From assembly GCA_021234155.1 (NCBI GenBank), contig JAJEKV010000010.1, forward strand, positions 6,176,871 to 6,240,870: a stretch of 64,000 nucleotides of DNA. The letters are read 5' to 3'. Below the pieces are notes generated by a model. It saw nothing but the letters and a program-made list of their open reading frames with translations. It searched no databases and had not been told where the DNA came from. This stretch comes from Isoetes taiwanensis (taxonomy: Eukaryota > Streptophyta > Lycopodiopsida > Isoetales > Isoetaceae). A program made the translations under genes and the position numbers. Positions 1-64,000 of this stretch are shown piece after piece (within the stretch, counting starts at the first letter, position 1; each line of letters starts with the position of its first letter).

Positions 1-151
1 ATCCAACAGAAGAATGCAAAATATCTTCAAGAATCCTTCAGATCATGTTCATGCATGTATCAATGCTAGATTGTACCCAAGAGAAAATATAACAATGTAC
101 AAAACAGAGGTTTATTGAACAAAAGATCACTTGAACAATTCAGCATACTCC

Positions 152-653
152 TCACGAGCTTGGTTTATGGTTTCCATCGCGGAAGTCCTCCACTTGTCCA
201 TCCCCTTTGAACCATAGCTCCATGTCAGTATGTCCGGCGCCGCCCATGTCGACGCTTAGTATCATGTTAATGTTGTTTTTCCTGTGGTGCTTCCAAACCC
301 TGACCATCTCTTCAAGAAGCACCCTCATCATGCTAGGCAGCTCACTGGTCCCTAGCAATTTGGTCAGTGCCTTCTCACCAATCACATACTTCTTTAACAC
401 CTTCATCCGATGGATCGTTGTTTCATAGTCCTCATCTTCGAGTGGAGGAGGGGGTTCACGGAGGATTCCCTTCCTTCTCATGCCCTCGACGGCTCCTACA
501 CCAAGCTATAGATTAGAAAATAGAGAAAATACAATAAAGTGTATAAACTACAGAGTGTGTAGCCTTACTTGTGATGACAGGTTCCATATTTCTCTGCTCT
601 TGAATCCTCATCTCCTCCTGAATCTGGTTCAAGCGTCGAAGCATACCTTCCAT
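152..653 (-). CDS. Small two-exon gene of unknown function in the CACTA element
   Basis: I do not recognise the family. Exon 1 runs 653-569 from an ATG and encodes about 28 residues rich in E, Q and R (MEGMLRRLNQIQEEMRIQEQ), a short predicted coiled coil. A GTAAGG donor follows at 568 and an acceptor ending TGTAG precedes exon 2 (495-152), in phase (1+2 nt). Exon 2 gives about 114 residues with a proline run (REPPPPLEDED) and a helical central part. Predicted total is about 142 aa. It points away from the gene at 1010, and the 356-bp gap between the two start codons contains palindromic motifs shared with the CACTA right end. A short coiled-coil protein beside such repeats could be an accessory or TNPA-like factor, but that is inference only. 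Confidence 0.45.
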
Positions 654-808
654 GGCCACGTATCCCAAAAGCAATAAAGAAAAAACTCTTACAATAATTG
701 CAATGAAAAACTAGGATCCGAGGATCGTTCAAAGCGAGTAGCGCAATACTCAAATCATAAAAGAAATGAAAAAAATGAAAGCCGGCCGATGACATTTAAA
801 GGAACAGA

Positions 809-903
809 GACGTCGTTTTAAGACGTAAAGACGTCGTTTAACGACGTCTGGACGTCGTTTAACGACGTCCATAACAACGTTCTCGGTTATTGCGACGTCG
901 TAC
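809..903. repeat. CACTA-type subterminal palindromes between divergent genes
   Basis: Several copies of ACGTCGTTTAACGACGTC or close variants sit here, two of them nearly perfect (830-848 and 851-869). The same motif family fills 17.22-17.97 kb next to the CACTA terminus. In En/Spm, subterminal repeats are the binding sites of the TNPA accessory protein. Here they lie between two divergently transcribed genes rather than at a visible terminus. Confidence 0.7.
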
Positions 904-937
904 GAAATTTGTTTTGTTTTCGTATGCTGAAATGCCA

Positions 938-944
938 TATATAT
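938..944 (+). promoter_or_regulatory. TATA box of the gene at 1010
   Basis: TATATAT lies 66-72 bp upstream of the ATG at 1010. A pyrimidine-rich leader (CTTCCTCCTCCTCCTCC) follows, as is common in plant 5' leaders, and the start codon is in a good context (GCCATGG). Together these suggest a functional promoter. Confidence 0.5.
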
Positions 945-1009
945 TGCCCTATTAGTCCTCCAGCTTCCTCCTCCTCCTCCTTCGTCAGAGCTCCTCACCT
1001 GCATCTGCC

Positions 1010-1519
1010 ATGGCCGCTTCTCCTGATGCATGCCCGCTTGATGCCGCACCAGAGGCCGTGCAGACGCTGCTGGAGCACCTGAACTGCCTCCAGTCTGAGT
1101 GGCTAGAGACGAACCTAACCCAAGAAAGGCCGGAGTTCAAGCAAGCCATGACAAAGCTGCGTGATAGGGGGCAAGAAAGACCTCGCTCGCATTACTGGGA
1201 GGCCGGGACCTTCCCTCAATACAGGCTCGAATGCCTGAAGAAATGCATGGTGAGCTCGTTGTGCTTGGCCCATATGCTAGAGGATAGGGGCCTTTGGGAA
1301 GGAAAACATTTGCTGAAGCCCTACTTTCAAAAGTTGCACCAGACCAACCAGGGCATGCAGGAAGTGCTCGTACATAAATTCCTTGGGGAAACATACACCA
1401 CGCCGGAGGGCTTGGATTCCATGCTTCGGGAGGCTTGTTCTGACGGGATGGAGGAAATCACCGTCGAGCACCTTCGAGCCTGCGAGTGGATCACACTGGA
1501 TGCTGATATATACCGCTAG
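1010..1519 (+). CDS. 169-aa protein of unknown function carried by the CACTA element
   Basis: An uninterrupted 169-codon frame on the strand opposite the transposase. The start is supported by a TATA box 70 bp upstream and a strong plant start context. The first third is GC-rich, unlike the AT-rich flanks. I recognise no domain; the protein is mostly helical in appearance, with charged stretches (LTQERPEFKQAMTKLRDRGQ) and several W, C and H residues without an obvious zinc-binding pattern. It has no signal peptide or membrane segment. The gene diverges from the two-exon gene at 653-152 across the palindromes at 809-903. Intactness among decayed neighbours suggests recent or selected coding capacity. 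Captured host gene and element accessory gene are both possible. Confidence 0.5.
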   Translation: MAASPDACPLDAAPEAVQTLLEHLNCLQSEWLETNLTQERPEFKQAMTKLRDRGQERPRSHYWEAGTFPQYRLECLKKCMVSSLCLAHMLEDRGLWEGKHLLKPYFQKLHQTNQGMQEVLVHKFLGETYTTPEGLDSMLREACSDGMEEITVEHLRACEWITLDADIYR

Positions 1520-1916
1520 ATGTGCACTGGCATCCACTTTGTTTTGTGTATTTGAATTGTGTATGGTTTTTTTATATGAATTTTGTATTTTGAAGGGAAT
1601 ACATATATGATTTTTGTATATGAATCTTGCATTTTGAAGGGAATCTTCACATTTTATGATTAATTAAACATAAAGCGTGTACTCAACTGTATGTAGGACT
1701 GCCCCAATCGGCGCTTGCAAGCCATAGGTCTATACTAGGCTGCCAATTAACTTGATAACTTCGAAGTTGCAATACTAATGTTGCCTAATATGGTTTGTAG
1801 TATACACAAATTCGCATGCCAAAGTATTTTCTTATTCATATGTGGGAAGAAAATATAATCATAATAAAGTAATGAAGGTTCAATCGATGGTAGTCTTCTA
1901 TCATGACAATAGTCTA

Positions 1917-1928
1917 GCCCCCCCCCCA
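1917..1928. repeat. Poly(C) run
   Basis: About eleven consecutive C residues sit between the + strand 169-aa gene and the transposase tail. The stretch 1520-2070 holds no gene I can support; it is AT-rich and probably contains the 3' ends of the two convergent genes. Confidence 0.5.
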
Positions 1929-2073
1929 ACCTCCCTATTCGACCGCCATTTCTTCTTCACCTTCAAATATGCGGCGGGAGCGAGCCTTACATGGAACTAC
2001 GAACCACCACTGATCTTGCAAAGGATCTGGAACGAAGGTGACCTACAAAACCTCTATTACATTAGTTCCTTTA

Positions 2074-2400
2074 TTAAATTTTATTGCATCCAAGTAAACA
2101 TACTTGTTCACATTGCTCAACCCTCACGAGTGTGTCTTGACCACGATACCGACGAGTTGAATTTAGTGAATACAGGCCACTCAGATCTTTACTTATCGTG
2201 GCATGAGCATCAGTACACACAAGATCAAACCATTCGGCATCAAACAACATTGTTTTGAATGCACTACCGACGATAGTCTTTATAGTACCAATCCATTCCA
2301 ACATTGCCTCGATTGGGTTTGGGTCTGCACTACCAGTCTGGCAAACTGTACTAAACTTTGCTGATATACCACAATCATAAGTGCGTTTGCCATGATCCAC
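2074..2400 (-). pseudogene. DUF4216-like C-terminal block of the transposase gene
   Basis: The open segment includes GTIKTIVGSAFKTMLFDAEW and SGLYSLNSTRRYRGQDTLVR, the pattern of the DUF4216 domain usually found downstream of TNP2 in plant CACTA proteins. It is separated from the DUF4218-like block by a likely intron (donor near 2523). It is listed separately because its frame differs and its join to the upstream part is not proven. Confidence 0.6.
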
Positions 2401-5210
2401 ACTTTGTCGTCGAAAATGAGTACCAGAAGACCATATTGATGCGAATTATAGTACAAAGTAAAGGAACAAATGTTCAAAATTAACAAACGAAACTCGTGAA
2501 TTATATGCTATTAAGTTGCACTTACAAATAGTGACACGCCTTTAGCATATGCAAATTCTTCGCTAGAAACATGTTCGCCACGTTGCCTTGCCATCTCTAG
2601 TTGTTCGAGCAGCCATTTATTGTTTATCTCACTTGGCATGACCCCTAGATGATCTGGAAGTGGTTGTTTGCGATTCTTTTGTCAATAGCGTCTTCTCTCA
2701 TCATCTCTCTTTATTTTTTCTTCCTCGTATTTTTTTATCCATTTCTCCATGGGAGTGGAGTTGTAGATGAGAAACTTATTGACTTTTGTCCGTTCTTCTA
2801 GTGTGAACAATTTCTTCTGTGGTCTTCCTTCGGGAACTTCTCCAATCATAGTTGGAGTGTCTTCATCGGTCCATAATCGTGGAGCATTGGGGTGTAGATC
2901 GGCCAAGAACTCGGTGACATAGAATAACGACTCTCGTGCTAACCAACCCTCGCCATGCAACCCCTCGGCCTTGCCTTCGACGCATTTAAGTCCTTGAGGA
3001 CCTTCGAAAAGCCGTTCTATAAAAAACATCCATCTAGGATTTGTTGTGCCCGCAAGCTCTACTTGGCCCACTAAATGCACTAGTAAGTGAGTTTGTATGT
3101 CCGTAAAACTTGTTGGGAATTCTTTTCTCGAGCATACAACATGCCTCAACGACCTTAGTTCGCATGTCCGCAATTTCATTTGTCGGTATCTCCTTCCTTG
3201 TAATCCATCTAAATATCATTTAAGAAAGAAAAAAGTTAAGTGAGAGTTCAAAGATCGAAAGTGTTTTCTAAAACCGCATTTAACCCGAAAAACTCGATAG
3301 GAGACATATTGCACGAGTGGACCGCCGGGAGAGACGACCCTCAGAACAATAGGCATAACAAACCGCAACATCTTATGCCAATCATGAGATTTCAACCTAG
3401 TTAACTCCCCTTCGTTAGAGAAACAATTACGCAACGAATGCATATATCCCGTCGGAGTCTTTATTGCCTTGATCGCTTCTCGAACGGGTTTCATACATTT
3501 TCTAGGCACGATCCAATCCACTTGTGGCCTTGTTTCTTCTTCGACATTTAGCCATGCTTTAGATTTTGATCCAACTTCTTGTAGATCTTCTCGTGCTGCA
3601 TCTGTGTCCTTACGTCCGGTGACATGCCTCCAAATAGACGCCGAAACGTTTTTAAAGATGTGCATGGGATCAAGAAGATGATGGATCTTCAATTTCGGCC
3701 CAATAGGGTAGAAGGAAGAAGGATGCTTTCCACTTCATTCCCTTAACCTTATTTCCTTCAATTTGGCATCCCACATGTTACCCCAATCTCTCATTGTCAA
3801 CCTTTTTGGGAGGCTCTCAAAGGTGCAATGTTTTTCTCTTGGACCTACGACGTATCGAAGTCGATTTTCCATTGGCAGATATCTCTTGAAGTTTGCATAG
3901 ACATTTTTGTGCAATGCCGTTGACCCGAGAGTTCAACTGTTCAAACCCACACAAGTGACATGCCGCATATCCGCACACTTGGAGTCCAGAGAGTTCATAC
4001 AAACCAGGCCAATCGCTCGTTGTCCACATTAAGATTGCTCTCAAGGTAAATCTTCGCTCAGAAGTTCTCTTGAGGCATCGTGTAAACTTCAATACCTTCA
4101 CTCCACAATGTCAAAAGCTCATCAATAACTATTTTCGATACGGATCTAGACTTTCCGGCTTCTTCTGTCCCCGAACTAATAGTACTACCATTAAATGGCT
4201 AGTCTTCATGAGTAACCCGCGGTGGTAAATTATAGTTGATCAACACTCATGGCCAAGTTGACCACGCTGATTGATTGCGTCCATAAGGATTAACACCATC
4301 CGTTGCCAACCCTAATCGAGATTTCGCGGGCTCTCTTCCAAATTCCGGCCATGTTTCATCAATATGCTTCCATTGCTTGCAGCCACTAACCACGCTGGAG
4401 TACATTGTCACCGACGATTAGCTGCACACCAACCCATGAGCCGAAGCTAGAGATTCACATCAAAACAATAGCCTTATGCGAGGGATCAATGGAAAGTAGC
4501 GAACCACCTTCATCGGGACGGTCTTTCCCTTGGCATCTGCTTTTGTACCTAGAGGCACCACATTTAGGGCATGTTTACGTGTTCTTGTAGATGTCATTTG
4601 GATAATATACCATGCAATCATTTGGACAAGCGTGAATCTTATGGTAGCCTAAACCAAGAGTCGCCAATATATTTTTATTTCATTGCGACTTTTGGGCATA
4701 GTGTTCCCTTGTGGGAGTATTTTCTCTTGCAATAACCTCGCATAAAAGCAGGACCTTTACGTATACATTCAACTACAAATTCAATAAGTCAAATGATTGC
4801 AATTGTAGTTACTCTAACAAAGCCGTAACACCGCATTGCTCCATTTGAATTTGGCTTGAAGGTTTAATATCAATAAAGATGTCGCCAATCTAGATATGCT
4901 TGCACTGGATATAATGCTTTATGCGCCTCCTCCAATAAAAAGCGTGATCTTCATGACCATCGTTAGGAGTATTTATATCGCCATCTAGGTCATTGTCGAA
5001 GATTGGGCCAAATGCATCTAACATGTCGACTATGGGTTCCTCAACTTCCATGAAGTCGCCCACGGGGGCATTGTCGTCATCTTCATCATCGTATTCTCGT
5101 TCATCTTCATCATTGTACTCTTCATTATGCGTTGTGCCCATGTTTGTACCATACCGCTCAATGTATTCTAATCTCGCTATCCGCAATGACTTTTGATGTC
5201 GCCAATTCAA
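2074..5210 (-). pseudogene. TNP2-type CACTA transposase, frameshifted
   Basis: Segments of a TNP2 transposase appear in order on the - strand. The N-terminal acidic region is at 5210-4890. A zinc-like CPKCGASRYK and the following WP-containing block fall in the 4.6-4.2 kb stretch. The core TLRAILMWTTSDWPGLYELS is at 4101-3817 and LDPMHIFKNV...LTRLKSHDWHKML at 3692-3216. The DUF4218-like block (FPTSFTDIQTHLLVHLVGQV...ARESLFYVTEFL) is at about 3179-2682, and a DUF4216-like tail (FKTMLFDAEWFD) at 2400-2074. The blocks sit in different frames with stops between them. Some breaks may be introns, for example a GTAAGT donor near 2523, but the change of frame between 3216 and 3179 looks like a real frameshift. 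TNP2 binds and cuts CACTA ends; this copy is probably inactive. Confidence 0.85.
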
Positions 5211-5470
5211 GACGCTTTGGATGTGGTCTCATATCCACTTGCCTACCCCTCGCGTCGCCGATTAAACGAAATATATACGTGATTGATACATGCATTGAGA
5301 GCCCGTGTTTGTTAGATTTTAAGCATCTAATAACGAACGAAATATAAAATTTTATGTCATAATCAAAGCATATATTGAAGATATAATACATATTTATCTT
5401 CAATATGTGCAATCTCATTCCAAGAAAAGAAGAATTCGAAGAATTCGAAGAATTCGAAGAAGAAGAAGTC

Positions 5471-5582
5471 GAAGAAGAAGAAGAAGAAGAAGAAGAAGAA
5501 GAAGAAGAAGAAGAAGAAGAAGAAGAAGAAGAAGAAGAAGAAGAAGAAGAAGAAGAAGAAGAAGAAGAAGAAGAAGAAGAGA
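5471..5582. repeat. (GAA)n microsatellite, about 37 copies
   Basis: A pure GAA tract preceded by imperfect GAATTC(GAA) units at 5431-5470 and followed by AATATTCTCTT. It forms the left junction of the first 3-kb tandem unit. Long glutamate, lysine, arginine, serine or phenylalanine reading frames across it are artefacts. Confidence 0.97.
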
Positions 5583-8500
5583 ATATTCTCTTCGAATTCT
5601 TCAATCATTGAGAAAAATGAATCCTTTGGATGGGTAAAAATATGCACAAAGAAGAATATACTCTTAGATTCTTCAAATCTCTTCTATATATTGCAAAATA
5701 ATTTTAAAGGAAGTAAGTTTTTGATACCAATGGTTGACATGAATAAAGGATTATGGAAAAAATGCTATATGGTTATGGGAATCTCACTAACTATTGTGTT
5801 TCTCTTTGGAATACGATTTTATGGAAGATTGATGAAATATATGCCCTAAGCCCTAAGGTGCAACAAAGGTACTTGACATGATCTTACATTGTATCTTCTT
5901 GCATTTGAATTTCCTATGAATCTTCAAATCATTAAAACACAAATTTATGCTTCAAATTTGGAAATATGCTTCCAAATGTGAAAGGCATCTTGGGTAAAAG
6001 GCATCTTTAGTAATATGGCATTTATTTAGTGTCCAAATCATGCCATGGGCATTTGAGCAATGGTTGTGCCTATTTATCTATTTGGTGTCCTGTCCAGTAC
6101 ATTTGGTGTTCAGTGGCTCCAAGTATAAACAACAAATGTTGTAGAAAGACAAATGGCTATTGAGTGCCAACTTGGTTAACTTGAATAATCTTGGCTAAGA
6201 TTACATCTTTTATAAGTGGCTAAGAAGACATGCCATAATACTTTTTCCTTTAGAGATTTTTTGGTGGCGTGCATGTGTGACAAGAGGTGCCTTTTAGGCT
6301 TTATGGGTTGCATGTACTTTTGCAAACCATTTGCAACTTTGGGGCATGCTTTCTATCGTCCATGCGATTGAGCACAATATGAGGTCAGTACATTTCTTAA
6401 AAAGCTAGTAAGGTACGTGTCCGTTGTTTTGAACAAGGACATGCATTTGATTTATATATGGGGTTGATTCATATAAATGGTCTAACCTTGCACACGTTGA
6501 CAATATGCACAGATATTTTATGTAAAATGGTATTACAATATTTAATTAGATCTTTGGATGGTAAATGTTGCAATTGTGGCAACAACAATGTAATATGTTG
6601 AACATAAGATCCTTGGAAAAATTTCTAAGGTCTTTCATAGAAATAGACGTAGGGTTTAGAAACATGTTACAATACTGGCAGGGATTGTGGCGCCAAAACG
6701 GCCTTACCTTGCCGCCAGGCAGCCGACATGGTCAGTTCACATTTAGAACTGCATGAGAAGAAGTCTAAATCGGTTGAACTTATTGTATTTCGGATTTGCA
6801 GTCTGGATCTAAGCAGTTAGCCGCTTTTGGCTTTGGTGTAGCAGGCAATACAAAGAGCTTATTTGGTTCTCTGCCAATACAAAGAAGATGGATTTGATGG
6901 CATATTGGGTCGCTTGGGATTCAATAGAGATGGAAAAACCATTTTGGATTTGCTAGTAGCAGCGGAAAAATTTGCTAAAGGTCTGTGCTTTTGATAGGTT
7001 TGTAAGAACTACATGTTCTTTGCCTCTGTCTTTCAATCGATTTGTTGCTAGCTATAATGTTAATGATTCTAAATGGTTTCTCGAAGGCAAGATTTAGTTG
7101 TTGCACCTTGCTACAGGGTCGTATTTGGCATTTGGATGCTGGCACAAAGCATGTGTCCATGGTAACACACAGTGATGCTAAGAAGACATGATGGCTCTTA
7201 TGGCATAGTGGCACAGGGCCGGATCTCTGGCATAATAACAGTTCTGGCTTTGGCATACACAGCTGCATTCAAAAGGTAATTTTTGATGATATTTTGGGCT
7301 TTCTTGCATGCCAAGCATACTCTGTTATGATGTAAATAGTGTTCTAAAGCAAGCTTGATCTCAAGATCTACTGGCAGTCATAGATCACAATAAGCATCTT
7401 GGATATTTGGAGGCCATAATGCGAAATGATCTAATGCAAATTGCAATAACTTGGAGTGCGAAAATCAGGTTAATGACTGCTGGTTTGCTCTTTCTAGCAT
7501 GATATCTGGTTAGATAATCATTGATGTTGAAAGGATAAGAATCTTACTTATTTAAATACTACACTAGATCTGTGCTCTGCATAGTGACAAATTCTTGTAA
7601 AGTATTATTACAGGTTTAAAAGTAGGCTTAAAAGTATGCTGTATTTGCCTTAAATAATCAGCAGAATCTATTGACTTAAAAATGATACGGGTTACGTATT
7701 CTCTAAGTAATGATAGGTAGCACAAACAAATTATGCCTTTGATGTGCAAAGATTTATTCTGGGAAGCTATAAAGGGATTTAAATGATATAAGACTATTTG
7801 ATGATCGATTGGGAAGTTAAAAACGTCATGCTGTATGCTGTTAAAATGTTTATGATATCACGAGCCTTATGAAAACCTGGAATAAGATGGAATATACATA
7901 TGAAGAAGTGATGCTTTATGCTTAAATTATATGAACATGGACCTACTGATTTATAAGAGAAGAAAGTAAAAATATCTAAATAGAACTAATTATCAAGATA
8001 ACCAGCTAGATCTGGGATCAAGAGATTGGTTCTCATCTAATGGTAATGCTTGATTTTAGTAAGATTGAAGGATTTAAATGAGATAACTATCCTCTAAGAT
8101 CATTTGAGAAATGTATAACGTTAAGATTATTCTAATTCCGGTGTCCTTTCTTGTTAATGTCACCTCAGGGCAAAAGGATACAATTGGTGATCAGTGATAA
8201 ACTGAGAGACCCAATGTACCTTTTGGCCCTTGCATCGTTACCGGGATTACTGCTAACGTTTGCATGATTGGCTGCAGGTACGGGTTCTCTCCTCTAATTG
8301 TCTCCATTTTGCTGTTAGAGTTGGCGTTAACGCGGAAGAGGATGGAATATGTTACATCAAGATTCAAAGTTTACTTTATACTTCAGACTTTCAAATTCAA
8401 AACTTCATAGTTGTAAGATTTAAGTTTATAGTTGTAAGATTGATTACCTTATACTTTCAAATTCAAAAACGTTATGTACAAGTTGGATATGTTAATATGG

Positions 8501-8715
8501 AAATGATGATATGAATTATTTTACTCAAGATTTTTATTTTTGGATATATTTTTTCAATATAGTAAATTATATGGGCTAAGGTTTGTAGAGTGCCTGATGT
8601 GGCCTGGCCTAAAAAACCAGGGTGGATATTGGGATAAGTGATCTTGCCTTGAACAAGGTTCTTTTAATGTAATTGTTTGCATAACTGTGACTGTAGTGTT
8701 GGCAAGAACATGTAC
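5583..8715 (+). repeat. Tandem macro-repeat, unit 1 (divergent copy)
   Basis: No gene is recognisable. The unit lies between two GAA tracts and is a diverged relative of units 2 and 3. Shared landmarks in order are ATATTCTCTT after the GAA tract, a TGGCGCCAAAACGGCC block near 6690, the 64-bp hairpin at 8167-8230, GGCTGCAGGTACGG near 8271, and CCTGATGTGGCCTGG with ACCAGGGTGGATATTGGGA near 8593-8636, just before the next GAA tract. The constant order shows that whole units were duplicated. The CCTGG/CCAGG pair with GATATTGGGA resembles the edge of a retrotransposon repeat, but I could not delimit an LTR. Orientation is arbitrary. Confidence 0.7.
8167..8230 (+). repeat. Conserved hairpin, copy 1
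   Basis: The arms AGGGCAAAAGG and CCTTTTGGCCCT pair around a 40-nt interior containing CAATTGG and CCCAATG, which extend the stem. The same 64-bp block recurs in units 2 and 3, and a diverged copy occurs at 58,605. Confidence 0.75.
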
Positions 8716-8911
8716 GAAGAAGAAGAAGAAGAAGAAGAAGAAGAAGAAGAAGAAGAAGAAGAAGAAGAAGAAGAAGAAGAAGAAGAAGAAGAAGAAGAAG
8801 AAGAAGAAGAAGAAGAAGAAGAAGAAGAAGAAGAAGAAGAAGAAGAAGAAGAAGAAGAAGAAGAAGAAGAAGAAGAAGAAGAAGAAGAAGAAGAAGAAGA
8901 AGAAGAAGAAG
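8716..8911. repeat. (GAA)n microsatellite, about 65 copies
   Basis: A pure GAA tract of 196 bp, the longest in the window, at the junction of tandem units 1 and 2. GAA tracts of this length can form triplex DNA and are known to be unstable. Confidence 0.98.
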
Positions 8912-11846
8912 ATATTCTCTTTGGATCTTCTTAAGGTTGAATGACGTTATCTTATGAGTGGATAACATGGAAATTTACAGGGTTGCATGTGGTGTATTAT
9001 ATTGTAACCTTTGGAGTTTGAATTTTGCCATTAAAGCTCTTGAGTGACAAGAATTAAAGGCGATCTTACCACATTCATCATTTGTAGCTTGGCTTTGAAT
9101 GTATAGGGTGATTCATTCTGAAGACTTATACTCTACTTTGGTTATGGCCAAAAAATCTATTAATACGCTTGAGAAAAAATTATAGTCTGGACAACAAGAA
9201 TATAAGGTGGATGTACATTGGGAAATTTATCCATCTTGAGCGTGGCTCAACGTACTTTTGCGATTAAGACCGCTTGGGTGAAATTGTTTTTAGCTATATG
9301 GTTCCACATTTAAAATATGGGACAAAAAGCTTTTGAAAATGAGATCTTTGAAAATAGTTAACAATGGTTTGTTGCTCAAATAGCTTATTTGGCCTAGAAA
9401 AAGGCAAAAAAATCCAATGGATAGAAATTGGCAAGGAAATCAAGGCATGTAAAAGCGCTGTGGCATATTGTTCACAAACGACTCTACATGGTAAACATGC
9501 TTTCTCTTAATTCCGTGGTGACACAGAAGGCTTTCTACATGAACATGATATTTGACATGGAGCATGATATTTGACAAGGTTGGAGGGACAATACAAAAAT
9601 GGAAAAATGCAAGATAAATTACTACCTATATGGGTGTGCAAACGAATTTATATGTTGCATATTGAATGCTACAAACAAATTTTACATTATGTTGGCTTTG
9701 TAACTTTTGGAAAAATTATATGGCTTGAATAGGACGCTCTATTCTAAAGATTGGTGGCCTTAGTCATGCATGTGTGCCACTTGTCTATATAATGCACATG
9801 CACCTTTTGGCTTGCTCTACATAAATTACGTTGAGCACAAAAGTGCTTTTGTTTAGGCTATGTGGATGCAGAAGACTTATTCTATTTTATTTGCATGGAT
9901 TTGACGTCTACACGGCTATAACCCCTTGAAAAATATTTCAAGGGCATAAATAGAAATCGATTTAGGGCTTTTCTATATTGTCTCTTAGGGCAAAAGGATA
10001 TTTTCAATGTCCGTGACTACAAATGGCCGAAATGCCTGGCGCCAAACTGGCCTCCTGTATGACTTGGTGCAGCCGAAAAATATGATGCTGGATCTATTGC
10101 AGTACACAGATTGGAACGGTAATCTCACCTTGTTCCTTGTTGAAGGATAATGGCAGCGAATTTGCTCCCTGTAAATACAATACAATGCTCTGATATCACA
10201 ATTTTTGTTATGCAAGATGTCGATGCTTTGAAGATGGGTTTGCTTATGCCCTGTACGAAATTTACTGGTCAGTTATGCAGCCTAGGCAAGGTATCGTTCA
10301 ATCCTAAGGAAGGCTCTTATGCAGCCTAGGCACAGCATCGATTAACTTAAAGAAGGCTGTATTGCTAAATATATTGTTTAAATATACTGGTCTGGCCTTG
10401 CAATCTTGATCTGTTGTGCCAAGCTTGTTCTACCTGCAAGAATAGCTACTGAGTGCTCATACTGGTCTTTGTGCTAGATGCTATTGCAAATAGAAGCGGA
10501 TATGGATTGTTGGCATACAACAGATAACATGTCAGAGTTTATCTTTTTGATCTAAGGTGGAGCTTTTTGTGTATTTGGTGCTCTGATCGACCTTACTAAG
10601 TACTTGGTGCTCTGCATATTCCTTCTTATATCAAAACATAATCACAGAGGTAAATGAGATCGATGTGGTAATGCTAACTTTGAATACAAATAATAGGCTT
10701 GCAAATGAGCTTGAAATATATACTTTCTATTTCTGCCTTATAATACAGATGCATTTTAAGGTGGAGGATGACACGCACGTCATCTGCTGGGGATTAAAAC
10801 ATGGTTGCATACTATGTATTATGGCTCCTGGAAAATGCCGAAATGCGCTAAAGATTTATTTGATGGCATTCTAGGCAACGATGTATGCCTATTCTGGAGT
10901 ATACTATCTGGAGACTTCAAATATCAGGTTCTTCACTGTTTCATGAATAAAATGATTAAGATATTTGCTAAATCGATTAGACTAGCTAAATATTTCATAT
11001 TTCTGTGTTTCCATTAGATTTTTTGCTGCCTTAGTTTATTGAAAGGCAAAAATGGAATCGCATAACTTAAGTGTATGAGCTTAAGTATTATCTTGTTTAA
11101 AACATTAAGAAGAGTATGAAATCTGATTTTTACATCTGAAAATTTAAAGTTGTAAGAAAATTATCATGCTATTGAACAATTATCAACATGACCAGCTGGA
11201 TTTGGGACTAAGAAATTAGTTCTCGTCTAATGGGAATGATTGATAATTGAGAAATTATAATGCTAAATATGCTACTATTCCAATCCTTTCTAGTTAATGT
11301 CACCTCAGGGCAAAAGGATACAATTGGTGATCAGTGATAAACTGAGAGACCCAATGTACCTTTTGGCCCTTGCACATTTACCATTATCATGCTAATTGTG
11401 TATTGATTGGCTGCAGGTACGGTTCTCTCCTCCAATTGTCTCTATTTTGCTCGTAGAGTAGGCGTTGACATGAAAGCTGATGGAATAGCTTGGAAAGTAC
11501 TTTATGGAATATGTTGCACCTTGATATTGCGCAGATAAGATATAAATATGTTACTACGTTCTAAGAAAATCTATTGATTACGTTATACTTTATACATTAT
11601 GTTTATCATGTACAAATACTAATGTGGAAATGATTATATGGATTATTCTATCTAAATGTACAATTTTGGAATCTGCTATGTGAAATGTTCTATTTTTAAA
11701 TTTTGATTTTACCAAAGGATAATGGAAGTAGGAGTACCTGATGTGGCCTGGCATAAAACACCAGGGTAGATATTGGGAGACATGTCTTACTTTGAACGAG
11801 GCGTTTAAATGTTTTTTAACATTATCTGACCGTAGTCTTTGTAAGA
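8912..11846 (+). repeat. Tandem macro-repeat, unit 2
   Basis: The block is almost base-for-base identical to 12,350-15,303. I saw only scattered substitutions and small indels, for example a 9-bp difference near 13,254 and single-base differences near 13,957 and 14,276. It has no convincing gene: the longest shared frames (about 76 aa, -, near 10.0-10.2 kb) lack any known motif. Starting right after a GAA tract and ending in TTTGTAAGAACATATTCGAA before a short GAA remnant, it mirrors unit 3 exactly. Confidence 0.9.
11307..11370 (+). repeat. Conserved hairpin, copy 2
   Basis: Identical in sequence to the copies in units 1 and 3, although the flanks of unit 1 have diverged widely. The block is therefore better conserved than its surroundings. 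Confidence 0.75.
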
Positions 11847-12326
11847 ACATATTCGAAGAAGAAACTGTGACATCTATTTGCTGGAGGTATTCAGCAAACA
11901 CATCATTTCTGAAACATTAAATAATGTTGACTCCTTATTTGGATTTAGCATTACTAATTGTGATTATGATCTATTACAGCTGAATGGTACTTGGCTATAA
12001 CATCTAGCTGGGTTGGATGGTAAATGATTCATGACCTTTATCAGGTTATCCATAGTATGTATAGCCTAATGTGCTGTATATACATCTCAAATCTATAAAA
12101 TAACTTTGGTCCATTGTACCAAGGCATAGAGATTGGGTCCATTGTACCTAATCTCTTATGTTTAATATTTCTTGCAGCTTTGACATATCAAGAACTGCAT
12201 GCAATGAATTAGAATGACTTTTCTATTTTCTTCTGGTGTAAGGAAGTAGGACCCCTCTTTTTATAGGGGGGGTCCTACTTCCCTTATAAACAGAGGAGTC
12301 TTACATCCTGAGGGAGGGATGTGGGA
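11847..12326. other. Spacer between tandem units 2 and 3
   Basis: About 480 bp not found in unit 3. It begins with a GAAGAAGAAAC remnant and contains a perfect inverted repeat at 12,242-12,281. No gene is seen. It ends in GGGAG(GAA)n. It may be the original sequence into which units were added, or a deleted fourth unit. Confidence 0.6.
12242..12281. repeat. Perfect inverted repeat in the spacer
   Basis: GGAAGTAGGACCCC and GGGGTCCTACTTCC form a 14-bp perfect stem with a short AT-rich loop. The poly(G) side has extra G residues. The right arm is followed by a related GAGGAGTCTTACATCC. It could be a MITE end or a strong hairpin of unknown role. Confidence 0.7.
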
Positions 12327-12349
12327 GAAGAAGAAGAAGAAGAAGAAGA
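12327..12349. repeat. (GAA)n microsatellite, about 8 copies
   Basis: A short GAA tract at the left edge of unit 3, followed by GAATATTCTCTT, the same edge sequence as units 1 and 2. Confidence 0.9.
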
Positions 12350-15303
12350 GAATATTCTCTTTGGATCTTCTTAAGGTTGAATGACGTTATCTTATGAGTG
12401 GATAACATGGAAATTTACAGGGTTGCATGTGGTGTATTATATTGTAACCTTTGGAGTTTGAATTTTGCCATTAAAGCTCTTGAGTGACAAGAATTAAAGG
12501 CGATCTTACCACATTCATCATTTGTAGCTTGGCTTTGAATGTATAGGGTGATTCATTCTGAAGACTTATACTCTACTTTGGTTATGGCCAAAAAATCTAT
12601 TAATACGCTTGAGAAAAAATTATAGTCTGGACAACAAGAATATAAGGTGGATGTACATTGGGAAATTTATCCATCTTGAGCGTGGCTCAACGTACTTTTG
12701 CGATTAAGGCCGCTTGGGTGAAATTGTTTTTAGCTATATGGTTCCACATTTAAAATATGGGACAAAAAGCTTTTGAAAATGAGATCTTTGAAAATAGTTA
12801 ACAATGGTTTGTTGCTCAAATAGCTTATTTGGCCTAGAAAAAGGCAAAAAAATCCAATGGATAGAAATTGGCAAGGAAATCAAGGCATGTAAAAGCGTTG
12901 TGGCATATTGTTCACAAACGACTCTACATGGTAAACATGCTTTCTCTTAATTCCGTGGTGACACAGAAGGCTTTCTACATGAACATGATATTTGACATGG
13001 AGCATGATATTTGACAAGGTTGGAGGGACAATACAAAAATGGAAAAATGCAAGATAAATTACTACCTATATGGGTGTGCAAACGAATTTATATGTTGCAT
13101 ATTGAATGCTACAAACAAATTTTACATTATGTTGGCTTTGTAACTTTTGGAAAAATTATATAGCTTGAATAGGACGCTCTATTCTAAAGATTGGTGGCCT
13201 TAGTCATGCATGTGTGCCACTTGTCTATATAATGCACATGCACCTTTTGGCTTAGCTTTTTGCTCTACATAAATTACGTTGAGCACAAAAGTGCTTTTGT
13301 TTAGGCTATGTGGATGCAGAAGACTTATTCTATTTTATTTGCATGGATTTGACGTCTACACGGCTATAACCCCTTGAAAAATATTTCAAGGGCATAAATA
13401 GAAATCGATTTAGGGCTTTTCTATATTGTCTCTTAGGGCAAAAGGATATTTTCAATGTCCGTGACTACAAATGGCCGAAATGCCTGGCGCCAAACTGGCC
13501 TCCTGTATGACTTGGTGCAGCCGAAAAATATGATGCTGGATCTATTGCAGTACACAGATTGGAACGGTAATCTCACCTTGTTCCTTATTGAAGGATAATG
13601 GCAGCGGATTTGCTCCCTGTAAATACAATACAATGCTCTGATATCACAATTTTTGTTATGCAAGATGTCGATGCTTTGAAGATGGGTTTGTTTATGCCCT
13701 GTACGAAATTTACTGGTCAGTTATGCAACCTAGGCAAGGTATCGTTCAATCCTAAGGAAGGCTCTTATGCAGCCTAGGCACAGCATCGATTAACTTAAAG
13801 AAGGCTGTATTGCTAAATATATTGTTTAAATATACTGGTCTGGCCTTGCAATCTTGATCTGTTGTGCCAAGCTTGTTCTACCTGCAAGAATAGCTACTGA
13901 GTGCTCATACTGGTCTTTGTGCTAGATGCTATTGCAAATAGAAGCGGATATGGATTGTGGCATACAACAGATAACATGTCAGAGTTTATCTTTTTGATCT
14001 AAGGTGGAGCTTTTTGTGTATTTGGTGCTCTGATCGACCTTACTAAGTACTTGGTGCTCTGCATATTCCTTCTTATATCAAAACATAATCACAGAGGTAA
14101 ATGAGATCGATGTGGTAATGCTAACTTTGAATACAAATAACAGGCTTGCAAATGAGCTTGAAATATATACTTTCTATTTCTGCCTTATAATACAGATGCA
14201 TTTTAAGGTGGAGGATGACACGCACGTCATCTGCTGGGGATTAAAACATGGTTGCATACTATGTATTATGGCTCCGGAAAATGCCGAAATGCGCTAAAGA
14301 TTTATTTGATGGCATTCTAGGCAACGATGTATGCCTATTCTGGAGTATACTATCTGGAGACTTCAAATATCAGGTTCTTCACTGTTTCATGAATAAAATG
14401 ATTAAGATATTTGCTAAATCGATTAGACTAGCTAAATATTTCATATTTCTGTGTTTCCATTAGATTTTTCTTTGCTTTAGTTTATTGAAAGGCAAAATGG
14501 AATCGCATAACTTAAGTGTATGAGCTTTAAGTATTATCTTGTTTAAAACATTAAGAAGAGTATGAAATCTGATTTTTACATCCTGAAAATTTAAAGTTGT
14601 AAGAAAATTATCATGCTATTGAACAATTATCAACATGACCAACCGGATTTGGGACTAAGAAATTAGTTCTCGCCTCTAATGGGAATGATTGATAATTGAG
14701 AAATTATAATGCTAAATATGCTACTATTCCAATCCTTTCTAGTTAATGTCACCTCAGGGCAAAAGGATACAATTGGTGATCAGTGATAAACTGAGAGACC
14801 CAATGTACCTTTTGGCCCTTGCACATTTACCATTATCATGCTAATTGTGTATTGATTGGCTGCAGGTACGGTTCTCTCCTCCAATTGTCTCTATTTTGCT
14901 CGTAGAGTAGGCGTTGACATGAAAGCTGATGGAATAGCTTGGAAAGTACTTTATGGAATATGTTGCACCTTGATATTGCTCAGATAAGATATAAATATGT
15001 TACTACGTTCTAAGAAAATCTATTGATTACGTTATACTTTATACATTATGTTTATCATGTACAAATACTAATGTGGAAATGATTATATGGATTATTCTAT
15101 CTAAATGTACAATTTTGGAATCTGCTATGTGAAATGTTCTATTTTTAAATTTTGATTTTACCAAAGGATAATGGAAGTAGGAGTACCTGATGTGGCCTGG
15201 CATAAAACACCAGGGTAGATATTGGGAGACATGTCTTACTTTGAACGAGGCGTTTAAATGTTTTTTAACATTATCTGACCGTAGTCTTTGTAAGAACATA
15301 TTC
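12350..15303 (+). repeat. Tandem macro-repeat, unit 3
   Basis: A near-identical copy of unit 2, offset by about 3,440-3,449 bp along its length. It ends in TAAGAACATATTCGAAGAAG directly at a GAA tract and then meets the 3' end of the SET-domain gene. No gene is supported inside it. The near identity indicates a recent duplication. Confidence 0.9.
14756..14819 (+). repeat. Conserved hairpin, copy 3
   Basis: The same 64-bp hairpin as at 8,167 and 11,307, at the equivalent position of unit 3. Confidence 0.75.
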
Positions 15304-15341
15304 GAAGAAGAAGAAGAAGAAGAAGAAGAAGAAGAAGAAGG
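15304..15341. repeat. (GAA)n microsatellite, about 12 copies
   Basis: A GAA tract between tandem unit 3 and the 3' end of the SET gene. Serine-rich frames running through it are artefacts. Confidence 0.95.
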
Positions 15342-15383
15342 GTGCATTCCGACGAAAATTATATGAGTAATTTGAGTACATCA

Positions 15384-16671
15384 TCAAAGGACCTCCGGTA
15401 TTGGTCTACCGTATTCATATTCAATGAGCAATTCATCACCAATACACAAAGTTTTTATAGCATAAACCATGATATATCTCCCGTCAATTTTACGCCTAAA
15501 AAATTCTTCTTGGTCTTTGTTTGCCTCGACAAATTCACAATTGGTAGCTTCAGGATTCTCGATAGAGCTATTAATAAAAGCAGCAAGGTTTCCATGCAAC
15601 TGAGGACGACCATCAATATATGTGAAGCTTGCGTAGTCACTGGGCTTGGATATTGTTCGTGCATTTCAATTTATGCCAAGTGTCTGAGTTATATTCAGGA
15701 CCTACATATGGCATTAAAGGAACAGTCGTACCATCTTTGACTTTTGTATTTGTCATAATATATAATCCCAGGCCAAAAGGGGGACCGGATCGCTTTTAAT
15801 CATGTAACGCCTACCCCAATATGTAAATTGCTCCCCATAAATAATTGGCTTGCCTCTAGGCCATGCATTGAATTTCTTACGATCTTTGTCTGTAAAGGGC
15901 TGGACCAAATGGACTAGTGAAGGTGGAAGATTATTTTCTTCTACATGATCTAGTACATTCCAATTTTGATGAACATTGTCATTCCCTCCAATCTTGGCAA
16001 CGGCCATTGCACGACGAGTTCTATCACGTAATGGGATACTCTTTGCGAAAGTTGATGGCTTTCTTTTTGTAGGGTTTTCTATGAACGCATTCATAGTATC
16101 AACATCATCTACTTCCAATGACAACATAACCCCAAAATCTATATACTGCTTCGAGCTCACTTCATTCTCAATTTCTTCCTAACAAAATACAAGCAAACTA
16201 AGTTAAGACGTCGATTCAAGTACATGAGAGTAGTTGATTCGAGTTCATGAGATTCGTGTATTATACCTCGTTGGAATACCCCACATGTGCGTTCGAGAGC
16301 ACTGGATTTGTCGGGCATTCACCATATTTATCAACATGGTCGAGGACAGTCTTTCTCATCCGTTTTATTTGTCCTTTGCACATCGAACAATTGCAATATA
16401 ACCGCTCTGTCAAGTACAACTGCAAAAAAAAAAAAAAAAGTAACATCAAGATATAAAGTTAACTAATCATTCGAAACATGTTTATTGTACATACATCGGC
16501 GGCATTCATTTCATGCACACCACCAAAGCCTCTAGGAAGACTCGGTCCACTGGGTCTAATTGGACTATTTGTGGCAATTGTTGGGGTAACATTCTTGCGC
16601 AAGTCGCCATGTAACATTCTCAAAGCTTTCTGTCTCACTTTACGTTCAAATTCCTTATGACGTTCGTCCAT
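15384..16671 (-). pseudogene. SET-domain (histone methyltransferase-type) gene in the CACTA element, two frameshifts
   Basis: Three exons with canonical junctions and preserved phase: 16671-16495 (ATG, 59 codons, GTATGT donor), 16419-16267 (acceptor after a T-rich tract, 51 codons, GTATAA donor) and 16178-15384 (TTAG acceptor). Exon 2 carries YCNCSMCKG...TVLDHVDKYG, a cysteine motif I associate with plant transposon proteins. Exon 3 ends in a SET domain: GLGLYIMTNTKVKDGTTV (the G-x-G start), GNLAAFINSS (substrate pocket, usually NHS), then IGDELLIEYEYG (the GEEL..DY signature). SET domains transfer methyl groups from S-adenosylmethionine to lysine. The catalytic tyrosine region is retained, but NHS reads NSS. 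Two single-base-type shifts break the frame: one at a C run near 15,779, one near 15,640. Without them the protein would be about 375 aa. Its stop lies 43 bp from a GAA tract. Confidence 0.75.
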
Positions 16672-16831
16672 GTTGTTTTTACTAGTAAACAATAAAAATA
16701 TTAATAAAAAACCATGTAATAATATAATAAATATAAATATCCATGTCTTTTTTTTAGATTTTATCAAATGTTTCTTCTTAAGATTTAGATTGATACAACG
16801 TTTATGATATTTAGAAAGCATTTGATTGAAG

Positions 16832-17025
16832 GGTGCCTGAACCCAATACATCTAGTCCTCTCCATTTGAAATGGAGTCGACCAGTACCTTATTCACGCAA
16901 CCTTTCAAATCTTTTGTAATCTATGAAGATTGAAACTTCTGTTTTAAGGTGCATAAACCCGATACATCTTCTCCATTCGGGATGGAGCCGACTCGTACCT
17001 TGATCATGCATCCCTCAAGTTTTTA
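16832..17025. repeat. Two imperfect direct repeats upstream of the SET gene
   Basis: The series GGTGCCTGAACCCAATACAT, CTCCATTTGAAATGGAGTCG, GTACCTTATTCACGCA recurs about 115 bp later as GGTGCATAAACCCGATACAT, CTCCATTCGGGATGGAGCCG, GTACCTTGATCATGCA. Each copy includes a small palindrome (CTCCATT...ATGGAG). The pair lies in the region expected to hold the SET gene promoter or leader. Confidence 0.7.
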
Positions 17026-17215
17026 ACATACTTTCAAGATTCAATCTTCTAATCTATTAGCATTTAGAGGTGTTTAACTCTAAAACCACAAAGATTAACA
17101 AACTAGCAGAGATCTTACCTTATAAAGACCCACGGGCGCAAAAAAATCCGAAAGCAATGAGACAAAATAACAATGGAATGGAAAAAATAACCCGGGCGGG
17201 TTCCCGCCATATTTA

Positions 17216-17975
17216 ACGTCGTTTATCGACGTCTGTGTAACGTCGTTCAACGACGCCAAACCAACGTGGCTTGACACCCAGGCATGCCACGTCAGCTCGG
17301 GGCGTCGGATGCCGCCTCATATGCCACGTCAGTTACCAGTTCGGACGTCGTTTAACGACGTCCAGCTGATGTGGCTTGACACCCAGGCATGCCACGTCAG
17401 ATAGGGGGCGTCAGATGCCCCCTCAGATGCCAACGTCAGATGATCACGACGTCGTTTATCGACGACTCACGGATGTGTCAGACACGCCGGCGTGCCAGCT
17501 TGTCCACAACACCGTGCCACGCAGGCATGGTGGACACGTCAGCTCTGTGCGACGTCATTTATCGACGACTTCGCGGGCGTGTCGGTTTCTGGCCGGCGTG
17601 CCGGCTTGCCCATAAAGGTGCCATGCGAGCATGGTGGACCGCGTCGGCTACACCGCGGCGTCGTTTTATCGACGACTTCAGCGGGCGTGTCGGATACGCC
17701 GGCGTGCCGGCTTGTCCACAACACCGCCACACAAGCATGGTGGACCGTCGGCTTCACAACGTCGATAAACGGCGTTTTTGGCGACGCGGTTCAGACACGA
17801 AAAGCATGCGGCCTGGCAATGGGACCATGCCCGCCGGGCCGACGCGACACGTCGTTTTCGGCATCGTCGATAAACGACGTCGCGATGCCGTTGAACGACG
17901 TAAAGGTTGTTCAACGACGTTGGCGTCGTTTTTCGACGATGTGACGTCGTTGTTCAACGTCGGGATGTCGTTGAA
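17216..17975. repeat. Subterminal repeat array of the CACTA right end
   Basis: Many copies of ACGTCGTTTAACGACGT and variants (ACGTCGTTTATCGACGAC, ACGTCGTTGTTCAACGTC) in both orientations, interspersed with a GC-rich unit (CGTGTCGG...GCCGGCGTGCCGGCTTG...GCATGGTGGAC) repeated three to four times between 17.46 and 17.75 kb. Such arrays are typical of CACTA ends, where the accessory protein binds. Reading frames here are repeat artefacts. Confidence 0.85.
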
Positions 17976-17996
17976 GGTCGACTATCCCTTGTAGTG
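17976..17996 (-). repeat. CACTA terminal inverted repeat
   Basis: Read on the - strand the terminus is CACTACAAGGGATAGTCGAC. The three bases outside it (17,997-17,999, TGA) would be the target-site duplication; the other copy is outside the window. Confidence 0.85.
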
Positions 17997-17999
17997 TGA

Positions 18000-19095
18000 T
18001 TGAATTAAGAAAAACCAAGTTAATACTCTAAGCCGAAATTGCCCACTGTTACAGATCAAAAGCCTCTTACTACAACAAACATCTGATGAAATTCCAAGAA
18101 TATTTGTCTTCATACTTCAAATAAAATAAAATCTGGAGCCTAATTGTTTAAGACTGATTTTGTAATAATGTTATAGATAAAAAAAACTCACAGATAAGAG
18201 TTGGTGAAGAATCTTACCTTCTTATATAGAAGTAAAAGAACAACTCCAGAGTTCGGAATTTTGAAGGTCTCCTGTATCTGATGCGGTTGAAAAATCAGCT
18301 CACAACAATGATAAACTCAAAAGGTCTCAAAGGGTGCTTACAAAAACGTGCTCACAGAAGTTCTCCAGAAGCAAGTGAAGAATCCCAACATAGTGGATCC
18401 TGAACAAAAGCAGATTTAGTACTTTAGGATCATCTGGCCTTGCATTTGATCGACCAATGCTATCTATTTACCTTCCAAGGTTCGACCCAGCTGAGGCAAA
18501 AATTACCCTAGAAAATTACTTTCAATCCTAGAAAAAGAATAAGTTAAGGTCATTAGTTTCAGGAAAATACAAAAATTGCAGGAAGATCCGACCCAACTTG
18601 AGCTCACCTTTGTAGTTGACCCAGTTGAGGTGCCAGAAATGAGATCTGAGGCGCCAAAAATGAGACGGAAGAGGAGTTCGAGGGAGTCCAAGGATTTTTG
18701 ATTTTCACATAGCAGCATCCCTTCCCGATTTTTCCATTTCAAATTCAGAATCACTTGATGCTAGCAACTGAGTTAGAATCGAAATCAGGGGCATTCTTGG
18801 TATTAAATTTGGCCAGCCAGTGTCTCGCTAGGGGGAACGCAAAATCGAAGGGAACGCTGCATGCGGCGTAACATGCGGCGTTCCCTTGGCACGGAAACCA
18901 AGGCACTTCAAAAATAAAAAAGAAGATTACTGCATCTTGTATTGGGCCAATTGGCTCTAAAAAGAGCAAACGTTGCCTTGGCTCTATCATCAGATGCAAG
19001 AAACGGCATGTCGCTCAACTGAAGAGCATTCTTGTAACCTTTGTTAAGCAGAGGTCTCATCCATAGACAAAGTGCTCTACTTACAAATCCTGCTG
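18000..19095. other. No gene recognised; short inverted repeat at 18,848-18,887
   Basis: AT-rich sequence between the CACTA end and a truncated LINE. The only structure I see is AAGGGAACGC...GCGTTCCCTT at 18,848-18,887. If the neighbouring LINE landed in the ABCC gene, this stretch could be the far side of that insertion, but I find no transporter coding sequence in it. Confidence 0.5.
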
Positions 19096-19109
19096 TAGAA
19101 TATTCGGTT

Positions 19110-20570
19110 GTCCCATTGTTGAAAGGATCAGGAGGAAGCTTAACAATTATGGCAGTTGTCTATTTTTAGTTAGTAGGGCAATCATTGCATCCTCTGTCAT
19201 TGCAAGCTCTCATGTCTCTTCTGGACTTATTGCTCCAAAATGCATTTATCAACAATTAGAGAGAATCATCAGGAATTTTATTTGAGGTAAGAATCATTTG
19301 GTAAATTGGAACTCTGTAACCAGAAAGAAAAGCTTAGGTGGCCTTGGCTGTAAAAATCTGCTGCTCCAAGCATATGCTCGGGGGGGAAATATATTTGAAA
19401 AACTTTACTTTATAGAGACAATCTTGCTACTGAGTTTTTTCAATATTGGCTATCAAGAAGTGTTATTAAGGACCATCCATCTATTGGGCACCAGTTGCCT
19501 GATTCTGCCTTCTGTGATATCAAATCTGCTGCTAATACCTCCCCCTTGATGAGAAATCTATTAATGGCATGGAATAATGTCTCCAAAGCCTTTTCTTATA
19601 CTAAGCTAAATCAAGCTCATCATGCCATGTATATTTTTTGGAATCCTGATTTATCTAAGAGAGATAATATTCCATTGGCCATAATTCATCCTAAGATTTA
19701 TAAAAAATGGCTTGACACTAATGTCTGCAAGCTAGGTGATCTCTGGTGCAATGGAAATTGGATTTCCTGGACTAGGCTAAGGCTAAAATTAGGGGATCTA
19801 GCTCTGATAGAATGCTATATAAGCACATCATCAGCAAGGTGGCTAACATCAATTTGGATGCAAATCTCATTTGTGAAATTGACTGGTCTTTCACAGGGAA
19901 AAAAACCTACAAGTTCTCTCAGATTTATGATTACTTGAATAACTCGGATTTGCCATCCAAAGCTTCTATTTGTTGGCATATTTCTGAGCATGCTGAAGCT
20001 AACCTGTTTAGGAATCTTTGGAACTCATATTGTGCTCCCAAAATTTCTTATTTTAATTGGCTAATTGCAAATAAAAGTGTCACAAATCTGCAAACACCAG
20101 AAGAACATGGTGAATAATACTCTTACCAATATGGTTTTCCCCCTATGTCCTTTAGGATGTGGTATTCAAGAATCTATGGAGCACATTTTCTTATGCCCTA
20201 AATTGAACAGCTTTTGGTTTTAGTTTGAAATGCAGTTTAATATTCAAAGGCCTGTCAGAATTATTGATTTCATGACGAATAATAATGCTCTTCCCAACAC
20301 TATATGCTTCATTGCACTTTGGAACATTTGGAAACACAGAAACAGATGTTTATATGGTGGTCACAACCCGGCCGTCTTGTGGATAAAATTGCAGGTTATT
20401 TTTGACATAGAGCTTACAACCACTGCTCAAAGGAATAAATATGATGATGCCAATTTTGATCAGCATTGGAATTTGCTGGGCAATTTTCTGGCTTTTATAA
20501 TTTGTTTAGGCTACATTGTCATGAAGAAATTACTAACACAGATTCTGCTGTTGCTAGATTATCTCTAGAA
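19110..20570 (+). pseudogene. LINE ORF2 C-terminal region with zf-RVT, broken
   Basis: Pieces in several frames match plant LINE proteins in order: NYGSCLFLVSRAIIASSVIA and LERIIRNFI near 19.13-19.29 kb, VNWNSVTRKKSLGGLGCKNL at 19,301, AMYIFWNPDLSKRD near 19.63 kb, then the zf-RVT region (NLFRNLWNSYCAPKISYFNW near 20.0 kb) and ALWNIWKHRNRCLYGG near 20.32 kb. Frameshifts and stops separate the pieces, so no full-length product can be made. The same block order is seen in the - strand LINEs at 38.8-37.7 and 61.66-61.09 kb, so all three belong to the L1-like plant group. Confidence 0.8.
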
Positions 20571-20690
20571 TTGCAAATTCAAACTTGACCTTCAATTTGA
20601 TGATATAGAGGCATCCAAGTATGTAGGCCAGCCCTATCTCTGGAATTGCAAATTCAAACATGACCTTCAATTTGATGATATAGAGGCATC
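20562..20690 (+). repeat. Direct duplication of about 54 bp
   Basis: TCTAGAATTGCAAATTCAAA...GATGATATAGAGGCATC at 20,562-20,615 recurs at 20,637-20,690 with one or two changes, separated by about 21 bp. It lies between the zf-RVT segment and the last open segment of the LINE. Confidence 0.85.
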
Positions 20691-20704
20691 AGATACAGAA
20701 TCAG

Positions 20705-21079
20705 GTGCAGACTGAGGTAGACTACAGCTTTTGGACAGGTCATGTTAAAGGGAAACTCTTTCAGAATATACATGGGATCCCAAAACGAGAAGTGGAGTGG
20801 GCAAAAGAGTTGTGTAGGGAAACTCAGCTGATATATGTACTATGGTGGTTCATGAATGCTAACAACAATGATATGACAGATAGGCAGTTTGAATTCTACA
20901 GGGAGTGTTATTACTATCACAGAGGTAGAACTGACTGCTATGGCACTTTGATTCACCTATATTCCACATGCAACTCAAACAGGCTTATTGAAATAGTAGA
21001 CTGGGGAAAGCATTTCACTCCAATTCTGTTTCCACAGTTTCGAGATCATTTCCACTTCATTGACATCTACAACTTCTAA
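20705..21079 (+). CDS. Last open segment of the LINE, carrying a QF...YYYH...GR...C motif
   Basis: About 124 residues open to a stop before the LINE 3' untranslated region. The pattern TDRQFEFYRECYYYHRGRTD followed by CYG and L matches TENQFSCLRSMYYYHKGRCE followed by CAG and L at the same place in the LINE at 61.1-60.7 kb on the other strand. A shared motif in two diverged LINE copies means this is a real C-terminal element domain, not chance. I do not recognise it; the histidine and cysteines could bind metal. Confidence 0.6.
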   Translation: MQTEVDYSFWTGHVKGKLFQNIHGIPKREVEWAKELCRETQLIYVLWWFMNANNNDMTDRQFEFYRECYYYHRGRTDCYGTLIHLYSTCNSNRLIEIVDWGKHFTPILFPQFRDHFHFIDIYNF

Positions 21080-21444
21080 TCCCTTTCTTCATTTTATGAT
21101 TAACTCTTTTGGCAGATTTGTGGCTCAATGCATCTACATAAAAAGTTTCAGCTTCATCAAAAAGGAAGATTCGAGCTTATGCTTTTTCAGAAGAAGCTGT
21201 TGTTTTTGCTAGCAGTATCATTCTATGCTACTTAAAGGATTTCATGTTCTTAAAAGCTTTTCAATTTATTAGACAATGTGGATCTTATCCATAAACATTG
21301 TTATTACTAGATATATTCTCATATATTTTATATGGGCTTAACCTTAAGCCCAACTGTTTCTAGAAAATGCTGCTGACATCCTTTGTCATGCACACTTGCT
21401 ATTTTGTACTTATTTTCCATAATTAATGATTAAAAAGCTTCATT

Positions 21445-21484
<40 letters not shown>

Positions 21485-21485
<1 letters not shown>

Positions 21486-22058
21486 TGCATCGCTGGCCAA
21501 TGAAGTTGCTATTAATGGATCTTCTAGAGGCTCAGAACCTTCAACTTTTGAGATACCAATTTTCCCTCCTAAAGCTACAAGAAGGAAGAAAATTGCCAGT
21601 GGAAATGTGGCAAGGGAGAAGATATCAACAACATGTGTATGATGATGGGGCCTGGCATCCCCTGAGACAAGTCGGACAACTGCAGAGGAAAACTGGAGGC
21701 ATGATAGAAGACAATCCCATGTCCACCAAGCTCGGAGCAAAGGTACATGGTACGAAAGCGAGCTTATTCTTTCATATAAGAGCATAAGAAAAAAGGAAAA
21801 CCATTTTATGGTCTGGACAACGATGAAGAGATTCTCTACTAATGGTGCGCTATTTTGATGATTGATTAAGGTTGTCCACAGAGGAGAGAATGCAAGCACA
21901 ACATACCCAACACAAGGAAGTGCAGCTCCCACCATCGATATCTTGAACAGGTATCCCATTTTCAATAGAGAGCCCTTGGTCCTCCATAGATCCATCCTTG
22001 ACTTGTAGAAACACAATGAGATCATCAAGACCAAAAAAATAGCAGTACTCCCGATCAA
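21485..22058 (-). pseudogene. N-terminal fragment of an ABCC (MRP-type) ABC transporter
   Basis: About 190 residues of alternating hydrophobic helices and loops match the TMD0 region of plant ABCC transporters: LLYERISSLSYHVPLLRAWW, a further pair of helices, VVDIFSLATFPLAIFFLLVA and the closing GSEPLEDPLI. Full-length ABCC proteins have about 1,500 residues and move conjugates across the vacuolar membrane; here only the first few helices remain. The frame runs into the poly(A) tail of the LINE at 21,480, seen as polyphenylalanine on this strand, so the insertion appears to have cut the gene. The start at 22,058 is the first ATG in frame; the true N-terminus could be further upstream. The opposite-strand ATG6 start lies 478 bp away. 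Confidence 0.7.
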
Positions 22059-22535
22059 AACTATCCGTTCGGATAATCACTCCAAGCTGTGATCGAGTTG
22101 CCAGAATAGCGACATCAGAATGCTTGATCATAACACATGTTCTACCAATGAAAGCGCAAAAAAAGAAAAATTAGTACTTCCCCTTCTGCTTCCGCTGCCA
22201 TCGATCAGCCGGAACGAAAGTAAGGAGCTCATTGGAGCTCATTCACGCCAATGCCGTAGGCCCAAACAATCCCTACCATCAGGCACATCCCAGACAAATC
22301 GTTGCCGTCTAACTGTCACTGGCGTCACCAAAACCCTAAAAAATCCCAACCGACCGCAGCCGCTTACACAAAATATTCAATGGCATATTATTCTGAGAAC
22401 AAATCCAGGCCTTCAAAACGTCACTCCACCCTACAACAAGAGGGTTGCCCGCAAAAAATAGAAACAAGTCGATCCCGTTTAATAATTCAGTAAGACTGCC
22501 TTCTGTTTCAACAAAGGGTGTTCATAATTTATAAG
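22059..22535. promoter_or_regulatory. Intergenic region between divergent ABCC fragment and ATG6
   Basis: About 480 bp between two head-to-head host genes, so it should hold both promoters. I see no strong TATA box or other motif I would name. A short duplication (GGAGCTCATT twice) lies near 22,230. Confidence 0.4.
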
Positions 22536-23315
22536 ATGGCAGACCTGTCCCTTCCAAAATGGAGATGTCAAATGTGTCGGCATCCTCTTTACGTGACTGG
22601 AGTAGATTCATATGCAGAGAAGATTTCTGGAGCAGGTATGCAAATTCTGTTTGTTTAAACCGAAGAATCCTGCTATTCTTCTCAACATGACTTAATTTTA
22701 CAATGATATGGATAAATAGGTTCCACGAGTAGGATGGAATTATTGAAGATCTTATACTGACTACCCAAGTTACGGACTATTCACTTAAACTAACAAATAA
22801 TTTAGCATAGAACATTTCGGAGCTAGAGGTCGATATTTGTAGAACGGGTGATAGACATATCCGATTTTAGAGGGACCTAAATCAGTTCATGTGTATGTGC
22901 ATCCACACAAGAGGAGATAAAGAATCTGTCAACATGTACTTACTTAAACTTGGATTGCTTGAACTGTAATATTTTCTACTGATTGCTGGTAGTATATAGA
23001 ACTCGTATTGGGTAATGCTGAAAGCTCTTTTGATGCTACAATGCTATCGCGCAGCTACTTATTTTTGTGTGGCTTTACTACAGGTGGTCAAAACTCAGTT
23101 CATGGGAGTGTGCTGGCTGGAAGCAAAATGGATCACTCCTTTGTTGTTTTACCAAAGCAAAGATATCAAAGCTCTGCTTTCCCTCCACCACGGCCACGAA
23201 GTGGAGGACCAAATTACCCTACTCCTGGTGTAGTTGCAACTGCTGCAGTTCCAGAGAGAGATTTTATGGGGACAAATATGCCTTCAAGTGTTACTGGTGA
23301 AAGTCATGGCGGCCG

Positions 23316-23326
23316 AACAATGGATT
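23316..23326 (+). other. ATG6: One-base frameshift in ATG6 exon 2
   Basis: Upstream, the frame reads [12 protein letters not shown]; downstream the homologous frame ([20 protein letters not shown], then [20 protein letters not shown]) is offset by one base. The total length of exons 1 and 2 confirms one missing nucleotide relative to the phase required by exon 3. Confidence 0.85.
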
Positions 23327-24166
23327 TGTTGTGTTGCCTTCAGCTGCGGCTTCAATGTATAGATATGAAGCCCCCACTGAGGGGGGAGTTGCACAAATAT
23401 CCAGCCAGGCACCTGGTAATCGCCATTCCAGTGCCAGCTTTAATGCAAGCATTAATGTACTCACCCGGGTTTTTGAGATCGCATCTGCTCAGACACAGGT
23501 TTCATAATCCTCCTTTGGGCGCACTATTTTTTTAGTGGATTCTGTTACCATTGCCATTCCTTTATTCCTTTACACTCGTAGATTAAAAAAAAGTTGGTTT
23601 TTTTTTTGTAATTTTGTGCACATACCTGTCCATTACCATTCTATGCAAGGGCCAACTATCAGGTCTTGATTTGGTCTTGTACATGTTTCTCCTTGCAATT
23701 TTGCTTGAATTCCCCTTTATATATCGTTAGGACCATGTTTGTTGTTCTAACTGTCTGCATTCATTGATTCAGGTGGATCAACCTCTCTGCCTCGAATGCA
23801 TGCGAAGTTTATCTGAAGAGTTAGATAAGCAAGTGGAGGAAATCACAAAAGACATAAGAGCATATGAATTATGCTTGGAACGTCTTGAAAAAGAGCAACA
23901 TGATGCACTTAGTGAAGAAGATTTTGCAAGTGAAAAGAAAAAGGTATTTCTTATATTTGCTAAGCTTTTAGCTAGTTCTACACTGCAGTTATTCTATATG
24001 AGGAAGGTGGACTTGTGAATAAGACATCATCATTTTGTGAAAGGTCGAGGAAGAGGAGAAAAAGCTTGAAATGCTTATTGACGATACTGAGAAGCAAAAT
24101 CAGAAAATTATGTCTCAGTTGCAAGAATTTGAATGTAAATTCAAGGAATTCAAAGAGCTGGAGGAG

Positions 24167-24172
24167 AGGAAA
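24167..24172 (+). other. ATG6: Broken 5' splice site after ATG6 exon 4
   Basis: Exon 4 should end at AG (half of an arginine codon completed by exon 5, which begins GTATTGG after TGTCTGCAG). The next bases are GAAAGT where GTAAGT-like sequence is expected, so T-to-A at the invariant second intron base fits. A GT three bases further on would break the frame. Confidence 0.75.
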
Positions 24173-25315
24173 GTATTATTATGGCTATTTCAATTATAAA
24201 TATTATGGATGAATATTTAGGCAAGTTTGTTTACATATATGTTGAAGCACGTTGGATATTATTCTATCTTTTATACTAATGAGACTGATGGCATACTTAT
24301 ACTGGTCAGACTGTATGCTTTTGAAGGATTGTATAATTGTATAAGTTGCACTTTCACCCCTAGGCTTGACAAAAACTGTTGCCTAGGACCAAGCTTTCAA
24401 GTTGGCTAGGGATCCTGCTAATACAAATAGAAGTGAGCATGTTGAGTTGTGGGAGAATGTCATTTCTGCTGCGCATTAATACCAAATGGGAACTACCTGC
24501 TGGTAGATCAAAATCACATGTATCACAATTAATAAATGAAATGAGCACGGCTATGATTGCTTTTTATTGTCCATAGATTTATTATTATATTGGTTATTGA
24601 TGTCTGCAGGTATTGGCATGATTTCAATGATTATAAGTTGCAGTTGTCTACTCACCAAGTAAGTAGCTTAAACAATTCAATAGAATGTTGAATTTCTCCT
24701 CTGGAAATAACCAGCAGTGCAAACATTTCACTTCTTCAAACTTAAGAAAATGTTTCTTATGGACTAATTGTTCTATCACATGACATGGATTGTACAGTTG
24801 TTGCTTAGATTGTTAGGTTTTGGTATGCCTGAATGCATATCATGATATAAACAAATAGCATTTTTGTTTATCTTAATGCTTGATTTTTATACTAAACAAT
24901 TGGTTTCTTGACGATGTTAGGAGGACAGAGATGCTATTTTGGCAAGAATAGATGTTGCACATGCACAGCTTGAAATGTTGAAAAGAACAAATGTGCTAAA
25001 TGATGCATTTCACATTTGGCACGATGGAGAGTTTGGTACAATAAACAATTTCCGGCTTGGAAGGTTGCCAAATGTTCCTGTAAGATGTCACATCACGTCG
25101 AACATAGCTTGATCCTTTTAATATTTACACTGCCCTCACCAAGCTTCTTTGGATAGTGGCAAAGAGTTTCTGATTGAACTGCTGATTGATTTGATGCCTC
25201 TTAGAAATTTAGAGAACCATGAAAGTATATACCCTTTTAAGATGAAATCTGGGCTATAGGTTTTATTAAGTGCAGCATACATGCATCATCCATCTTTTAT
25301 TTGAACATCCATTGA

Positions 25316-25432
<117 letters not shown>

Positions 25433-26092
25433 TGAAACTACATCACAATGTCTCTTGTATTATAAATGTACAATCTGTCGATGTGTATCCTATATAAGGT
25501 TCTGTAGGTATCGTATACTGCCGATGGGAAGCTATCCCTGCATAGCTGATAACAAGAACAGCTATGAATTGTAAGTGAACCTTATTTTGGCCTGTGCTTG
25601 TTTTGGTGTAGATAGTGAAGGATTTATAAGCAGGTTTGGTCCAGTTAACTTGTTTTGGAGTACTCGGTATGATAAGGCAATGGTCTTCTTTTTGGCCTGC
25701 CTTAAGGAATTTGCAGATTTCGCGAATGCTAAAGACAGAGCAGCAAATGTACCACCTGAAAAGTGTTTTCAGCTGCCTTACAAGTGAGCAGATAGTCTTC
25801 CTTGTTGAGTTCCTTGAAAGCTACATGTGAAAGATGGTAAGCCTGGCCTAAAACATTGTGATTTCTTACTTTCAGGATAGAGAATGATAAAGTAGAAGGC
25901 TTTACAATCACACAAAGTTTTAATCGTCAAGACAGATGGACAAAAGCGTTGAAGTACACACTCTGTGATTTGAAGTGGGCTTTGTACTGGCTTATTGGTA
26001 GCACAGTTGTTCAACCTTCACTCCAAAGGTCAGTTAATAGTTCCAGCCAGACAAAAACCGACCCACAGCCACTCAACCAGCAAAAAGCTTGA

Positions 26093-29010
26093 GATATTTG
26101 TACCTTTTCTTATACTAATAGTGTGAATATGGAACATGGCATTCACATGGCATGCGTCAGCTTGTGTTTTGCCAGAAAGGTACACAAATTGATATAAGAA
26201 TCTGTTTCCCTTCCTTTCAATTCCATTAAGAAAGACTCTTGCATGTAAAGTTTCCATGTACCATTTTATGTTCCCGAGGACATTTTAGAACTGTATTTTG
26301 TAGTTATCTTGAATTTTTAAGGAACATCAAACTGTGGTCAAAGCACGAGGAAGACCACCTAATGTATGCTTAGAGCTGGACTATTTGACTAAAATTCAAG
26401 GCGCCTTAGGTTTGCAAATAATATCGTCTCATTTTCTACCTGACGTGTGGAAATTGCTACCATTAAATCTCTCTATAACATATTTGCTTCCGCTGGCAAT
26501 GTACTAATTCTTCATTTTAGTCTCTGGAAAACACTAGTTCTGGTGTTATGTTGCCCCCTTATTCTTCTCTAGATTAATCTTGATTCATCCACACCACAAC
26601 TCTTGAGTTCACAGTGCCTGGTTGAAATGTCTGCCTCCTTGGTCTCGGATTGATTGAATATAATAGGATAAACAGTTGCATCAGGCGCTTCGTTCAAAGG
26701 ATGCGTTGTTTCTCTCAAGTGTCCTCAACTCAGTTCTTTGCACCTCATCCTTCTATTTCCATCTCATGTTTCATAAAAGTCTCATTTCTACTGCTATGAC
26801 ACATATGCTATGAACATATATTACAGCAGTACAGAGAATGGGTTATGTGTTTTGCAAATTGTTAGTATTTATGTTTGGATTTCCTTGCTTCATTCTTCTC
26901 TTCTCCAGAAAGCTGCTGTTATTGCCTTCTCCATTGTTTCTCAATTGTAATTTGCCTTTGATGCTGCTATATGCTGGAACCAAAATTGGAGGTTCCATCT
27001 AATGCATCATCACTGTGTCTCAGGAGAATCAGATTTCTATTTGCAAACTGGGAGGCTAACAATTCCAGGGCGTGTATTGGATCTCTTTATATTAATTTTG
27101 CTTTGTTTCTTTCACTTTGTACAGGACCAACATTGATTCAATTGGTTAAGTTTGAAGTCTTGGCATATGACTAGGGAGTAAGTTTATAATGCTGCTCTAA
27201 TATTGTAACGTGTGAAAACAATCTATTCAAGCTCTCGGGCTAAGATGTATTCATACAAAACATTCAAAAGGGACTCGTGTTGTGATCAATGCCCAAGAAC
27301 GAGCTTACATTTTCTAAATCCTCAGTTTGTAATGTCTTCTTTGGATGAGGTTGGAGATATCTCAGGCAAAGACACAAATATGTGCTCTGATATAGTGATG
27401 AGATATTTATTCATAATACTGACTTTCCCTGCCCCGATGTTCTTGGTTCGGGAATTTTTTTAGTTTAAAGCATTAAGTTTCCTGCAGTTTTGAACCTGTC
27501 CGCCAAGCTACAAAGCTATTCTTCAAAATTGCCAGAAAAACCAAGAAAAACTCCTCGTTGTAGCGTGAAATTTTCCTGCTAATATTTTGCCTACATGTTA
27601 ATTTTAGAAAGTAATGCTTAAACCTCGGTATTTCCCGAACCAAGCCGATGTTCCCTTAAACCCTTTCTAGAAATTATTTAATGTTTTTGGTATGTGCATC
27701 CATTTGGCCAATGCGCATCTATTTCATTTAAGTTTAAGCAACCATATTTTGACCGTGGTATGAGTTAAGCTATACAAGAAACACCACTTAGGGTTGTTTG
27801 CATTGTTGATCTGCAAGGGTGTATTTGTGGTGTAGTCAATTAGGGCCTCGTGATCACTCCTGGTATGCCATGTGGCATGATTCTCCTATAAATTTTGTTA
27901 CATATTTTATCGTCTGACATAGGTAAAGGGGTAAATAAAGTTTGGCATACGATTCTTCTCCTTATCTATTACGATGGTGACCTAGTGGTTTGGTCCAATG
28001 TTGGGCAAACCTTTTAGGTCCCGTCAGAAGATTCTCTATGGTTACTTTGGCCAGTTGGATATCTTGTGTTTAGATCCGGAACTTTCTACTATCTTCATAG
28101 AAAACCACAAGAAGACTTGTTGGAAAACTTCCTACGATACACTAACTTAACCAGGAAATTTCTAGTTCCAACCGTTCCTCGAAATTTGTTCAACGCTGGT
28201 TTAGGCCCTTTGGGTTTCAAAACCCATTTACTAGGGTGGGTGCATCTCATGTTCCAATTAAACAAGGTGTGGTTGCAGGATGGTTGCCTTCACTAGGGTT
28301 AAATAATAAGCATTTCTAAAAGCGACAAATTAAGAACATTTTGGACTAAAATAGAAACCATATTCGCTTGCCAACACTCTCTTTCAACCATCATTCTGCT
28401 TCAATAACTCAAGCCCAGTTAACCATCACTTTACTCCAAGAACCCAAGGGAATAGAAAAAAACTTGAAAACAGAAAAATCCTCACTTTTACAAGTGCGTT
28501 AGCTTCGTGCCACATTTCCACTGTCCAAATCGCATACGACTCATAGGTTTGTCGATGAACAAGAGCTTGGCCAGTAGTACCCATTCAGGATTCACATGCC
28601 CCGTCTCCCCAACAAAAAAAAACGTGGGGGAAATTTTGCCCCTTAGCACGCCTAGTCTGATAAGGTGAATGCCTCGGAGTTCAAAATGCAACACTAGATT
28701 ACTGGATACGATTTTTTTTCCTCTTGGGCGGCTTGCAGTATAATTCCACCCTTAGTTACAAATTTCATCTCCAAATGCATGTAAAGGAATAGCAATTTTA
28801 AGGTAATCTTAGTATGGAATAAGAATGAATCTATGGTTTTGTCTATTATCTAGTGGCCTAGTGGTCAAGCTTGTGGGTTTGGGTGTTCCCTTTCAATGTT
28901 CAAAAACCAAATGACTATCATCATGTGGGTGTTGGCTTATCGAATAACGCACCTCAAACGATGTGCTCTGTAGTGTAGTCAATTAGGGCCGCGTGGGTTT
29001 CATGCTACCA
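26093..29010. other. No gene recognised; SINE-like fragments
   Basis: AT-rich sequence downstream of ATG6. Two short related segments (GTGTAGTCAATTAGGGCC near 27,830 and 28,970) and two stretches resembling tRNA-derived SINE heads (CCTAGTGG(T)... near 27,980 and 28,862) are present. Open frames here are short, lack known motifs and differ in strand, so none is called as a gene. Confidence 0.5.
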
Positions 29011-29819
29011 TTAGGGCGGATTTGGGGTCTGAAAATGGCCCTTATCCTATATTATAAGTAAGTGTTGGACCCAGCCCTAGATCCAACGGCTCAGATCTAG
29101 AGCTGCAGATCCTACGGTCGTGTTAAAAAAAAACAGGGCCTTGCTTTCCCGTCATCCAAAAAGGTGGAGTTCAATTTTTCCGAGCTCTATCTCTGAGTGC
29201 ATCGAAGGAGGGCATCCATTTGCCCTATTCTTGCAGAGCCAGATCTTGCTCCTCCTGTTTGCTGGCCGAACATCAGTTCCAAGTACATCAGTTCCATCCA
29301 AAGCCCAGTTAGTTTGAGCGCTTCGACTTCAGTTTCTCTAAATGGTTTGCTGATCCGGCGACACAATGGGCCTCTGTGCAAAGTCGTTTTTATAAGCTCG
29401 CAAACAAGGAGAGCCTACTTTCTAAGGATGATTTTGGCGTTTGCATAGGTGGTTCAATGAAGATTTAAAGTAGCAATCTGTAAATTTTGTATTAGATTCT
29501 TGAAACTTACAGTCAGTTTTATGTTCAGGCATGGATGGTAGTACAGAGTTTGCTCGGGAGCTATTTGATGCCCTTGCATGCAGAAAAGGGGTTCATCTTT
29601 GAAGCAGAAAAGGGGTTTTGATTCGAGAATGCGGATTTTCTTTGACATGTAAGTTGTTTGCATGTCACTTCAGGTAGCCGTAGCCAGCATTTTTTTACAT
29701 CTCTGATGCAGGTGTGTTGCATCGCAGCTAATTATTATTACATGCAGGTCCTTAGACTGAGTGCATCTAAAAGGGCCACTTGGGCATGACTTCGGCATAA
29801 TCTAGGCTGGAGCTTGAAG

Positions 29820-30925
29820 CAATGGCGGCATTTGCCATCACAGATGGAGCAGATCTGGTGAGACTTCATTTGCTTCATGAACCCAAATGACCGTATTTTC
29901 TTAGTACATTCAATGTCTGTTGCACAATTTTTTTCTTTGTCTGTACTCTGTAGTGTTCATTTAAGCCACCTCTCTCATAATTTTAACTCATGTTTTACTG
30001 TCTGTAAAACAGACTAAAGCAGGCCTTCTCTGTAAACGTAATGCTAAAGTTAGCACATGGGCAGAGTTTGGTGGATACTTTGGAATTGAGGTACGGTGGC
30101 AACTGCAGGTATTTTGCAAGGGTGGAAAAGGAGCAAAGTATAACTCATGTCTACATTAAGAAAGCAGAAGAGGCTGCATGCAAGTTTCAGATTATGTGTT
30201 ATGGGGCAAGTGCGGATCATACAAACAAAACGCCTTACAAAAACTCTTTCAATTATTCAAGACTTTGCTGATTCATCTTCCAAAGAAGGTTTGGGCATCT
30301 CTACATCTATTAGACTCATCATTGCTACTTGGACATGTGATTAATTTATACAAAAGGGAGCATGCGATTTGGCTTGATTTTATGGCTCTCTTTAAGGAGG
30401 TAAAATTATGCAGTATTTGCAATCTATATGTTTGTCATGGCTTGCAGATTTTGCCTGCAGTCATTGTTGTGCTATGGTTTGTTAGCATGTGCTGCATCAG
30501 TGCGCCAGTAGAATCTCTTAATATTAAATTCTTTAGCCATATTGTCCACCCATGCGGAGGATGCAACGAGTAGATCTTTATGGGAAAAGAATGGTTGCTT
30601 TCTGTAGGAACAAAGTGATTGCATATACTCGAACAGGTTTTGCCCTACTTTCAATGCAAGATGCTCATATGATATTATGCCCCATCTTGAATGCAGGAAG
30701 AGATGCTACATCCTCTGCCGCGATGCCAATTTTTGCAGTTGCTACAACTATATCGGATGCTGCAGTTAGTTGCATCTGCCCAATAGGTATGTGTCATAAC
30801 AGAAATAATACTGTAGATGGACAACAATTACAAGCGGCATCACAATATGGAATGCTGAATTGGCTTGATCTCATGCCTTCCAGTCAAGTTCTATTTAAAG
30901 AAGGCGCAAGATTAGAACTTTAATA
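29820..30925 (+). other. Possible captured gene pieces inside the Helitron
   Basis: Several short open stretches end in splice-donor-like or begin after acceptor-like sequences (for example AMAAFAITDGADL before GTGAGA near 29,860, and STWAEFGGYFGIEVRWQLQ before GTATTT near 30,110). A further 120-codon open segment ends at 30,923. Plant Helitrons often carry such exon fragments. I cannot name the source genes, and some of these may be chance frames. Confidence 0.3.
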
Positions 30926-31650
30926 TCTAATTTTGGACATTAGAACTGCTGGAAGTATGATCTAAGTCCCATTTGTAAGCACAAATGTGACAAATCTAGC
31001 CTGTTTTTATTGAAGTTTAAATGGCCGTACAAGTGAAACAAAGAACTGTGGATGTAGGAAATATACAGATGAGCTGTTTCGAAATGGATTACTATTCTGT
31101 TGTACTCAATTGTGCTTAGCCATCCGGGGTATTGTCCCCTATAAATAAAAATAATCTATACAAAGCGATTCCTGTTTGGTAAGGTGAAATGCTGCATAAT
31201 ATAAACGTAGAGGAGAATTTAATTGGCTATCAGGAATTTTTGGGAGAGTTGGTGGTTCTAAATATGGCAAAGCTTATCATGTTGTGGATGGGGCCACATC
31301 TACCATGCCTTTCCATCAATAATTGTTTGTTGATTGACATTCTTAGGAGGTTTTTTGCCAGACATATTCTATGTATTTAGTTTGGTCTGCGTTGCTTGCC
31401 GATGCAAGTTTTCTCCAGCTCAATCAATCATACGGCAATGGTATTCTTGGGAGTTCTTTTACCAGATATATTCCATGCATTGTGTAGCATGCAAATGAAT
31501 TTTAAACCCTCTTTAGGCATTGCTAAGGCCATCCGGGCAATATATCAGACTCTTTTCATTAAAAAGAAAACACAACTTACTTACAGGTAACACGGATTGC
31601 ACTATTTCATTCTTATGTTGCTCATATATGTGCAAATATCACATCACCGA

Positions 31651-31860
31651 ATGTTTTTAGTTGGATGTACCTAAATTTCAAAGTAGTAAAAGGACTAGCC
31701 TTGAAACTGAACATGAACATGTGTTGTACATGCTTTATAGGGCATGCACATCTGTCACAGATGTTTTTTGTTGGTTACACCTAAACTTTAATGTGGTAAA
31801 AGAACTAGCTTGAAATCGAACGCCTGTTGCCTTTATATGCTCTATAGTACATGCCCTTGC
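31651..31860. repeat. Tandem duplication near the Helitron 3' end
   Basis: Two copies of an approximately 110-bp unit: ATGTTTTTAGTTGGATGTAC...GTAGTAAAAGGACTAGC...ATGCTTTATAG and ATGTTTTTTGTTGGTTACAC...GTGGTAAAAGAACTAGC...ATGCTCTATAG. A shorter duplication (GCCTGGCTAAAGCATTACAT) follows at about 31,963 and 32,007. The rest of 30.95-32.43 kb has no gene I can support. Confidence 0.7.
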
Positions 31861-32433
31861 TTAATGCCCCAGAAATAGAGCCACAAACTTGATGCAATTA
31901 TCAAAAATTGGACAATATGTGGCATAAAGCAAAAAAATATTTAAAGTTGAGTGGCTAAAATAATGCCTGGCTAAAGCATTACATTATAAACAATACTAAT
32001 TGAGCAAGCCTGGCTAAAGCATTACATTGTAAACAACTTAACAATCACACAAATTGCTCTTTATGGACATTGCCTTGCTTCTAATTCTACCATACTAATA
32101 GTTCTACCTTACCATTTGTTTTTAATTCTACCATACCAAGAGGTCTAAACTGTTTTCCTTAGCATTGATGTGATTTTGCATTGGCCATTTTAGGTTTGGA
32201 TTTTCAATTTTCTTGACTTAATTTAGTCTTTTTGGGTTGTATAGCTATACATGCCAATGAGTGTTTATATCTTCAACACCTTAAGGGGAAAAAACAACTC
32301 TAGCCTCAAGCTCTTGCTCATGCATTAAAAGGGAGGGCTACCACACAATTGAAAGCAAATGTGAAGCATAATCCGAACTTATAGGTTCTCAAGTGAGGGT
32401 TACTATAAACAACCTTACACGTTTCAAACAATT

Positions 32434-32461
32434 GCCCAGCAACGCTGGGCACCATTACTAG
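32434..32461 (+). repeat. Helitron 3' terminal hairpin and CTAG end
   Basis: A perfect 7-bp stem GCCCAGC/GCTGGGC with loop AAC, then ACCATTACTAG. The same terminus occurs in opposite orientation at 49,888-49,915. Confidence 0.8.
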
Positions 32462-33284
32462 TCTTGGGTTAAAGATTTCCACGTCAGATTCGCCAGGACC
32501 AATCAGGTTTGCGCCTTTTTTACGAAAGTCAGTATTAGTTGGCAAGTAGAAAGAGGAGCAGGCTTACTTGGCATCCACATGGCGAAATTTCATAGGACAT
32601 GTTTGTGCATTCATTGCAACCACATTAATGGCCCGCATTTTTCAAAAATCGTATCGCGGACCAAAATAATGGCTACTTTTCCCGCCTACTGTGCACATGC
32701 CCACATGCACCAACCATCTTATCAAATTTTGGCACCAAGATTTCCATTGTTCACGTTAGCGCCGCTACGTGCATCCTCTCCGCCTTCGCTCTTCATTTGG
32801 AATCCAAGTCTCCAATAGTGTCTGTGTTTTTGCGGGCGAGCATAGAGTTAAGCAACAACGGCGAGGCGATGTGCGGACAAGCAAACGTACGTTACATGCC
32901 ATGTTTTTACTACCCAAATTTTCATTCTGAAGTTTTCCTACTTTTCAGCTCTTCCCATTCATCGTATTGCTCCCTGTCATTCATTCTTACAATTGCATCC
33001 ATCATTGCTCCATCATTGCTTCTGCAGTTCATCACTTACAAAACAATAAAGGCATGACGGTGGAAGGATATCTATCCATAGGCTCATGGGTGAGAATGCT
33101 ATCCTTAACGAAGGGTGACTATGGAGTTACATCGCCAGAGCGACATTCATACGCAATGAATAGGTAGAACTATAGGGTTCAAAATAAATGCTATGGATAG
33201 TATATTGCAAAAAAAAAAGGGAAGGGAGGGGGGAAGGGATTTGAAGAGGAGGATATTTGCAAATTTGCACCCTCAATAATACAT

Positions 33285-33352
33285 GGATCACACCATGCGA
33301 AAATGCATATGCACTTTGTAAATGTGTAGTGAGATTTCGCGTCATGTGATCC
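33285..33352 (+). repeat. Hairpin 1 of six in the array
   Basis: The arms GGATCACACCATGCGAAAAT and TTTCGCGTCATGTGATCC pair over about 20 bp around a variable centre. Total span is 68 bp. Confidence 0.85.
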
Positions 33353-34054
33353 TTGCTTCTTTTTTCTTCCCTCTTCTTGATTTATATTCACTCACTGAAT
33401 CAAATATTTTTCTTTGGGCTATATTTATCAGATGTCGGGGATTTGAGACTAGGGAAAAGCATTACTAGCATCGTTGTTGTCTAACATATGGACATAAGTT
33501 TACATGTTTTTCCAAGATATACATTCAGGGGCAATGGGCATCTAGTTTTACGTTGTAAAGTTCTAAGGGGAGCCGAGCTTGAAAGTCGCCCCATGACCTC
33601 TTTTTAGTTTAATTGTGCAAGCCTTATGAGAATGGTGTCCTTGCAATGAAGAAATGTTTGATAAGACGTGCATCCAGGGTTGTTGAAAAAATGAGTTACA
33701 AAATATTTGCTCTATTAGAGGTGTTTACTAATGCCACGACACAAAAAGCTCCAAAGATATATTGTATAAAACGTCGCTTTCATGAGCCTTTGGATCAGTT
33801 AACTCAAAGTGTCACATATGGAAACATTGTTAGGTTTGATAAAATAACATAAAAATCTTATTTAATAAAGCTTTGGTTGTTGGTAAACTGTTGGCTTATT
33901 GATTAAGTGTTTGTATTTTGCTTTGGGACCCTCTTTGAAAAAGTTTAGTTCATAAAACACAATATAACTTGGAATGATACATATTTTATATGCAAATGGG
34001 AGACTATTGATGAGGGACTTGATGTTATTATCTATTGACAACAAACAAGAAAGT

Positions 34055-34121
34055 GGATCACACCATGCGAATTTAGTATATTCCAACCTTTTAGCTTATA
34101 CAAAATTCGCTTGGTGTGATC
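34055..34121 (+). repeat. Hairpin 2 of six
   Basis: GGATCACACCATGCGAATTT pairs with AAATTCGCTTGGTGTGATC around a different centre. It is preceded by TGACAACAAACAAGAAAGT, a flank shared with hairpins 3 and 4. Confidence 0.85.
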
Positions 34122-34454
34122 TTTTTGGAAAAAGATGACTTCCTATAGTAAAATTACTTTGATTATCTTTTAATAAAAGAAATATATATATGTGTCTTAT
34201 TTGAAGTTAAGTGTGGATATGTGACGTGCTCATTTATTGATAAAGTGTTTGCTTTTTGAAAAGGGCTAATAACTTTATGTACTACTAGAGTTGGTAAAGT
34301 ATTTTAGATGCAAATAGGATGCTTGATGTGATCCTTCTTAAAAAAAGATATGCTCTTTGAAAAGGACTAATAACTTTATGCACTTGGGGTGGTAAAGCAT
34401 TAAATGAGAAGGGGTACTTGTGTTTAATTTTAATTTGACAACAAATAAGAAAGT

Positions 34455-34522
34455 GGATCACACGACGCGAATTTAGTGTGTTCCATTTTTGTTGCATATG
34501 TACTATTGGCTTGGTGTGATCC
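34455..34522 (+). repeat. Hairpin 3 of six
   Basis: Left arm GGATCACACGACGCGAATTT, right arm TTGGCTTGGTGTGATCC. The same flanks as hairpins 2 and 4, so these three belong to a longer tandem unit. A lone right arm (GCTTGATGTGATCC, 34,321-34,334) precedes it. Confidence 0.8.
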
Positions 34523-34650
34523 TTCTTGAAAAATAATATGCTCTTTGAAAAGGGATAATGACTTATGTACTTAAGAGTGGTAAAGCATTTTAGATACAAA
34601 TAGGAATGAGTACTTGTGTTTAATTTTAATTTGACAACAAATAAGGAAGT

Positions 34651-34718
34651 GGATCACATCATGCGAATTTAGTGTGTCCCTTTTTTTTTGCATATGTATT
34701 ATTCGCTTGGTGTGATCC
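34651..34718 (+). repeat. Hairpin 4 of six
   Basis: Left arm GGATCACATCATGCGAATTT, right arm ATTCGCTTGGTGTGATCC. It lies 196 bp after hairpin 3 and repeats its surroundings. Confidence 0.85.
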
Positions 34719-34878
34719 ATCTTGAAAAAAAAATAGCTTTCAAGTAAAAGGAAAGAAAGAAATATCTTATTTAAAGTGTAAAGTGTTAGTATATAAAGTG
34801 TTGGTTTATTAAAATACTATTTGTTTACGCTAAGTTGTAAGTTAAATATTTGTGTTTCTATTTACTTTTTTTATGCAA

Positions 34879-34946
34879 GGATCACACCATGCGAATTTCT
34901 TATATGCAATTACTTCTGCGCATGAAGATTTCGCATCATATGATCC
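34879..34946 (+). repeat. Hairpin 5 of six
   Basis: Left arm GGATCACACCATGCGAATTT, right arm GATTTCGCATCATATGATCC. The flanks differ from hairpins 2-4, so the hairpin itself, not only its neighbourhood, has been kept or spread. Confidence 0.85.
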
Positions 34947-35608
34947 TCTTTAAACAAGGATGGCTTTGACCTTCAATGTTCATAAATTTTATGAATGTTT
35001 GCATATAAGAATGTCACATATCATATTTTCTTAAAAAATGGTCATCAAATGGATAACTAGTCAAAGAGTTCTTCTACTACTTAAAGAGTTTCAAGACTCA
35101 TTTTTGCTATAATTTAAATAGCAATAGATTTTTAAAGGAATCTATTGTTAAAAGTAGTTAAAGACTTCTTGTATTAGAGGTATCTAAACACAAACACCAT
35201 AACCTTTGTACTTCAAGAATGTATAAACCCTTTGCATTGCAAAGTATAATGCGAGCATTTCCCCTTCCTTATCGGAAGCAGCTCATCTCAAGGAACTGTA
35301 TTCGATTCTGAATGCCTTCATCCTCTCTCAATCTCTCACAATATCCTAGGAGGCCAGAGTTACCGTCACCACAAAATCGGACTAAACTTAAAACGTCCTG
35401 AAATGACGGTTTCTTGCCACTCAACGGATCCAATGGATATAAACTGCCATCCGCCCAGATGTCGACACTTTTTGAGCCTGCAAGACACAACACATCGAGG
35501 TCTAAGTTCTTATTTTTTAGACCTCATTTTTTGCGATTGAAGACTGGAGCATATTCGTGAGTCAGTTGGATCCTTATCCACACATCATTTGGAGCTTCCA
35601 TACTGCGT

Positions 35609-35675
35609 GGATCGCACGGCGCGAAATGAAGGTGTACAATTTGTATACCTCAGCACAATTCGCTTCGTGTGAGCC
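35609..35675 (+). repeat. Hairpin 6 of six
   Basis: Left arm GGATCGCACGGCGCGAAAT, right arm AATTCGCTTCGTGTGAGCC. The most diverged member, with several substitutions in both arms, still 67 bp long. Confidence 0.7.
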
Positions 35676-35840
35676 GAACGTCCATACTAACCTCGTTTTT
35701 GAAATTTGCAACGTGCATATGGAAATCGAAAAGTCCATTCTCCTACAATCCATGCTTTTATACATTAAGCAAATTCAAATTTTGAATTGTAGGGGGGGGA
35801 AGCCTGTATTGGGATGAAGTAAAGATCCCGGTTAATGCTA

Positions 35841-36035
35841 GGTTCACATGGACGAACTGTGAAGCGCTGGCTTAAAACCTGCTGAACTTGGGCTGAGGCA
35901 AAAAAATTCAGCCCAGTTTTTGGAAAATCAGCCCTTGCAAGATCCAACTTGCGTAACTGATGCAACGCTGAATTTTTTAATCAGTGCTGACTCCGCCAGA
36001 ACTCAGCGGAGGGCCTAAACTTCTCCATGTGAACC
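35841..36035. mobile_element. MITE-like element
   Basis: Terminal inverted repeats GGTTCACATGGA and TCCATGTGAACC bound a 195-bp block with GC-rich internal palindromes (CTGGGCTGAA/TTCAGCCC-like). No target duplication was found. A direct repeat (TTCAAATTTTGAA...GAAGC) lies on both sides at about 35,775 and 36,112. Confidence 0.6.
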
Positions 36036-36656
36036 ACCCATAAGGCGCAGCCGCAGCGCCTCGAAAATGAAAGTCTGATAGAAAGCCTGATAGAAAGCTT
36101 CAACCTAAACATTCAAATTTTGAAATGTGGAAGGCGGGAAGCTTGTATGGCCATGGCCTCTAAATGAAAATAGCGCAAGAATCGGTGACACGCACGCTTG
36201 GTATCTGACAAACCAAGAGACACCGTCATGAGTTGCTGGTATGCTATAATGCAAGTGGCTTTTTAGAAGCGCCACATGTTGCATCAGCCTGTCTGACAAC
36301 CAACAGAATTAAATACATATGGCGCCATGAATGCGCAATCCCCCTTATTCCGGGAAAATATTCCAAGTAAATCTGTAATGATGAGATTTTGGTATCCTAG
36401 GTGGCATGGGAAAAAAAGAGCGGAAATATGACGTGGAATGGCTGATAGGAGGCCATTTTGAGACCCCAAATCCGCCCTAATGATTGGGGAATCTTAGAGA
36501 CAACAACGTCTGTGTTTAAAGGGTTTTTGTTCTTGGATTTGGAGTTATGAAAGAGTCATTTCATTCTTAATGATTGTTAGTTTTAGATTTCATGTGCAGA
36601 CCTAAGTGAAGGGGCAGGGAGCACGTAAGCTTGCCAAGAAAATTTGGTGTATGATT

Positions 36657-36800
36657 ATCCTTCTTGTCACTACAATGTAGTGGTTAGGACTTCGGGTTTC
36701 AAAACCCACTTACCATCATCATATGGGAGAATGGTGTGGTGTGGCGTGGGGTGTGTGAGTGGGCGTGCGCAATGCAATGAAACCAACATTGGCTCCAGCT
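36657..36800 (+). repeat. SINE-like repeat (tRNA-derived head)
   Basis: CAATGTAGTGGTTAGGAC resembles a tRNA A box, and GGGTTTCAAAACCCA a B box, spaced as in tRNA-derived SINEs. Related segments occur near 27,980, 28,190 and 28,862. No poly(A) tail or flanking duplication is obvious. Confidence 0.35.
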
Positions 36801-36859
36801 CCAGCTTAAAACAAAAAATCTCTAATTTGCTATTGGTCAACTTCAAATAATGCGAGAAG

Positions 36860-37122
36860 CGACAAAAAACAGTAAACTTAACTAGATTGGTGTGAACATG
36901 TTTCAGTCAAGTTAACATTGTAACTTAACTAAAGCTTGTCTGAAGACATTTTGGTTAACTACTAACTTAACAAGACCATGTCTGAACAACTAGCAGTTAG
37001 GTTAAATTTTTTGACTTAATTGTGTTTGGTGTGAAAGTATTTAACTTATCTTGGTTAAGTTAAGTTATTTAACGGAGACTTAACTATTTTTAGTGTGAAT
37101 GTAGTTGTTGTAGTTAAGTTTC
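36860..37122. repeat. TTAACTT-rich repeat split by a LINE (left part)
   Basis: A run of AGTTAA/TTAACT words with repeated TTGGTGTGAA-type motifs. It continues on the far side of the LINE at 47,231-47,270 (GTTAAATTTTTTTAACTTAACCTAACTTAAC), ending GGTGCGAATGGACCCTAG. It looks like a MITE that served as the LINE target. I could not fix its left border. Confidence 0.5.
37106..37122. repeat. 17-bp target-site duplication, left copy
   Basis: TGTTGTAGTTAAGTTTC is found here and again at 47,215-47,231, on either side of the LINE. The poly(T) that follows immediately is the reverse of a poly(A) tail. Confidence 0.92.
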
Positions 37123-37155
37123 TTTTTTTTGATTGAAGGCGAGTTTATATATTAA

Positions 37156-37676
37156 TTATAAAGTATAAGTTAACAAAAGATCCTTTTTGAAGGGAAGTAT
37201 AACCCTGTTTAAGGTAAAAAGAAGAAACTTCTTAGAGGGAAGTTTAACCCTATAATGTATGTGTTTATGGAATATATTCAAAATAGCCTGGAGCATGTTA
37301 TCTGAACTCTGTATCGTCTGCATACATGGATGTCCACTAAAAGTAAGACCTGAGGTTGGATTTCCTGGATTTGCTGCCTCTGCCTCTGACCATGACTGAT
37401 AGTACACAGAATGGGCACATACAGGATTCTGCTTTCGCCATATTGAGCCGTCCCTTACTGTCTTTTGCCTCACAAAGCAAATCTCTTCTAGCATTTGGAT
37501 TCTGATCACAACAGCAGTTACAAAGGCATGGCTCCTCATGGTTGTAGAGATTGGGAGGGCCGAACACTTTGATCCATTGCTGATTAGTATCTGCATCAAT
37601 CTTCTTCCATTTGAGTTTGCGCACCAGTATGAAGATAATACCTGAAATATGAGAAGAATACAAATTAGAATTGAGT
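37156..37676 (-). other. 3' region of the outer LINE, with a cysteine-rich frame
   Basis: Between the zf-RVT segment and the poly(A) tract. One frame (37,663-37,337) has CLCNCCCDQNPNARRDLLCE followed by CMCPFC, eight cysteines in 40 residues. A different frame contains CAHSVYYQSWSEAEA, faintly like the YYYH motif of the other two LINEs. Which frame was coding is unclear. Confidence 0.4.
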
Positions 37677-39480
37677 CTATAAAATGGCTGAAATCCATCT
37701 GATGTCGTATTGAACTTGTTTGATGATTGCCTCCGGGTGAGTTATCTCGCAGTTAAAGATAAAATTGTTCCTCCCCTTCCAGATACGCCAGAGAAGGATA
37801 TAGATCCTCCAATCGATAGGATTATTCGGCAAAAAGAACTCCAACGGGTCAGCCATGATAAGGTTATATCCAAAGATATTAGAAGCAAGCTCAAGGACCC
37901 ATTCCGACCAGAGACAATCTTTAAAGAGGTGTTCTTCATCTTCCCTGTGACTGATACATCTGGGGCAGACATCCGAATCTGTCATATGAACCCTATATCT
38001 TTTATGATTGGTGGCCAGAGCTCTATGCCAAAGTTGCCACATAAAAGACTTCACTTTTGGGGGGATAGGACTCGACCACATGAATTTTAAATTCTTAATG
38101 CATCTCACTTCATCTGTCTGCCACTTGCTATGAATGGAAAGCTTCTGGTCTCTCATCAGGTATCTGTAAGCATTCTTAACCTTGAAACCCGTGATACCAT
38201 TATAATTCCAGTTATCCTCATCATTTGACCAAGTCCCCTGAGAGAGCGATGTGCATATATTATTATACAGCATTTCCGTTTCCTCCCCTTCCCCCTCCAG
38301 GGCCGAAAGATGAAAGGGGATGATACCTTGGTCATCATATATATCTCTGATGAAATGGATTCCTTTGCTCCCCCAAATTCTGGCCTGCTCCGGAAAATGG
38401 CATGCTAAACATAAGGAGGCATTATTAGTAAGGAGAGCCGGATTCCAAAAAATAGATTGATCCATGGATAACCCCTCTTTCCAGGAAAACATGCCTTTAA
38501 CTAGATTCCATGCTCTGATCCATTTCTTGATTATGCCAGGGATAGAGTTTGGAACTTTGATTGGAAAGAATATAGCATGAGGCAACACTAAATTTAGCTT
38601 CCTCCACCCATAAGAAAGACATCTGCTTAAGTAATGCCTTGTGATAATAGAAACCGGGTGTTTGATCAGATCATAGGCTGCCTTGTACAGATACTTAGCT
38701 GCAAGAGCAATCCCCTGCTTTTCTATGTTTATGACACCTAGACCCCCCAGACCTCTGCCTTTACAACATTCCTCCATAGCCACAGGAGTCCAAAGATCTT
38801 ACATTACGCCTACCAGGGATAAGAATCTCCCAATAATGCTCTGAAGTTTGGAGGTTACTTTCTTAGGAGCAAGAATGACAGATGACTGGTAAACATGAGA
38901 GGAAGAAATGACAAAATTTGCAATTATGCCCCTGCCCTGCTTAGAAATATGTTTGGAGTTTAGGCTGTCCACTTTCCTTTGAAATTTCTCAATAATATCA
39001 GACCATATATCAGAAGGACTACCTTTAAGGACTAAGGGAATTCCTAAAATCTTGGAAGCATTAGTGGGAAGGATATACTTACACCCTAGGAGAGCAGCTG
39101 TTTGCTCTCCCTTTACCTGATCCCTGGCAACCACTTTGGATTTGAGAGGATTGATCTTGCACCCCGAGGCTACTCCAAATTCTTCCAAGATGCTTTGAGT
39201 ATTGATAAGCGATCTATTGTCCATCGAAACTAGGAGGAAAGTATCATCTGCAAAATGTCCATTTAAAAGTTGATCCATCTCCCCATTCTCAGGGAGGGTG
39301 AGGCCTTGGATCATATTAGATCTCTTTGCTTCTTCTAGCTTACCATGAAGAGCCTCCATAATAATAAGGAATAGGAATGGAGCTAGTGGGCATCCCTGTT
39401 TTACCCCTCTTTGCAGGGGGAAAAAGGGGCCACATTCTCCATTAATTAAAACAGAAGATCTGGAATTTGAAAGTATAGCT
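37677..39480 (-). pseudogene. Outer LINE ORF2, C-terminal half (RT palm to zf-RVT)
   Basis: The frame starts after the nested insertion with RSSVLINGECGPFFPLQRGV, then KQGCPLAPFLFLIIMEALHG (RT block with the expected GCPLAP), and the catalytic HFADDTFLLV at about 39.25 kb (two aspartates). CKINPLKSKV and KILGIPL follow. A frame change near 38.79 kb leads into a 368-codon open stretch containing GLGGLGVINIEKQGIALAAK and the zf-RVT domain (PPKVKSFMWQLWHRALATNH, then CPRC, H and C ligands, LWRIWKGRNNFIF). This enzyme copies LINE RNA at the nicked target. One or two frameshifts make it inactive as read. Confidence 0.88.
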
Positions 39481-39485
39481 TTGAA

Positions 39486-39930
39486 AAGGAAGGAAGGAAG
39501 GAAGGAAGTTTATTTTAACGTCCACGGAGGCCAGAGGCCTATGAGACGGTACATGCAGAGAACAGGCAAAAAAGCCAAAAACCCCAACACCAAAAACAAA
39601 CAATGTAACTGTACAGTAGAACCCTACTACCGGGATGAAAAAACCCCCACTTGGGAGGAAAAACCCTAACAGTAGGCTCTCAAATACCATGCCCCTGAAG
39701 AGCAAGTCTGACGGCCGAAATCTGCAGGATGTAAGCTCCCGGGTCGCTACCATCGGTGATGCGAGTAACTGATGTAGCGGTGTGTCAGAGCATCTAAGAT
39801 CAGTGTGCACTGCTCGGACATGGGCATATGCTGGGCACCGCTGGAGGGCATGGTGCTCATCCTCTATCACGTGCATCTCACAACACTGACATATCCTCTC
39901 CTCCCTGGGGATCCCGTGCCCGCCATTCAC
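39486..39930 (-). pseudogene. Nested LINE, C-terminal zinc motif
   Basis: The frame begins RICQCCEMHVIEDEHHALQR followed by CPAYAHVR: a CxxC...H...C pattern found after the reverse transcriptase in many LINEs, probably a nucleic-acid-binding zinc knuckle. After about 90 residues the sequence becomes hydrophobic and likely untranslated. Confidence 0.6.
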
Positions 39931-40044
39931 CCCCCAGCGACCTGTTTCAATTCTGAGGTAATGGGAACCCGTCCTTATGGCAGCAATAGCTCTCCGTTTC
40001 TTTCACAAGAGATGTGTGCTTTCAAGCACCGATGGGGTCCATGC

Positions 40045-41906
40045 TCAAGGCGGGATTAATCGGCGTGATAGTGCTCGTCTTGGGCTTTGCAAGAGTAGAG
40101 GCATCCCACAGGGTGGCAGCATAGCCCACATCCAATTGCCCATTCTCGCATGCGATCGGGAATCTGCCAGTGCCACCATCTGTTGGTAATCCATAGACCA
40201 CCTCCTAAACCATCCCTTACAGTGCTCGTGCCATACCCTCTTCAGCCGCTGGGGGCCCTGCGTTAACAACACGGCCTGTGGGGGCAAGCGATGCTCATCC
40301 ATCCCATCCACCTTATGGAAGCAAGTAAGATGTCTCAGCAAGATAGCGTATCGTCAGTAAAGGCGAACCCCGTCTCATACAACAAAATCGACACGGTGCG
40401 GTGTCCTTCACTCCCAAGCTATATGTCAAGAAAGCTTTCTGCACCCTTTCCAACCTATCCCACGTGTTTTTGCTAACTGCTGGGCCCCAAACCTCCACCC
40501 CATATAGCAGCACCGGCTCGACCAAAGCCCTAAACAAGTGTGCTCTCCTTGCCCAGTCACAGAGATCTATCCGCAACACGTTTTTTTTGCATCGCATATA
40601 AAGCCTTCCGCCAACACTTGCGGCTCTCCTCTCCACACACTCATCCCACGGCATGTTAGTAGTGAAATCAATTCCCGGATACTTGAAGCTCGCACCATCT
40701 CCACTTCCGTCCCCCCGTAATATAACTCCGGGATAGGGTGTTGCGAGGGACGGGATCGCGAGAAGCTTAGTTTTGTGCAAGTTCTTTGTCATTCCCGTTA
40801 CCCCACGTAACCCACCCGAGGGCATCCAAATCTTCGCTGCATAACGCTGGCCGTGTGGGCTAGCAAAGCTACATCATCCGCATATAGCAACTGGCTCACA
40901 GAGGTCGCCTCAGATAATTGCACCCCGGCTCCCCCATGTTGCCGCATCCACGTCTCCAAGCTATCAATGTACAACCCAAAAGCGTTGGAGACAACGGGCA
41001 GCCCCGCTTAACTCCCATAGTGCTAGCTACCCCGCCGATCTTCATAAGGCGGGCAAAGCATGAATCCCATCATAAAGCTGGTGCACCCCATTCTCGCGCA
41101 ACTCTCTGTGGAACTTCGCAAGTCTTGCAACCTCTCGCCCACAAAGATGTCTCCGGGGCGGTATCATATGCGATCTTAAAATCTACAAAGCAAAGCAATA
41201 CAAGTTCGTCGCGCATTGGGCTTGCCTCCATCAACACTCTCAAAGTGAAGATATGGTCGGTCGTGGAGTGAGCCGGGCTTAAAGCCCTGCCCGCCAATTG
41301 CCCGCACCCCCTGCCTCCTCGGCCCACTTAGTGAGTTTCTTCTCCACCACCCCTGCCAGGAGCTTTGCAAACATCGAGCTTACCATAATCATCCGGTAAT
41401 TCGACGGCTCATCCTTATTACCAGCTTTATGCACGGGAACAACCTTACTAACCATCCACTCCGGGGAGCCCTCATTTCGAGCACGGTTGATGATTCTTGT
41501 CGGGGCCCTACCACGGATGGGCCACCCTACCGCAGCCCCCAGTAAATCCTTTGCCTTGCCATTCGCCGGATGCCCGAGACCCTGGCTGGACATCCTCCCG
41601 CGTGAGCTGCAGCACCTCTCCTACCTGATCCGGGACCCTGGCATTAGCTCCTGGGGGGTCATATAACTCCTGCAAGCGGTGCATCCATTGCTCCACACTT
41701 ACATTACCAGCCACCTGGCGCTTATGGTATAACACCTTACGCCAAAACGCTTTTGGCTCTGCCATGAGCATATCAAACAGGCGCTCCTGGGTTTCTGCCA
41801 TGTATCTCCCCTTCTTGGCTTTTAGGAAGAGCTTATAGTCTTGCGGGGCGTGGGTGGCGAATCGTGGATCTATGACCAAGCCAGCTGGCTCTTTAGAGCC
41901 TTGCAA
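40045..41906 (-). pseudogene. Nested LINE, reverse transcriptase region
   Basis: RT blocks in several frames: VSKVVPVHKAGNKDEPSNYR (block 1-2) at about 41.45 kb, LLCFVDFKIAYDTA (first catalytic aspartate) at about 41.18 kb, LLYADDVALL (catalytic YADD) at about 40.88 kb, then SFKYPGIDFTTNMPWDECVE and VLLYGVEVWGPA near 40.6-40.45 kb, typical of the post-RT part. Stops and frame changes separate the blocks. A connecting segment with SKEPAGLVIDPRFATHAPQD joins it to the endonuclease. Confidence 0.82.
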
Positions 41907-42793
41907 TCAGCATCAAACCACGGGTTCTCAGGAAAATGCGCGGTGTCCCTCCTTGGAGGGCCCTTCACTGCAAAGGAAGCCCCAGCAGCTGCAAGCAGTG
42001 CCCTCACCAGCCATGCACACCTGTCTTGCAGTGTGTAAAAGCTATCAAACCCCTGTAACTCCCGCACCAACACAGATTCATACTGTCCCTGCTTCTGATA
42101 GCGTGGGATGTATGGTAACCCTCCACGCCCCCTTTGCGGTGTCTCCACTATTGAGTGCTCCCAATTCAGCGTGACATAAAGCGGGTAGTGATCTGACAAA
42201 GCCTCCTCATCCCCTGTGCTTGTGCCAATGGAGAAGTGTGTAACCATATCAAGTGCTGCTACCGGAGCGAGAAGGTAATCCAACACACTAGCTCCCCCAT
42301 CCTGCCTATCACTCCTGCAAGTAACACCCCCTGAGTGTGGCCATCGCTGCATACCATTACAAATTACCATGTCAAAAACCTGGCAGAGCTGGACCAGCTG
42401 CCTGCCAAATGGTCTAGCCACCATATCCTGGGAGTGCCGTGTATGCTGAATAGCGGCTGTCTCAAGCCAAAGCGGATCAGCATTAGCGTCACCTTGGAAG
42501 GTCACCGACTGCAACTGCGCCGTACGAGCATTGAAATCTCCTAGCAAAAACACATGTCCCTGCTGTCTATAGCGGTCTATGTCATCATACAGTTCCCTAT
42601 ACGGCATCTGGACATCTGTGTCTGCATCATGTACCTGGTAGAACTTAGAGCCTGCATGGGGAATGTAGCAGCTAGCAAGAAACAATGGGACATGACCAGG
42701 CTCTAATACCATTACCCACATGTAGCGGTTAAATGCATCAGACTTCTGAAGTGTGATCTTGCATGCTAAGGCGTCCCTAAAGTAGCAAGCCAC
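41870..42793 (-). pseudogene. Nested LINE, endonuclease (EEP) domain
   Basis: About 300 open codons with the C-terminal half of an exonuclease-endonuclease-phosphatase fold: HVFLLGDFNARTAQLQ (the GDFN motif, catalytic), SVLDYLLAPVAALDMV (the D-x-x-L block) and EEALSDHYPLYVTLNWEHS (the SDH motif with catalytic histidine). The N-terminal part continues, frameshifted, to about 42.95 kb. This enzyme nicks target DNA to prime reverse transcription. All three motifs are preserved here. Confidence 0.85.
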
Positions 42794-42930
42794 TCCACCG
42801 CATACCGCGTCGCCATGGCGCTCATTAGCAAGTGAGAAATGCCGATATCCTCGAATGTCGGCAATCGATGCCCTTCATACTCCCATGTCTCCTGCGGGGA
42901 AGGCGATGTCCATGTGCCGCGCGATCCCAT

Positions 42931-44340
42931 TCAAGCCCACGCCTCTACGCCATGGGAAGCCCCTACAATTCCAGTGAAACAATGCGAAGACACTTTCCCT
43001 ATCGACCGTGGGTCGTGGACCCATCTCGAGTGCACGAGGACGCTGGCGTGGTTGGAATAACTCGGGCAGCCTGCTGATGGGACCCTGATGGATGCGCCGT
43101 AGCTTGTGGAAGGCCTCAATCCGCCCTCTCCCTGGCCTGTCCGGCCTGATGTTCCTGGACCGCTCTGCCCCTGCGGCCTTGTTGTTCGTGGGAATTTGCC
43201 TCCGCGCTGTCGACGAGGAGGCACATATACCTTCATCTTGCCATTAAACAAACCAGCAGCCCCTCCAGCTTGTCGAATCTCTCTTATCTTGACCAACTCT
43301 TGGCTTCTTTTCCGTTTGTTGCGGTGGCGTGAGATCCGGATCGGTATATGGGCGTACCTTTCAAGTGGACCGTGCGGTGCAACAACAAAGATTTTGCCTC
43401 CCAATCCAAGGCGCAAACTTAACTAGCCGAGGTCTCATGCTCGGGTCCTCCAATCTGATTGGACTCTTGATAACCAAATCTTGTAATTGGAGCTTTTGCA
43501 AGTACCGGGGTGGTAAGCTTACTTGGCAAATCCTCGCCTTGCTCCTCCCGGCAATCCCGCACAATAAGGTTGAGGCGGGCGTGCACGGATGTCTTGCTCC
43601 TCACGAAGTACCCGCCCTAATTCCACGAGCCACCTCGGCCTGCGGTATAGGGGTGCTGGTGCAGATATTTGTGGTGCACTCGGGACTCGTTGCACCTCCA
43701 TTCGGAGGTCCCTGCATCTCTTCTTAACGTAAGTGGGCCATATGGTTCTCTATATGTAAGCATCTTCACGACATCTCTGCTGTATGCGCGCCTTTGCTTC
43801 ATCAAGGAATTGGAGCCTGCCCGCACCGCTTCCACATCCTTTTCCTTAGCATCTATCCGACCAGCCATGCTTGTGACTTGTACAATCTGCTGCGGCAACC
43901 CTTTCATGTCGGCCCGTGCTTGCGCCATGTCTTCCATCCTTTGCTGGTGGACCTTATCCAAGCGGTGCCCCATCTCTCGTGACTAGCTGCGTTGTTGCTT
44001 GTATCTCCCCTCTTATCGGTCATTAGCCTTTTGGGCTCCCCTGCAATCATAATCCCCGAGCCGAACTTCCACAAGGGAAATTCGCTCCTTCTGTTGGAGA
44101 AGCCGCTTCTTGAGCGCAGCCCGGGCAGATGGTCCGTGATGCCTCAAGCTTGCCGGCTTAGCACGGAGGGAACCGCCTGTTCTGTACAACCACGATTGCC
44201 TCAGCCTGTGATACCTGCTCGATGATGGGGACGAGGTATCCAAATTGCGGGCTCTTTTCTTCAGCGCATGCATGCTGTGGGTCGCCATAGAGGGCCGGGA
44301 CTGTCAGGTGGATTCCGGCGACTAAAACAGAGGAAACACC
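42931..44340 (-). pseudogene. Nested LINE, 5' region (ORF1-like)
   Basis: Overlapping open segments in different frames. One is basic and glycine/arginine-rich (VYVPPRRQRGGKFPRTTRPQ near 43.2 kb), another (43,973-43,617) contains a helical charged segment (MEDMAQARADMKGLPQQIVQ). Both fit a LINE ORF1 RNA-binding protein with coiled coil, but I see no zinc knuckle and cannot define the frame. Confidence 0.5.
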
Positions 44341-44395
44341 ATACAAATCATACACCGACGGAAAGCTCGTTCGATAAGCTTTTCAACGAGCCCAA

Positions 44396-46264
44396 GAACA
44401 CCTGAATCTGACACCGGAATCCCGAGTTATGAGCGTCCGAGAAACCTAATGCCCTGCAACATTTAAATAAGAAGCCCCAACTTACCGTGTCGAAGGCTTT
44501 GGTGATATCCAGCTTGATAAGAGCAACATCTTGTTTGGTATCCTTGGCCCAATTCAGACCCAACATAGCTGTGACAACATTGTCAAGGATGAATCTGTCC
44601 TTTAAGTAGGCAGCTTGGGAAGTACTTATGATTCTCTCCAGCACAACCTTAAGCCTTCTGGCAATTGTACCTGAAATAATCTTATAAATCACATTGGTTA
44701 GAGAAATAGGCCTATAATCCGAGAAGGAGGTGGGCATATCAGTTTTAGGGATGAGCGTGATAAAGCTCGTGTTGATTCTTGCATCCAAGCATTTTACAAT
44801 CCTGAACTCATTAGCTAAATTAGTGAAGCAATCCCTAAAATTGGCCATGTTTTGATAAAAAATTCCCTTTGGGCCCATCGGGGCCTGGACTTTTACCCTT
44901 TTCCATTTCTTTTGCAATATGAAATAACTCATCATTGGAGAAAGGCTTCTCAATCTTTGGAATTCTCCTCCATATTAACCTTTGCTTGGAGGTTAATGAA
45001 TCTATTCATATTCTCCTGGGTGCTATCTTGATTGGTACCCATGATATTCTTGAAGTGGTTAGCTGCAGCAATTTTAATCTGATCCTCATTTGTGATGTCT
45101 TCATCCCCCACCCTTATCTCAAAGATGTGGTTCTTTTTAATTTTGCCCTTGGCTTTTACAAAGAAGTATTTAGAGCTGCATCTTTCATCATCCTTGATTT
45201 CTCTTATCTTTGCTTTGAGCCTCCACCCTTCAGCAATCTTGATCTCTTCCTTCTCAATTTCCACTCTGATGTTATTTTTTTCCTCCTCAGGAGCATTGGG
45301 CAGGCTATCTCTTAATTTTGCGCAGGAGGAGAGTTTATCACGATGTACTGTTTCCCCATTCCTTGAGCGGTTCTTGATTGCCTTGGCAACTTGAATCCAC
45401 GAGAACATCCATCCCGATTGGCTGTGGGCTTGGGAAACCTAACTAGGACCTCTTGTAATCTATCCATAAATTCATCATGATCCATCCAGATTTGGTATTA
45501 AGTTTGAAATAAGTCTTCCTCTTTTTCTTATCTTGATTGGTAGCCGTGATGCATAAGCTGGCGGGGATAGTGATCCGAGAGAGTGTATCCTTCAAATTAA
45601 TCACCACATTCTTGTGGTTCCACAAATTTTCAGATAGATAATATCTATCATGAAGGCATAAAGTGGGATCAATTCTCTTATCAGTCCAAGCTGTAGGCTC
45701 GGACTTGGTTACGGCTAAGTTTAAGTTGTGGCAACTTGTAAGTTCCAGCCAAGCTTCCTTTTCCTTCCTGCTTAGAGGTTTAAAATTCTTGTTCCTCATG
45801 AAACTATTGGTAACCATGTTGAGATCTCCACCCAGAATACATTCATCATACTCAATATTATCCAGACTATTTTTTACTCCTGTCCAAACTTCCACTCTCT
45901 CAGTGGGATTGTTAAAGGCATAGATATTTATCAAAGCTAGTCTAATCCTATAAATGGTACACAAGAGTATCTGCCACCTTCCATTCCTGCTGTTGATCAT
46001 ATAAGAGTCAGAAATATTTAAATAGTTCTTCCAAGCAATAGCAATACCTGCAGAGGTATCATTAGCAGGAATAGACCAAATACTATAATTAGGAGGAAGA
46101 GTTTTACTAATGGTTTTTTCATGATCAGAGTCATGTAATTTATGCTCCTGAATAAACAAAAAGTCAGGGTTGAGAGATGATAGACAAACCTTCAATCTTT
46201 CCCTTTTAATGTTATTGTTAATACCCTGGAGATTCCAGGTAATACATTTAATGTCTCTATCCAT
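44396..46264 (-). pseudogene. Outer LINE ORF2, N-terminal half (endonuclease to RT fingers)
   Basis: ORF2 starts at 46,264 with MDRDIKCITWNLQGINNNIK. The endonuclease motifs follow: FLFIQEHKLHD (catalytic E), ILGGDLNMV (GDxN) and, near the end, RIDPTLCLHDRYYLSENLW. After a frame change near 45.46 kb, a linker (NRSRNGETVHRDKLSSCAKL) leads to the RT fingers: SFITLIPKTDMPTSFSDYRP, then QAAYLKDRFILDNVVTAMLG and LIKLDITKAFDTVSW (first catalytic aspartate). The nested LINE interrupts it just after RALGFSDAHNSGFRCQIQVF. Confidence 0.9.
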
Positions 46265-47214
46265 TAAACCCTATACTTCCCTGAAACCAACCCTGCTTGG
46301 ATGGTCAATTTTCTTGGACTAGATCTGCTAGGGCTAAAACTTAACTTCTTCTTACCTCTGCCCTTTTTTCTGTTCACTATTGTCCATACCTTGTCTTCTG
46401 AGTCGGGGGTGTTCCCAATATCCTGATTTTCCGTCCGTGAAGCCTTATCATCTGCTTTCTGAGCGGGGTTAGAAAAATCAGGGATAGAGAATATAAACTT
46501 GCCTGAGTCAACTCTGACAGCCAGGTTGACATTCTTGATGAGGACCACCATATCTTCGTGAATTTCCACCTTGGGTAGAAGTTCATCAATGTTGCCCTGA
46601 TTAGTGGTAATCTGGGTCTCCAAGCTCTTAACAGATTCCGCCTTGCTCCCTTCCACCCCTGAGTTATCTTTAGCATTGACCTTGGGGGCCCATACCTGCT
46701 TAAGCTTCGGGGCAGTCACTGGGTCACAGGCAGGTTCATGAATTGGCCATTTGGAGTAATTAATGGTGAGGTCCATGAACTCATCAGCCTTGACTCTGAT
46801 CTTTATCTTTTTTTTTCCAATCAGAAGTTATTTTCTTGGCGATACAAACCGTAGGGAAGTTAGTTTGGGGAATATTAATTTCGAGGACCTCCCCTAAAGG
46901 TTCACAGAGAGTATACAGATGGGACCGAGTCCAAAAGGCCGGAGGGAGATTCGGGAAAGATAGCCAAGTAGACGTTTGAATTTCCTTCTTCGGGCCAGGG
47001 ATGAAGAAAGGGGACCAATTCATAATATAAAAAGGAGCATTGTTAATGAAGTCCAGCTTTCTTCTTAAAATTTGTTTAACACAGACCTCATCTCTGCAAA
47101 CAATTTGATAGGTCTTTTTATCCAGCTTGAGAATAGACAGAATAGGAATGTGCTGGGATTTGGTTATCCAGTTCTTGACCTCCCCTTGATTTGGGCATAC
47201 CCGCGGGAAATGCA
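46264..47214 (-). pseudogene. Outer LINE ORF1 with DUF4283 domain
   Basis: DUF4283-type RNA-binding region: FIPGPKKEIQTSTWLSFPNL followed by PPAFWTRSHLYTLCEPLGEV, the usual pattern of plant L1 ORF1. A one-base shift in a run of nine A residues near 46,810 separates it from the C-terminal half (IRVKADEFMDLTINYSKWPI to KLTIQAGLVSGKYRV), which is otherwise open. The stop overlaps the ORF2 start region, as expected for this family. The 5' end is lost at the target duplication, so the first residues are missing. Confidence 0.82.
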
Positions 47215-47231
47215 TGTTGTAGTTAAGTTTC
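47215..47231. repeat. 17-bp target-site duplication, right copy
   Basis: TGTTGTAGTTAAGTTTC, identical to 37,106-37,122. Confidence 0.92.
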
Positions 47232-47313
47232 ATCAGGTAGTTAAATTTTTTTAACTTAACCTAACTTAACGGTAGGTGCGAATGGACCCTAGCCCCCTCA
47301 TCTTGTTAAGAAA

Positions 47314-48296
47314 GTGTTGGCGCAAACAATAAGAGCCAAACGTCCTGGTGAGACGGATATGGAGTGGGAAGCTCAGAGAAGAGCGGATGCTAAGGCAACC
47401 TGGTTTGCAAAAGTAGGGACGGTGCATAAATGCAATATTTTGGGTTCTAGTTTTATTAAGGATGAACCATTTTGCGTAAAGTTTCAGAACAATAATTTTC
47501 AACCAGGTACAGATCCTAATATGTTAGTGACAATTAGTGAAAGCTATGTTGAAAAACATGAGGGAGTCTGGGATGCAGGTTAGGCATGGATGTATAATAT
47601 GTTGCATTGGTAGCACTACCGCCTTAGAGAGGCGGGGCTTAAATTTTCCTTTTTGGGATGGAGGTACTTTGGCAAGCTTTTTCCATGGGTGCAATGCTTT
47701 TGCTGAACTTACGTTTAAAAAGTTAAAAGATGTCCCCAGAGTTGAGACCAACTTGATGCGCCTTGAGGAGCGCAGAAGGAAAGAGTTATTTGTTGCCTCC
47801 AGGGTTGGGAAATTGGCTATGTCATTCTGCAGCAGCCTGCAAAAACTTCATCAAGAAAGGTATTTTGCATATGGACTTGCATCCGAGCAATGTGCTGCTT
47901 CATTTTGGGTATGGAAAGGAGAAGGGGTGCATTGATCCTCAGGCTGTTTATATTGGCATTTGTGATTGAGGTGAACTTAGGCTGATGGACAAGACAGTGG
48001 AAGTGAAGCGATGGCATTACAAGGGTTTGGATGGCGAGGGTAAGAAAAGAATTGAGATTAAAAGGGCGAGACATCCATATATGCACGATGATCTTTATTA
48101 TGGTAATGGCTCAGAGATGGTGGCTACAAGGGTTGGCTTTGACTTGCACGGGGCAGCGTATATTGTGTATTACTTGGCTGATTTTGCTAGTGAGCGCTCC
48201 TATATCGAGTCGATAGGAAGCGTCAAGCAGCAAGCTAGGCATCAGAGAATTTGCGACTATTTGAAACATTGCGTTGAGGTCTGTAATATTGAGTGA
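47314..48296 (+). pseudogene. Protein-kinase-like fragment, broken
   Basis: The core reads FPFWDGGTLASFF (hinge-like), then LAMSFCSSLQKLH, and after a frame change near 47,850, KKGILHMDLHPSNVLLHFG: the kinase catalytic loop H-x-D-x-x-x-x-N with both key residues. IGICD followed by TGA and GEL stands where a DFG-type D-W-G would be, so a TGG-to-TGA change is likely. RHPYMHDDLYYGNGSEM and FDLHGAAYIVYYLADFA follow, in the position of the C-lobe. The first 90 codons (EWEAQRRADAKATWFAKVGT) may be the N-lobe. No glycine loop is evident. It sits between the outer LINE's target and another LINE's 5' region. Confidence 0.6.
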
Positions 48297-48560
48297 GGTT
48301 TACTCGCCCTGCAGCAGAACCTAGATGCTTTAAATAATACCATTGATTCAGTGCAATTGGACTTAATTGTTCCTGATTCAGAGGAAGATCTTAGCTGTAG
48401 CCCCTTACATAATATCTCTAATATCTCTCTGAGATCTATTAAGAAGAGGACGAAAGGTAGGACACCATCTAAGTCCCTTGCCAATGAGGAGAGTGTCTCC
48501 CATATATATAATATTAGAAGTAAATCCTCACCTCATGGGTTAAGGAAACTTAATTACTGA
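48297..48560 (+). other. S/K-rich coding segment before the LINE endonuclease
   Basis: Open for 87 codons to a stop at 48,560, in the same frame as the kinase-like fragment and separated from it only by a TGA at 48,294. Contains IVPDSEEDLSCSPLHNISNI and SLRSIKKRTKGRTPSK. It ends 38 bp before the ORF2 start, so it is placed like the end of a LINE ORF1. Confidence 0.45.
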
Positions 48561-48598
48561 TTGGCTGCCCTCCCCCCTCTTTTCTTCTTCCTTTGCCT

Positions 48599-49886
48599 AT
48601 GAGGATCCTAACTTGGAACTTGAGGGGCGTTAATGGGCCCATCAAGAGAAGGCATTTTATTGCCTCAGTCAGAGACTTCAGGGCTGATATTATTATGATA
48701 CAAGAACATAGACTTCCAATTCTTGACTCAGCTAATTTGGGTGAATGGATCAGACCTGGTATGGCCGCTTGTTATATCCCTGCAGATGGTACTAAGGGTG
48801 GCCTGGCCACCTTCTGGTATAACCAGAAGTTGGTTAGTACCTATATTAGCCCTTCCAATAGATGGTTGTGTGTTATTTTACTCATTAAGGACTGCCAGAT
48901 GGCATTCATAAACATTTATGCCTCTACTGACTCTTACGAAAGAGAGTCTATGTGGACTGAAATTGATAACTTGATGAGTTTCTGACATCATATTGATAAT
49001 TGGATGGTCACTGGAGACTTTAACAATACCCCCCATAGTGATATGAAATTAGGCAATAAGATCAATATGTTTAAAAATGAGAGGTACTCTTAGAAGGGAT
49101 GGTTGGCTAATCATAATTTAGTGCAAGTTCCCTCTTCGAATACCAAATTCTCGTGGAGCAAGAAGAGAAAAGGTGATCAAAGAACCTTCTGTATGCTGGA
49201 TAGGTTTTATATCCATAATTCTGCTAGCTGGCTGAATAATTGTATAGTGACTGGAGATATTGCCAATACCATTTCTAATCATCAGCCACATTTCCTTGAT
49301 ACTAGGGATTTGAAATCTGGTTTCAGTGGCAAGAATACCCCTTTCAAATTTAATACCTCCTTTCTTCAGATGAAGGCCTTCTGCCAAGATTGGTCAGCAC
49401 CAGTCCATGAAGAACTTTAATGATAAAATGCAGAAAGTTAAGAATTGGGTAAAACAATGGGGAAAGAAGCTTGCTCAGGAAAGGAAAGCTACTAAGATGA
49501 GCCTCTTGGAATAGATAAAGGATGTCAGATCTCTTCTTGAAAATGATCCCAAGTATGACTCCCTTTATATGAAAGAGGAGCAACTGGAAATCCAGATTAA
49601 GACCCTTGAAGAATACCAGGTCAAAAGTATGGCTCTTAGAAGTAAGATTAAAATGTATAATCAGTTGGATCATGAGAGCTCCAAACTTTTCTTCAGAATA
49701 GCCAGGAATAGATTAGTCTAGTTACTCAGTTGGAATCAAATCAGGGTTCTATTTGCTGAAATGTGAGAGAAATTGCTTCTGCTTTTCATAAGTTCTATAC
49801 TGAGCTTTCCCAGAATTCAGCAGTAGATGGTGACGGAATTCAAGAAGCTTTTGACCTGGCTGGTTCCCCTAATGAAGTTATGGAAG
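48599..49886 (+). pseudogene. LINE ORF2 5' part (endonuclease), truncated
   Basis: Starts MRILTWNLRGVNGPIKRRHF, with catalytic IIMIQEHRLPILDSA, NRWLCVILLIKDCQMAFINI, VTGDFNNTPHSD (GDFN), LDRFYIHNSASWLNN and ISNHQPHF (the SDH-equivalent block, SNH here). Stops at about 48,983 (TGA) and 49,091 (TAG) and more further on show decay. The coding similarity continues as a charged linker to about 49,880 and is then cut at the Helitron end at 49,888. Homologous to the outer LINE ORF2 (46,264-) but clearly diverged. Confidence 0.8.
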
Positions 49887-49887
49887 A

Positions 49888-49915
49888 CTAGTAACGGTGC
49901 CCAGCGTTGCTGGGC
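49888..49915 (-). repeat. Helitron 3' terminal hairpin and CTAG end (opposite orientation)
   Basis: A perfect 7-bp stem GCCCAGC/GCTGGGC, identical to that at 32,434-32,450 but on the other strand. Confidence 0.8.
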
Positions 49916-50020
49916 ATAAGTTGAAAATGTGTAAATGATGTCCAAGAGAATGATGAGATGCCATAGCAAATTGGATTTAGCTTAGTATTCCTTCTTAACC
50001 ATTAAGAATCTCTAATATCT

Positions 50021-50193
50021 ATGTGAAATTCTAGAATAGTTTTTAAAACATAGCGTATTCTAAGGCTCTTTCCTTTTGCTCTAGTCTTTAATTTCTAACA
50101 AAATAATATGTGAAATTCTGGAATAGTTTTTAAAAATATAGCGTATTCTAAGGCTATTTCCTTTTGCTCCAGTCTTTAATCTCTAACAAAATA
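50021..50193. repeat. Tandem duplication, 87-bp unit
   Basis: ATGTGAAATTCTAGAATAGT...TCTAACAAAATAAT is repeated immediately with a few changes (50,021-50,107 and 50,108-50,193). Confidence 0.9.
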
Positions 50194-50786
50194 ATAACAA
50201 TAGTATTCCTCCATGTTGAAGTAAAGTACCATCTTTGCACTTAGAAGATTACCCTCTTGTGCACGTAGAAGATACAATGTCATCGTTGTATATCTCCCCT
50301 TGCCTATGCATCATATTACTCGAGTATATCTCCCCTTGCCTATGCCAAAATCATATGTTGTCTGGCAGCAACAACATGAACGTGCCTCCATCCTAACCAA
50401 TGAGATTAGAACCCCCCGGACAAATGCATGCACATACATACGCAATAATAATTACTAATAAATCAAGCCCAGCATTGCTGGGTTAATGTTAAAAACCTAT
50501 TAATGAAGTTATTGAATTCAATCCGCATATAGCCTACTTAATAGGGTATACGATCAACTATGTTGCTGAGATGACATTGGAAACGTGTTAAGGACCTCAC
50601 TCAATTTAGTACATATATCAACAAAATGTGTTTCGGGTTTGGCTTTGAACCCTTTTACTAATATTCAACATTAGGGAGTTGTTTTATAAAGACTTTTACA
50701 AATAATGTTGTAATATGAGGTCTTTTTGTGCTTTGGGTAACTACAAATAATGTTCGCATTATACATTGTGAGCGAAGGGTTCTAAA

Positions 50787-50891
50787 AATAACAAACGTTG
50801 AATTACAAATTGTTTTGTGGCTAAGGGTCCTAAACATTAATAACAAACGTTGAATTACAAATTGTTTCGTGGCTCAAGGGTCCTAAACATT
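50787..50891. repeat. Tandem duplication, 52-bp unit
   Basis: AATAACAAACGTTGAATTAC...GGGTCCTAAACATT occurs twice in succession with minor differences. Confidence 0.9.
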
Positions 50892-51186
50892 TCTGTGTAT
50901 GTCATCCACCCACGTGGAGACAATAAATACCGACTCATGAACTTCAATGTGAAACAAATGTTTGTCTTTTTTTTCTTAATTTCTTGTAATGCTTAGGTAG
51001 TTTATTTTCTATACTAAGAATGAACAATAAAAAGCACTTTGCAAAGGAACATGTTACCTCTTAGCATTCCAAATCTAGATGGTATTATAGAAGAAAATAA
51101 AATGGTTTCGTACCACTTATTCCAAATTGGAATAGTTGGTTACATCTTTTTCATCATTTGAACTTCCCATTTTCTCATGCATTTTG

Positions 51187-51396
51187 GGGCTTTGTACATC
51201 TATTTCATATTAAGATCCTCATCTTTCCTCGTCATTTGTCAAGCTTATTTTGGCCATATGTTTTAGCTCTCATCCACAAATGCCTTAAGTTGGGACTTTG
51301 TACATCTATTAAATATTAAAATCGCCATCTTTCCTCGTCATTTGTCATAGAACTTATTTTAGCCAATATTTAGCTCTCATCCACAAATGCCTTAAG
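51187..51396. repeat. Tandem duplication, about 105-bp unit
   Basis: GGGCTTTGTACATCTATT...CATCCACAAATGCCTTAAG is repeated from 51,292. With the two units above, this makes the 50-51.4 kb stretch unusually rich in local duplications. No gene is present. Confidence 0.85.
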
Positions 51397-51917
51397 AAAT
51401 AGTTATCACAGACTACTATTGTTCCATTTTACACGTTGGTCCAAGATCTCATCCCTCTCTGGTGTCTTCATCCAAAAATCCTTTAGACAATCTATCCCAA
51501 ATTACTCTCAATTTCCATTCAACTTTATATTCATCTCTTTTGTAAGAATGTATCTCAATACAATGTAACAAAGGATTTGTGAAAATACTGTTTGCAACTG
51601 TGCAAAGTCATTATATATGACAATGGGAAGATTTAGGTCATGTGACTGGTATCATCTCATAATACTAATGATCGACAATATTGTGTATTCCAATCCAGCA
51701 TCTATCACCATAACATTGCAATGATGTATTATAAAAAGCCATGTGCAAATGCCACAAAAGAGAAGCTGCTGATGCGCCTAATTCCATAAGAAAAATAATG
51801 TCTTTACCAATGACAATAAAAGATCAAGCTGTATACAAAATCAACCAATACAGCTTATACATGGGGTATAGTACCGCAAAAACATTCGGGGAATAGGGAA
51901 CTTTACATATGGCAAAA

Positions 51918-52560
51918 CTAACACTTATATCTTGGCTCAAATTGCAACAATTGCAGGCTAGCCAGTCTAGATGTAGAATATTTATGAGTTTGCTGGCTCA
52001 ATGTCAACATCTTACTTTTCCTATCCCTGTAAACTTCAATTCCAAGAAACCTCTTAAGTTCACCCAAATCTGTCATTTGGAATCGTTTGTTTAGCATTTG
52101 CTTGCAATGAGACAGAATGTCATTGTCATTTGCAATCATGATATTATCATCAACGTATAGGGCTATAATGCACCAGAATTTTTCATTATTGTACCTGTAT
52201 AAGTTTCCATCACATTTTAATTTTTCAAAGCCTTGCTCTAAGAGGTAATTATCCATGCATTTATACCACTCACGTGGTGCTTGCCTTAGTCCATAAAGAG
52301 CCCTGTTTAGTTTCCAGATTTTCCCTTCTTTTTCCTCAAACTCTGGTGCAGGCTTTAGATAGATTTCTTCCTCAAGTTTAGCATTAAGAAATGCAGTGCT
52401 CACATCCATGTGATGAATTTCTAAGTCATATGAATTTGCAATGGCCAACAACATTCTCAGACTATTAATTTTGACCAATGGTGAAAATGTTTCATCAAAG
52501 TCTAAGCCTTTCTTTTGAGTGAATCCCTGTGCTACAAGCCTTGCTTTGAATTTTTTTGTT
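51918..52560 (-). pseudogene. Copia reverse transcriptase
   Basis: Upstream FDETFSPLVKINSLRMLLAI, then LEIHHMDVSTAFLNAKLEEE (first catalytic D), IWKLNRALYGLRQAPREWYK and IIALYVDDNIMIANDND (YVDD). LGELKRFLGIEVYRD and LTLSQQTHKYS follow, after which similarity stops. Copia RT copies element RNA in virus-like particles. All catalytic residues are present in the remaining part. Confidence 0.92.
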
Positions 52561-53372
52561 TTCCCATCAATACACGGCTTTATTCTAAAAACCCATTTTT
52601 GCCAACAACATTTTTTAGCTAGTGGCTTATCAACCCTTTGTATAAGTGTACGTTCTTTTGAAAGATTGCATCTCCTCCTCCATAGCTTTCCTCAATTTTT
52701 ACGCATCATTACTTCCGGTAGCCTCTTCAAAGTTATTAGGCAATTTTTAGGTCTCTAATACTAGAATATCAAATCTGAGTGAATTTCACCTTTACCATCA
52801 TGATGTCTTTTACTTCTACTGTTTCACGTCCTACCATGCGGTTCAATTTGAGTTTGCTCTCATCGGCTAAGATTTGAGCTTCGGTCCTTCGATTTTTTCT
52901 CTTTGGCTTGTCTTCATGCACGGGTGTGCGGGGTTACGCCATCTCGGGTTCAGCTATTGGTGCATCCCTGCATGTTCAAATTCGAGAGACTTCCCTCATC
53001 TTCACTTTCACTATCATTGTCAAAAGCATCTTTTGTATCCTGCACTTCAATTTATTTTGAGCAACATGCTCAACTTTTTCTTCTAGATCAATATTACCTT
53101 GATCATCATTCAAAATATCATCATTAACATTTGGAATTGCTTTCGATAGAACTTATTCTCATTAAATACTACATCTCTACTAATCAGAATTTTTCTATGG
53201 CGGGATCATATAATCTATATGCTTTTGAATGCATATCATAGCCTACTAAGTATGCAATACATGCTCGATCATCAAGTTTTTTTTACGATTTCTTGAGGAA
53301 CATGAACAAATGCCAAACAACCAAATGATCTTAAATTTTCATAACTAGGAATCTTTTTCGACCCGCGACATG

Positions 53373-53555
53373 TTAGGTGCTTGTACCTTTTGTACTTCTG
53401 AGAAGGTAATATGTTTTGAATGTCAATGCTGTTTTGAGTGCTTCACTCCATAGGAAATTTGGCAAAACTGAGTATTTGAGCATGGAGCGAGCGACATTTA
53501 GCAAAGTCCTATTTTTCCTTTCAGCCACACCATTTTGTTTGTGGAGAATCTGCAT
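53373..53555 (-). pseudogene. Copia integrase, C-terminal catalytic part
   Basis: QNGVAERKNRTLLNVARSML (with the catalytic E of DDE) and LPNFLWSEALKTA are the typical Copia integrase end. Upstream integrase sequence between 53.56 and 53.93 kb is present in fragments with frameshifts. Confidence 0.88.
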
Positions 53556-53936
53556 GTCAATTGTCTTTTAATACCACGGTTAGCACAATACCATTTAAAT
53601 TCTTTTGACAAGTATTCTCCTCCTGCATGCGATCTTATGCATAACTTTTTCTTTGTGTTTCAGTTCTACCTCAGCTATAAATAATTTCAAAGCTTCAAAA
53701 GCTTGATCTTTTGTTTTCAACAAATAACACTTTGTTCTCTGCTAAAGTCATCTATGAAGGTCATAAAAGTATCTGTGTCCTTCAATGCACCTAACATTTA
53801 TAGGTCCACACGGATCTGTGTGAACTAAATCAATATTCCCTTGGCTCTTTTTGCATTTCTTTTAAATGCGGGGCCTAGGCTTGCTTGCCAAGTTGACAAC
53901 TGCACATAGTCCTTTTTCTTCATCTATTTTTTGCAG

Positions 53937-54182
53937 TTATGAACTTGTTTTTAATGGCGGATCAATATTTGATGAATTAGTGTGACATATCTTTGAAGGA
54001 TGTTGAACAGTTATAGACAACATATGATCTTTGTCAAATCCAAATAAATTGCCTACTCTCCTTCCAATGAACTTCAAAATATTATTCAGGAAATATTTTG
54101 CATTCAAGTTTTCAAAAACAACTTTGTAGCCAAGATCTACAAGTGACAAAGCTGAGATTAAATTTCTCACAAGCTTAGGCAC
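53937..54182 (-). pseudogene. Copia GAG-pre-integrase / protease edge
   Basis: PKLVRNLISALSLVDLGYKV is the standard sequence after the Copia protease. The rest of the domain is frameshifted. Confidence 0.75.
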
Positions 54183-54322
54183 ACATAAAAGCGTCTTTTA
54201 GCATCACACTCTTTCCATTGAAGTCAAACAATTCTAGAATTCGAGTCTCTAATTTTTTTGTACACCACCATCTCCAAGTTGAACATGACCATGCTCTTGT
54301 TTACACTCTTTTAAAATCTTGG

Positions 54323-55300
54323 TCATGCACTCACTTGATTTCTCTGCTCTGAATCTATCACGAGAAATTTGTTATCATACTTGTTAAAATTACGAGAAAC
54401 ATTAAGCATATGGTTTACCTCAATGTCATCGACTTCTTCATTTGATTCCTCCACTATATTTACACTAGCACTTCCTTTGAACCGTCCTCTTCCTCTTTTT
54501 GGAGTCCACTTGTGTTCTCCCTCGACCTCTCCCTCTTCCTCCAATACCCTTTGGGCTTGGACAATTCTTTGAAAAATGGCCTTTACCATGTGATTAAAGC
54601 ATTTGAATTGTTTACCTTCACTTACATTTGGACATTCGTTTTTCGGATGCCCATATTGATTACAAGAATAGCGGGGTCCAATTCTCTTGGTTCCTCCTCC
54701 CTTTTACGCTTTCTTGCAAACAAAACTTAAGAGTCGATCATCATCTTGCGGGCCTTTTTATTTGCTCAAATTCTATTCTAATTATCCTCAAAGCATGCTC
54801 TTTTGATGTGGCAATATTCCTTACTAGTGTTGCAAAGCTGAGTATTGTGAGAAGCTTGACTCTAGATAATACCAAGATTTGATATTGCTCACTTAGAACA
54901 TTTCAGCTCCTTCAAGATGCCACAATTGAATCAAACTTCTCAAAAAAATCTGTTAGCTCATCTTTTTCAAACAATTTAAGTTTCCTTAGTTGTTTTCCAA
55001 CAAATCTATTTGAGATGAGCTTTTTACCTCATCTTGACTTACAAGATCTTGCCACATCTCATGTGGCTTCATTCTATAACCTCGGCTTCAAAGCGGTTCC
55101 TACCTTGCTTAGAATTATCTGGTGAGCTTCCATAATTTATTGTCATCATTCTTTGGAACCACAGGGGTGAAGGCTGCTCACGAACTTTGTGAGTCTCGGT
55201 TTCTCCTCTGGATTGCTAGAGCTGGCTCTGGACTTGCACTTCGAGCTTCTTTGAAAAGCGATTGGCTTTGACCACCACCTACAAGGTGCCACAAGTGTTC
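54323..55300 (-). pseudogene. Copia gag with CCHC zinc knuckle
   Basis: Near 54.65 kb the - strand reads C-x2-YGHPKNEC (a CCHC knuckle), then KQFKCFNHMVKAIFQRIVQA. The downstream open segment to 54,323 reaches HMLNVSRNFNKYDNKFLVID, leading into the protease. The N-terminal gag lies in fragments up to about 55.3 kb. Confidence 0.7.
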
Positions 55301-55422
55301 AAACTCTAGCTTACGGACTTAATAGACTCCTTCCGGACTTGGAATCCGGTGTCCCCTTAAATACTTCAATTTGATTCAACAAATTTCTTTGCAAATCTAG
55401 TTGACATTATGACTTAAGCCAA

Positions 55423-55436
55423 CGGCTCGATACCAA
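55423..55436 (-). other. Copia primer-binding site
   Basis: Read on the - strand, TTGGTATCGAGCCG immediately follows an LTR-like end (AATTCCATCA). It resembles the initiator methionine tRNA site (TGGTATC...) used by most plant Copia elements. Confidence 0.7.
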
Positions 55437-55990
55437 TGATGGAATTCTGAGTCAACTAGATGTTTAGAACTTAAAAGCAAACTTCTCTTAACTTTGCACA
55501 TAAAGCACTTAAAGCACTTAGTTGAATTAAGCATGAACTTCCACAAGAAATTCAAGAATGCAAGAGAGCCACAATATGGTCCCTAATCCCTTGCACTAAA
55601 TGGTAATTCAACCTTTAGCTTTAAAATCATAGTCATTAATACTTCAAACTACTGTAGCTATGAATCAACAATGAACTCGACTTTAAAACTTCTTCAGTGC
55701 ATTCGATCTACAGCCGGGGGGGATTCTTCAACATCAATGCATCCGATTATATATTGTGCTCCGTCGGTTTAGCTTAGATAGAACTTTTATCTTTGGATCT
55801 CGGTGGTCTTGAGATATCCCACAGGCATTATGCATTAAATCCGGCACCTTGAATTATCCCACAGGGCGTTAGCAGTGAAATTGGCCCAAAACCATTGAAC
55901 CATTAAGTCACTTGTAAAAATATCAAACTCCCTTGCAATATTATTTCATGCTCCTAGTTTCTTCAAACCATCTTAACCACATTAGCTTAA
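55437..55990 (-). repeat. Presumed 5' LTR of the Copia element
   Basis: The inner LTR edge is at 55,437 (TGATGGAATTC on the + strand). The outer edge is not identifiable. The stretch is non-coding, with two ATCCCACAGG(C/G) motifs near 55,815 and 55,857. Confidence 0.45.
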
Positions 55991-55991
55991 T

Positions 55992-56578
55992 ATGTTCTTA
56001 TACTGGCTTTGGCTTCAATCTCTGTGCTTAACTGCAAGTAGAAAGATTCACATGACCACCTCTGTTATTGAAGCCAGGCCGGCTTCATTAGTGACTGATG
56101 GTTGGAGCAATGTAAACAAGAACTATCTTATAAACTTCATGATCATGTGTCCAGGGGGTGAAGTATTTTTGAAAACCATAGAAACCAAAACATAATATCC
56201 AGGTGACAGGAGATTGGATTTTTTCAGAAAACAAAGGCTTTGATAGAGAATTTTGGACCGAAGAGAATATTTAAGGTTGTAATGGAAAACATGTCTAGTT
56301 ATAAGCTAGCGGGTCAATTGTTGAAGTCGAAATTTCAAGAATTACATGCTACCAGCTGCCAATGCCATTGCCTAAACCTATTGCTCAAGGATTGGTTCTT
56401 CACAACACACTTCGTTCAAAGATCCCATTTAGAAAGCGCGTCGTTTTGTGAAGTTCATCACAAAAAAACCGGCAATTTATGCCATTTACAAGTCATTGCA
56501 TCAGTTTGCCCTAGCACTCATGAACCACAGGCAAGCGTGATTTGGTTCAATTACATCTGTCTTAAAAAGAGTGCTTAG
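55992..56578 (+). pseudogene. hAT transposase fragment (DUF659)
   Basis: ASLVTDGWSNVNKNYLINFM followed by CPGGEVFLKTIETK, and after a frame change KRIFKVVMENMSSYKLAGQL and CHCLNLLLKDW, are the DUF659 region of plant hAT-like transposases. The catalytic D context (TDGW) is present. BED finger and C-terminal dimerisation domain are absent. It is a short, broken fragment with no visible terminal repeats. Confidence 0.75.
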
Positions 56579-56579
56579 G

Positions 56580-58075
56580 TGTCGTGATTGGATTATCTCG
56601 ACCTTCAATCATCTGGAACTTCTTTGAGCGGGAGAGGAGGCGCGGAAGGGCAAAATGCATCTAAATCACCAGACAATAAGCATTTGCCCGCCGAGAAATG
56701 CTTGGGCGGGGGCGTTTTTGGAAAGGTGTAAAGAATGTTGTGCGGTGCATGCAACTTTGTTTGTTTTTGTTGTTTTTTTTTTTTTTATAAAATAAAATAA
56801 AATAAAATTTGGATTATTCCTTTTATAGCCTATTAATTCCTAGAGTCAATATACATGAAAGATGATATAGTGCCACTTTTTATCAATTAGATCTTTGATT
56901 TACCATAGCCATGGCCCATTTTGTATGGTTTTTAGTGCCCTTGGCCCAATATAATTCCTATGACCTTGTACAAAAATGTTGCAAATTGGAATGTGGTGTT
57001 ATACCCACAACTAAAAGTGCATGTACGCGTGCTTTATCTAGGGAACATGCATCATATCAAACGGTGGCTTTGACACTTGACATTCAACATGCAAATGTGC
57101 TTGCATGTTAACGTGGTTACATAGAATGAGAAGGCCCTTACTTCACATTTATATGCATGCAATTTTGCATTAGTGAGTGCTACACGCTATTTTATTTTCA
57201 AAGATGGGTTTATAAGGCTTTGAGACTTGTGTCTTGACCATGTAATTGTGGTCATGCTTTTTAAGATATGCATTAATATTTCATATTTTTAAGATATGGG
57301 CTGCAACGCGTGACTACCATCGGCCAGTGTGCAGAGGCGCTCCACAGATCGATTATTTTTGGCGGGACGGCATCACGCCTTGTGCCAGATTTTGATACAT
57401 CTGCTAAATAATCCAGATTTTTCATGAGAGATACACTATCTGGATCCAACACCTCTACAAATGGTAAGCTAATTGCTAAAAGCAGTTCTTGCTATTCGGT
57501 TAGGTCAAGCTATACTCTGGATAATCAAACAACTCATATAGATTACTTTCGGCCATTGATTGTGGCACGTATCGATGTATGGGCTCTGGCAAAAATTGAC
57601 ACTTAGGGTTTTCCAACCTAATTTCTACGATATAAACCCTAGCGCTTATGGTGGTTGATTCAAAGCACATGTGATCTCGGTTATTTGTCGATGAAGCGCT
57701 AAAGGAAGGCGTTCTACAAGCAAGCAGAGGTCCTTATCCCTTTCGGCGGCGGAAAAGAATGCGCAATGTGATGCTAATGGAAATTTGGACATATATCGGG
57801 GAAGCAAAAAGGAAGCGTAATGGTGCTCTTTGTTTACGAAACTCAACAAAGGACATCTTACAATAAGGTAAATTGGATATTTCGGTTTATATTTTCAATA
57901 GCGGTGCTTTTTTCCTTAAAGCTTGATGCTTTGGTCATGGATAAATGGTTCTTGCTCACGAAAAATGGTAACATCCTTCTAAACCGGAGGTTTGGATGTT
58001 CATGCTAATACTTCAGCGATGTTCTTTCTTAAACATACATAAGCTTGGTTCATCGTTCATAGTCCCTTCGAGAGA
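56580..58075. other. No gene recognised
   Basis: Contains a T12-type run and AAAT-rich stretch near 56,770-56,810 and short open frames without motifs. Nothing I can name. Confidence 0.5.
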
Positions 58076-58590
58076 TGGGCGGGTGGATTGGGGAGCCCGC
58101 CGGGCCGGGCTCTGTCGGTCTTTGTCAAGCGGGTGCCATTGAGGATGAGTCTCACACTTTCGAGTTGCCCGGCGTTGGTCGGTCCGGGCGGATCGCTCCC
58201 CCTTAAATGCGGCGGACTTGCCCCTACATTTCTTGATGAACACCTGCCGTCGATCGTGCCACGGGTTCGTACATTCGGGGAGTCTTGGACTGCGAGCTCA
58301 CCTTTGCCCCCTTTGGTTGCCGTGAGTAGGCACTACGGGTGCGGTGCATGAGTGTATATATTTGTGTGTTTTGCATTTTATATATTAGGACGGTTTGTCG
58401 GCGGTGATTCTTTGCCGCGGTTTTTCCCTCGAAAACCGCCGGTGGGGTTTTTAATCAGAGTAGTAATCCGCTTCTTTGCGTTTTTGTATTGGGTCCCATA
58501 GGCCGATTGGTCTCCGTGGGCGATAAAAATAAATTAATTAATTCCTTCCTCCCTCCCTCCCTCCCTCCCCTCCCTCCCTTCCTTCCTTGT
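58076..58590 (+). repeat. GC-rich block ending in (CCTT/CCCT)n
   Basis: About 400 bp of high GC followed by GATAAAAATAAATTAATTAA and a CCTT/CCCT simple repeat (58,542-58,587). The change of composition and the simple-repeat tail resemble the 3' end of the nested GC-rich LINE at 39.49 kb (AATAAACTTCCTTCC), so it may be a 3' fragment of a related element. I found no coding motif. Confidence 0.4.
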
Positions 58591-58604
58591 TTTCTAAACT
58601 AACG

Positions 58605-58670
58605 GGGCAAAAAGGTTACAAAGGCTGATCGGCTATAAACCAAGAGGCTCCATTTGTACCTTTTGGCCCT
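58605..58670 (+). repeat. Conserved hairpin, diverged copy outside the tandem units
   Basis: GGGCAAAAAGGTTACAA at the left and TTGTACCTTTTGGCCC at the right pair as in the tandem-unit copies. CTGATCGGCTATAAAC in the loop side corresponds to GTGATCAGTGATAAAC there. Downstream GTGGCTGCGG and GACCTCTCTG match GGCTGCAGGTACGGTTCTCTCC of the units, so the shared block extends beyond the hairpin. Confidence 0.6.
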
Positions 58671-59492
58671 TCATTCGATACCAAGCCTATTGCTAATGAT
58701 TTGATGATTTGATGTGGCTGCGGTCTGGGACCTCTCTGCTTTTGCCGAATCTTGAAAATGGAAGTGGAAATAAGCATTTACAACATGCAATCTGCTGATT
58801 TTCAACGGTGGAAGAATCGTCTCCATCATGACATCAAGCTACACTTTCAAAACTTGTAAAGGTTTTAACTGGTTATTTATGCTCTGCTCTAGTGTGGTGA
58901 CACTTTCATATTGTCTTTATACTTGAGTTTTCTCTACTTCCAAGACATTGTTTAATCCCGCTGGAAAAGCATTCGTCACTGCCATGTCATAATTTGCAAC
59001 TTTACTTGTTGTTGCTATATGGTTACTTCTCAAACATTATGTATAATCCGTCCATATATTATTGCATTTATAAGAAAGCCTTTTGTTATATAGTCTGTCT
59101 AATAAATCATGGCATTGACACGCTGTTTGTTTGCTGCTAAACAGTATTTTACTTCTAGCAATGATTATTCCCTTGCATGTGCTATTTTATTTGGCCAGTG
59201 GGATTTGTTCAGTTTTAATCCAGATTTCATGACTCTAGGGGACCTTGTTTACATCTTATATTTGAAATACGGTCTTCGGGATCTTATGCATGTAACACTT
59301 TCTTGAAAGGCATTAGACTTTACATATTTGGCACAAGTTTGCATTTGTTACTTGTATAAAATGTTGATAAGGATAAAGGATCAAAAGATTGTGTACCAGT
59401 CTTGAATGCTTTGATTCAAGTCTTTGGATTGATAATACAGTAGAGGGATTGACCGAAGCTGATGCATGACCTAATACATAGGTCTGGCGGGG
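58671..59492. other. No gene recognised
   Basis: AT-rich sequence with loose similarity to the region after the hairpin in the 3-kb tandem units at its start only. Confidence 0.45.
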
Positions 59493-59935
59493 TTTTTTTT
59501 TTTTTTTTTTTTTTTTTTGAGGAAAAGGAAGGATTATATTAATCATAAATCAAAGCACATAGGATAAAGGCTCAGAGCCTATGCAGTAGAAAACGAGGAA
59601 AAAATCAAACAACAGAACTGGCATCAAGGACAGATTACATAATGTTTCCAAAATTAGATCTAGGAATAGAAAACACCATCACAGCCAAATTCCACCACCG
59701 GGGTGAAATCATTTGAGGAGGGACTAGAAGGCGACCACGGGGAGGGAAAAGCAACAAAAACAAGAGGGGATGATAAATTAAGTAAAGAGGGCGGAACATC
59801 GGGGAGACCCGGGGAAAGAGTGGGTGGCGGCGAAGGGGCATGGAGTAGCGAGGGGCTGCAATCCAATTAATCTCTGCCCAAGAAGGGGTAGCCAGAAGCA
59901 ATCCGTTCAGGGGCATAAGCATGCTACACCCTATC

Positions 59936-60185
59936 AAAAAGTACCATTTAGGAACCATAAAACTACCTAAAAAGTACCCAACCTTTGGTCTTTGGGTACT
60001 TTATAATATCTCAATAACTACAAATATTAAATTGAATGCATTCATTTTGGCCTCCAATAGTATTATCTCTATCTTAACCTTGAACATTGATATGCTTTTG
60101 ACATTTTATATTGAACTTTTGAATTATTTTTTACCAAAAGAACAAGAAAATAGTACTTAATCCAAAAGTACCTAGTGCAGGTACA
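59936..60185. repeat. AAAAGTACC palindromic repeats
   Basis: AAAAAGTACC occurs at 59,936, 59,970 and (as AAAAGTACC) 60,163, with a hairpin AAAGTACCCAACC...TTTGGGTACTTT at about 59,970-60,003. Probably part of another small insertion in the LINE. Confidence 0.5.
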
Positions 60186-60190
60186 TTAGA

Positions 60191-60731
60191 GGTAATTTGA
60201 GATCTCATTTTGTCCCATTAAGGGATGCTTAAAAAGCCACATCAGCTTTTTAAACTGTCCAATAAGAGAAGAGCTCCAGTGTATTTTATTCCAGTATTAT
60301 GTGGCAGCAGTAATTAATGCAGTTCTAACTAACTTTTGCAGTGTCATTTTTCTACTATAACTTTTGATCAGAAACTCCGATTCGAACACTATTTGTGGCA
60401 ATGGATTCGTCTCCTCAAGATCTTTCTAATGACAACCCATTGTTATATCTTTTGGGACGTAAATATATAAGAAAAGAGCAAAAAACCATATTTTTTAAGG
60501 TTAACACATATGGCTTGTATTGAAATACATCATAACCATATATCACTTGAAAGATCTTTTCATTACGCATCTAATGCAACAAAGCATGCGACATTTTCAT
60601 GAGTAGATCAAAAGTTATAGGGAAAAAACGACAGCAATGAAGTTGTTAATGCTACATTAATTGCAGTTTGATGTAGAATACTCATTCTATTGGAGGATTC
60701 TTATGGGGACAAAAGGAGATCTCAAATTACC
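60191..60731. mobile_element. Foldback MITE inserted in the LINE
   Basis: Terminal arms GGTAATTTGAGATCTCATTT and its inverted partner (ending 60,731) pair over 26 bp. Inside, ATAACTTTTGATC at about 60,358 pairs with GATCAAAAGTTATAG at about 60,607, so most of the 541 bp can fold back. No coding sequence. The LINE reading frame stops being recognisable exactly at its right edge. Confidence 0.75.
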
Positions 60732-61086
60732 TGGCAGGTTCCAAAAATGGCAGGGTGTAGCATGCAGCCCTCAGGGGAACCTGAATTATGTCCAGAAGGA
60801 CTCCAGCACAGGCTTCACATCTGCCTTTATGATAATAATACATAGAGCGCAGACAGGAAAATTGGTTCTCAGTAAGTAACCGATTATGAGAGTTAATAAA
60901 TTTATGGAGGATATGAGCATTATATGCCTCCTTAAGGAGAAACTTGAGTCGGAAAGTAGCTCTAGCAGCCTGTCGAAGAGTACCAGAATGGTGAATGGGA
61001 ACATCATCCAGAAGTGTGGTCCCCACGAACACACTGCACAACCTTTGTTCAAAGAAGGCTGCAATCCACAATAGAATTTGGATCAA
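60732..61086 (-). pseudogene. LINE C-terminal segment with QF...YYYH...GR...C motif
   Basis: TENQFSCLRSMYYYHKGRCE followed by CAGVLLD, matching the segment at 20,705-21,079 of another LINE (QF, R, YYYH, GR, C and L conserved in order). The foldback MITE cuts it after LPFLEP. Confidence 0.6.
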
Positions 61087-61663
61087 TCAATGAGTCAAGC
61101 GAACAAAGAAAAAATTAGACTTGAAAGCCCCCCAAAGAAGCCAATCAGAATCAACTTTCTCTAATTTTAATGCCTTATGAGCTAAAGCACATCTGATGAG
61201 CTCGAATTGGAAGTTAAGCTTCATCCAAGTGAGATCACATTTCCTGTTTGCCAAAGCCACATTATTTCTATGTTTCCAGACAATCCATAAGGCCAATTGG
61301 AGGAAAGTAGAATTGATATTGGACTCTAGGAGTTGGAAAATTTGAAAATTTTTGGAAATGGAGTCCATATCAGGAATTTTTATTTTAGGGCCCGAGCTAG
61401 GACAGCGATCTCGAAACTATGAATCTTTGCGACAAGTGAAAATGTGAAGAACTAATTCATCTTGGGTCTTGCAGAGAGAGCAGATAGGCTTGTGAACAGA
61501 CTTAGATTTCCTCTTGATCATATTAGTGTTGCTCAGAAGGGCACTATGGAGAATAAGCCAAGAGAATACTTTTATCTTCGGGCAGGAATAAGAATTCCAG
61601 CTGGAGGAGAGAGTCCTTTTGAAATTTTTAAGGGAGGCCCTCTGAGAGAAGCATGCTTCCTAT
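61087..61663 (-). pseudogene. LINE zf-RVT domain
   Basis: KVFSWLILHSALLSNTNMIK, then CSLCKTQDELVLHIFTC (CxxC...H...C, the zf-RVT ligands), and ALWIVWKHRNNVAL from the following frame. Frame changes at about 61.38 and 61.45 kb. Confidence 0.8.
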
Positions 61664-63210
61664 TGTGGCGGCCCCGGCTCATATCTTGGAGATCATCCCT
61701 CAAACCGATCATCAAACCGACATCTGCTTTCGTGACATGAGGCCGCCCACCTAACATCGGGCCCTTGATGGTGGCCAAGAACCCGACGGGGAAGAATGGA
61801 CGTGTCATTCATCCCGTCTCCCTCGGGATCGACCTAGCTGCGGAAGCGTAAACAAAACATGAGCACATGACATCAATCAACAATAATATACCCACCTCGA
61901 AGGGTGGTCCACCATATCCGATGGTAGCTACACATCGGTACATCAACATAACATGGGAAACCCTACCGGGCTCGGACTCATGGGGAAAAGGCCCGATGGC
62001 TTGGGGTCTCGGATAGCAATCTGAGGCGAATTCATGGCAAATGGATTTGGTGGCATAGGGTATGGTCGTTGGGTAGTCCACTCCATCCGCCCCTCACTGT
62101 GCATACTTTGCAGATAAGGCTGAAAAGTATTGGAGCGGCCAAGTAGCTTTGCCGGTGAATAGCGGAGGGGCTACTACTCTTTGGGTTGCATCTCCCGGTC
62201 CCAATGAGGGAGGAGGAGATCTCTCTCCTCGAGAAGGTTCATGCTAATCGCAGGCGAGCTAGAGAACCCCTTTGCTTCGTATCACGACTTGAACTCTTTG
62301 GAAGATGGCGCATCACCCCACGAGTGTCGAGCCCATACCCTGCCCTCCGCGGTGCAGGGGTATTAGGCCTAGCTCCTGGCGTTCCCGGCGTCGTTAGCGC
62401 CCGGCCAGAGATCAGCCGTGATTAGACAAGCCCTCCCTTGTCGGCCGGTCTAGCTCCGCCACCCACGGCCTAATGGCGGGCTCTTATGCCGCGAGCCGCG
62501 TGGTGGGAATTAATGGGCTAAAACTAGGATCATACAACTACTTGGGCTCGGGTCTCTACCCCCTTCCCAATACACAAGGTGGGGCATAGAATGTCAAAAC
62601 ATCATCACAATGGCTGAAAATAATAGAATACATCTATTCTAATCTACCTAATCATACATGGTTAGGTTCCTTTGTTAGTGTCTATCATTCTTAGAATTTG
62701 TAGGAATTAAGCCTATAGCTAAGAATGGATGCTAAACCTCTTGAAAGAGGCGATAACTTCGGATCTACCTATTGAATCAACCACCCACTCGCATCTTGGC
62801 TGGCTCCCTCCTCCTGAAAAGCGTCCATCTTTGCGATCTCGGTCTGCGATCTTGGATCGGCTGCAACACAGGAGATCCGACTTCTATGCTCCGTTCGGAA
62901 ATGCATCCTCTGCTTTGCTCAATCGAGACTTCGCTGAGAGCTGAAAGGGTTTCCCTTTTAGGGTTTATGCCCCTTTATCCCCACCAATTTAGGGCTGGTC
63001 CTTTTGGTCAATGGGTCATTGCCCGCGTGGCAAAAGGGATTATATTCACATGTTGCTTTAACATGTGCAATATAATGGTTCACAAGGTCGTACCCTAGGG
63101 TACTACCCTTCTGATCGCGCCGTGTACATGTCGTGCGAGTCGGCATGTACTAGTGGCGATGTCGATTATAATATCGTATTCATACAGGTATGTTATCTTT
63201 GGGCGTCACA
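61664..63210 (-). repeat. Gypsy-type LTR (3' LTR of a - strand element)
   Basis: On the - strand the LTR starts TGTGACGCCC at 63,210 and ends GGCCGCCACA at 61,664, 1,547 bp, with TG...CA ends. TGTGACG(C/T)CC starts are common in plant Gypsy LTRs. It is directly preceded by a polypurine tract. The junction at 61,663 cuts LINE coding sequence. Short open frames inside are not genes. Confidence 0.72.
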
Positions 63211-63223
63211 TTCTCCCCACCTT
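63211..63223 (-). other. Polypurine tract
   Basis: AAGGTGGGGAGAA on the - strand, directly before the LTR start. A second copy (CAAGGTGGGGAGAC) lies at 63,251-63,264. Confidence 0.75.
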
Positions 63224-64000
63224 GAATTGATCTTTGTCATGACATCGGGAGTCTCCCCACCTTGGGCTCTTCCTGTCCTGCAACCAACTTGATGCATACA
63301 ATTTATTACTATTACTCTAAGGTAATATTTTTAAAACATTACTAGGACATTGCGTTATCCCAATAACTTATCAATTCATAACTCTATTAAAGCAAGGTAA
63401 TTACTAACCTTACTTAATACAACATTTAAGTTTATCAGTTTATCAATTTCATACAAAATTCACACTTCCAAAGTCTTTTGTTCATCCCTTGCAACACGTT
63501 ATAACAAATTTTGTGTTGCAAGTCTTTTAACACTATGAAATCCTGCATTAAGTTTACAATATCTATAATTACATACTTACTATCTCCACAAAATTTAAGC
63601 GATTAGTTTAAATGGCAGAAATACTTCCGATAGTACAATTATATTTACTCTAAGTTTTACAATATTTAACGACTTTTAGGTCGCGATTATTTAAACAGTA
63701 ACTCTGATTTAGACCTATTGTTACATAGACAAGGTTTTAATTATCATCATACACAAGAATTAGATGTGCTTCTTATTCTCTTCCTTGGGTCTGCATTACC
63801 CTTGGAAGTATATCCTAAGATGCACTTAAGTATATCTGAATTCTATTTTCTATTTATATTTATAAGGACCTCGAGGGTCATATAGCTATCCTTGGAAGGA
63901 ATTGCATCCCTGAAGGATTAATTAACATGCTAACTCACATTATCGTTGTTATTTAACTTATTTTACGTATGATACATATCGTCTGACCAATTTCTATGCG
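63224..64000 (-). mobile_element. 3' internal, non-coding region of the Gypsy element
   Basis: AT-rich sequence without open frames, expected to be the region between the pol gene and polypurine tract of the element whose LTR ends at 63,210. Protein-coding parts would lie beyond the window. Confidence 0.45.

Follow-up and report, generated by a model that had tools for sequence, protein, structure and literature searches.

The question raised by this locus is whether a SET-domain gene found inside a CACTA terminus is a component of the transposon or a piece of host sequence carried along by it. The window, i.e. the whole 64-kb stretch of DNA that was analysed, located at C908:6176871–6240870, contains one such gene, and the conserved SET exon, present in many copies, belongs to a CACTA lineage. 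It is very probable that this exon is a heritable and selected component of the lineage. The fuller account, put forward with moderate confidence, is that the SET exon has long been part of the CACTA coding region, that the region would have two splice outcomes, and that the SET product may act against silencing.

The CACTA terminal inverted repeat of the window, CACTACAAGGGATAGTCG, is located at positions 17979–17996 and reads inward from its outer end at 17996 on the minus strand. The terminal 18-mer was found 161 and 153 times (314 altogether) in the 1.66-Gb source genome, whose repeats look like those of a plant, and 0 times in a reversed control. The adjoining subterminal repeat region (17150–17978, minus strand) contains CGTCGTT/AACGACG motifs, 13 of them within 17150–17996 against a mean of 0.12 across 500 base shuffles; an internal cluster of five such motifs is present at 780–920. 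The clear terminus and the subterminal repeats described in an earlier sequence-only reading of this DNA were thus confirmed. The gene, which that reading placed 0.5–1.3 kb inside the terminus, lies 1.3–2.6 kb inside it. The end features of CACTA/EnSpm elements were also present in a distant copy, L060: a terminal repeat beginning with CACTA occurs as one terminus in the window and, in a different form, as the CACTACTAGAGAA end of L060, and subterminal repeats occur in the latter as GACGT/ACGTC motifs (2413–2707 of the reverse complement).

The SET gene of the window consists of three minus-strand exons within 16671–15384, with GT-AG borders and every intron in phase 0. Exon 1 (16495–16671, phase 0) has 59 codons, exon 2 (16267–16419) encodes a TAD-like cysteine finger (CNCSMCKG), and exon 3 (15384–16178) encodes a pre-SET region and the SET domain. 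The domain itself was verified with Pfam SET (PF00856; cut-off 22.4 bits), which was over the cut-off in all four copies scored: the terminal piece of exon 3 in the window (27.0 bits), C701 (29.5), L060 (31.4) and L061 (24.6). Compared with an open copy, exon 3 of the window is missing 1 bp and 41 bp and is not one open frame, and the correct splice sites and phase claimed for the gene therefore hold at the splice borders but not through exon 3. The SET gene in the window is real, but this copy of it is broken. The cysteine motif of exon 2, previously read as being of a transposon type, does resemble Transpos_assoc (TAD, PF13963), but weakly: 15.3 bits (E 0.023) in the window, 13.8 in C701, 23.7 (E 5e-5) in L060 and 23.1 (E 8e-5) in L074, all below the cut-off of 27.7, and no match to PF13963 in L073.

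When the window segment served as a DNA query, the best 40 of 1009 candidates were scored, the window among them; the 39 other copies had 89–96% identity over the main match, mostly starting inside the subterminal region. Upstream of the gene, a CACTA terminus was present in 15 of the 20 flanked loci, window included (CACTACAAGGG in 13, CACTACAAGGA in two), and neither form was found in the stretch examined of the remaining five. The ATG was located 1.3–2.3 kb inside the terminus in 12 of the 15 terminus-bearing loci, these being the ones where the ATG pattern matched. Among 40 copies, including the window and the reference, the splice dinucleotides were retained in 39 at the exon-1 donor, in 32 at the exon-2 acceptor, and in all 40 at both the exon-2 donor and the exon-3 acceptor. 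The whole gene reads through in three of the 40 (L011, L013 and L015), of which L015 is the reference copy and L013 reads through with a net in-frame loss. Protein searches gave at least 154 matches with the C701 SET exon as query (best 139 of 1967 candidates scored) and at least 144 with that of L060 (best 141 of 1863 candidates scored). SET exons were found at more than 200 places in the source genome, in at least three subfamilies and with identity down to 47%; among the matches listed, identity to one of the two queries was 43–100%. The claim that other copies of the family carry the gene, which would have fallen had it been absent from them, stood: SET exons occur genome-wide, many of them beside tnp2 transposases.

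The subfamilies are old. Nine other aligned open SET exons were 47–96% identical to that of C701, the exon of L060, open and of 274 aa, being 48% identical. The order in L060 is the CACTA end, TAD-like exons, the SET exon, Transposase_21 (205 bits, E 1e-60) and DUF4218 (94.7 bits), so that both the tnp2 transposase (PF02992) and the DUF4218 domain (PF13960) of CACTA/EnSpm elements are present. L064 (81%) starts again with CACTACAAGGG, while no terminus was seen upstream of the SET gene in L061 (82%; about 2.1 kb examined) or in L073 (47%).

Between subfamilies, dN/dS was 0.28 for C701–L061, 0.26 for C701–L065, 0.21 for L060–L073 and about 0.15 for C701–L060, with dS near saturation in the last pair. 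In five other deep pairs dS was saturated. Measurable between-subfamily values lay within 0.15–0.30 overall, open exons alone having been used, which favours low values. Close pairs gave 0.25–0.67 and the recent burst of 40 copies a pN/pS of 0.565, as expected if most of these changes postdate insertion. Purifying selection was not demonstrable within the burst, where introns are less divergent than exons, and the burst set alone therefore gives no sign of constraint. Constraint is visible only between subfamilies, among the aligned open copies.

In all ten aligned copies the motifs AG(L/F)GL, HGN..FINSSI and GDELFIxYxY were kept; the GxG-type motif is AGLGL in nine and AGFGL in L073, and the tyrosine motif ELFIxYxY is present in all. 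The NHS motif, which binds AdoMet in SET domains, is absent, its His being replaced by Ser (INSS) in 10 of 10 transposon copies, whereas NHS was found in seven of seven SET domains elsewhere in this genome. Since NSS stands in place of NHS, methyltransferase activity may be altered or lost. The Tyr of ELxxxYxY is of catalytic type, and some PRDM-type SET domains may remain active even though they have lost the His. Judged from these motifs, we lean towards predicting methyltransferase activity for a TAD-SET product. It is unlikely, though a serious alternative, that the SET protein is instead a DNA-binding or scaffold factor with a TNPA-like role, its SET domain having lost the ability to methylate. 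The change from NHS to NSS in every copy would agree with such a role, as would the little mutual similarity of the DNA-binding proteins of CACTA families reported in the available part of PMC2613891; the retention of AG(L/F)GL, of the Asn of INSS and of both Tyr of ELFIxYxY in all ten copies, together with the low dN/dS, speaks against it.

The transposon SET domain is only remotely similar to those of the host. A profile comparison with the other SET domains of the genome aligned 52 columns (probability 82%, E 1e-5), and against the SET parts of the eight best PF00856 loci the best tblastn match had E 0.001. A profile search of these eight loci with the transposon SET gave no match. Phmmer and profile searches against PDB gave none at E up to 1, and an NCBIfam search gave none either.

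A degraded CACTA transposase lies downstream of the SET gene in the window (2682–5247, minus strand, exon start at about 5247), where DUF4218 (2682–3215, 43.1 bits) is the sole transposase domain over its cut-off. The C701 copy (L033) is colinear with the window: it has its terminus at 575, SET exons at 2412–3737 that are open (389 codons including the stop), and the transposase from about 4018, followed by DUF4218 (49.3 bits), an antisense ORF (8110–8583) and a 1.1-kb tandem array. The window and C701 are 94% identical over the SET part and 90% across 4.7 kb on the transposase side. The window has the colinear antisense ORF at 956–1519 on the plus strand, and no Pfam family was above its cut-off there. 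The window, C701 and C222 all have broken transposase frames, the Transposase_21 piece of C222 reaching 18.3 bits, under the cut-off of 28.6. In four of the six long copies of subfamily A that were read (the window, C701, C222 and C1072) the transposase region was present downstream of SET; the region found beyond SET in C701 was not found in C1059 (about 16 kb read) or C1034 (about 11 kb).

Genome-wide, 102 transposase places had at least 52% identity, and at least 45 of these are preceded on the same strand by a SET exon no more than 6 kb away, in 43 of the 45 at a distance of 0.54–1.32 kb. Arranged by transposase identity, a linked SET was found in at least 8 of 16 places at 81–100%, at least 15 of 35 at 70–80% and at least 22 of 51 at 52–69%, and in at least 3 of 36 places below 52%. 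The counts were made from the coordinates of listed SET and transposase matches, so that the linked figures are lower bounds. Among the matches listed, one of the 57 unlinked places at 52% or above has SET upstream on the other strand and none has it downstream; 56 of the 102 have no SET within 6 kb on either side.

The place of the SET exon was determined from exon borders read from the sequence, including those of L060 and L074. In C701 and L060 the exon is flanked by the TAD-like exon on one side and by the transposase exon on the other. The transposase exon of L060 begins without an ATG at a phase-0 acceptor, TTGTAG|GATATTCGACCTGAT (DIRPDP), 144 bp past the SET stop (about 280 bp in C701), and the exon-2 donor of L060 is likewise in phase 0, which makes the two compatible. 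L074 is the only SET-less relative read, one of 33 low-identity places without SET among the matches listed, and its transposase is about 42% identical to that of L060. Its TAD-like exon ends with a phase-0 GAG|GTGAGA, and 69 bp after it stands a matching acceptor, TTGTAG|GACATTAGATGT (DIRCEG). The SET exon thus fills the place of the L074 intron, because the TAD-like exon and the matching acceptor are there 69 bp apart. The position and phase of the SET exon support a gene model with two endings, and alternative splicing of the finger exon into either TAD-SET or TAD-transposase is fairly probable on the basis of these borders. The separate SET gene of the sequence-only reading is probably wrong, since the exon sits between the TAD-like and transposase exons and has the look of an alternative last exon.

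That SET nevertheless forms an independent gene of the element, transcribed by itself, with a start of its own for the transposase just downstream, is quite unlikely: the SET ORF does have its own stop codon, and in subfamily A the transposase exon has an ATG within its first few codons (GTGGATATGAGACC), but the gap between the two exons is very short, the L060 transposase exon starts at a splice acceptor and lacks an ATG, and in L074 the matching acceptor lies 69 bp from a TAD-like exon. A third reading, in which splicing removes the SET stop to give one SETMAR-like protein of TAD, SET and transposase, is very improbable. Subfamily A has a phase-0 GAG|GT directly before the SET stop; no phase-0 GT was, however, seen on reading the last codons ahead of the stop in L060, and in 11 of 11 open exons the stop precedes any transposase frame. 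In C701, L060 and L061 it precedes the transposase exon, and SET and transposase do not form one frame. A single captured host gene fragment, of the Pack-CACTA kind known from CACTA elements (PMC8978399; PMC8616336, the available part of which mentions CACTA just for such capture), was rejected as extremely improbable in view of the many copies in old subfamilies, the purifying selection between these, the linkage to the transposase and the remote similarity to the SET parts of the eight best PF00856 loci of the genome.

Under the preferred reading, a plant CACTA (EnSpm) lineage would long have kept a SET exon that functions within its own coding sequence. Transcription would begin inside the CACTA terminus, and the single transcript would have two spliced forms: the TAD-like finger joined to SET, with the stop in the SET exon, or the TAD-like finger joined to Transposase_21/DUF4218. 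The TAD-SET product would have its N-terminal finger in common with the transposase; it would bind the element ends and could there methylate nearby histones or another chromatin protein, and the promoter-bearing terminus would be kept active against silencing. An anti-silencing role of the SET product is a tentative proposal, with somewhat less than an even chance. More tentative still is the complete scheme, in which a two-ending gene with a shared promoter and finger yields either a transposase or a self-targeted histone methyltransferase that may place activating marks both at the element's own ends and on its non-autonomous relatives.

No recognisable CACTA with a SET gene was found among the papers listed from the open-access literature; Repbase reports and subscription journals were outside this scope, and the result is weak evidence. 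SET histone methyltransferase genes have been taken up by HarbingerS and by Phytophthora MuDR families (Kojima and Jurka 2014, cited in PMC12730594). As far as described there, these are likewise DNA transposons with an acquired SET gene, but they belong to other superfamilies and hosts, whereas here the SET exon lies between TAD and transposase of a plant tnp2/CACTA element; the adjacent transposase is tnp2 and not of HarbingerS or MuDR type. SETMAR/Metnase of primates also combines a SET domain with a transposase (PMC9062482), but is a single host gene, a fusion with the Hsmar1 transposase, in contrast to a many-copy transposon component with separate frames. The fungal transposons with TET/JBP dioxygenase, including EnSpm-type ones, similarly carry a chromatin- or DNA-modifying enzyme; that enzyme is, in the passages available of PMC12730594, a DNA dioxygenase, and the hosts are fungi.

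Among plant elements, En/Spm of maize, with tnpA and tnpD produced by alternative splicing, and Tgmt* of soybean share the CACTA ends, subterminal repeats and tnp2 transposase. They produce several proteins from one gene by alternative splicing, which is here proposed from phases and acceptors, and the second of these proteins is TNPA or one presumed to bind DNA, SET being unmentioned in the available text (PMC2613891). The CACTA elements of Chenopodium and other angiosperms share TAD, Transposase_21 and DUF4218/DUF4216 in the coding region and likewise have a satellite array inside the element; their added domains are Peptidase_C48 and Transposase_24, and 'SET' has 0 occurrences in the part of the source that was available (PMC8978399).

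If true, a selected SET exon within the transposase gene of a CACTA element would mean that the element takes along a counter-defence that writes chromatin. It would also be a natural example of a transposase gene that recruited an enzyme domain to serve as an alternative last exon. To our knowledge, VANC, TnpA and MURA are not SET proteins. Few plant transposon proteins that resist silencing are known, these three among them, in the available part of PMC10398659, which also ties transposon proteins to methylation loss. VANDAL VANC, Spm TnpA and MURA resemble the proposed product in lowering DNA methylation or countering silencing, and a SET domain is not mentioned for them in the accessible passages (PMC10398659; PMC5735166).

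The SET exon and the transposase of the window are separated by an insertion of about 9.8 kb (5470–15340), missing from the C701 and C222 copies. It consists of two near-identical tandem units of ~3.44 kb plus a third, diverged one; (GAA)n borders the insertion, and each unit stands beside such a repeat. The insertion-edge sequence was seen by eye next to (TTC)n or (GAA)n also in L029 and L071, as if the 3.44-kb repeat settled at (GAA)n/(TTC)n microsatellites inside the CACTA family.

No partner terminal inverted repeat was found, with mismatches allowed, in the 64-kb window or 13 kb to its left. Similarly, no convincing partner was present in C701 (15.6 kb), C1072 and C1059 (20 kb each), C1034 (15.2 kb), C222 (21.3 kb, to the contig end), L060 plus 8 kb, or two pieces of 1.5 kb each located past a far subterminal-like segment. 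By eye, this segment was seen again at 15 places including the window, 0.3–44 kb downstream of a SET copy and in the same orientation as it, and may not belong to one element with SET in every case. No 3-bp target-site duplication was found, the far element end not having been located.

Several minor features accompany the copies. Three SET-CACTA copies (L033:9792 to the end of L034; L035; L037/L038) have a GC-rich 1.1-kb tandem array, of which about 5.6–11 kb was seen, on the downstream side of the transposase; in C701 and C222 the array continues to the end of the contig. Between the SET gene and the subterminal repeats, a ~0.5-kb block (L033:1042–1612 compared with L031:1135–1654) differs in orientation among copies: C1072, C1059 and C1034 have it inverted compared with C701 and C222, and the window copy showed no match to it. 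Downstream of the C1072 copy, L032:2396–8667 contains a second CACTA-type element (Transposase_21 99 bits, DUF4218 66 bits). ORF fragments of an unidentified protein (L073:1–390) were seen immediately before the 5' side of the subterminal-like region in one SET-CACTA copy. Elsewhere in the window, the ORFs at 37156–39509, 44348–46270, 40313–42874 and 51918–52691 resemble, by eye, LINE endonuclease/reverse transcriptase and a Copia-type polymerase.
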